DNA from: an uncultured Lentisphaeria bacterium
Lineage (GTDB): Bacteria; Verrucomicrobiota; Lentisphaeria; Victivallales; UBA1829
DNA: 38,323 bases
Assembly (NCBI GenBank): GCA_949282305.1
Contig: CASDPB010000110.1
Location: 1-38,323 of the forward strand
Reading direction: 5' to 3'
This document shows positions 1 through 38,323 of the stretch, piece by piece. The notes under the pieces were generated by a model that ran no database searches, was not told where the DNA came from, and saw only the letters and a program-made list of their open reading frames with translations. Positions within the stretch are counted from its first letter, which is position 1, and every line of letters begins with the position of its first letter. The translations under genes and the position numbers were made by a program.

Positions 1-320
1 AGCCATTCATCCAGATCGTTCTGCAGCATCTCAATAGATTCGTAGATCTTTTTCCGAAAAGCAATTTGATAGAATTCCGAGAGAATTGTTTTATGAAATC
101 TCTCGCAGATTCCATTCGTTTGAGGCGATTTTGCTTTCGTTGAAATAATAGTTTTTAGTGGCATTGGCGAATGTGGCTTCTCTGATATAAAATCGATTGT
201 CATAGTTGACTTGACTGACTGCACAAAGTCACAATTAAAAGGCATATAATAGCATTCCGAGGCGGAGTCCCCAAAGGAATGCAAAGCAATAAAAAACATT
301 CCCAACAACAGTATTTTCAT
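1..320 (-). pseudogene. Exported-protein 5' end fused in frame to an IS481-like transposase C-terminus
   Basis: Reading leftwards from an ATG at 320, preceded by GGAG, the frame stays open to the window edge (106 codons). It begins MKILLLGMFFIALHSFGDS, a plausible signal peptide, and continues for about 40 residues with no recognised family. From about position 134 it reads AKSPQTNGICERFHKTI and then SEFYQIAFRKKIYES. That is the C-terminal end of the DDE integrase core of IS481-like transposases, including the conserved SPQTNG-x-CERF block and its Glu. The transposase's upstream catalytic Asp residues are absent, so it cannot be functional. The reading is a secreted-protein gene interrupted by, or recombined with, an insertion-sequence remnant. 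The rest lies outside the window. Confidence 0.7.
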
Positions 321-429
321 AATTGTCTCCATGCGGCTCTCCCCTAGGCTGGACAACTTTTATTAAAAAGATTGGTGTAAAGACCCTTGGTTTAACCTTT
401 GCCCCGCTTCTCCTTTCTCCTTTTCCTTC

Positions 430-461
430 GCCATCTCGCCATCTCGCCATCTCGCAATCTT
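430..461. repeat. Short tandem 8-bp repeat (GCCATCTC x3 plus a degenerate copy)
   Basis: GCCATCTC is present three times in a row (430-453), followed by GCAATCTT. It lies just downstream of the stop codon of the gene at 464-1549. No hairpin or coding role is apparent. Slippage could make it length-variable. Confidence 0.8.
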
Positions 462-463
462 TT

Positions 464-1549
464 TCACTGCCCATTCGTCCCTAAAACTTCCTGCCGGAGA
501 ATGCCGTCCGGGGTGCGGACGACCTGAAGCAATCTTTCTTTTCCGGAGGCGAGGAAAGTGCGGACAAGAAAACTGTCGGTATCCCATTGCGGATACTGTT
601 CCTTGTCATGAGGGGCGGCATTGGTTCTGCCGGAACTGTAGGCAAAACCGTTTCCTTTGCCGGGCAGATTTTCCGCCAGTTTCAGAAAGGCGGCGTTTGA
701 GGCGAGAGATTTTCCACCGCCCAGGGCGGTGAAGACTTTTTCCATCATCGGGACGGAGCTTGTAAAGACGAGATAACTGCGGCTGTAGGCGAAGCAGAAT
801 GCAAAACGGGTGAAGGGCAGGGGAATTACATACGCGACGCTGCTTTTCCGCTTTTCCGCAGTGTATGTCAGTATGGAAGGCAGTTTGTCCGCAAACATGC
901 GGAAGATCCGGTCATCTCTGCATTTGAGATAGACTGCGAAAGAGAAGGGGAGCCATGAGTGTCCTGCAGTGGCATCCGTTACCGCGGCATAGCCGATCGT
1001 TCCGGCATAGCAGTCGAAAAACTGTGCGGGGATGAATCCGCATCTGCGCATGAAGTCCCCGGCAGACCGGATTGTTTCCAGCACTTTTTTCTTTCCATAC
1101 TTTGCAAACTGTTCTTTTGCGAATGTCAGAATACGTTCAAAATCAATCTGCCAGAGTCCGGCGGCGATACTGTCTTCGGGGAAGAGTGCCGCCTGTTCCC
1201 TGATGTCTGCCTGCGGACCGTTCATGAGGTTCCAGCAGAGAAACTGCATATTTTCCGAGGTACGGGCTTCCTGAAAGAATATCCTGTTCCGACGGTAGCC
1301 GTTTTCCAGCTTTACAGAACTTGCTCCGACACCGCCAAGCGAATTGAAACCGGCGTCGTTCAGAATTGCCCGGAAAACCTGTCGGCCGCGGGATTTCTCC
1401 TCGGAATGCGGGGATGGCGCAACGGCTTCTTTCCGTATATGGAAATAACAGTCCCCGTCACTGTCCAGATGTTCTGCGATCTCATCCGCACGAAGCAGAG
1501 CGGCGGAAGAGATCAGAAGAAGCGATACGGCATATTTCAGTTTCCACAT
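464..1549 (-). CDS. Secreted protein of unknown function
   Basis: A 361-residue protein starting MWKLKYAVSLLLISSAALLRAD, a good Sec signal peptide with likely cleavage near residue 21. The mature part has no family I can name with confidence. The C-terminal half (SYLVFTSSVPMMEKVFTAL, then a Gly/Lys/Ser stretch and FLKLAENLPGKGNGFAYSSG) resembles the style of large secreted proteins of unknown function in Planctomycetes and Lentisphaerae. It is the last gene in the minus-strand series regulator-pseudopilin-GH123-like. It is separated from the GH123-like gene by 217 bp containing a strong hairpin (1709-1742), so it may be transcribed separately. Position suggests, but does not prove, a link to the carbohydrate cassette. 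Confidence 0.75.
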   Translation of the reverse strand: MWKLKYAVSLLLISSAALLRADEIAEHLDSDGDCYFHIRKEAVAPSPHSEEKSRGRQVFRAILNDAGFNSLGGVGASSVKLENGYRRNRIFFQEARTSENMQFLCWNLMNGPQADIREQAALFPEDSIAAGLWQIDFERILTFAKEQFAKYGKKKVLETIRSAGDFMRRCGFIPAQFFDCYAGTIGYAAVTDATAGHSWLPFSFAVYLKCRDDRIFRMFADKLPSILTYTAEKRKSSVAYVIPLPFTRFAFCFAYSRSYLVFTSSVPMMEKVFTALGGGKSLASNAAFLKLAENLPGKGNGFAYSSGRTNAAPHDKEQYPQWDTDSFLVRTFLASGKERLLQVVRTPDGILRQEVLGTNGQ

Positions 1550-1708
1550 GAGTCACCCCTTGCTGTGATTTCCCATATCAATTTGACACACAATACGGAA
1601 AAATCAAGTTCTGGGGCGGGAAAGTGCTTGATTTATTCCGACTTCCACATACAATGCGGAGACAATCCCGCCGCTGAACTGAGTCAGACTGCCGATGGAG
1701 AAAGAATC

Positions 1709-1742
1709 TGCCTCTGCCGGTCGCAGGAAACCGACAGAGGCA
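1709..1742 (-). terminator. Strong hairpin after the GH123-like gene, probable terminator
   Basis: Arms TGCCTCTG-C-CGGT and ACCG-A-CAGAGGCA pair over 12 of 13 positions around an 8-nt loop. The hairpin lies 24 nt after the stop codon at 1767. The following minus-strand sequence is only moderately T-rich (GATTCTTTC), so termination strength is uncertain. Confidence 0.6.
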
Positions 1743-1766
1743 TTTGAGTTTCAAGAATGATAAGGC

Positions 1767-4091
1767 TTACTTGTTTTTCCCGGAATGCTGTTTCTTCTGG
1801 TGATATTCATTCAGGAGTTTTGCAAGACGCTCCCTCTGTGCGAGAAGGATCTGCGGATCCTTGGCATAGTCTTTGAGGGTATGAACCAGTTCCGGACGAA
1901 TTTTCAATTCTTCGCCGGCCTGTTTTTTCCATGCCTGGCTCATGAAACTGGAATCCTCCAGCGCCTTCTGGAGCAGCTGCCAGTAGAAATAGTCCTCGAG
2001 CCCGTCGCGGAGCTGTTTCAGGCGTATGGTCGGCACCGGTCCGTCTGCGCCCGGATAAAGCAGCAGTCCGTCTCCGTTGAATTTGTCAAACGACCGCCCG
2101 TTCCAGTTTGTCAGAGGCGCTCCGCTGATCGGAGGTCTTTTGAACAGGTGTTCAAGCTGTTTGTTGTTCTTGCCCCAGTATGTCACCGCATAATAGAGCA
2201 GTCCATCCGGCTGGAATTTCCACGCCATGGCACCGGTGAGGAGGCGCATGCAAAGGGACGGATATTCGATAAAAATGTTGGCATAGGGCAGATGCGGATT
2301 GCAGCAGATATACCACCAGACTTTTTTTCCGTGAAGCCGTGCCTGTCTGACGGACTCAATATTTTTTTCATAGCTCGGAGTTTGCGGGCACCACATGTCG
2401 ATTTCGTGCAGAGGCGTTCCGACTCCGTATTTGTTGCCGTCGTAGGCGGTGGTCAGGAATCGCACGTTCGGAATATGCTTCCTTACTTCTGCAAGTTTGC
2501 GGGAGATTTCCGGCATCTGGAAAGGAGGAGCTTCATCGAAAACATAGCAGTATGCCTTGTCGGCAATTCCCGCCTTTTCATAAGTCTGATAGGCTTTTTT
2601 CACCTGGGTGATATAGTCATTCAGATTTTTGTCGTTTCCGTAAATGCCATAGCGGATGTTGAAATCCTTCTGACCGTTTGCCAGTTGTTCCCTGGCGTCT
2701 TTTACACTCGGAGTCCGCCAGTCATAAAGCGGGCTGGGATTCAGACGGTGGTCCAGAAGTTCTTTTCGGATTGCCTGCCGATAGCGTTCCGGATCCTTTT
2801 TCGCCCGCGGATCGCCGCTGTAGCTTCCGGCGATGCTGAAAACATTGCTGTAAGGCGTTCCCACAGGCAGTTCAAAGCTGTTTACGGTAATTGTCAGCGG
2901 GAGCCGGCAGAGTTCCCTGTTTCCGGAGCGGACGGCGATTTCCGTCGTATAATTTCCCGGAGTCTGCCCGGACGGTATTTCCGCCTCCACCCAGAACGAC
3001 TGCCAGAGATTCTTTGTCAGATCCACCTGATTCGTGTAGGTCAGGAGCGGATCGGGCCAGTAGCCGGTTCGGGGAACCGCGTACAGCGGCTGATCGCAGA
3101 AGACATAACCGACCGGCGTGACATGCAGATTTTTCAGCGGGATTTCTTTGCCGTCGGCGGTGCGGGCATTTCCGGAAATCGTCGCACTGACGGCGGGAAG
3201 GTCACGCGAGGAACGCAGAACCAGCTGAATCGCCTCAGCCTCGTTTGCCGCCGCGGTGATGTGCCCTTTCGCAACCGGGAGGTTCAGAAAACGCTGCCGG
3301 TCACGATGCACTTTCTCCATGGGCGTTGCCCAGAGAGCGGTCAGTCCGTCGGGGCGGGTCAAAGCGGCAATGCTCTGTTCCTGAAGCTGAAATTCCAGTT
3401 CGGATATTTCCTCGGACCATTTTTCCACCGTCTTTGAGGCGTCTTGCGAATATTTGTTTGCGCGGATTTTCTTTTCCGCTTCCTTCTTTGTCTTTTCCGC
3501 CTTGGAAAGCTGTGTCCGTATGCCGGAAGGATTTTCCTTGATTTTGTTCCAGCGTGGCAGAAGTTCCGCATAAAGTTCCGCCGCATCGGTCCGGATCAGA
3601 CTGATGTCGCCGATATAATAGACGAAATCTTTTGCGGGAGCGCCCTGGAAAAGATGCAGTTCCGTCATTTTGCCGTAGTCAAGGCCTTTTTCCGGCAGTG
3701 GAATCGAAACCCGGCTCCGGCCTTGCGGCACATCGACGGATGACTGATTGCGGAGGAATCCGCTGCGCAGACAGTAGCCGAGCGAGCCTGCCGTTTCCGC
3801 ATAGATGTCGAACTGCAGTTCCTTTCCATTGGACCAATCGGACGGCAGAGTCGGCGCCGTCATGACGATTGCCGGCCAGCGTTCGTTGCCTACGACGTAA
3901 CGTTCCAATACCAGTTTCACGCAGAGACCCGGAAAATTATCCGGCCATTTGGCAAGTGTTGCCTGAGTATTTTTTCTGACATGCCATTTTTTCAGACTGT
4001 CGGCGTTTTCAAAAGTTGCAATCTGCACTTCTTCAACGGACAGCAGTGAGAAAGATAGGATGGCTAAAAACAAAGCCGGTACGATGCGCAT
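1767..4091 (-). CDS. Secreted GH123-like (DUF4091) glycosidase
   Basis: A 774-residue protein with signal peptide MRIVPALFLAILSFSLLS. The N-terminal ~170 residues look like a carbohydrate-binding-type beta sandwich. A Lys/Glu-rich helical linker spans about 190-240. The C-terminal half matches the DUF4091/GH123 catalytic barrel: LPLTITVNSFELP, then YCYVFDEAPPF with the adjacent acidic pair D519-E520, then the typical end DGLLLYPG and RLKQLRDGLEDYFYWQLL. GH123 founders are beta-N-acetylgalactosaminidases using an Asp-Glu pair in substrate-assisted catalysis; the substrate here is inferred only. The gene follows the pseudopilin after 45 nt and an AAAAGGAAAA-type ribosome site, and it precedes a strong hairpin. 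It is probably exported and is the effector enzyme of this cassette. Confidence 0.85.
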   Translation of the reverse strand: MRIVPALFLAILSFSLLSVEEVQIATFENADSLKKWHVRKNTQATLAKWPDNFPGLCVKLVLERYVVGNERWPAIVMTAPTLPSDWSNGKELQFDIYAETAGSLGYCLRSGFLRNQSSVDVPQGRSRVSIPLPEKGLDYGKMTELHLFQGAPAKDFVYYIGDISLIRTDAAELYAELLPRWNKIKENPSGIRTQLSKAEKTKKEAEKKIRANKYSQDASKTVEKWSEEISELEFQLQEQSIAALTRPDGLTALWATPMEKVHRDRQRFLNLPVAKGHITAAANEAEAIQLVLRSSRDLPAVSATISGNARTADGKEIPLKNLHVTPVGYVFCDQPLYAVPRTGYWPDPLLTYTNQVDLTKNLWQSFWVEAEIPSGQTPGNYTTEIAVRSGNRELCRLPLTITVNSFELPVGTPYSNVFSIAGSYSGDPRAKKDPERYRQAIRKELLDHRLNPSPLYDWRTPSVKDAREQLANGQKDFNIRYGIYGNDKNLNDYITQVKKAYQTYEKAGIADKAYCYVFDEAPPFQMPEISRKLAEVRKHIPNVRFLTTAYDGNKYGVGTPLHEIDMWCPQTPSYEKNIESVRQARLHGKKVWWYICCNPHLPYANIFIEYPSLCMRLLTGAMAWKFQPDGLLYYAVTYWGKNNKQLEHLFKRPPISGAPLTNWNGRSFDKFNGDGLLLYPGADGPVPTIRLKQLRDGLEDYFYWQLLQKALEDSSFMSQAWKKQAGEELKIRPELVHTLKDYAKDPQILLAQRERLAKLLNEYHQKKQHSGKNK

Positions 4092-4136
4092 GATGCCTGT
4101 TTTCCTTTTTGATTGTTTTCTGTTTGTTTCTTTGAA

Positions 4137-4892
4137 TCAGTTGTGTATATTGTACTGACCGTTTTCTTTTACCGTGTTACGGGCGCCGAATGTCGATTGA
4201 ATCAGCCTGTCCGTCATCCCCTCCGCATGACCGTCCGCCATCAATATATTGGCTTTTCCATTGTGACGGAGATATATGTTGCCGTCGGTCGTCTTCTTGG
4301 CGCTCATATCGGTGTACTGGCTCATTCTGCCGTCTCTTTGCTGACTTGGGTTCATAGTTACCGAATCGGAGACCGTGAAAAATCTGACAGGCCGCTTGAT
4401 CTGGCGCAGATCCAGCAGATTTCCGTTGTAGCTTGACGTAATGCCTTCCGGCTGATCGGCCGTGCCCATGTAGACGCCGTAGTTGTATTTCCAGATGGCA
4501 TTGTAATGTTTGGAAAAAATCAGCGGGTATTCAGGCCATGTTCCCGGGCATTTCATTGCGTCTCTCTTGCCGATGTAATTGGTGGTACCGATCCGTTCAT
4601 TCCATTCGTTGGCGTCCAGCAGGTGGGCATTCCCGGCGATGAAACAGGTGTACGGTCTCCATTTGTCTTTATTGTAAAGCGGCATGACGTCGTTGTAATC
4701 TCCGCAGTACATTGAGATTGCGACTCCGACTTGTTTCTGTTTGCTCAGGCAGCTGATTCCCCTTGCCGAGTCTCTTGCCTTCTTCAGTGCCGGCAGGAGC
4801 ATTGCCGCAAGAATGGCGATGATCGCAATTACGACCAGAAGTTCTATCAGTGTAAATCGTTGGCAACGCGCCCTTAACATTTTCGGTGACAT
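4137..4892 (-). CDS. Type II pseudopilin-like protein with H-X9-DG motif (cassette 1)
   Basis: A 251-residue protein. A short basic leader ([12 protein letters not shown]) is followed by [19 protein letters not shown], the prepilin N-terminal methylation/cleavage helix with the conserved Glu at +5. Next comes the [14 protein letters not shown] block of Lentisphaerae/Planctomycetes pseudopilins. The C-terminal end has [17 protein letters not shown], where His is followed by nine residues and then Asp-Gly, the prepilin-processing-associated H-X9-DG motif. The residue before the cleavage-site Phe is Arg, not the usual Gly. The gene starts 35 nt after the GntR regulator stop, with AGGAGG upstream, and is followed 45 nt later by the GH123-like gene. 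This regulator-pilin-glycosidase order recurs twice more in the window. Confidence 0.92.
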
Positions 4893-4927
4893 ATGATCCT
4901 TCCTCCTTTTTCTTTTCCTTGTGTAAT

Positions 4928-6226
4928 TTAGTTATATGTCAGCTCATATTTACATTTTTCCGCCGCACAGTAGGAACGCATTGTCTTCAGTCTCCTGACA
5001 CTGTTCCTGACCATTAAAATCGGCGGAATACTGCAAATGTGATTTTTTTCATTGACTCCATTGAAAAAGTGATCCAGCGCCATGTCAATCGCAAGGCGCC
5101 CGATCTCATACATCGGAACCCTGAGCGTCGTCAGCGGGACTTCGGCAAATTCGGATTCTCTGTTACCGTCCGCGCCGACGACGGAGAAATCTTCCGGAAT
5201 ATGGAATCCTCTGCTTTTTAAGAAGTTGCAGAAGCGTATCGCAAGAAAGTCATTGCTGCACCAGAACACCGTGGGCAGATCGGAGCCGCATTTTTCGAAC
5301 ATCTCCGCGACTTTGGTTTCCAGGAAACCGCCTTCCTGGCTGAGCCAGTCGAAATGATTGGGATCCCGGTCGACCCGCATGTCCAGAACGGGGCGCGTCG
5401 ACTGCTCCAGCGGAATCCGCAGAATCCATTCGTCACGCAGTTCCATTCCGGCGTTTCGGAAACATCGGACGCCGCGTTCCGTGCGCATGCTGTAGGTGTA
5501 ACGGAAAAAGTGCGGCGGGGTGAATACATCGCCGATGACTCCGATGCGGGTATGTCCCCGTTCCTTGAGATAAGCCGCCAGGGCGCTGAGCCCGGATTCA
5601 ATATCGCAGCATACCGTGCCGATCCGCGGATCGTCGGAATAGCCGGATACGAAAACCTGCGGCAGATAAGTCTCCTTCAATATAATTTCAAGAGGTCTGT
5701 CCGGCGTTTCCGTGCGGTGCCCGAGATGAATCAATGCGGTAAGACGGCTGATCGTGTCGTCAAGCCAGCGTCTGGTCGCATCGTCGCTTGAACCGGGAGG
5801 CGGAGGATTCAGCAGCATGGGGGCGTAGCCCTTTTCCACCGTCCGGTCAAGAAGCCCGCTCATGTACTTCTGCGGAGTCTGGTCTATCGTGGAGATGAAT
5901 TCGGAGTAAGGACAGGGCAGAATAATGCCGATCACCGGAAAAGGCGGTCTGACTTTATCGAAAGCGCTGGGAGCGATGTAAACATTTTTCTTTTCCGGCG
6001 GCTGAATCAGAATCCCGTCGTCGAAAAGTTTTTTATAGGCGCGGTTTACGGTGATCCGGTTGACTTCGATCAGATCGGCAAACTGACGCTGCGAAATGAC
6101 GGGGGTGCCCGGTACCGGGCGATCCTTGAAGATTTCCCGGGATATTCCTGTTGTAATCTGGACATGCAGAGGAGTGGCGCTCCCTTTGTCGATTACGACG
6201 GATGGAATATATTTTTGTCTTGCCAT
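4928..6226 (-). CDS. GntR-type regulator with periplasmic-binding-protein-like sensor
   Basis: A 432-residue protein. Residues 1-80 form a GntR winged helix ([16 protein letters not shown], then [29 protein letters not shown]). The remainder is a LacI/GalR-type sugar-binding fold ([66 protein letters not shown]). This is the AraR-like fusion of a GntR head and a LacI-like sensor. It probably represses its own cassette until a sugar or oligosaccharide binds. A near-consensus promoter (6286-6314) with a downstream inverted repeat (6258-6272) lies upstream. The pseudopilin and GH123-like genes follow on the same strand. Confidence 0.9.
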
Positions 6227-6257
6227 ACTATACTATTTCAGCCCTGATAAGAAGTTT

Positions 6258-6272
6258 TGGTATGATCTACCA
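6258..6272 (-). promoter_or_regulatory. Candidate operator TGGTA-N5-TACCA
   Basis: An inverted repeat (TGGTA, five bases, TACCA) lies between the -10 box at 6286-6291 and the start codon of the GntR/PBP regulator at 6226. The size and TGGT...ACCA form suit GntR-family binding. Autoregulation is inferred. Confidence 0.45.
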
Positions 6273-6285
6273 TGTCATAATTATA

Positions 6286-6314
6286 ATTATATCGCAAAAA
6301 CATGCCTTTGTCAA
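6286..6314 (-). promoter_or_regulatory. Consensus sigma-70 promoter for cassette 1
   Basis: On the minus strand TTGACA (6314-6309), a 17-bp spacer and TATAAT (6291-6286) match the consensus perfectly. About 60 bp of leader follow before the regulator start codon. Confidence 0.85.
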
Positions 6315-6505
6315 TGGGGAAAATCAAAAAAAAACAGAATTATTTTGCTTTTCCGCCCTTCGGACATGCGATTGCGGAAGCCTGCGTTTTTTCCCCCCTC
6401 CCGGGGGATTCGGATTGCCGTATTTCGGAATATTTCTCCGCTTCCGGTAGTTTATTTTCCTTTTTATGGTATATTATACGCTTTCATATTAAAACAGGAG
6501 CGACA

Positions 6506-7261
6506 ATGGATTTTTTCTTTCACGGCTTTTCAATACTTCAGATTGTCACATTGTGCATTTCCGCGATTATCATCGGAATCAATAAAACAGGGATGCCGGG
6601 GCTCGGACTGCTGCCGGTCGTGATGCTGGCGAATGCGTTTGAACCCGGGCTTTCCACCGGACTGCAGCTTATGATGATCGCGATGGCGGACATTCCAGCA
6701 ATCATTTATTACCGTAAAACCGTGAACTGGAAGATCATTCTGCGTCTGCTCCCCGCGGCTCTCGTCGGCATCGGAATCGGCGTGATCGTGCTCCATTTCG
6801 CGGGGAATGTGAATCTGAACGTGCTGATCGGGGTGATCGTCCTGGGACTGTGCATCTTCACAATGCTGAAGGATTTCCTCTGGCGTGACGCGACAAAGGT
6901 GCCGACGCACTGGAGTTTTGCCGCGTTTTTCGGTCTTCTTGCCGGATTTACGACACAGGTCGCCAATGCCGCGGGACCGGTCATGGCGATTTACCTGATC
7001 TCCATGCGGTTTGACAAGAAGACGGAGTATATGGGCACTGCCGCATGGTATTTCTTCCTGCTGAACTGGCTCAAGGTTCCGATTTTCTATGCGCAGGGAC
7101 GCATCACTCCGGAATCGTTCCGTGCGGACCTGGCGATGATTCCGCTGCTTCTGGTCGGTGCCGCGCTTGGAATCTGGGTGCTGAAGAAGCTGCCGCAGAG
7201 GCTGTTCGAGAAAATTGTGCTCTTCCTTTCCGCGATCGCGGCGTTGAAACTGTTCTTCTGA
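6506..7261 (+). CDS. TSUP (TauE/SafE) family anion permease
   Basis: A 251-residue integral membrane protein with about eight hydrophobic segments. The start at 6506 (MDFFFHGFSILQIVTL) is preferred over upstream in-frame starts because ACAGGAG lies just before it and the upstream extension is low-complexity and non-conserved. Family marks are the paired half-repeats GINKTGMPGLGLLPVVMLA and GLLAGFTTQVANAAGPVMA, both typical of sulfite exporter TauE/SafE proteins. Members move sulfite, sulfoacetate or other small organic anions across the inner membrane; the substrate here is unknown. The gene is divergent from the GntR cassette with a 279-bp gap, and stands alone in its transcription unit. Confidence 0.88.
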   Translation: MDFFFHGFSILQIVTLCISAIIIGINKTGMPGLGLLPVVMLANAFEPGLSTGLQLMMIAMADIPAIIYYRKTVNWKIILRLLPAALVGIGIGVIVLHFAGNVNLNVLIGVIVLGLCIFTMLKDFLWRDATKVPTHWSFAAFFGLLAGFTTQVANAAGPVMAIYLISMRFDKKTEYMGTAAWYFFLLNWLKVPIFYAQGRITPESFRADLAMIPLLLVGAALGIWVLKKLPQRLFEKIVLFLSAIAALKLFF

Positions 7262-7284
7262 GTGTGTCATTGAAACGGAGGATT

Positions 7285-7299
7285 GTGACATAATGTCAC
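7285..7299. promoter_or_regulatory. Perfect 7-1-7 palindrome between the TSUP gene and fmdB
   Basis: GTGACAT-A-ATGTCAC lies 23 bp after the permease stop codon. It can also fold as a 6-bp stem with a TAA loop, and a run of T bases begins 8 nt later, so it may be a terminator for the permease gene rather than an operator. Confidence 0.4.
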
Positions 7300-7467
7300 T
7301 GGGAGATTTTTTTAGAAATGCTTTGCATTGAACGTAACTCCATGGAATGCAGCGATTTGAGAATAAAGCGGTTTTCTGGCATAAAGAATGCTTAACAGGG
7401 CGTATGTCATGAATGTGATTCAGAAAATGGACATAATAATATAAAAATAAGATAAAAGGAGTTGGAA

Positions 7468-7674
7468 ATGCCTACGTATGAGTATGTCTGTGAGGCCTGC
7501 GGTCATGATTTCGATGTCTTTCAGAGCATGAAGGACGACAAACTGAAACAGTGTCCGAAGTGCAAGGCCATGAAGCTGAAACGCAAAATCGGCGGCGGCG
7601 CCGGGATTATTTTCCACGGCAAAGGCTTTTACTGCACCGATTTCAAGAACCCCGCGCCCACCCCCTCGAAATAA
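7468..7674 (+). CDS. FmdB-family zinc-ribbon protein
   Basis: A 68-residue protein starting MPTYEYVCEACGHDFDVF, the standard FmdB opening, with the two cysteine pairs CEAC and CPKC that form a zinc ribbon, then a basic stretch and a Gly-rich segment (RKIGGGAGIIFHGKGFYCTD) typical of the family. ATG 7468 is chosen over the in-frame TTG at 7462 because AAGGAG ends 6 nt before it and the protein then begins exactly as family members do. The function is putative regulatory; no reaction is known. It sits 39 bp before htpG and is probably co-transcribed with htpG and dnaJ, suggesting a role linked to protein quality control. Confidence 0.88.
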   Translation: MPTYEYVCEACGHDFDVFQSMKDDKLKQCPKCKAMKLKRKIGGGAGIIFHGKGFYCTDFKNPAPTPSK

Positions 7675-7713
7675 CCGGAACGAATTCTGACAGACAAAGG
7701 AGGCTTTTCCCCT

Positions 7714-9627
7714 ATGGAAAACAATATGCAGTTCAAAGCGGAGGTTCAGCAGCTCCTGCAGCTTATGATCCATTCCGTCTACTCCAACAAGGACATTTTC
7801 ATCCGTGAGCTGGTCGCCAACGCGGCGGACGCGATTGACAAGGCGCGCTTTGAATCCCTCAGCAAGCCGGAATTCGCCCAGAAATGGGAGATCAGGATTG
7901 ATTCCGATGAGAAAGCGAATACGCTTGCCATCTCCGACAACGGCATCGGCATGAACTATGACGAACTTGTTTCCGACATCGGCACAATCGCCCGTTCCGG
8001 CACCAAGGCGTTCATCGAAGCCATGAAAAATGCAAAAAAGGACGGGGAGAACGCTCCCGCGGGGCCTGAGCTGATCGGGCAGTTCGGCGTGGGTTTCTAC
8101 TCCTCCTTCATGGTGGCGGACCGCGTGGACATCATCACGAGGAAGGCGGGTTCGGACAAGGCGTGGAAGTGGTCTTCGGACGGGAAGGAAGCCTACACCA
8201 TCGAAGAGGCGCAGCGCGATTCCCAGGGCACCACGATTGTCATGCACATGAAAGAGGACGCCAGGAGTTATCTTGATTACTGGAAGGTCTCTTCGATCAT
8301 CAAAAAGTATTCCGACTTCATTGAATACCCCGTCATGATGAGGCATACGGTCAAAAAGGATGACAAGGAGACGGTCGAGGATTCGACCTTGAATTCCATG
8401 AAGGCGATCTGGCTCCGTCCGGAATCCGAAGTGACCGCGGAGGAGTTCAACAGTTTCTATACGCATCTTTCCGGTCAGGTCGGCGAACCTCTCAAACGCA
8501 TTTCCTACAGTGCGGAGGGCACCTCCGAATTCAAGGCGCTGCTTTTCCTGCCGGCGCGCGCACCGTTTGACTTCCAGTTCGGAGAGCGCAGAACCAACGG
8601 ACTGCATCTTTATGTGCGGCGCGTGTTCATCACGGACAACTGCCCCGGGCTTCTGCCGGACTATCTGCGCTTTGTTTCGGGCGTGGTCGATTCCAGCGAT
8701 CTGCCGCTGAACATTTCCCGCGAAATGCTTCAGGACAATCCCCAGATTCTCAAGATCAACAAGAATCTTGCGAAACGCATTATCTCCGAACTTACGAAGA
8801 TGCTTGAGAACGACCGCGAGAAATACGAACAGTTCTACAAGGAGTTCGGGCGTCTCATCAAGGAAGGCGTCCACATGGATTTCGCAAACCGCGAAAAACT
8901 CCAGAATCTGCTGCTGTTCGAGACAATGAACGGCCCCAAAGGAAAGCTCGTGACGTTGAAAGAATACCGCGACGCGATGCCGGCGCTCCAGCAGGAGATT
9001 TACTATATCACCGGCGACAGCCGCGAGACGCTGGAGACTTCGCCGCATCTCGAAATTCTCAGGAAGGAGAATTACGATGTGCTGTTCATGACCGATCCCA
9101 TTGACGAATGGGTCATATCCGAAATCGGAACTTACGACGGCAAGAAACTGAAATCCGTCAACAAAGGCGACGTCAAGTTCGACGAGTCGATCCAGAAGGA
9201 ACTTGAGGAAAAGACCAAAAAGGCGGCGGATGAGAACAAGCCGCTGGTGGAGCTGATTAAAAAAGCGCTCGGGACAAAGGTCAAGGATGTCCGTTTCTCC
9301 TCGCGCCTGACGGAAAGCGCATGCTGCCTCGTCAGCGATGAATATGATCCCAGCGCCTATATGCAGCGTGTCCTGAAGGCGATGGACAGGAATGCTCCGA
9401 ATGTGGCGCGCATTCTCGAACTGAATCCGGATCATCCGCTGGTCGTTGCGATGAAGAAGCTCTATGAGAAGTCGCCCGACAATGCGAAGCTGCCGGAGTT
9501 TTCGGAGATGCTGTATGACCAGGCGCTTCTTGCGGAAGGCAGTCCGATTCCGGATCCGCTTCTGTTCACCAGACGCACGGCGTCGCTGATGACGCTCGGC
9601 ATGGAAAAAGAAGCGAGCGCCGAGTAA
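7714..9627 (+). CDS. htpG: Chaperone HtpG (Hsp90)
   Basis: A 637-residue Hsp90-family ATP-dependent chaperone of usual bacterial length. The N-terminal GHKL ATPase domain shows [16 protein letters not shown] (Asn/Asp for Mg-ATP), DNGIGM, and [15 protein letters not shown] as the ATP lid. The middle domain contains YVRRVFITD and the catalytic-loop region [19 protein letters not shown]. The C-terminal dimerisation domain ends near residue 620. It acts in the cytosol on client folding under stress. AAGGAGG precedes the ATG. The stop codon overlaps the dnaJ start by one base (TAATG), so the two are translationally coupled. No CIRCE repeat is visible upstream. Confidence 0.97.
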
Positions 9628-10775
9628 TGGCTGATTATTACGAAATCCTGGAGGTCTCGCACGAGGCGACCGATACCGAGATCAAAAAATCCTATCGGCG
9701 CCTCGCCGTCAAATATCATCCGGACAAGAATCCCGGGAACAAGGAAGCCGAGGAGCATTTCAAGGAGATTTCCCATGCCTATGAGATTCTGGGAAATCCG
9801 GAAAAACGCCAGCTGTATGACCAGTATGGGGAGGCGGCGTTTTCCCACGGCGGCGCGGGCGGCGGAGGAATGGATCCGTTCGATCTTTTCCGCGAAGCCT
9901 TCGGCGGCATGGGCGGGGGAGGGATCTTCGATTCCTTTTTCGGCGGCGGACAGTCGCGCCGTGCGGATCCGAATGGTCCCATGGACGGTTCGGATTTGCG
10001 CTATAATCTTGAAATTACGTTTGAAGAGGCGGTTTTCGGCACGGATAAAACCATTGAATTCCAGCGCATGGCGGCTTGCGAGACGTGCCGCGGATCGGGC
10101 TGCGAGCCGGGAACTTCAAAGAAGCGCTGTCAGCGTTGCGGCGGAAGCGGTCAGATTGCCATGTCGCAAGGCTTTTTCACGATTATGCATGAGTGCCCGA
10201 AGTGTCACGGAGCAGGCGTGATGGCGGAAAAGCCGTGCCGCCAGTGTGCCGGCACCGGGCAGCATAAGGTGAAGCGCACCGTGCAGGTGCATATCCCGCC
10301 GGGTGTCGATACCGGCACCCGGATGCGCGTTGCAGGAGAGGGGGAGCCCGGGCTGCGCGGCGGACGCAACGGCGATCTGTTTGTGATTACCCATGTGCGT
10401 GAGCATGAAATATTTCAGCGCGACGGACTTTCCGTCTACTGCAGCGTCCCGATTGATTTCCCGACGGCGGCGCTCGGCGGAACGGTGGATGTTCCGACGG
10501 TGACGGGCAAAACGGCATTGGAGATTCCCGCCGGCACCCAGACCGGCGACGTTTTCACGATTCGCGGCAAGGGAATGCCGTCTCTTCGCGGACAGGGGCG
10601 CGGAGATCATTATGTGAAGGTCTTTGTCGAGGTGCCGAAAAAACTTACGGAAGAGCAGCGCAATGCTTTGAAACGTTATTCCGAGGCGTTTCAATCCAAT
10701 GGAAACGGAGGCTCGCACCCTGTGCGGGAAAACTTTCTGGAAAAGGCTAAGCGCTTTTTTCAGATCGGTGCTTGA
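9627..10775 (+). CDS. dnaJ: Chaperone DnaJ (Hsp40, type I)
   Basis: A 382-residue co-chaperone with all type I parts. The J domain (residues 1-70) has the HPD tripeptide in [11 protein letters not shown] Gly/Phe-rich region follows ([27 protein letters not shown]). Four CxxCxGxG zinc repeats ([32 protein letters not shown]) precede the C-terminal beta-sandwich substrate domains. It stimulates DnaK ATPase and delivers clients; dnaK and grpE are not in the window. Coupling directly to htpG rather than to dnaK is less common and would keep DnaJ and Hsp90 levels in step. Confidence 0.96.
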
Positions 10776-10902
10776 GTTTTTCGGGTTTTAGGATTGGAGC
10801 CGGGAGAAGGCAGGAGTCCCGCCGGACATCATGCCTCTCCTGCCGTATCAGGGAGTGAGAAACCGGTGTTTTTCCCGGCAGTGTGAACGGAAGGAGTTGC
10901 CG

Positions 10903-11949
10903 TTGAGTGTCACATTACAGGAAGTCGCGCTTGCCGCGGGAGTGTCGGGACAGACTGTTTCGAGGGTGATTAACAACCGGCCCCATGTGAGTGCGAAGGT
11001 TCGCCGGAAGGTGCTTGAAGCAGTTCAGCGGCTCGGCTATACACCATCGGAGTCCGCCCGGATTCTGCGTTCCGGAGGACGCGCGCAACTTTCCGGCGGC
11101 ATGATGCGGCTCGGTCATATCGTCCCCCCGCTCGGAAGAGACTACTGGCACTTTGAACGGGAGCGTCTTCAACTGACGGAGGCGTTTATCCGGGGCGGCA
11201 TGATCCAGACTTTTTACCTGACGAGCGATGCTCTTTTGAAGGATGAGCAGCTGTTTCATTATATGATTGACCCGGCAAAGGTCGACGCCCTGTTCATCAC
11301 AATGTGCGACGAGGAACTGCGGAAGGCTCTGGACCGCCGTCTGCCGCAGGGATTCCCGATTGTGACATTCAACCTGGAAAACTGGCACGGGCAGGTTTAT
11401 ATTGACTTTGAAAGCCAGATGGAAAAGGCGATGGAGCATCTTTACGGGCTCGGGCACCGCCGGATCGGTTTTCTGGGCGTGACTTCTCCGCGGAACGGTG
11501 AGTATGAATGCCGTTACCGGTGTTATCTTGATTTCATGGAAAGGCGCGGTTTGGAGATCGTAGCCGGCTGGGCTCCGTCCGGCGGGGATTTTCATGACTC
11601 CCTGTCCGGCGCATCCCTTGCCGAAAAGCTGCTCCGCTCGGAATGCCGTCCGACGGCGCTTGTCGCCGCATCAAGTTCGATTGCGATTTCCGGTGCGAGT
11701 TTTCTGTTGAATCACGGCGTCAGGATTCCGGAGGATATTTCTCTGATTGCGATCGGTTCAAACCGGTTGAACCGTCTTTTCGTCCCTTCCATCACCTGCT
11801 TCGACATTGATTACTCGCTGGTAGGAGACGAGATTGTGAGGCTTCTGAAAGAACAGCGTGAAAATCCCTCCTTCCAGCCCGTTACAGTGAAAATTCCGAA
11901 CCGGCTTCTGCCGTTGAAATCCACGATGGAAAACCGGGCTGCCGTGTGA
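10903..11949 (+). CDS. LacI-family transcriptional regulator (orphan)
   Basis: A 348-residue protein with a LacI head (VTLQEVALAAGVSGQTVSRVI, then RKVLEAVQRLGYTPSESAR) and a PBP1-type sugar sensor (HLYGLGHRRIGFLGVTSPR, GVRIPEDISLIAIGSN, then the late VPSITCFDIDYSLVGDEIV). I place the start at TTG 10903 because AAGGAG lies 6 nt upstream and the helix-turn-helix then starts at the normal distance; the in-frame ATG at 10831 would add about 24 unlikely residues. No enzyme gene is directly co-transcribed: the next gene, another LacI member, has its own consensus promoter. Its target is unknown. Confidence 0.88.
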   Translation: MSVTLQEVALAAGVSGQTVSRVINNRPHVSAKVRRKVLEAVQRLGYTPSESARILRSGGRAQLSGGMMRLGHIVPPLGRDYWHFERERLQLTEAFIRGGMIQTFYLTSDALLKDEQLFHYMIDPAKVDALFITMCDEELRKALDRRLPQGFPIVTFNLENWHGQVYIDFESQMEKAMEHLYGLGHRRIGFLGVTSPRNGEYECRYRCYLDFMERRGLEIVAGWAPSGGDFHDSLSGASLAEKLLRSECRPTALVAASSSIAISGASFLLNHGVRIPEDISLIAIGSNRLNRLFVPSITCFDIDYSLVGDEIVRLLKEQRENPSFQPVTVKIPNRLLPLKSTMENRAAV

Positions 11950-12021
11950 TCCGCAAGGCGTTATGATCGGAAAACGTACTGTTATTTTTTGATTTTTTAT
12001 CGGAATCTTCCGTTTCAGGTA

Positions 12022-12049
12022 TTGACAAATCAGGATTTTTCCCTATAAT
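12022..12049 (+). promoter_or_regulatory. Near-perfect sigma-70 promoter for cassette 2
   Basis: TTGACA (12022-12027), a 16-bp spacer and TATAAT (12044-12049) lie 46 bp before the LacI-type gene at 12096. A palindrome follows directly at 12053-12086. Confidence 0.85.
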
Positions 12050-12052
12050 TAA

Positions 12053-12086
12053 ATATATGAAAATTTAATATTAAAAAATCATATAT
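12053..12086. promoter_or_regulatory. Nested palindrome, candidate operator at the transcription start
   Basis: Outer arms ATATATGA (12053-12060) and TCATATAT (12079-12086) are exact inverted repeats. The inner 12 bp TTTAATATTAAA (12064-12075) is itself a perfect palindrome on the same centre (12069.5). It covers the expected transcription start of the downstream LacI gene, so autoregulation is plausible. Confidence 0.6.
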
Positions 12087-12095
12087 GGAAAAATC

Positions 12096-13100
12096 ATGGC
12101 GGGAATGCTGAAAATCATATCGGAACGTGCAGGGGTTTCACAGGCCGCGGTATCGCAGATCCTGAACCGGCGGCCCAACGATTACAGTTCGGAGGAGACG
12201 AAGAGGCGTGTTTTTTCGATTGCCCGCGAACTCGGTTACAAGCAGAAATTCGGGCACAAGCTGCTGCGCGGGGAAAAGACGAAGACCGTGGCGATTGTCC
12301 TTTCCATGCAACGGCTGATTCTGGAGGAGCAGAATCAGCGTCTTGTCCTGCTGCTTCTGGACAAATTTGAGAGAGCCGGGTACGTGACGTATCTTCAAAC
12401 GGTTGCCGGGGATGAGGAAGAAAATCTGAAAATGGTCCGGGAGCTGATCCTGCGCGGAACCGATCATTTTGTCTGGCTCGGGAATCCGACCGGGTTCCAG
12501 GCGATTGAAGAGGAGATATTATCGAACGGGCGCAGCGTCATCGGCTTTGCTTCGGGTTTTCAGCGGAATCTCCGGAATGACAGTCTCTGCTCAATCGACG
12601 TCACACTGCGGAAGTTTCTGCAGGAGGGCCGTTCCAACTTCAGACTGCTGCTCGGCACTCCGAATCAGGTGGAACGGATTCAGGTCGTCTGCGCCCTTTT
12701 CCCCGGCCTCTCCTGTGAAGAAGTCTTGCGGCGGTATATCGTCTTTCTGGATTTCAACGGAGAAGTGGACAGCATTGACGAGCTGACTGCGATGGGATAT
12801 GAGAAGACGCGCGGGATCATGACCGCCGATCCGTCGGTTTCCGCCCTGATGTATCTTTCGGACTATTTCATGCTGGGCGGCATCCGCTATCTGCACCGGA
12901 ACCATTATGTCATCGGCAGGGACATCGTGCTTTGCGGACACAACAACATTCATGCGGTGCGGAACCATATTTTCCCGCTCTCGACATGGGAGATTGATAC
13001 GGAAACGATCTCCTCCATTCTTTTTCGGGAATGTGCCGGAAGCGGCAGGATGCAGATGCGGATTCCTTCAAAATATGTTACAATCAAAGGAGAACAGTAA
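12096..13100 (+). CDS. LacI-family regulator of cassette 2
   Basis: A 334-residue protein. The N-terminal head ([19 protein letters not shown], then [16 protein letters not shown]) is a LacI helix-turn-helix plus hinge. The rest is a divergent PBP1-like sensor ([54 protein letters not shown]). The sensor is more divergent than in the gene at 10903, so the ligand cannot be guessed. The pseudopilin starts 2 nt after the stop codon, so the two are surely one transcript. A consensus promoter and a large palindrome lie upstream and suggest self-repression of the whole cassette. Confidence 0.87.
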
Positions 13101-13102
13101 AG

Positions 13103-13852
13103 ATGAGAACGTATTGGCTGCGGCGCGGAATGCGGAACGGACAAAAGAGGAGCGGGACAGCCGGAGGGCATCTGCCGTGTTCTCCGTTTCCGTTCAGGCG
13201 CGGAAGAGATGTATTTACATTGATAGAACTGCTGATTGTAATTGCGATCATTGCGATTCTTGCGGCGATGCTGCTTCCCGCTTTGAGCAAGGCAAGAGAA
13301 AAAGCCAGGGGGGTGTCATGCACTGCGAATGTGAAGTCATTGGGAACTGCCTGTCTGATGTATGCCGCTGACAACGGGGAATACATGCCGGGGGCGGTTG
13401 AGGCCTGCGGGGATATCTGGCTGCGCCCCGTGGCTCCCTATTATGGAGCGCGGGATGATTATACCGTGGTGCCGAAACTGCTGTTCTGTCCGTCAGTTCA
13501 GGACAGGCATTCATCTTGGTGGCATACCAGTTATGCGCTGAACTGGATGCTGGGCAGTGCATATATATTGCCTCCGCAGGGAGAAGGAGTTCCGAAAATG
13601 TCGCGCATCCGGCATCCTTCAAAAGTCGTATTGCTTGGAGATTGGGCGCCGGAAAGCTATCGCGTCATCATGGCGTATGAATTTTATACATCGGCAGGCC
13701 GCCGGCAGACGGTGTTACGGCACTCAAAACGGGCGAATATGGCATTTGTCGACGGACATACCGGAACTTTGACAGGAGACACATGGAACGGCCCGACTGT
13801 GGTGACGCATTCCAAAGGTTCCGTCAACCTGCCATGGGACCCATGGGAATGA
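13103..13852 (+). CDS. Type II pseudopilin-like protein with H-X9-DG motif (cassette 2)
   Basis: A 249-residue protein. The leader (about 37 residues, [14 protein letters not shown]...RRGRDV) is unusually long and basic, then [19 protein letters not shown] and [14 protein letters not shown] as in the other copies. Near the C-terminus [18 protein letters not shown] keeps the His-X9-Asp-Gly motif. The residue before the predicted cleavage site is Val rather than Gly. ATG 13103 is chosen over the upstream in-frame start because AAAGGAGA precedes it and the upstream codons overlap the regulator. The secreted TIM-barrel gene follows after 70 nt. Confidence 0.9.
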
Positions 13853-13922
13853 AAGAGACGCGCAGAGAGTGTGTTTCTGTCGATGACATTGTTTTTTTCA
13901 AGACAACCGAAAGGATGAAGTA

Positions 13923-16118
13923 ATGAAGTTTCAATATCTGACCGCCCTGACCGCATTGCTGCTTGCCGCTTTGACTGCCGCCGCCTCTCCGTGGAAACAT
14001 TCGACTTTCTGGAGTGAAGATTCCCTGCCGTCCCTTCCGGGAACTCAGGTGAACCGGATGGTCGCGGATGACGGTGAGTGCATGATTGCCGGCAATCAGG
14101 GGATTGCATTGTACCGTTTTGAAAATGGAAAATACAGACGCTATGCGTTCAGGGCTTTCCCTGAACTGCTCGATGCGGTAAGACTGGGAAGGGAAGTTGT
14201 CCTGCTTGACCGGGACGGTCTGGGAGTCTGGGACCCGGCGGCGAACCGCGTCCGGCGCGTCGGCAAATTGAAGAATCTGTCACAGTCCTATAATCTGCCC
14301 ATGCTTGCGGCGGTTCCCAGGGCAGGGAAAGTGCTGGTCGCCGTGCAGAACGCCCTCTATGAATTTGATCCGGAAAGTCTGAGGCTTGAATATGCAAAGA
14401 TTGGAATCCGTGGCGGAAAAGGTGCTGTGACCGGGCTTCCGGATGGTTCGGCTGCGGTATACAACATGGACAGACTTTATCGTTATGACGGCAGGTTTCA
14501 TGAGTTGCCTCTCCCAAAGGGATTCAAACAGTTTGAGGCTTTTCATCTGGGATGTTCCAATGACGGACGGTATCTCTATTTCGGCAGTCCCCTTGCCGCC
14601 TACGAACTGGCGTCGGGCAGGATCGTCCGCACCGTTCCCGAACTGAGGTTGATCCGCTGGGGATTTGCAACCGACACGCGCCGCAATGTGCTCTATGCCG
14701 CCGGCTGGCGGGATGTCAATGTGTTTGCCAATGCCGATGAGCCGGAAAAATGGAAGGAGATTGACCGTCTTGGCAGTACTGATGCGGTTCCGCTGTATAC
14801 GCACCGTGATGTGGCTCCGGCTGCCTGCGGCGGTTCTCTCTGTTATCTGCCGGAGAGCGATGAGCTGCTTTTCAGCGGACGCCCCGGAGTAACGATTCTC
14901 GGTTCGGAACCGCATTCCGGCGGATTGGTCTCCGGTACCGGCGGGAATCAGTTCCTTGTGGACAACAGTGCCATCCCCGGCAGCAGCGCATTCCATCGCG
15001 CCTTGCGGGAACGCAAGTTCATCGGAGCGTGGGTGACGACCAGCCACGGTGTTACGGCGGAAGCGCTGGATAACATGAAGCGTTCCGGAATCAATGCAAT
15101 CATCCACATGGTGTTTCAAATAGGGCACGGAAGTTTTTATCCTCCCCACGATGTCCGCCGGACGGTGATTGAAACCGGAAAACTTTGTGCAGAGCGCGGC
15201 ATGACATACCTGATTGCGCTTACTCCGCACAATATTTCAATCAACAACTCGAAACGGACTTTCCGCAAATTCGTTCTGCCGGACGGTTCGACGGGATACC
15301 ATACCAGTCCGCCGCGGAATCCGAAGTTTACAGTCCGGGATTTTCCCTGCTATCTGGATCGCGAGTATTCCGAACAGGCGGGCATCCGGCATAATATGGT
15401 TGAGTTCGCCAAACTTGCCGCGGAAGCGAATATTGCGGGGATTGTCTTTGAGCTGGGAGATGGAATTTCGCCTACCAACCTGAGAAGCCATCATCACTGT
15501 TACTGCGATGACTGTTTTTACCGTTTTGCCCGGGACAACGGTCTGGCTGTTTCCGGGATTCCTCCGCAGAAACGGGCGGAATACCTGAGAAAAAACGGTA
15601 AAACCGCCGCTTATGCCGAATGGCAAACCGCGGAACTGGCGGAACTCTGCCGCGAAGGATACGCCGCCATGAGGAAAATTGCCCCCGGCATGTGCGCCGC
15701 CGTGATGCTGCCGGAAACGGCAAGCGACTATACCGGAGAATGGCTGTATACGGCATTCATTTCCGGTTTCCAGCTTCCCGGAACGCCTGTTCCTGTCTTT
15801 TCCGAACAGACCTATGCGGTTCCATACATGCCGGAGCTCTGCAATAAACTGGAGGAAAAATGGAAAAGGACGGGACTTGAAACACTGCTGATTCCCGGAC
15901 AGGTCAATTACTGGGTGCCGCCCGCCGTGCTTGCCCGCCGTGTGAAGACCTATCTTGAACATACGCCAGGAATTTACTATTATCACAACTACCGGTGGTA
16001 TACCGGAAGGCGCGGTGAAAAGTTTTACAGTCCGCTGAATCCGAAGTTCCGGACTGGCTCCTACACCCTCGGCGAGTATATGGATCTGCCCGATCCGCTT
16101 TGCGAAGCGAAGGAATGA
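13923..16118 (+). CDS. Secreted two-part protein: propeller-like N-terminus plus TIM-barrel glycosidase-like domain
   Basis: A 731-residue protein with signal peptide MKFQYLTALTALLLAALTAAAS and AAGGATG before the start. Residues ~25-330 read as repeated short beta-strand blades (DGECMIAGNQGIALYRFENG, GLGVWDPAANRVRRVGKL, ALYEFDPESLRLEYAKIG), suggesting a beta-propeller. Residues ~360-720 look like an (alpha/beta)8 barrel of the glycosidase-like type: GAWVTTSHGVTAEALDNMKR, ERGMTYLIALTPHN, IAGIVFELGDG and the cysteine cluster HHHCYCDDCFYRF, a CxCxxC...F pattern seen in several glycosidase-like barrel families. The Glu in VFELGDG is a candidate catalytic residue. The substrate is unknown. It is the effector of cassette 2. 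Confidence 0.75.
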   Translation: MKFQYLTALTALLLAALTAAASPWKHSTFWSEDSLPSLPGTQVNRMVADDGECMIAGNQGIALYRFENGKYRRYAFRAFPELLDAVRLGREVVLLDRDGLGVWDPAANRVRRVGKLKNLSQSYNLPMLAAVPRAGKVLVAVQNALYEFDPESLRLEYAKIGIRGGKGAVTGLPDGSAAVYNMDRLYRYDGRFHELPLPKGFKQFEAFHLGCSNDGRYLYFGSPLAAYELASGRIVRTVPELRLIRWGFATDTRRNVLYAAGWRDVNVFANADEPEKWKEIDRLGSTDAVPLYTHRDVAPAACGGSLCYLPESDELLFSGRPGVTILGSEPHSGGLVSGTGGNQFLVDNSAIPGSSAFHRALRERKFIGAWVTTSHGVTAEALDNMKRSGINAIIHMVFQIGHGSFYPPHDVRRTVIETGKLCAERGMTYLIALTPHNISINNSKRTFRKFVLPDGSTGYHTSPPRNPKFTVRDFPCYLDREYSEQAGIRHNMVEFAKLAAEANIAGIVFELGDGISPTNLRSHHHCYCDDCFYRFARDNGLAVSGIPPQKRAEYLRKNGKTAAYAEWQTAELAELCREGYAAMRKIAPGMCAAVMLPETASDYTGEWLYTAFISGFQLPGTPVPVFSEQTYAVPYMPELCNKLEEKWKRTGLETLLIPGQVNYWVPPAVLARRVKTYLEHTPGIYYYHNYRWYTGRRGEKFYSPLNPKFRTGSYTLGEYMDLPDPLCEAKE

Positions 16119-16141
16119 TTCCGGTCGCTGACTTCCCGGTT

Positions 16142-16882
16142 TCATGATGCCTTGACGAACACCGCGACGTATTCGAGATTTCCCTTCGGGCCTTTCAGCG
16201 GGGAGTCGGATACGTCGCGGAGCGTCCATTGCAGATTCTCTTTTACGAATGTGCAGACTTTGTCCAGCGCCGCCTGCCGGACCGCGGGATCGGTGACGAC
16301 GCCGCCCGGGGGAACGTCGTGCTTCGGAGCCTCGAACTGCGGTTTCACCAGAATGAAAGCCATGGCGCCCGGCTTCATGACACTGTCCGCCGCGCACAGG
16401 ATTTTCGTCGCGGAGATGAAGGAGACGTCCATGCTGAGAAGATCCACGGGTTCCGGAATTTCCGCGGGTGAGAGATTGCGCGCATTGACGCCCTCCAGAC
16501 AGATCACGCGCGGATCGGAACGCAGTTTCCAATGGAGGAGTCCTCTGCCGACATCCACCGCGTAAACCTTTTCCGCTCCGTGTGAAAGCATCAGATCCGT
16601 GAAGCCGCCGGTGGACGCTCCGATGTCCGCCGCTGTTTTTTCCGTCAGGTCGGGCGCGAATTTCTCAAGGGCGTCCTTGAGCTTGAGGGCGCCTCGGCTG
16701 ACGAACTCGTTGCCGCTGTCGACGATCAGGACGGTGTCCGCGGGGAATTCCTGCGAGGGTTTCATGACAAGCGCGTCTTTGCCGCTCCTGACCTTGCCCG
16801 CCATAATCAGCAGTGCGGCATCCTGGCGGCTTTCGCAGTGACCGTGTTCGTATAAAAGTTCGTCTGCACGCTTTTTTTTCAT
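16142..16882 (-). CDS. tlyA: TlyA-family rRNA 2'-O-methyltransferase
   Basis: A 246-residue protein with an N-terminal S4 RNA-binding domain (KKRADELLYEHGHCESRQDA, LIMAGKVRSG) and a C-terminal RrmJ/FtsJ-like methyltransferase (KTAADIGASTGGFTDLML for SAM binding, VYAVDVGRGLLHWKLRSD, LLSMDVSFISATKIL, AFILVKPQFE with the catalytic Lys). TlyA proteins methylate cytidines in 16S and/or 23S rRNA and affect capreomycin-type drug response; the older name hemolysin A is misleading. I use ATG 16882 because the longer frame would overlap the divergent phosphatase gene and adds a non-conserved stretch. It is monocistronic, convergent with cassette 2. Confidence 0.92.
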   Translation of the reverse strand: MKKKRADELLYEHGHCESRQDAALLIMAGKVRSGKDALVMKPSQEFPADTVLIVDSGNEFVSRGALKLKDALEKFAPDLTEKTAADIGASTGGFTDLMLSHGAEKVYAVDVGRGLLHWKLRSDPRVICLEGVNARNLSPAEIPEPVDLLSMDVSFISATKILCAADSVMKPGAMAFILVKPQFEAPKHDVPPGGVVTDPAVRQAALDKVCTFVKENLQWTLRDVSDSPLKGPKGNLEYVAVFVKAS

Positions 16883-16994
16883 AAAAACTCTCGTATTTTC
16901 CTCATTATAATGCTTAAAACAGATTGAAAAATTCACGAAATGCAATAAAGTTAAGCGTAATTGTAATAATTTCAAACGGAGCAAGATCAGTTTC

Positions 16995-18425
16995 ATGAAA
17001 ATTCCTGTGATTATTTTGGTGCTTCTGGGTTTTGCGGCTTTGATTCTGATTGCCGTCTGCATCTGCCAGAGAGCCAGAATTTACCTCCTGCGCCGCCGTC
17101 TCAAGACCGCGATGCACAACAGCGTTGAGATCAGCAATTTCCTGGCGCTGTTTTCCCGCAACCTGAAAACCAAGGCGGAATTCGACAACTGGATGAACGT
17201 GACCGCACGTTATGTGGCGGAACTTGTGGATGCGCAGAGCGTCTGCATTTTCGGTCGCGACGGGGATTTCCTGCGCGCCGCCGGAGTGTCGGGGCCCTTT
17301 CCGCTGTTGCACAAGACTTCCAACTATGTGATGACGAAACCGAAATACATTCTGGAGCAGCTGCGGCGCGAACGGCTCAGGATCGGCGACGGCATTCTGG
17401 GCGGGGTGGCGCAGACGAATCAGGAAATCGTGATCGGGGATGCGATGAACGACGAACGGGTGAGCATGATCGATCCGATTGTCCCGATTGACTGCCTGAT
17501 GGCGGTGCCGCTCTCCAATGAGGGAGTTGTGACCGGCGTCATGTGCGCCGTCAACAGCGGAGAGCACGGGAGCACGTCGTTTACTTCGGAACAGGTGTCG
17601 CAGTTCAAATTCATTGCGACGCAGGTCGTCCTGGCGCAGAATATTCTTGCCGCGTATGCGAATCTGAGCGAACAGCAGCGCATCAACCAGGAGCTGGAGT
17701 TCGCGCGCAATATGCAGCGTTCGCTTCTGCCGGAGAGCTTTCCCGTGTGGGGCAGTTTTTCCGTGCAGGCGTTTACGCGGGCGTCGAAAGAGGTCAGCGG
17801 CGATTTTTATGATTTTGTCCAGATTGACGACGACCGGCTTCTTGTCGTGATCGGAGACGCCTGCGGCAAGGGGATTCCCGCCTGCATGATTATGTTCATG
17901 ACGCGCAGTTTCATCCGCTCCAACATCGACCGTTTCACCTCCTTGAAGGATCTTCTGCTGGAGCTGAACGACAATCTTTACCGCGACACCGGTGATGAAC
18001 GTTACATCACTCTGGGGTGCTGTCTGCTGAACAAACGCGACATGACGCTGGAATATGCGCGCGGCGGGCATACGGAGCTGCTGGTTTACGTGCGGGAACA
18101 TATCCGTGCGATTTACCCGGACGGTTCCGCGCTGGGAATTCTGCCGAGCGAACTTTCCGATTTCGACTGTTTCTGCATGGAATTTACGCCCTCGATGTCT
18201 GTTCTGATGTTTACGGACGGGGTCAATGAGGCGACGTCGCCGAGAACCAACGAGTATTTCGGCGTGAAGCGCCTGACCGATCTTTACAGGGAATCGTGTA
18301 TCCGGGGGGATTCCCCCGAAGACCTGATTTACAATGTGATCAATACGGTTGACACCTTTGCCGAGACACCGAACGGGGAAGGGCAGGAGGATGACCAGAC
18401 GATGGTCATTATCCGGCATATTTGA
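16995..18425 (+). CDS. Membrane-anchored GAF plus PP2C (SpoIIE/RsbU-type) serine phosphatase
   Basis: A 476-residue protein. One N-terminal membrane helix (IPVIILVLLGFAALILIAV) is followed by a coiled stretch and a GAF domain (about 65-215; ARYVAELVDAQSVCIFGRD, AVPLSNEGVVTGVMCAVN). A linker helix (ELEFARNMQRSLLPESFP) leads into the SpoIIE-type PP2C phosphatase, with metal-binding acidic residues in SGDFYDF, IGDACGKG, FTDGVNEA and EDDQT. Such proteins dephosphorylate anti-anti-sigma factors or similar partners in partner-switching stress signalling; no anti-sigma partner is visible here. The following lipoprotein gene starts within 20 nt, so co-transcription is likely. Confidence 0.92.
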   Translation: MKIPVIILVLLGFAALILIAVCICQRARIYLLRRRLKTAMHNSVEISNFLALFSRNLKTKAEFDNWMNVTARYVAELVDAQSVCIFGRDGDFLRAAGVSGPFPLLHKTSNYVMTKPKYILEQLRRERLRIGDGILGGVAQTNQEIVIGDAMNDERVSMIDPIVPIDCLMAVPLSNEGVVTGVMCAVNSGEHGSTSFTSEQVSQFKFIATQVVLAQNILAAYANLSEQQRINQELEFARNMQRSLLPESFPVWGSFSVQAFTRASKEVSGDFYDFVQIDDDRLLVVIGDACGKGIPACMIMFMTRSFIRSNIDRFTSLKDLLLELNDNLYRDTGDERYITLGCCLLNKRDMTLEYARGGHTELLVYVREHIRAIYPDGSALGILPSELSDFDCFCMEFTPSMSVLMFTDGVNEATSPRTNEYFGVKRLTDLYRESCIRGDSPEDLIYNVINTVDTFAETPNGEGQEDDQTMVIIRHI

Positions 18426-18439
18426 GTAAGGAGGAACCT

Positions 18440-18784
18440 TTGAAAAAGAAACTTTGCATTGTATCGGCATGTGCCGTGTCTCTGCTCCTGTTTGCATCGT
18501 GCAAATCGGACGACGATCCGTTCGCGGATATTTCCACGGCGAAAAAGGACCATTCGGCAGAGGAAAAACAGAAAAAAAGCAATTCGCTGCTGGGGCAGCT
18601 TGATTTCAGCGGCAGTGAACGGGCGAAGCGCAAGGCGAGACTCCGCGATGTTTCACGCCCGCTGAACGACGACAGCAAGGAGGGACGGGTCTTCCCGTGG
18701 CGCGACAGCAATACGCGGCGCAGCGAAGCATTGCACGACAGTATGCGGAGCGACGACAGCGGCCCCGTTTATTATGACTGGTAA
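18440..18784 (+). CDS. Small predicted lipoprotein of unknown function
   Basis: A 114-residue protein starting at TTG 18440, chosen because AAGGAGG ends 5 nt before it and the product then begins MKKKLCIVSACAVSLLLFASC. This is a lipoprotein signal with lipobox FASC and acylated Cys21. An in-frame TTG at 18422 is possible but has no ribosome site. The mature chain is highly charged and low-complexity (KSDDDPFADISTAKKDHSA, then Lys/Arg-rich) and probably disordered, ending SGPVYYDW. No family was recognised. It lies between the phosphatase and hldD genes, which suggests an envelope-related operon. Confidence 0.7.
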   Translation: MKKKLCIVSACAVSLLLFASCKSDDDPFADISTAKKDHSAEEKQKKSNSLLGQLDFSGSERAKRKARLRDVSRPLNDDSKEGRVFPWRDSNTRRSEALHDSMRSDDSGPVYYDW

Positions 18785-18805
18785 TTTTAAGGGAAAGGCA
18801 GGAAA

Positions 18806-19783
18806 ATGAAGTATGTTGTGACTGGTGCGGCGGGATTGATCGGAAGCGCTCTCATCTGGAAACTGAACCGGATGGGGATTGACGACATTCTTGCGGTGGA
18901 CCATCTCGGAACTTCCGAAAAGTGGAAGAATCTTCGCGCCCTCAGCTATGCCGACTATATGGAGAAGGACGTCTTTTACGAGCGTCTTCTGGCGGGAGCC
19001 CTGCCGCGCGACGTGGAGTGCATTCTGCACATGGGCGCCTGTTCCTCCACCACGGAAAAGGACGCAACTTATCTGATCGGCAACAACTTTGAATACACCA
19101 AGACGCTGGCTCTGTATTCCGTTTCGCACAACGTGCGCTTCCTCTACGCTTCGAGCGCGGCGACTTACGGCGACGGCGAACACGGTTACGTGGATGACGA
19201 GGAGCATATCGAAGAACTGCGCCCGATGAACATGTACGGTTATTCCAAGCAGATGTTCGACCTGTGGGCGAGGCGTCAGGGACTTCTTTCCAAGATTACT
19301 GGCGTGAAATATACGAATGTGTTTGGCCCGAATGAGCTCCACAAGGCGGAAATGCGCAGCGTGGTCTGCCGCGCCTACGAACAGATCCGCGATACCGGAA
19401 AGGTCGGGCTTTTCAAGTCATACCGGAGCGAATATGCCGACGGCGAACAGAAACGCGATTTCATCTATGTGAAAGACGCGGTTAAGATGGTGATGTTCCT
19501 TCTTGAGAATCATTGTCACGGCATCTACAACATCGGCAGCGGGCGCGCCGAAACGTGGAACTCGCTTGCGTCGGCGGTCTTCAAAGCGCTGGACAGACCT
19601 GTAAATATCGAATACATCGAGATGCCGGAGCATCTGCGCGGAAAATACCAGTATTACACCTGTGCGGACATCACGAAAATCCGCAAAGCCGGGTATACGG
19701 ATATTGTCACGCCGCTGGAAGATACGGTCGCGGACTACATCAGGAATTATATCTCGCAGGGCAGGTTCCTCGGCGACGAGTGA
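18806..19783 (+). CDS. hldD: ADP-L-glycero-D-manno-heptose 6-epimerase
   Basis: A 325-residue SDR-family epimerase. The NADP-binding turn VTGAAGLIGSALIWKLN is at the start. HMGACSSTTEKD and ASSAATYGDG contain the family Ser/Thr residues, YGYSKQMFDLWA the Tyr-x3-Lys catalytic pair, and KYTNVFGPNE, SYRSEYADGEQKRDFIYVKD and the late RGKYQYYTCAD segments are characteristic of HldD (RfaD). It converts ADP-D-glycero- to ADP-L-glycero-D-manno-heptose for the LPS inner core, in the cytosol. Its presence suggests a Gram-negative envelope with heptose-containing LPS. AAAGGCAGG precedes the start codon, 21 nt after the lipoprotein gene. Confidence 0.93.
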   Translation: MKYVVTGAAGLIGSALIWKLNRMGIDDILAVDHLGTSEKWKNLRALSYADYMEKDVFYERLLAGALPRDVECILHMGACSSTTEKDATYLIGNNFEYTKTLALYSVSHNVRFLYASSAATYGDGEHGYVDDEEHIEELRPMNMYGYSKQMFDLWARRQGLLSKITGVKYTNVFGPNELHKAEMRSVVCRAYEQIRDTGKVGLFKSYRSEYADGEQKRDFIYVKDAVKMVMFLLENHCHGIYNIGSGRAETWNSLASAVFKALDRPVNIEYIEMPEHLRGKYQYYTCADITKIRKAGYTDIVTPLEDTVADYIRNYISQGRFLGDE

Positions 19784-19988
19784 AACGGAACGTCCCGGAC
19801 CGCTGTCTGCCGTTGTCTGCCTGAACTTTCCGCGAAGGTTCTCCTGCAGGAGCCTGTCGGTGCGGAGTGATTCCCTGCGGGAGATGTTTATGGCGGGACG
19901 GGGAGACGGAAATGTCTTCCGGCAGTCCCCGGACACCCCGTCCGCAGATGAATTCTGTCCGCGGCATAAAGCGCATGGACAGCCTTTC
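19784..19988. other. Convergent intergenic region with a short palindrome
   Basis: 205 bp between the hldD stop and the end of the 1031-residue gene. The only clear structure is CTCCTGCAGGAG (19841-19852), a perfect 12-bp palindrome extended by AGG/CCT arms with a 2-nt bulge. No T-run follows, so termination is unproven. No credible coding sequence is seen. Confidence 0.5.
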
Positions 19989-22900
19989 TTATTTCAGCGG
20001 TTCATTGTCTCCGGAAGACCAGCGTATCAGCTTGAAAAGACGTAGCCACTCGTCCCATTCCGGCGCGACGGAATTGCTCCGGCTGTTCACTCCGAATACT
20101 TCCCCGGTGTAGACGATACGCCCTTTGCCGAAGCTGCCCGTTACCGTGACCGGCGCCTGAAAGCGGTCTTTGCAGATCACGTTTCCTTCCGGGCCGGCTT
20201 TGAGCTGGCAGTGATCGAGGTAGCGGTGTCTGGTTTTGCTTCCGTCGCTGAAGAACATTTCGGGTTCCTCGACCGTTCCCTGAAATCCTGCGCAGATTTT
20301 CGGGAACAGAGGCTCTTTCAGTCCTCCGCTGTATCGCCCGACCGCATTATGGGCGAAGATGATTCCGCCGCCTGTATTGACGAAATCAATCAGGTTTTCC
20401 CTCCAGGGTTCGTCACAGTCTCCGATGTCCGCGGACGCATTGAAAATGATTACATCAAAAGATTGCAAATTCTGTTTTGTCAAATTGGATATGAGGGAGA
20501 CGGAGATTCCTGCCGCGCCGTCCAGGGATTCCGGCAGAGCTCCGATGTAGTCCTTGATGTCCGCGGTGCCGGAGTATTTGTAGAAGCCGAGCCGGATTTT
20601 CCGTTCCGGAATGGACTTCAGGTATTTGCTTTTCAAAAGTCTCAGTTGAATTCCGTCGGCAATCTTGAGATCCGCTTCGATTTTTTTGTATAAATTGCGA
20701 CCTCTGGCTTTGGGATTTTTCAGAATCTCCTGTCCTGCCAGCGCCTCTTTTTTCGCTGTTTCGACGTCTTCTTTGTTCAATGCCTCCCTGGCATAAATGC
20801 AATGAAGCCGTGCCCGGGTCAGAAGCTCCATTCTGGTCAGAAAATCTCCCAGAAGCCGCGAAGCGTGAGCGCCGGAAGGTATGACCTGGCTTTTGGCGCT
20901 GTCGTAGATTCTGCGCGCGGCGCGGATGTTTGCAAGAAGTGTTTCAAAATACTGCTTATGGTCTGTCCCCGCCGGAAGCAGATCATGGGGAAGTTCCGGA
21001 ATTTTATCTGTGAATTTGCAGGCATAGATCCTGGCAAACGCGGGGGCGGCTTTTTCCCCCACCGCACGTGCCGCCGCGCGCGGCAGCAGTTCTTTTTCGA
21101 TCAGGGGAACCGTTTCATAAACAACGGAATAATCATATTTATTTTCCGGCATATAAGCGGCGCCCGGCGCAAAGGGATTCCAGAGATATTCCGCAGTAAC
21201 CGTCTTGCTCGGATTCTGATATCCGCCCAGCAGGGAGCCGAGATAATACGCGATGTGGTGTTTTTCGCCCATGAAAAAAGTCGCCGCGAATCTTCCAGCG
21301 TTCATGTAGGACGGATAAAAATCCCACAGGAAGGGATAATAGCAGGCATTTACGACCGCATCCCCGTATGCTTTATGGGTGGAGGCGAAAAGTTCCCGTG
21401 TTGCTTCCCGCAGCGGGAGCATGGTATTGTCTTTTATCAGTTTTTCTGACAGATCATGATAGAACTGAAGCGTTTTTTCATGATTGGTGGCGACATAAGG
21501 ATAAGGGATCACCCAGATCAGAGTGTCGGGGGATTTCTTATGAATTTCCCGGATGAATATGTTCATCAGATGAGCATGGGCGGAGGCATAGTCATCGCCC
21601 CATCTCTTTCTGTCCATTTCAGTCCGTTGTGCCCAGTTCCCCGGATTTTCAAAGCCGCCGTGGTCGATTGCGTGGATGATTACTCCGCCAAGACCTGTAT
21701 CTGCGCAGAACCGGGCGATCTGCTCCGCGCGCTTCTGCGCCAGGTCGTCTCTGCTCCAGCTGTAAGCGCCGCGGCCATACCCGATCAATCCTTCCTGCGG
21801 TTTGTAAGGATAAAAGTAATGGGTGTAACCGGGCGGGATCAGTTTGCGGAAATCTTTTCCCAAGTCCAGCACGCTGGGGAAGATATACGCAAAAAGCCTG
21901 ATCCCGCGTGCCGCGGCATAGGAATTTACTTTTTTCCATTCCTGAACAGGCCATTCCCCCCATCTTTCAAAATTGGTCAGAAGACTGATCTCCATGCTGT
22001 TTGTCTTGTTCCGGAACGCATCTTCAATAACCGGGTAAAGTTTTTCCGCCTTGCCGTAAGGAACCAGACCGCTCGCTTTTCTGCCGCGGAAGCTGGGATA
22101 ATCCGAAATGGCGGCAGGATACATCATCTTCTGTTCGTTGATCAAATATGCCAGGGTTAGCCAGGCATACCGCAGCCCGTCTGAATCCGCTCCTTCCAGA
22201 AGAATTCTGCGTGCGTTTCCGTCCCCTGTAAAATGAATGCGGTAGCCCTGCGGTTTTAATGACCGGTCATATTTTTCCTCAATCAGATGCTTTCCCGTGC
22301 CCGGTTTTCCTGCACGTTCGCAGAAGACAGCAAAGCCGGGAGCCGAAGAGCCGTCGGCGAATTTCACGCTCCACTCATCGGGACGGAATGGAAACGATGT
22401 ATCTGTCAGGCGGATTTTCTTCGGGGCGGGCACGATGTTCAACTTATGCTCGCGCAGAAGATTCCAGCTGTTCTGCAGTTCGGGATCCGCTTTTACAGGC
22501 TGAGGAGCGGCATGGGGAAGTTCCTGATACTCGAATTGATCCTTTGCTCCATCCCAGAGGATCAGACCGCGTATCCTGCCTTTGAATGTTCCCCCGACGG
22601 TCAGCGGAAGGGTGCCGGAGGAAAAGATGTTTTCATGCGCATCGGCAAGTTCCCTGATCAGTTTCCCGTTATGATAACAACGCAGTCTTCTCTGTTCCGC
22701 GTCCCGCACAAAAGCGACATGATGCCATTTTTTGAAGGACTTTTTCAGAATCGCAACGACCGAGTAGAAGGTTTTCCATTGTTTGTTTTCCCGTCCGGAT
22801 GCAAGAAAGATAGGGGTGCCGAACTTGTTTGCGGCTTTGATTCTCCAGAATCCGCGTTCGACCAGACTGCTGCTGTAAGCCTGATCCGGATTAGGCTCAT

Positions 22901-23084
22901 CCTGCCGGTAATGGAGCTCGACGGTGAAAGACTGCTCCGGTCCGAAATTGAATTTCGGATTGTATGGAATTTTTTTGGGGGTTCCGGTTAAAACAAGAGT
23001 GTCCCGGATTTCAAGAATCTTTTCGGCTCCTGCCGGCTGGAATCCCAGAGCCAGCAGAAACAAGGCAAGTGCCAGATGTTTCAT
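19989..23084 (-). CDS. Large secreted multidomain glycosidase-like protein (LamG-like, GH20/84-like barrel, ThuA-like end)
   Basis: A 1031-residue protein with signal peptide MKHLALALFLLALGFQPAGA and GGGAGGAG upstream. Residues ~25-190 look like a concanavalin-A/LamG domain (SFTVELHYRQ, WHHVAFVRDAEQRRLRCYHN). Residues ~200-325 resemble the small alpha/beta domain before hexosaminidase barrels (LNIVPAPKKIRL, ADSDGLRYAWLTLAYLI). Residues ~330-700 are a TIM-barrel-like part (AARGIRLFAYIFPS, GLGGVIIHAIDHGGF); I cannot assign the usual GH20 Asp-Glu or GH84 Asp-Asp pair. A helical region (~700-820) follows. Residues ~830-1031 look like a ThuA/glutamine-amidotransferase-like fold (LQSFDVIIFNASADIG, FVNTGGGIIFAHNAVG). 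It is the effector gene of cassette 3, 19 nt after the pseudopilin. Confidence 0.78.
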   Translation of the reverse strand: MKHLALALFLLALGFQPAGAEKILEIRDTLVLTGTPKKIPYNPKFNFGPEQSFTVELHYRQDEPNPDQAYSSSLVERGFWRIKAANKFGTPIFLASGRENKQWKTFYSVVAILKKSFKKWHHVAFVRDAEQRRLRCYHNGKLIRELADAHENIFSSGTLPLTVGGTFKGRIRGLILWDGAKDQFEYQELPHAAPQPVKADPELQNSWNLLREHKLNIVPAPKKIRLTDTSFPFRPDEWSVKFADGSSAPGFAVFCERAGKPGTGKHLIEEKYDRSLKPQGYRIHFTGDGNARRILLEGADSDGLRYAWLTLAYLINEQKMMYPAAISDYPSFRGRKASGLVPYGKAEKLYPVIEDAFRNKTNSMEISLLTNFERWGEWPVQEWKKVNSYAAARGIRLFAYIFPSVLDLGKDFRKLIPPGYTHYFYPYKPQEGLIGYGRGAYSWSRDDLAQKRAEQIARFCADTGLGGVIIHAIDHGGFENPGNWAQRTEMDRKRWGDDYASAHAHLMNIFIREIHKKSPDTLIWVIPYPYVATNHEKTLQFYHDLSEKLIKDNTMLPLREATRELFASTHKAYGDAVVNACYYPFLWDFYPSYMNAGRFAATFFMGEKHHIAYYLGSLLGGYQNPSKTVTAEYLWNPFAPGAAYMPENKYDYSVVYETVPLIEKELLPRAAARAVGEKAAPAFARIYACKFTDKIPELPHDLLPAGTDHKQYFETLLANIRAARRIYDSAKSQVIPSGAHASRLLGDFLTRMELLTRARLHCIYAREALNKEDVETAKKEALAGQEILKNPKARGRNLYKKIEADLKIADGIQLRLLKSKYLKSIPERKIRLGFYKYSGTADIKDYIGALPESLDGAAGISVSLISNLTKQNLQSFDVIIFNASADIGDCDEPWRENLIDFVNTGGGIIFAHNAVGRYSGGLKEPLFPKICAGFQGTVEEPEMFFSDGSKTRHRYLDHCQLKAGPEGNVICKDRFQAPVTVTGSFGKGRIVYTGEVFGVNSRSNSVAPEWDEWLRLFKLIRWSSGDNEPLK

Positions 23085-23103
23085 AAAATCTCCTCCCTTT
23101 CTG

Positions 23104-23859
23104 TTAAAATGAACAGGTGATGTTGTTTTTCATGTAGTGTGTCTGATCGACAATGAACCAGATGATGTCCAGTCCGATGTCTCCCGTTGTTCCGTCGTTC
23201 CGTTTGGCGGACTGCATGACTGCGCCGTTTTTCACGACATAATTGATCTTGTTGTTATGGCGGTTCATAATCCATTTGCCATGCCAGCGGTACAGATATT
23301 CATTGTTGTTCACCTGTCCGCCGAAGAAAGTCTCTTTCCCGTACAGTCCGAAGTCTGCGACAAGCATCATGCCGGAATTGTTTTTAAAAGGAATGTCACG
23401 CCGGTTGATTGCGGAAAGACCTGCCGGGCTGTCCGTTCCGGAATAATAATGGTCGCTTCCGGCGACGTAGGCATTCATCGCATACCCGCGGGGTTTTTTT
23501 GCGTATTGCGGATCAATGACTCCCGCCGGGCAGTGAAAGACTTTGCTGCTGCCGATGAAGTAATTTTCGCTGCTGTATTTGTGATTTAAATACAGTTCCC
23601 CGAGCTGGCGTGTCCAGCAATAGGTGTTCCGCCCCCATTGCGGATAATAACTCTGATAGTCATTGGCATATTGAGTCATCAGCAGATGATAGGTTTTCAG
23701 ATTGTTGCGGCAGGAGATGTCTTTGGCACTTTCTCTGGCTTTATTCAATGCCGGAAGCAGCAGAGCCGCCAGAATCGCAATAATTGATATGACGATCAGA
23801 AGTTCAATCAATGTAAAACTGCTCGTTTTCCCGGAAAACGGCTGCCTGGCATGTGTCAT
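23104..23859 (-). CDS. Type II pseudopilin-like protein with degenerate H-X9-NG motif (cassette 3)
   Basis: A 251-residue protein. A leader ([14 protein letters not shown]) precedes [19 protein letters not shown] and [14 protein letters not shown], aligning closely with the two other copies. Near the C-terminus [17 protein letters not shown] has the His at the right distance but Asn-Gly where the others have Asp-Gly. The residue before the predicted cleavage site is Ser. The start codon overlaps the LacI stop (ATGA), with GGAGGAGAG upstream, so the two are translationally coupled. The 1031-residue glycosidase-like gene follows after 19 nt. Confidence 0.9.
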
Positions 23860-24911
23860 GTTCTCTCCTCCATTTTCAGATTCCTGACAGATTCACGTTC
23901 AATAAGATTGCTTGTCGTGACTTCCCTGTTTGCGAGACGGATGGCTTCCTCCGGAGAAAGATTTTTTTCCAGAATTTCAATCAGCACTTTCGCGCCCCGG
24001 TATCCTACGTCGAAATGACGTTCTGCGTAAACGGTCAATGCCGGATTGTAGCACGCCGCCATTTCCGTATCGCTGAAACATATGAAACTGATCTGCTCCG
24101 GACAGGGCACTCCGTTCCGTGCCAGTTCACGCGCCATGACACAGCAGAATTGATCGGCGCCGAAGATCAGGGTAGGACGCTCCGATTGAGGCAGCGCGAG
24201 AAAACGTTTTGCCCAGTGGTAAGCGTAAACGATCTCATCCGGGTGCGGCCCATCCAACAGACGGAGTTGAAACTGTGGGCGCTCTTTTTGCAAAATGCCG
24301 AAATCATGCTTTGAGTTGGAGGAGATTCCCGCAATCCATATCCGGGTATGACCGTGTTTCAGCGCATAATCCAGGAAAAAGCCGTTTTCCTTCAGGCTGT
24401 TCCGGCTGATGATCGGCACCTGCCGGCGGATGTTTTTGCCTCCGAGGACAACGATCGGCATTCGGATTTCCGCAATTTTTGCCAATGCGTCGTCATACAT
24501 CGCACCTGCAAGAATACAGCCGTCGATACTGCGGTTCCGCAGATTTTCCGGAACGATGAAATTATGAATATTCATGAAGTCGCAGATGTCCGCCTGGCAT
24601 TGATAGTGGAACTCCTGACATGCCCGGACGGCGCCGGTCAGCATCAGGGAGAATGCCGGATTCGCAAAAAGCGCTTCGCTCGCCTCCGACAGCAGGAAAG
24701 CAATCTGACGGGTGCGTTTTGTCGCAAGCGACTGTGCCGCGCTGAGCGGGATGTAGTGATACTTGCGGATGATTTCACGGACACGCTTCACCTTTTCGCT
24801 GCTGGCGGGGATCATTCTGGCATTGTTGATGACTTTGGATACAACCGCCTTGTCGACTCCCGCCATGTCCGCGATATTCTGCATTGTCAGTCTTTTGGTG
24901 TGGTATTCCAT
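23856..24911 (-). CDS. LacI-family regulator of cassette 3
   Basis: A 351-residue protein. I choose ATG 24911 because GGGAGG lies upstream and the extra in-frame residues from 24965 would overlap the promoter. The LacI head reads [29 protein letters not shown] and [17 protein letters not shown]. The sensor shows [55 protein letters not shown] and [19 protein letters not shown]. Its own promoter has a LacI-type operator filling the whole spacer (24936-24951), so direct self-repression is likely. It is the first gene of the cassette LacI-pseudopilin-glycosidase. Confidence 0.93.
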
Positions 24912-24929
24912 AAAGCCTCCCTCAGTATA

Positions 24930-24957
24930 ATTATATATCAATCGGTTGATAAAACAA
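24930..24957 (-). promoter_or_regulatory. Promoter with a LacI-type operator filling the spacer
   Basis: Minus strand: TTGTTT (24957-24952), 16-bp spacer, TATAAT (24935-24930). The spacer is exactly TATCAACCGATTGATA (24951-24936), a palindrome with 7 of 8 paired positions and the central CG typical of LacI-family sites. A bound regulator would directly block RNA polymerase. Confidence 0.8.
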
Positions 24958-25075
24958 GGGGGCAAAAGAAAAAAAGTTGATTTTTCATTCCAGACGGATG
25001 CCGTTTCCCCGGGCTTGGAACCGGTGCTGAAACGTGGAAATGCGCAGGGAGTTCCGGGGGAGAGGGAGCGGGCGC

Positions 25076-25133
25076 GGTCCGTCGCCGGACCGTGCCGGAG
25101 GATTTGCCGGCGGCAGTCGGATCATGCCGCCGG
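25076..25133 (-). terminator. Two stable GC-rich hairpins after the alpha-galactosidase gene
   Basis: A 9-bp perfect stem CCGGCGGCA/TGCCGCCGG with a 9-nt loop (25107-25133) lies 25 bp after the stop codon at 25159. A second stem GGTCCG-TCGC-CGGACC (25076-25091) follows. Neither has a T-run, so they may terminate only with a factor or mainly protect the mRNA 3' end. Confidence 0.5.
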
Positions 25134-25158
25134 ATTGAGCTGACCTGCGCCGGAGTGG

Positions 25159-26784
25159 TTATGCCTTTTCCCCGAGACCGCCGAGAGGCACGATGCCGTT
25201 GGCGGAGGCTTTGCCCTCGTAATCCGTTGTTTCCGCCCCGGCAAGCGGGAGCTCGTCGGGCGAAAGATTCAGGACGAAGACATGTTTTGCGGACTTCGCG
25301 AGCGCTTCCCCGAGGCGCGCACTGTCGTGAAGGATGATGACGCTCTCCTTTTCGCCTGATGCCATCGCGTAGGCGACGCCGCTTTGATGATAAGTGACGT
25401 CCCACTTTCCGTAGTTGAGGGTTTCGCGGTGTGCCCGGTAGAAATCAAGCCAGTGCCGGATGATCTTCTGTTCGGTTTCGGAAACTGCAAGCAGATCCAT
25501 CGAGAGCATCGGCACACCTGCAAGGGAGGCGATCATGTGGCGTGAGATGTTCACCGGCGATTCCCGCGGATGCCAGTAGGTGGGGTCCGCATGTACCGGA
25601 ACGCCGTCTCCGACGCTGATGCGAATCTGTGCGAGACGGTGGAAGTTGTCGGTGAAGTCGAACGGGACGTCCCCGGCGCGGAACTGGGTGCCGTAAGCGA
25701 GCATCCCGGGGGTTGCATACGCCTGGCGGAACTCGATCAGGGCGTCCTTCTTCACTTCGCGGATTGTCGCTGCAAGCTCCTGAATGAAGTGCGTGGTGTC
25801 TTCTCCGCGCGGTTCCTCCATGTCCGGGAAAATATGATCAAGAAAATCGACCTTCAGTCCGTCCAGTCCATAATCCCGAATGACATGTTTCATTTTGTCG
25901 AGCAGGAGCTTTGCCGCATCCCTGCACCTGCTGTCGAACGTGTAACAGCCCTCATGACATTCCTGCCTGACAATATCGGAATGCTGTCTGTAAAGTTCGC
26001 TTTTCGCCCCGATGAGGAACGGCGCCACCCAGAACAGGTATTTCATTCCCATTGCCTGAACCCGTTTCCGGTGGTTTTCAAAATCGGGGAACTTTTTCTC
26101 CGAAAGCTCCCAGTCGCCGATCATTTCGTACCATGAGGTGATCGTTTCCGGCGAGACACGTTTCATGACGTCGAAACACCAGCCGTCGTCGATGATGAGT
26201 GTGCGGAAGCCGAGTCCGGAGGCGATCTCCGCATTTTTTTCCACCCAGTCCTGCGTTACCGCGGCATGAACCGCATACCATGTGCAGAACACCGGTTCCC
26301 ATGCACCTTCCGGAATTTCCGGCGGAGGCAGGGCAAGCGATCTGCGCCAGTCCGCCAGAGAGTCTGTCCAGACCTGCGGGCGCTGATCGATGACGAGTTC
26401 AAAGTCCTGCGAGTCTTTGCCGAGCGCCACTTCGATCGTGATGTCGTAGGTGCATTTTTCCTGATTCATCTTTGCAAGAATCCTTGCATCGTCCGTGAGA
26501 TTCGTCAAGCCTGCGGAGAGACGGTTGATCTGCCTGGAATTGAAGAACGCGATGAACGGGAAGTCACGCTGTCCCGCGCTTTTGCTTTCGATCACCCATG
26601 CGATTTTTGCGGACGGCGTGCGGCTTTCCGGCACCCAGTATCCGTGCATGTCGAGGATCGGCACGGAAAAGCGCATCTGCATGATACCGCTGTGACCCGG
26701 GACCCTGATCGGGAGTCTGCTGTAATTTCCGCAGTGTTCCAGGGAATCATATTGTTTCGACCGGTGGAAGAGACCGACTTTCAT
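25159..26784 (-). CDS. GH36-type alpha-galactosidase (melibiase family), cytoplasmic
   Basis: A 541-residue protein of GH36 type. Barrel motifs are FCTWYAVHAAVTQDWVEKN, FRTLIIDDGWCFD, MKYLFWVAPFLIG, LDGLKVDFLDHIF with the likely nucleophile D313, and RAGDVPFDFTDNF with the likely acid/base D372. It is shorter than classic ~700-residue bacterial GH36 enzymes because the N-terminal beta-sandwich is reduced. There is no signal peptide (MKVGLFHRSKQYDSLEH), so it probably acts in the cytosol on imported alpha-galactosides. The specificity within GH36 is not decided by the sequence. Its start overlaps the GntR stop by 4 nt (ATGA), indicating coupling. Confidence 0.87.
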   Translation of the reverse strand: MKVGLFHRSKQYDSLEHCGNYSRLPIRVPGHSGIMQMRFSVPILDMHGYWVPESRTPSAKIAWVIESKSAGQRDFPFIAFFNSRQINRLSAGLTNLTDDARILAKMNQEKCTYDITIEVALGKDSQDFELVIDQRPQVWTDSLADWRRSLALPPPEIPEGAWEPVFCTWYAVHAAVTQDWVEKNAEIASGLGFRTLIIDDGWCFDVMKRVSPETITSWYEMIGDWELSEKKFPDFENHRKRVQAMGMKYLFWVAPFLIGAKSELYRQHSDIVRQECHEGCYTFDSRCRDAAKLLLDKMKHVIRDYGLDGLKVDFLDHIFPDMEEPRGEDTTHFIQELAATIREVKKDALIEFRQAYATPGMLAYGTQFRAGDVPFDFTDNFHRLAQIRISVGDGVPVHADPTYWHPRESPVNISRHMIASLAGVPMLSMDLLAVSETEQKIIRHWLDFYRAHRETLNYGKWDVTYHQSGVAYAMASGEKESVIILHDSARLGEALAKSAKHVFVLNLSPDELPLAGAETTDYEGKASANGIVPLGGLGEKA

Positions 26785-27809
26785 TTCTGTTTCCTTTCTA
26801 TTAGTTCAGGTTTGATGATGATCGAATACGGGGGCGGGGGTGCTTTGCCCTCCAGAATGTCGGCGAGAAGTTCCGCCGCGGCGCGGGAGCGTCGGCAAGT
26901 GCACAGATCGACGCTGGAAAAATTGAGCTCCTCCGCCAGATACGTGTTGTTGACTCCGCAGAGAGGCACTTTCCGCCGCAGCTTTTTCCGTTCAAGCACA
27001 TCCGCCGCGCCTGCCGCGATCAGGTCGTCCGCACAGACTGCCGCTTCCGGCGTGAAACCGCTGTCCAGCAGTTGTTCCATGACGGCAGATGATTCCCGCC
27101 GGTCATAGGGAACCTCGCGGAGTTCGGTCTGATGCCCGGAGGCAAGTGTCTTTTGAAATCCTGCGAGAAAATCCCGGTTGTCCGGCAGGTCGAGCGGAGG
27201 AACCAGCAGGGCGATCCGCCGGATTTTCTGCCTGTTGACCCATTTTGCCGCAAGGGCTCCCGCATCGGCAGACGGGACGCGGACGGAATACCCTTCCGAC
27301 TGGTTCATGAAGACGCAGGGAATGCGTTTCCGCCTGATTTCCGCAAGGTCTTCCGCTGTGAGTTCCTGGACGCTGATGATGTAACCGCCGTTGATTTCCC
27401 GGAATGCGAAATCGCGGAACCCCGCGTTCCCCGCCGAAGTGTTGAAGCCGCGGATTACGAAATGACAGCCGCGTCTTTCGGCGACTTCCGCCATTGCCTG
27501 AATGGAGCGTTCCCGTCCGGGATAGGATACCATCCCGATATTGTAGATGACATAGACAAGCTCGCGGATCGAACTTGCCGTGTTCCTGGTTTTGAACGTG
27601 CCTTTTCCGTGAAGTTTGTAGATTTCTCCGTTGACGGTCAGCTCCTCAAGCGCTTTCCGGACTGTAATCCGGCTGACCCGGAAGCGTTCGCAGAGTTCCC
27701 GTTCCGAAGGAATCATTGCACCGGGTGCGAGCCGTTTCAGAAGTTTTTCTCGCAGTTCTCCGATCAGTTGAAAATAAAGCGGTACCGGCGTCTCTCTGTT
27801 TAAAGCCAT
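26781..27809 (-). CDS. GntR/PBP-sensor regulator of the alpha-galactosidase gene
   Basis: A 342-residue protein. The GntR winged helix spans residues 1-75 (PLYFQLIGELREKLLKRL, MIPSERELCERFRVSRITV, RKALEELTVNGEIYKLHGKG). The rest is a LacI-like sensor (ELVYVIYNIGMVSYPGRER, KIRRIALLVPPLDLPDNRD, EAAVCADDLIAAGAADVLE, VPLCGVNNTYLAEELNFSS). It is a second AraR-like architecture beside the one at 4928-6226. It is translationally coupled to the GH36 gene and likely controls it in response to an alpha-galactoside or its product. A promoter and an imperfect TGGT...ACCA palindrome lie upstream. Confidence 0.92.
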   Translation of the reverse strand: MALNRETPVPLYFQLIGELREKLLKRLAPGAMIPSERELCERFRVSRITVRKALEELTVNGEIYKLHGKGTFKTRNTASSIRELVYVIYNIGMVSYPGRERSIQAMAEVAERRGCHFVIRGFNTSAGNAGFRDFAFREINGGYIISVQELTAEDLAEIRRKRIPCVFMNQSEGYSVRVPSADAGALAAKWVNRQKIRRIALLVPPLDLPDNRDFLAGFQKTLASGHQTELREVPYDRRESSAVMEQLLDSGFTPEAAVCADDLIAAGAADVLERKKLRRKVPLCGVNNTYLAEELNFSSVDLCTCRRSRAAAELLADILEGKAPPPPYSIIIKPELIERKQK

Positions 27810-27835
27810 GATTTATGATTTCTTTTCTTTCTCAA

Positions 27836-27886
27836 TGGTTATGTTGTCATTACCAGTTAAGATAATGCTGTTTTCTGCAAAGTCAA
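27836..27886 (-). promoter_or_regulatory. Promoter and candidate operator of the GntR-GH36 operon
   Basis: Minus strand: TTGACT (27886-27881), 16-bp spacer, TATCTT (27864-27859). Just downstream an imperfect palindrome TGGT-t-ATG-N4-CAT-t-ACCA (27836-27855) shares the TGGT...ACCA form with the site before the other GntR/PBP gene. The -35 box lies inside the first 66-bp repeat unit. Confidence 0.55.
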
Positions 27887-28064
27887 ATGTTTTTCCGCAA
27901 ATCAAATGATTTCTAGTTTGTCAGACGGAGAAATCCGCTATTGCGAAGTCGAACGGCTTTCCGCAAAATAAATGATTTCAGTGTTGTACAGCAGGAAGAA
28001 CTGCTATTGCGAAGTCGAGCGGTTTTCCGCAAAATAAAATTTTTGCTTCGGAACAGACTGTTCC
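27876..28064. repeat. Three tandem 66-bp units, each with a hairpin near its end
   Basis: Units begin at 27876, 27942 and 28008, an exact 66-bp period. Shared blocks are TGC(A/G)AAGTC(A/G)A and TTTTCCGCAAA, with ATGATTTC in the first two. Each carries a hairpin with a different sequence: CGGA-GAAA-TCCG (27926-27937), AGCAG-GAAGAA-CTGCT (27990-28005) and GGAACAG-A-CTGTTCC (28050-28064). The third unit is diverged after its first half. No coding frame is supported. Confidence 0.75.
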
Positions 28065-28103
28065 CGATGTGCAGAGGTGCGGAGTATTGCGCCTGCTCTT
28101 ATA

Positions 28104-28121
28104 CGGCTCATAGACGAGCCG
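28104..28121. other. Small perfect hairpin in the hmu upstream region
   Basis: CGGCTC and GAGCCG form a 6-bp stem around a 6-nt loop. It lies in the otherwise featureless stretch 28065-28300, which has no credible gene or recognisable riboswitch. Its role is unknown. Confidence 0.4.
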
Positions 28122-28305
28122 GACGCAAAGATCGGCAATGGACAAATCCGCACTGCGGGAACTCCTTCCGGAAACCGGGACGCGGGCGGGAAAGGGGAAA
28201 GAGTCAGGTCTGTTCCGTTCCCCGGACAATTCCTGCGGCGGGCTGTCTGGCTTGTGCCGGATTTTCCGTGAGAGACTGACAGCATTGCAACACAAAACAA
28301 AAATA

Positions 28306-28319
28306 TTAGTCTTTTCTAA
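28306..28319. promoter_or_regulatory. Candidate metal-regulator site 1 (TTAG-N6-CTAA)
   Basis: TTAG, six bases, CTAA, lying 10 bp before a possible -35 box (TTGATT, 28329-28334). The spacing equals that of the core of DtxR/IdeR-type iron operators. The same pattern recurs at 28472-28485. Confidence 0.45.
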
Positions 28320-28328
28320 CTTTATTGC

Positions 28329-28356
28329 TTGATTTTTTTATGAATGAAAGTATATT
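28329..28356 (+). promoter_or_regulatory. Possible upstream promoter of the hmu operon
   Basis: TTGATT (28329-28334), 16-bp spacer, TATATT (28351-28356). It would give a leader of roughly 160 nt that contains the hairpin at 28394-28414. Confidence 0.4.
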
Positions 28357-28393
28357 CTTTGCAAATTAATATCGGACAGCATAAAATAATCCC

Positions 28394-28414
28394 GTTTCCG
28401 CATTCTGCGGAAAC
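28394..28414 (+). other. Perfect 9-bp hairpin in the hmu leader
   Basis: GTTTCCGCA and TGCGGAAAC pair perfectly around TTC. No T-run follows, so it is not a standard terminator. The arm sequence TTTCCGCA also occurs in the 66-bp repeats. It could be an RNA structure or a protein site. Confidence 0.5.
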
Positions 28415-28452
28415 AGCCAGGAAGGAGTTTTTCAGAAGATGAAGCGGATTTG

Positions 28453-28488
28453 TTGACTATTGGTTTTGTAATTAGTTCTATCTAATTA
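28453..28488 (+). promoter_or_regulatory. Promoter with overlapping inverted repeat before hmuT (site 2)
   Basis: TTGACT (28453-28458), 17-bp spacer and TTCTAT (28476-28481) form a possible promoter. TAATTAG (28469-28475) and CTAATTA (28482-28488) are exact inverted repeats whose 6-bp spacer is that -10 hexamer, so a bound repressor would cover it. The core is TTAG-N6-CTAA. Confidence 0.55.
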
Positions 28489-28524
28489 AATTGGAGTTTG
28501 TCTTTAGGAGACAGGGAGACGAAA

Positions 28525-29244
28525 TTGGATATATTCATCCTGATGATTTTATTTGCGGCGTGGTTTCAGAGCATGTTGAAGCTGACTCTGCTGCCGCGCC
28601 TGTTCCGGTGGGGCATCCTGATTCTGGCGGTTCTCCCGGTGTTTTTTTTCAAGGAACGGCTGGCGGCATGCAGTTTCCAGTCATTGGGAGCGTTTCTTTC
28701 CGACAGCGGGAACCTGCAGGATTTTTGCGCTTTGATCGTAATTCAGGAGCTTCTTGCGCTGCTTCTCGGTTTTTCCCTGCTGAAAAACCGCGAGCTGGGA
28801 CGGCGGAACAGGTTCTGGAAATATGCCGCTCTTCTGCCGTCGCTTCTGCTTCCCGCCGGGGCAATGTATGCGGAGGCGGTTGCATTCAACACCCTGATCC
28901 GTTATGATTTCAACACGATCATGTGGGCTACGGCGCTGGGACTGGTCTGCGTGAGTGCGCTTTTCTGCGAGCTTCTCCCGTTCATTACCGGCAGGGGACT
29001 CATGGAAAAAATCTCCGCGGCGCTGAACGCCACCTGGATTCTTGTCCTGCTGGCGGTGTTTATGCCGGCTGCCGCGGACGGTCAGTTTTCCGCACAGGCG
29101 GAACATGGAGCGCAGTGGGTCCCCGTCAGGGATTTCTGTATTCTCGGAGCGCTTGCCGTGTGCGTGCTTGTTTCGGGAAGTGTAATTCATTGTTGCAGAA
29201 AATACAAGGAAAAAAAGGATACAAAGAGAAAATGCGTTATGTGA
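28525..29244 (+). CDS. hmuT: HmuT-like polytopic membrane protein
   Basis: A 239-residue protein with about six hydrophobic segments (IFILMILFAAWFQSMLKL, LFRWGILILAVLPVFFF, FCALIVIQELLALLLGFS, AALLPSLLLPAGAMYAEA, IMWATALGLVCVSALFCEL, ATWILVLLAVFMPAAA, then ILGALAVCVLVSG). I choose TTG 28525 because GGGAG lies 6 nt upstream; TTG 28498 is an alternative. Sequence alone does not name it. Its place directly before the ExbB-like, DUF2149 and CobN-like genes matches hmuT of the Bacteroidetes hmuYRSTUV heme loci, so the symbol is by context. It overlaps the next gene by 13 nt. It probably forms part of the membrane platform. Confidence 0.7.
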   Translation: MDIFILMILFAAWFQSMLKLTLLPRLFRWGILILAVLPVFFFKERLAACSFQSLGAFLSDSGNLQDFCALIVIQELLALLLGFSLLKNRELGRRNRFWKYAALLPSLLLPAGAMYAEAVAFNTLIRYDFNTIMWATALGLVCVSALFCELLPFITGRGLMEKISAALNATWILVLLAVFMPAAADGQFSAQAEHGAQWVPVRDFCILGALAVCVLVSGSVIHCCRKYKEKKDTKRKCVM

Positions 29245-29840
29245 CGGAAATTTTGAACTGGGTGTCGGCTAGCTTCATGCTTCCCGACATTGTGCTGCTG
29301 CTTGCGGCGATGGTCTTTGCACTGGTTGAACTGGGAGGGTTCTGCTCCACCTGGCTGACGCTGCTCAAACACAGGAGAAAGCGCGAGGCGATCATGGAGC
29401 TTCTGCGCAAAGACCGGCGGATTGAACCGTCCATGCTGGGGCAGGGAGTGTTTGCGCGTCATCTGCAGGAACTTGCCGCGATGAACTGGGACGAAATTCA
29501 TTGCGAGAAGCTGATTTTCGACTTTTCGCAGAATTATGAGCATGAACTTGAACGCGCCAGGTTCATGATGAAGATCGGGCCGATGCTGGGGCTGATGGGG
29601 ACTCTGATTCCGCTCGGCCCCGCGCTTGCCGGGCTTGCATCGGGCGACATTGCCTCAATGGCATATAACATGCAGGTCGCGTTCGGAACAACGGTTGTCG
29701 GCATTTTCGTCGCCGGCGTGGGACTGCTTCTCTACTCCGTGAAGAAGCATTGGTTTGCCGATGAGATCGCGAGCCTGCGTTATGCACTGGACATTCATTT
29801 GAGAAAGGAGTCGGAAAATGGCAAGAGCGCCGCGTTATAA
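29232..29840 (+). CDS. hmuU: HmuU-like MotA/TolQ/ExbB proton-channel subunit
   Basis: A 202-residue protein with three membrane segments: MLPDIVLLLAAMVFALVEL near the start, then the pair IGPMLGLMGTLIPLGPALAG and MQVAFGTTVVGIFVAGVGLL. These last two carry the MotA/TolQ/ExbB signatures (GLMGTLIPLG, AFGTTVVGIFVAG). A cytoplasmic loop of ~100 residues (KHRRKREAIMELLRKD...) lies between segments 1 and 2, as in ExbB. ATG 29232 is used; longer in-frame starts would lie inside hmuT. It overlaps hmuT by 13 nt and hmuV by 23 nt, indicating tight coupling. The inferred role is the proton-conducting stator that powers the CobN-like chelatase. Confidence 0.88.
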   Translation: MRYVTEILNWVSASFMLPDIVLLLAAMVFALVELGGFCSTWLTLLKHRRKREAIMELLRKDRRIEPSMLGQGVFARHLQELAAMNWDEIHCEKLIFDFSQNYEHELERARFMMKIGPMLGLMGTLIPLGPALAGLASGDIASMAYNMQVAFGTTVVGIFVAGVGLLLYSVKKHWFADEIASLRYALDIHLRKESENGKSAAL

Positions 29841-30159
29841 AGCGTTTGACAATGACGAAGACTGTGATCCGCTGACCGGGCTGCTCAATCTTTTTGACGC
29901 GGCGATGGTCTTTGCCGTCGGTCTGATGGTGGCGTTTGTCATTCAAAGCCGCATGACGGAGTTTTTGACTTCCGAAGATGTGACTTTCGTCAAAAACGCG
30001 GGCAGACCGGATATGGAAATCATTGTCAAGAAGGAAAACAAGGTATCCCGTTACAAGGCGGAAAAGACGACCGGTTCGGGCAGGGGGCAGAGAGTCGGCA
30101 TCGCATACCGCCTGGAGAGCGGAGAGGTGATTTATGTCCCGGAAGGAAATGAAAAATGA
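29818..30159 (+). CDS. hmuV: HmuV-like DUF2149 protein (ExbD-like)
   Basis: A 113-residue protein of the DUF2149 family. After a short acidic start comes DPLTGLLNLFDAAMVFAVG, one membrane helix with Asp27 at its start, then a small periplasmic domain ending SGEVIYVPEG. The layout (short cytosolic tail, one helix with a leading Asp, periplasmic domain) parallels ExbD/TolR, where the helix Asp is needed for proton coupling. The gene overlaps the ExbB-like gene by 23 nt and the CobN-like gene by 4 nt (ATGA). HmuV of P. gingivalis and Bacteroides belongs to the same family. The functional analogy to ExbD is my inference. Confidence 0.85.
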   Translation: MARAPRYKAFDNDEDCDPLTGLLNLFDAAMVFAVGLMVAFVIQSRMTEFLTSEDVTFVKNAGRPDMEIIVKKENKVSRYKAEKTTGSGRGQRVGIAYRLESGEVIYVPEGNEK

Positions 30160-33100
30160 GTGTCGATGACAAAAAGAAAAAGATCATGTTTTATGCCGTT
30201 CTGGTGATTTTCATCGCGGCTGCCGCATTCGCGCTTTACCGCTTCGGTTCCCCGACGCATGTCGGCATGATCAATTATCCGGAGTACATGCTCGCGGAGA
30301 ACATGGATCAGAAAATCAATCCGATGGTGCGCATCACTCCGGTGAAGTGGAGCGACAAGACGAGTCCCGATGAGCTGCGCAAATACGACGTGCTCTATTT
30401 TTTCGGAATGGGACTTCAGTTTTCCGAGAAGCAGCAGGAACAGCTCGACGCGCTGATGAAGCGGGGCGTGCCTGTTTACGTGACGGCTTCCACCCGTGCC
30501 GAGACGCGCCTTAATACTCTGACGGAGGCGCAGACGAAGAATGTAGCCGCCTATATGGGGAACGGCGGCAGGGAGAATTTCCGGCAGCTGATGAATTATA
30601 CGCGCTATGCGATTCACGGCAGACGCCTGTTCGCGGAGAAACCGCTTCCCCCGAAACATATTCCTGCCTCCGCATTTTTCCATACCGATGAAAACGCCGT
30701 CTTCACAACCTATGCGGAGTATCTGAAATTCTATCAGGAATCCGGAAAATACAATGAGAAAAACCCGACGGTCTGCATTCTTTCCGGCAACGGAGGAGGA
30801 GACCTCAAGACTCTGGTTGCCGCACTGGAAAAGCGCAATATCAATGTCGTCGGCGTTTCCGGCATGATGCGCCGTCTTTCCATGCTGGAGGAGATCAAGC
30901 CGGATTTGATTATCTACCAGCCTCATGGAAGGCTTTCGATGGATGATCCCGATGCGGCGGTCGCGGCTCTGAAAAAATACAACATTCCGCTGTTCTGCCC
31001 GATCAAGGTCAGCCAGCCATATCATGAATATCTGAAAGACCAGCGCGGAATGACCGGAGGCATGTTGAGCCAGAGCGTGACGATGCCCGAACTGGACGGC
31101 GGCGCGGTGCCGTTCGTGCTTTCGGCGCTTTATCCGAATGCGCGCGGACTTCAGGAGTTCCGGATCATTCCGGACCGTCTGGAGCGTTTCTGCACAATGG
31201 TGCGCAAGACGCTGGATCTGAAGCGGAAACCGAATTCCGAAAAGAAGATTGTCATCATCTATTACAAGGGGCCCGGAAAAAATGCAATGAACGCCGGAGG
31301 AATCGAGGTCGGGGACTCTCTGCTGAATGTTCTGAAACATCTGCGGGACGCCGGTTTCACGACAGGGACGCTGCCGGAGACTCCCGCGGAACTCAACCGC
31401 ATGGTGCAGGAACAGGCGGCTGTCTTCGGAACTTATGCCGAAGGCGCGATTTCGGAGTTCATCAAAAAGGGCAATCCGGAACTCATTTCAGAGGAGGAAT
31501 ACCTTTCCTGGGTCAGAAAAAGCCTTCCGGCGGATTTGTTTGAAAGCGTGGAAAAACAGTATGGCAGGTTTCCGGGAAAATATCTGAGCGTCGAACGTGA
31601 CGGGAAACCGTATCTTGTGCTCGGCAAACTTCAGTTCGGCAACATCGTGCTGATGCCGCAGGGGCTGCCTGCCTACGGGGAGGACACCAATAAGCTGATT
31701 CACGGCGTGAAACAGGCTCCGCCGCTGAGTTATCTGGCGACTTACCTCTGGCTGCGGCATAAGTTCAACGCGGACGCCCTGATGCACTTCGGAACGCACG
31801 GCAGTCTGGAGTTTACTCCCTGGAAACAGGTTGCGCTCTCCAGTTACGACTGGCCGGATGCGCTGATCGGGGAAATGCCGCATTATTATTTGTATGTCAT
31901 CAACAACCCCGGCGAGGCGCTGATCGCCAAGCGCCGCAGTTATGCCACGATGGTGAGCCATTTGACCGCGCCTTTCATGAATTCCGGTTCCTACGGTCCG
32001 CTTGCCGAGCTGGAAAAGAAAATCGATGAGTATGAAACTGCTGAGTCGGAGATGCTCAGGGAGGAATATCGCAAGTCGATTATCGCTTCGGTGAAAAAGG
32101 AGAAGATTGATCAGGACATCAAATTCAGCCCGGAGTTCGCGAAAGGAAAACTGACGGACGGGGATCTGGAACGGCTGCATGAGCATCTGCATGAAATCGG
32201 CGGCGCGAAAGTCAACCGCGGGCTTTATGTGATCGGGCGTCCCTACTCGAAGGAGCAGGCGGATGAAACCGCGCTGCTGATGTCCGTGGATCATGTCGCG
32301 GAACAGCTTTTCAAGGAGGATGTGAAGCGCGGCAGGGTGAAGGAGGAACAGCGTGACAAGCCGCTTTTCTATGATGCCAACTATATCAAGCCTGCGCGGA
32401 AGATGATTGAGGAGGCTTTCAGAAATCCTCCGAAGAAAACCGTGAAGAAACCTGACGTTCCGGAGAGGAAAACGGCTTCCGGCGCTCCGATGTCACCGGA
32501 AGCGATGAAGAAGGCACTGGAAAGCATGCCGCCGGCGATGAGAGCCGCGTTTGAACGGATGACGCCGGAGGAACGGAGCGTCGCAATGAAGATGTTTGCT
32601 TCCGGGATGCGTCCTGCCGGAATGGGACGCGGCGGCCGTTCCGGCGGGATGAGAATGGGAGGAGCGCCGGAAAAACCGAAGTTCGATCCCGTGCAGTCCG
32701 CGCTGCATGTGCGCGGAGAGCTGATCGCCTCGACACAGTATGAACTGGATTCGATCGTGAATGCCTTCTCCGGCGGCTATCTTGCTCCGTCACCCGGCGG
32801 CGATCCGGTCGGCAATCCGGACACGGTTCCGACGGGACGCAATCTTTACGGCATAGATCCCGAGCGGACGCCGACGAAAGAGAGTTACGCCGTCGGAAAG
32901 AAGCTGGGCGAGGCTTTGATTGCGGCGAAGCTCAAGAGCACCGGAAAATATCCGGAAAAGGTCGCGTTCACGCTCTGGGGAGGCGAGTTCATCCGGAGCA
33001 GGGGAACGAATATCGGAGAGATTTTCTTCCTGCTCGGAGTGGAGCCGATTTGGGATTCCAGAGGAAGAGTGCAGGATGTCAGGCTGATCCCCGATGAGGA

Positions 33101-34355
33101 GCTCAGGCGTCCGCGCATTGACGTGCTTGTGCAGACGTCGGGACAGTTCCGCGGCGCCGCCGCCAGCCGGATGAGGCTGATCGACAAGGCGGTCAGACTG
33201 GCGAGTTCGGCGCCGAAGGGACAGTATGACAACTTCGTGCAGAAGGGCTCCGAGACCGTCGTGCGCGAGCTGATTGCAGGAGGCATGTCCCCTGAACAGG
33301 CGAAAAGCCTTGCCGATGCCCGCGTTTTCGGCGGAGTCAACGGCAATTTCGGAACCGGCGTGACCGGTATGGTGCAGTCCGGCGACAAATGGGAGGATTC
33401 CAAAGTGATTGCTGACCTGTATCTGAACAATATGGGGGCGCTTTACACCGAGGATCACTGGGGCGAATCCATCCCCGGCGTGTTCAAGGCGGCAATGCAG
33501 AACACGGATACCGTGGTCCAGCCGCGTTCCTCGAATTCATGGGGACCGCTCTCTCTTGACCATGTCTATGAATTCATGGGCGGCATGAACCTGGCGGTTA
33601 GAAATGTGACCGGCAAGGAGCCGGATACTTATTTCAACGATCTGCGCACGCCCGGACGCGCCAGGATTCAGGAGGCGGGCGAAGCGGCAATGGTCGAGGC
33701 GAGAAGCACGGTGCTGAATCCGAAATATCTGAAGGAGATGATGAAGGAAGGCCCCGGAGGAGCCGGGACTTTTGCGGAAGTCCTGCGCAACAGTTACGGC
33801 TGGAAGGTGATGAAGCCGGACATGCTCAAGGATCATCTCTTCGACGAATACAAGGCGGTTTTCGTGGATGACAAATACAATCTGGACATGAAGAAATATT
33901 TCGAATCCAAAAACCCGTATGCGCTTCAGGAGATCACCGCCGTAATGATGGAGACCGCGCGCAAGGGACTCTGGAAGACGGATGCGGCGACGCTCAGACA
34001 GCTTGCGGAGCTTCACGCCGAGCTTGTGAAGAACCACGGCGCGGCATGCAGCGGATTTGTCTGCAACAATGCCAAACTCAAGGAGTTCATTGATTCCAGA
34101 CTTTCCGATGCGCAGGCGAAACAGTCTTACAATGACGAGATAAGAAAAGTGAGAACTCCGGCGCCTTCCTCTTCGCAGGACAGCAGGAGCGAAGAGGTGG
34201 AGGGAATGAAGCTCAAGGAACAGGTGATTCAGCAGGAAAAAACGGAATCGAAGCTCACCAGACGCAATGCCGTGATTCTGCTGATTTCTCTGGTCGTTCT
34301 GATAACGGCGGCTTTCCTGATCGGAAAATACCGGAGGAAATCGGAAGAGCAGTAA
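30156..34355 (+). CDS. hmuS: HmuS-like CobN/magnesium-chelatase-family protein, membrane-tethered
   Basis: A 1399-residue CobN/BchH-family protein. An N-terminal membrane helix (IMFYAVLVIFIAAAAFALY) and a C-terminal one (AVILLISLVVLITAAFLIG) would tether a large periplasmic chelatase. Family motifs are HFGTHGSLEFTPWKQ (about 544-558), RRSYATMVSHLTAPF and the late block around residue 1098 (EDHWGESIPGVFKAAMQN, SNSWGPLSLDHVYEFMGGMN). Cytosolic cobaltochelatase CobN lacks such tethers and works with CobS/CobT, which are absent. In Bacteroidetes hmu loci the equivalent HmuS is reported to remove iron from heme anaerobically. Residues ~779-836 are a Met- and Gly-rich insert with 11 Met. A strong terminator follows at 34374-34420. 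Confidence 0.92.
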   Translation: MSVDDKKKKIMFYAVLVIFIAAAAFALYRFGSPTHVGMINYPEYMLAENMDQKINPMVRITPVKWSDKTSPDELRKYDVLYFFGMGLQFSEKQQEQLDALMKRGVPVYVTASTRAETRLNTLTEAQTKNVAAYMGNGGRENFRQLMNYTRYAIHGRRLFAEKPLPPKHIPASAFFHTDENAVFTTYAEYLKFYQESGKYNEKNPTVCILSGNGGGDLKTLVAALEKRNINVVGVSGMMRRLSMLEEIKPDLIIYQPHGRLSMDDPDAAVAALKKYNIPLFCPIKVSQPYHEYLKDQRGMTGGMLSQSVTMPELDGGAVPFVLSALYPNARGLQEFRIIPDRLERFCTMVRKTLDLKRKPNSEKKIVIIYYKGPGKNAMNAGGIEVGDSLLNVLKHLRDAGFTTGTLPETPAELNRMVQEQAAVFGTYAEGAISEFIKKGNPELISEEEYLSWVRKSLPADLFESVEKQYGRFPGKYLSVERDGKPYLVLGKLQFGNIVLMPQGLPAYGEDTNKLIHGVKQAPPLSYLATYLWLRHKFNADALMHFGTHGSLEFTPWKQVALSSYDWPDALIGEMPHYYLYVINNPGEALIAKRRSYATMVSHLTAPFMNSGSYGPLAELEKKIDEYETAESEMLREEYRKSIIASVKKEKIDQDIKFSPEFAKGKLTDGDLERLHEHLHEIGGAKVNRGLYVIGRPYSKEQADETALLMSVDHVAEQLFKEDVKRGRVKEEQRDKPLFYDANYIKPARKMIEEAFRNPPKKTVKKPDVPERKTASGAPMSPEAMKKALESMPPAMRAAFERMTPEERSVAMKMFASGMRPAGMGRGGRSGGMRMGGAPEKPKFDPVQSALHVRGELIASTQYELDSIVNAFSGGYLAPSPGGDPVGNPDTVPTGRNLYGIDPERTPTKESYAVGKKLGEALIAAKLKSTGKYPEKVAFTLWGGEFIRSRGTNIGEIFFLLGVEPIWDSRGRVQDVRLIPDEELRRPRIDVLVQTSGQFRGAAASRMRLIDKAVRLASSAPKGQYDNFVQKGSETVVRELIAGGMSPEQAKSLADARVFGGVNGNFGTGVTGMVQSGDKWEDSKVIADLYLNNMGALYTEDHWGESIPGVFKAAMQNTDTVVQPRSSNSWGPLSLDHVYEFMGGMNLAVRNVTGKEPDTYFNDLRTPGRARIQEAGEAAMVEARSTVLNPKYLKEMMKEGPGGAGTFAEVLRNSYGWKVMKPDMLKDHLFDEYKAVFVDDKYNLDMKKYFESKNPYALQEITAVMMETARKGLWKTDAATLRQLAELHAELVKNHGAACSGFVCNNAKLKEFIDSRLSDAQAKQSYNDEIRKVRTPAPSSSQDSRSEEVEGMKLKEQVIQQEKTESKLTRRNAVILLISLVVLITAAFLIGKYRRKSEEQ

Positions 34356-34373
34356 ATCCGCAGACCACCCCGC

Positions 34374-34420
34374 ACGGCGTATCGGGAGGAACCTCCACAC
34401 TTCCTGATACGCCGTTTTTT
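34374..34420 (+). terminator. Rho-independent terminator of the hmu operon
   Basis: Arms 34374-34387 and 34402-34415 pair over 14 positions (ACGGCGTATC... with one G-T pair), followed by TTTTTTATTT. It lies about 20 nt after the hmuS stop codon. Confidence 0.93.
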
Positions 34421-34563
34421 ATTTCACTGTGTTCAATTGGGGGACGGCTTCGGGAAGAGAAGGAATGCCCGGAAAGAGAGCTTCCGGTTCCGTGCGGCTG
34501 TGCATCGGGCGGTCTTCAACGTTCTGACTTCCGCCCAGCGGTTCCTGTTGCAGCTGTCCCGGG

Positions 34564-35493
34564 TTATTTTACGTCGTCGAAGAGCCATGTGGAGAGATAG
34601 CGCTCCCCGGAGTCCGGCATCAGCGCGACAATCCGCTTTCCTTCGTTTTCCGTTCTGCGCGCCGCCGTCAACGCCGCGAAAAGCGCCGCGCCGGAGGAGA
34701 TCCCGACAAGAATTCCCTCCTGTCTTGCGAGTTCCCGCGAGGTGTTCCCCGCGTCCTCCGCTCTGACGGGCATGACTTCGTCGATGATTTCCGTGTTCAG
34801 AATCTTCGGGATGAAATTTGCTCCGATGCCCTGGATTTTATGCGGTCCGGCTTTCCCGCCGGAGAGGATCGGCGAATCGTCCGGTTCGACCGCAATCAGT
34901 TTTACATCCGGATTGACTTCTTTCAGGCGTGTCCCGATGCCGGTCAGCGTTCCGCCCGTCCCGACCCCGGCGACGAAAATGTCGATCCGGCTGCCGGTGT
35001 CGCGGAGAATTTCTTCCACCGTAACTTTGTAATGATACGCAGGATTTGCCGGATTCGTAAACTGTCCGGGGATGATTGAGCCCGGATTTGCCGCGAGGAG
35101 CTCCTGTGCTTTGTCGATGGAGCCCTGCATTCCTTTTGCACCTTCCGTGAGGACGATCTCCGCCCCGAGCGCCGCGAGAAGTTTCCTGCGCTCAATGCTC
35201 ATGGTTTCCGGCATGGTCAGGATCAGTTTGTAACCCTTGACCGCCGCCGCCATGGCGAGTCCGATTCCCGTGTTGCCGCTGGTCGGTTCGATGATGAGTC
35301 CGCCTTTCCGGAGCCTTCCGGATTTCTCCGCATCCTCGATCAAGGCGAATCCGATACGGTCTTTGACGCTGGACATCGGATTGAATGATTCCAGTTTCAG
35401 CAGGATTTCCGCTTTGGAGTCGTTCAGTTTGTTCACTCTGACAAGCGGCGTGTTGCCGATGAGCGACAGAATATTTTCTGCGATTTTTTCCAT
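34564..35493 (-). CDS. cysK: Cysteine synthase A
   Basis: A 309-residue PLP enzyme (O-acetylserine sulfhydrylase). ATG 35493 (MEKIAENILSLIGNTPLV) is chosen because GGGAG lies 7 nt before it; ATG 35499 is too close to that site. Motifs are GNTPLVRVN, FNPMSSVKDRIG with the PLP Lys, EPTSGNTGIGLA for substrate binding, AGVGTGGTLTGIG for PLP phosphate, and GISSGAALFAA late. It makes cysteine from O-acetylserine and sulfide in the cytosol. It is convergent with the hmu operon and follows the end of the phage head module. It seems to be a normal chromosomal gene marking the host side of that junction. Confidence 0.94.
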   Translation of the reverse strand: MEKIAENILSLIGNTPLVRVNKLNDSKAEILLKLESFNPMSSVKDRIGFALIEDAEKSGRLRKGGLIIEPTSGNTGIGLAMAAAVKGYKLILTMPETMSIERRKLLAALGAEIVLTEGAKGMQGSIDKAQELLAANPGSIIPGQFTNPANPAYHYKVTVEEILRDTGSRIDIFVAGVGTGGTLTGIGTRLKEVNPDVKLIAVEPDDSPILSGGKAGPHKIQGIGANFIPKILNTEIIDEVMPVRAEDAGNTSRELARQEGILVGISSGAALFAALTAARRTENEGKRIVALMPDSGERYLSTWLFDDVK

Positions 35494-35865
35494 AATCATT
35501 CTCCCGTTTTATTCAAAAAATTGTTTTGATACCGTAATGCACCGCAATCATGAAAGCGAATCCTGCCGTGCTCCCGCATGGAAAAGCTGAGCGCCGCAGA
35601 CGGAATCTCCCGATCTGCCGTTATTCTGTCTGCATCGGGACAGTTCATGCCGGATTCAAACCAGTTCAATGTACCCGCTTCATGCTGTAAAATCCAGTTG
35701 AAAATCAATTTTCCGGCAGATTTTTGCATGGATTGAACGAGGGAATGGCGGCGGAACGGCATATCAGGAGGAAGGGAATGACTCGGTTTGTCCGTTTTGC
35801 CGCAGTCAGGCTGTTCCGGGAGAAGAGGGAGCCCCCGGAGGGCAGGGGGCTTCGGGGGGATGAAT
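35494..35865 (-). other. Gap between phage gp36 gene and cysK, with a hairpin
   Basis: 372 bp with no gene I can support. A frame runs through it on the minus strand (ending ...RYQNNFLNKTGE just inside the cysK start) but has no ribosome site and no recognised family, and most of its upstream part lies over gp36. AGCCCCC/GGGGGCT (35830-35851, 8-nt loop) forms a 7-bp hairpin 15 nt after the gp36 stop, probably a weak terminator. Missing tail genes make this the likely prophage edge. Confidence 0.6.
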
Positions 35866-36288
35866 TCAGTATGAACGCATGCTTTCGGCGTCAAAATAAG
35901 TTTCGTGCGGCGGGATGTCAATGGATTTGCCTCGGTCGGAGGAGGGCAGGGGATCGGTCGCCAGCTGGAGCCGTCCGGCTGCCAGATCGGCAAGACGTTC
36001 CATGGTATCCTGGTAGGATTCGCGGATTTTTTCCGGTACATTGGTGCCGGGTCCGCGTTTGTAAAGTTCGTATTCCGCGATACGGAGAACCCATTCCTCC
36101 ACCATATTGTCATCGGGGAGGGGGATGGCATAGCGGACACTTGCAAAACTTTCCACCACGGCTTCCGCACGGGAAAGAAGCGTTTCCGTGAAACTTTCCT
36201 GTTCGGATTCCGGTACATTGGCGAGATTCATCAGTTTTGTCGGAGTGACCCTTTCCCTGAAGGTCTCGAATGAAACATATTTTCCCAT
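35866..36288 (-). CDS. Mu gp36-like (DUF1320) phage head-completion protein
   Basis: A 140-residue protein of the Mu gp36/DUF1320 type. Family-like stretches are LLSRAEAVVESFASVRYAIP, EEWVLRIAEYELYKRG, IRESYQDTMERLADLAAGRL and the closing YFDAESMRSY. Such proteins complete or connect the phage head. It follows the major capsid gene by 66 nt, the Mu order. The genes that would normally come next (gp37, tail sheath and tube) are absent, so the module ends here. Confidence 0.85.
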   Translation of the reverse strand: MGKYVSFETFRERVTPTKLMNLANVPESEQESFTETLLSRAEAVVESFASVRYAIPLPDDNMVEEWVLRIAEYELYKRGPGTNVPEKIRESYQDTMERLADLAAGRLQLATDPLPSSDRGKSIDIPPHETYFDAESMRSY

Positions 36289-36354
36289 GGCTGTTTCCTT
36301 TTTTCAGATGGAAAATACGGGGAAAGAGAAGCGCGCTTCCCTTTCTCCGCGGGG

Positions 36355-37260
36355 TTATGCGGCGGCGCCGCCTTTGTAGATCAGGTGCGGGAAGGCAAGG
36401 AAGGCTTCGCCGCGTGCGTCGGTGCCGTAGATGTATTCCTTGCGGCAGAATACATTTTCATCGGTTTCGCTGTCGAGACAGACCAGATTCGGCTGTTTTC
36501 TCTGCTGGACGAACAGCGGCTTCAGGATTCCGTTTGTCGCGGCAAGGAACCAGAGATCCTCGCTGTCTCCGGAAAGTTCAGGCAGAACCAGGAGTTCTGC
36601 GCTGCCGTTCCACGGGTTGTCCGTCGCTCCCACGCCGGCGTCGAGCTCCTTCAGCTGGAGACGGTCTTTGAGAATGCCGAATGCGGTTGCTTCATTTTTC
36701 GGACCGACGATCAGCAGGTTCGGGATTACGCCGAGATTTCTGCCGTTGTGACCCCGGTATTCCATCATGCTCCTGCGTGCGTCGGCGTAGTTTTCCGCGG
36801 AGAGCGCACTGGTGCTTTTGTTTGCGATTATGGAATCTCCGTAGGTTCTGGTGGTGGAGAAAAAGTCTGCGCCGTCAATCCATTTCGAGTCGGTGACGAG
36901 AGCCTTGACCGCAAGATCCTGCCAGAGTTTTCCGGCGTTGTAGCCCATCTGGGCAATGAACGTGGAGTAAATGCCGTACTGATCGTCTTCGATGTCGTTG
37001 CGCGGAATGGAAACGGTGTCCTCGAAGTCGCGGTTGACGACTTCGATTTTCCGAGAGGAGAGATTTTTGAGCTGGCGGTCTCCGATCCATTCGCGCATTC
37101 CCCCGAACTGTTCGAGAAAAGGATAAACGTTCGCGGCGGCGCCGGACTGAATGGTTCCGCAGAATTTCCGCCATGTATCGGGCACGGTTTCGATGCCGGA
37201 GGCGAAGTTCATGCTGAAACTTTTGAAGAGAAAATCCATGTTTTTTCTGTTGATATCCAT
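36355..37260 (-). CDS. Mu gpT-like major capsid protein
   Basis: A 301-residue protein of Mu gpT major-head-subunit type. Typical blocks are FLFKSFSMNFASGIETVPDT, YPFLEQFGGMREWIGDRQLK, VSIPRNDIEDDQYGIYSTFI, NLLIVGPKNEATAFGILKDR and LVLPELSGDSEDLWFLAATN. The length is that of Mu-like capsid proteins, and no frameshift is seen, so it could still be functional. It is preceded by the cement-protein gene (21-nt gap). Confidence 0.92.
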   Translation of the reverse strand: MDINRKNMDFLFKSFSMNFASGIETVPDTWRKFCGTIQSGAAANVYPFLEQFGGMREWIGDRQLKNLSSRKIEVVNRDFEDTVSIPRNDIEDDQYGIYSTFIAQMGYNAGKLWQDLAVKALVTDSKWIDGADFFSTTRTYGDSIIANKSTSALSAENYADARRSMMEYRGHNGRNLGVIPNLLIVGPKNEATAFGILKDRLQLKELDAGVGATDNPWNGSAELLVLPELSGDSEDLWFLAATNGILKPLFVQQRKQPNLVCLDSETDENVFCRKEYIYGTDARGEAFLAFPHLIYKGGAAA

Positions 37261-37281
37261 ATTTGCAATACCTTTCTTCCG

Positions 37282-37704
37282 TTATGCGATGACCTGGTTT
37301 CCGATTTCGACGATGACCTGGGAATCCGCATCAATTTCACGGAGGATTCCCGCTTTGACCTTGTTGGTGCCGCCCGCTTTTCCCACGGTATGGTCGTCCA
37401 CGACGTAGACGGTTTTATTGATGTCCGCATGAGTCAGTTTTTCCGTTTCCGCGGAGGCGTTGTCAAATTTGAAGACGCCGCTTTTCGCAATGACTCTGCC
37501 GTCAGCGGTGAAGCCTTCGGCGCGTCCGATGACGATGAGCCCGGCGGCATCTGCGGCGGGTTCCGCCTCATTGGTCGAACCGTTGATCGCGACAATGGAG
37601 CCGGTATAGATTTTCGTATTGTCCTTGACGGTTCTGGTGCGATGGAGCTTCTGCGTATGGCAGAGGATTTCCGTGGTGTTTCTTGCGTTGGAGAGAGCAG
37701 TCAT
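37282..37704 (-). CDS. Phage capsid cement/decoration protein (DUF2190-like)
   Basis: A 140-residue protein with family-like segments IYTGSIVAINGSTNEAEPAA, LIVIGRAEGFTADGRVIAK, SGVFKFDNASAE and KTVYVVDDHTVGK. Such proteins bind the capsid surface and stabilise it. Its start overlaps the scaffold gene's stop (ATGA) and the capsid gene follows closely, so all are one operon. Confidence 0.82.
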   Translation of the reverse strand: MTALSNARNTTEILCHTQKLHRTRTVKDNTKIYTGSIVAINGSTNEAEPAADAAGLIVIGRAEGFTADGRVIAKSGVFKFDNASAETEKLTHADINKTVYVVDDHTVGKAGGTNKVKAGILREIDADSQVIVEIGNQVIA

Positions 37705-38177
37705 TTGCGTGTTCCTTTCTTCTTTTTCATTGCTTTGAGCTGTTTTTCGGTGAGTCCGAGCAGACGGACAATCTTATCTTCTTCCGGAGTGAGTTCTTCT
37801 TCCGCCCCGTCCTCTTTGACGGGCGCTTCGTCGGTGTTTCTGTTGTCGGGAACGATCCGCGGCGCGGCGTCGCTCCATGTCTGAAACGCATTCAGGTCGT
37901 TCATTGCGAAATCCAGCGCCCATTGACGCATGCTTTCCGTGAGCTTGCCGTCGCTGAACGCCGCCCGAACCGCTTCCTTTGCATCGGATGCAATGAGTTC
38001 ATTCAGTTTGTTTTCGACCTCTTCGAGAGATTTGAGATCGTAGAGCTTGAGAAGTGTGGAGACTTTCTCCGCTTCCGCGTTCAGTTCATCAATTCTGTGA
38101 AGGACAGCCTTCCGCTGTTCCTCCTGATCCGCGTCCGCGAGAGAAAGGAGACCGAGTTTTTGCAGAATCTCGTTCAT
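37701..38177 (-). CDS. Mu gpI-C-terminus/gpZ-like scaffolding protein
   Basis: A 158-residue protein starting at ATG 38177, with CAGGAAAC before it. It resembles the C-terminal scaffold part of Mu-like gpI: coiled-coil segment RIDELNAEAEKVSTLLKLYD, then DGKLTESMRQWALDFAMND and APRIVPDN. The protease half of gpI is absent and no protease frame lies in the 146 bp before it. It could be made separately further upstream. It is the first gene of the capsid set in the window and may have its own promoter in 38178-38323. Confidence 0.8.
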   Translation of the reverse strand: MNEILQKLGLLSLADADQEEQRKAVLHRIDELNAEAEKVSTLLKLYDLKSLEEVENKLNELIASDAKEAVRAAFSDGKLTESMRQWALDFAMNDLNAFQTWSDAAPRIVPDNRNTDEAPVKEDGAEEELTPEEDKIVRLLGLTEKQLKAMKKKKGTRK

Positions 38178-38323
38178 GTTGTTTCCTGTTATGTAAAATT
38201 CAAGGGACTGAACCCCAGATTTCACGTTTTTTTTGTTTTTTCACGTTTTCTAAACTCATTTTTGTCTTTTGAAGACAAAAATCCACCCTCTGCAATTTCT
38301 TGCAGTCCTTTCTATGTAAAACT
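38178..38323. promoter_or_regulatory. Region before the phage scaffold gene with direct and inverted repeats
   Basis: TTTCACGTTTT occurs twice (38220-38230 and 38239-38249), spaced 19 bp, about two helical turns. ATTTTTGTCTT/AAGACAAAAAT (38258-38268, 38272-38282) is an exact 11-bp inverted repeat. No gene is seen. It may be a regulatory zone of the phage head operon. Confidence 0.5.

Follow-up and report, generated by a model that had tools for sequence, protein, structure and literature searches.

Paired operators and a linked pseudopilin in the receptor-free setting of Victivallales HmuTUVS operons

The closest described counterparts of the operon analysed here are the hmuYRSTUV loci of Bacteroidota, as in Bacteroides thetaiotaomicron and Porphyromonas gingivalis. 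The chemistry of HmuS has been shown recently and almost entirely in this phylum, where HmuU and HmuV are assumed to power HmuR, a role assigned to them in B. thetaiotaomicron (PMC10100974). The reaction demonstrated for B. thetaiotaomicron HmuS runs in the direction of metal removal, with NADH, a flavodoxin has been suggested to supply electrons in the same species, and a methionine-rich insertion is regarded as a defining feature of the protein (PMC12583661). Lentisphaerota are not mentioned in that paper. When iron is low in P. gingivalis and its relatives, hmu and flavodoxin are strongly induced, and the feoB1-dtxR cluster more weakly (PMC10434189).

The window, which is the whole of a 38,323-base contig (C110), comes from a genome of 4.36 Mb (96% complete, 132 contigs) in the order Victivallales of the Lentisphaerota. 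This order includes Victivallis vadensis (G134, contig 15 = NZ_QEKH01000015.1), and the original prediction of a Lentisphaerae-type genome was right. It is likely, although short of certain, that the operon found here is induced by iron starvation and specifies an inner-membrane complex for taking iron from heme in the periplasm without oxygen.

The operon and the identity of HmuS

The genes hmuT, hmuU, hmuV and hmuS lie in this order at 28525-34355, all on the plus strand, with successive overlaps of 13, 23 and 4 bases (Table 1). The original prediction had recognized these four overlapping genes, and the assignment is confirmed by Pfam for HmuU (MotA/ExbB), HmuV (DUF2149) and HmuS (CobN/Mg-chelatase), and by profile comparison for HmuT. 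The product of hmuT matches no Pfam family, and its profile aligns with that of Bacteroidota HmuT over 220 columns (hhalign 99%, E 7e-18). A relationship of HmuT to DUF2162 was rejected, as the profile comparison gave no support (8% and 4%). The TTG start of hmuT agrees with a ribosome-binding site and with aligned homologues; an alternative in-frame TTG is present in the ORF list at 28498.

Table 1. Features of the hmu operon and its upstream region, in window coordinates.
Feature	Position	Strand	Basis
Palindromic operator copy 1, TTAGTCTTTTCTAA, just upstream of promoter-like site	28306..28319	.	Palindrome search
Promoter-like site TTGATT-16-TATATT between the operators	28329..28356	+	Consensus match only, by itself no evidence of function
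Palindromic operator copy 2, TTAGTTCTATCTAA, ahead of hmuT	28472..28485	.	Palindrome search
hmuT: predicted polytopic inner-membrane protein, 239 aa	28525..29244	+	HmuT profile match; hydropathy, ~6 hydrophobic segments
hmuU: MotA/TolQ/ExbB-family proton-channel subunit	29232..29840	+	PF01618 E 2.6e-11; alignment
hmuV: DUF2149, ExbD-like single-helix subunit, invariant Asp in NLFD motif	29818..30159	+	PF09919 E 5.6e-30; alignment
hmuS: membrane-anchored periplasmic heme dechelatase homologue, 1399 aa	30156..34355	+	PF02514 E 5e-297; 9d26 match; tree; residues
HmuS methionine-rich insertion, approximate limits	32463..32691	+	12 Met in 108-residue stretch

The best PDB match of the window HmuS is B. 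thetaiotaomicron HmuS (9d26, 1102 bits), ahead of ChlH (397) and CobN (351). In a tree of 87 proteins made with a quick method, ChlH being left out, it falls inside a 54-row HmuS clade (SH-aLRT 100) that also holds Prevotella, Bacteroides, Porphyromonas, Capnocytophaga, KSB1, Planctomycetota and other sequences. The CobN rows lie outside this clade, as do the proteins of the type encoded on contig C131 (see below). Within the HmuS part of the tree, the 28 Victivallales sequences form one group (99). The original prediction had named branching with true CobN, with CobS/CobT present elsewhere, as one outcome that would speak against it; as the window protein groups with HmuS of Bacteroidota and is separated from CobN (SH-aLRT 100), the tree instead bears it out.

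Residues known from B. thetaiotaomicron HmuS are largely kept. The axial heme ligands are represented by M85 and H257 (Met79 and His254 of the HGR motif), Q306 corresponds to Gln299, and the active-site motifs are HFGTHG with H548 (His538) and LSLDHVYEFMGG with H1136 and E1139 (His1209/Glu1212). H516, S1126 and W1129 align as well, and the Met-rich insertion of domain IV is present. Hydropathy places one hydrophobic anchor near each end of HmuS (residues 10-28 and 1372-1390), in accordance with the helices anticipated there. On these sequence grounds the window protein is a true HmuS and an ordinary member of the known family, and not a CobN. Automatic models do name the large gene CobN, as for a subunit of an ordinary B12 cobaltochelatase. 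However, it misses every CobN equivalog cut-off by a wide margin, it carries an LSLDH motif where CobN-type relatives have Asp at the position of the second HmuS His, and CobT_C has no match genome-wide; together with its position outside the CobN clade, this makes the cobaltochelatase reading extremely improbable.

Two cavity residues differ from Bacteroidota HmuS: Gln1198 is replaced by Ser1125 and Phe502 by Asn512. Both are given as strictly conserved in Bacteroidota (PMC12583661), in a list compiled from sequences with 50% or more identity to B. thetaiotaomicron HmuS. As they line the cavity and are not the catalytic His pair, and as the list covers only such close sequences, they are not treated here as defining the wider family; Ser at the Gln1198 site is common outside Bacteroidota. 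Substrate details may nevertheless differ. These two changes at otherwise invariant positions favor the view that the complex strips metal from another gut tetrapyrrole, such as chlorophyll breakdown products, coproheme or cobalamin, with heme not the main substrate, and so does the separate CobN-like system on C131, with its own DUF2162-MotA-DUF2149 set, as a sign that the family diversifies. However, the protein retains both heme ligands and the His pair of the active site, the operator described below ties the operon to feoB and flavodoxin, and neither the window nor the two paralogous loci match any Rfam family at gathering level, so that a cobalamin riboswitch is not detected. A main substrate other than heme thus appears unlikely, and the window HmuS may well convert heme to protoporphyrin and Fe(II).

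A reversed reaction, in which HmuS substitutes for ferrochelatase by inserting iron into porphyrin, might be suspected from its membership of the metal-inserting class I chelatase superfamily and from the failure to find classical ferrochelatase (PF00762) in the genome. It is very unlikely: anchors at both ends point to a periplasmic body, the B. thetaiotaomicron enzyme removes the metal, with NADH (PMC12583661), and an operator shared with iron-uptake genes is the opposite of what heme making would need.

The genome has two other PF02514 proteins. One, on C121, is a second HmuS (57% identical) whose gene follows those of a pseudopilin and an exported protein of 149 aa. The other, on C131, is CobN-like, with pseudopilin, DUF2162, MotA/ExbB and DUF2149 genes ahead of it.

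A paired operator and a probable iron regulon

The palindrome that occurs twice ahead of the operon reads AATTAG-N6-CTAATT. A search with its core, TTAG-N6-CTAA, found 12 sites in the 4.36 Mb genome, and 10 of these form five pairs, with members 96-166 bases apart. Behind the five pairs lie hmuTUVS, a pilin-small protein-hmuS2 operon (C121), a pilin-small protein operon, feoB, and a DUF3793-flavodoxin-DUF2325-DtxR-family regulator operon. The symmetry extends past the searched core, with AA on its left and TT on its right. The two unpaired sites, on C47 and C127, seem to be weak or due to chance. In 560 kb of the order's hmuS and cobN loci, a spacing of 6 gives 45 copies of the palindrome, compared with 0-4 for every other spacing, and the C131-type loci have none. 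In two congeners and in G058 the operator is found on the same targets.

As paired sites also precede feoB, the flavodoxin-DtxR operon, the second hmuS and the pilin operon, the operator-sharing genes are very likely an iron regulon, and the link to iron proposed originally is upheld by an operator common to feoB, flavodoxin and a DtxR-family gene. The shared palindrome lies on the regulator's own operon as well as on the other iron genes, and a DtxR-family repressor may bind it. The genome has two DtxR-family genes, one of them inside the operator-bearing flavodoxin operon, and either could be the regulator that binds.

Absent receptors, a probable HmuUV stator and a linked pseudopilin

The original prediction noted no TonB-dependent receptor, HmuY, CobS or CobT nearby, and none is seen among the listed ORFs around the operon. 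For the receptor, the genome-wide search that it proposed extends this to the whole assembly: the receptor barrel and plug models (PF00593 and PF07715) have no matches, with the caveat that the genome is 96% complete and in 132 contigs. Receptors are nearly absent from the order, as each model matches 3 of 137 genomes. A TonB-dependent receptor stands beside hmuS in 21 of 26 loci from outside Victivallales versus none of 58 Victivallales loci records, among which some genomes are counted twice. At the outer membrane, no protein for heme uptake was recognized in this genome.

The ExbB- and ExbD-like partners foreseen for HmuS are both present, and the proton motive force (PMF)-driven complex considered plausible is now better supported, with motor-type (stator) residues kept in HmuU and HmuV in alignments with HmuU from Bacteroidota, KSB1 and Omnitrophota, including the invariant Asp in the single DUF2149 helix. 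Their resemblance to ExbB and ExbD, and their assignment to HmuR in B. thetaiotaomicron (PMC10100974), would fit a HmuUV that powers an outer-membrane transporter of a kind missed by the TonB-receptor models. However, barrel and plug models find none in this genome and almost none in 137, and DUF2149 also occurs in Methanosarcina (a control search) and HmuUV adjoins a CobN-like gene in one archaeon, all organisms without an outer membrane; at most archaeal CobN loci examined, HmuUV was not seen. A missed transporter is thus quite unlikely. With no receptor found to power, and with these archaeal occurrences, HmuUV probably energizes HmuS and/or HmuT, which departs from the published pairing with HmuR (PMC10100974).

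Victivallales hmuS operons usually begin with one specific pseudopilin and a small NTF2-like exported protein, where other phyla have the receptor. A same-strand pseudopilin lies ahead of hmuS in 15 of the 24 Victivallales loci with enough upstream sequence, although the loci are related and these counts are not independent. With 122 or more prepilin-type genes in the genome, a null was computed for this linkage; mere abundance was rejected as an explanation, since it would give about 2.3% per locus. An exported protein of 137-160 aa lies between the pilin and hmuT or hmuS in all 15 pilin-linked loci, and additional named loci have the order pilin-small protein-T-U-V-S. The hmu-linked pseudopilins cluster together (96/86) and separate from almost all of the unlinked ones, although there are some long branches. 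A confident model of the small protein (pLDDT 89) has an N-terminal anchor and an NTF2-like domain; VIA-align gives Z 8-10 to many NTF2-fold chains, which indicates a common fold and not a function, and Foldseek returned nothing at E <=0.001. The pseudopilin model was too poor for use (pLDDT 45). The window operon lacks the pair, which in the same genome adjoins the second hmuS on C121 and also occurs on C15 without hmuS. No paper was found that joins pseudopilins, heme and Lentisphaerae. The pair, the second hmuS and the operator regulon all go beyond the original prediction.

In the proposed mechanism, heme or heme-bound iron would cross the outer membrane by a receptor-free route, in which the pseudopilin and NTF2-like protein may take part. 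Heme would be bound by the double-anchored HmuS between head and neck (Met85/His257) and lose its iron at His548/His1136 in the central cavity, with protoporphyrin and Fe(II) as products. The iron would then enter through the co-regulated FeoB, with electrons possibly from the co-regulated flavodoxin and with HmuU/HmuV as a PMF-driven stator acting on HmuS and/or HmuT. A bolder version, tentative and on balance doubtful, is that in Victivallales an iron-regulated module of pseudopilin and NTF2-like protein replaces the receptor in bringing heme or heme-bound iron to the periplasmic dechelatase, with HmuU/HmuV as a PMF motor directly on that enzyme.

Thus, a gut order with a cultured member has HmuTUVS under apparent iron control and almost no receptors, which makes the two possible roles of HmuUV separable. 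It predicts that HmuUV works on HmuS/HmuT, and the question of outer-membrane entry becomes testable in Victivallis vadensis. A little-studied phylum gains an operator and a short regulon list, and uncharacterized pseudopilin and NTF2-like genes gain a probable pathway.

Comparison with known hmu systems

The C131 system has the same stator pair ahead of a class I chelatase homologue, with a pseudopilin in front. However, it differs from hmu in having no heme ligands, no LSLDH motif and no operator, and its membrane protein is DUF2162, not HmuT.

Clusters with hmuTUV(S) are also found in KSB1 (L117), Acidobacteriota (L153), Pseudomaricurvus (L154), Pirellulaceae (L129) and Omnitrophota (L140). 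The T-U-V-S order of the window recurs in L117 and L140. A TonB-dependent receptor is close by in L117, L153, L154 and L129 but not in L140, where none is present in the stretch examined and feoB and flavodoxin adjoin the hmu genes.

With the Bacteroidota hmuYRSTUV systems of B. thetaiotaomicron and P. gingivalis, the window shares homologous HmuS, HmuT, HmuU and HmuV. The HmuS proteins of both have the heme ligands, active-site motifs, Met-rich insertion and two membrane anchors, and in both Bacteroidota and Victivallales the apparent iron response takes in hmu, flavodoxin, feoB and a DtxR-family gene. In contrast to Bacteroidota, no HmuR is found in this genome and no HmuY is seen near the operon, and the gene order is T-U-V-S as opposed to S-T-U-V. 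The paired TTAG-N6-CTAA operator, Gln1198Ser and Phe502Asn also set it apart, as do the second, pilin-linked hmuS and the pseudopilin and NTF2-like exported protein that operons of the order add. Three things are new relative to the known hmu system: the setting without a receptor, the regulon defined by the operator, and the conserved pair of pseudopilin and NTF2-like protein.

Other stator-chelatase and pseudopilin loci

A second stator-chelatase system is found elsewhere in the genome (contig C131), where the CobN-like protein has the hydrophobic ends and lacks the heme ligands, and the system is without the TTAG-N6-CTAA operator. The pseudopilin and NTF2-like pair on contig C15, which lies under operator control, is followed downstream by an ABC transporter (permease and ATPase) in convergent orientation. 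Prepilin-type N-methyl genes number at least 122 genome-wide. A third arrangement is seen in another genome (G010, loci L066 on contig C119 and L067 on C89), with a pseudopilin immediately 5' of a distant chelatase homologue, after which come MotA/ExbB and DUF2149. In the tree this homologue sits on a long branch.

Coordinates of the features (strand where recorded)
Feature	Locus	Positions	Strand
Pseudopilin, DUF2162, MotA/ExbB, DUF2149, CobN-like protein	L006 (C131)	6041-12396	
Pseudopilin, NTF2-like gene; no hmuS	L096 (C15)	8699-10175	
feoB, flavodoxin, DUF2023, hmuTUV, FmdE-domain gene, hmuS, two pseudopilins	L140 (Omnitrophota)	about 1-15000	
31-nt direct repeats	window	27876-28038	
Mu-like phage head genes (gp36, gpT major head, I protease)	window	35866-38225	-

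Surroundings of the hmu operon

A 31-nt direct repeat (copy 1, TGCAAAGTCAAATGTTTTTCCGCAAATCAAA) occurs three times, with a spacing of 66 nt, in the interval that separates the hmu promoter from the gene for the GntR-type regulator. The Mu-like head genes continue past the contig end, and probably represent an integrated Mu-like element or a remnant thereof.

Pseudopilins in other phyla

The Omnitrophota hmu stretch contains no TonB-dependent receptor, and its two pseudopilins follow hmuS. DUF1559-type pseudopilins also lie upstream of hmuU-hmuV-hmuS in three Planctomycetota loci (L129, L134 and L146), a phylum across which pseudopilins are likely to be common.
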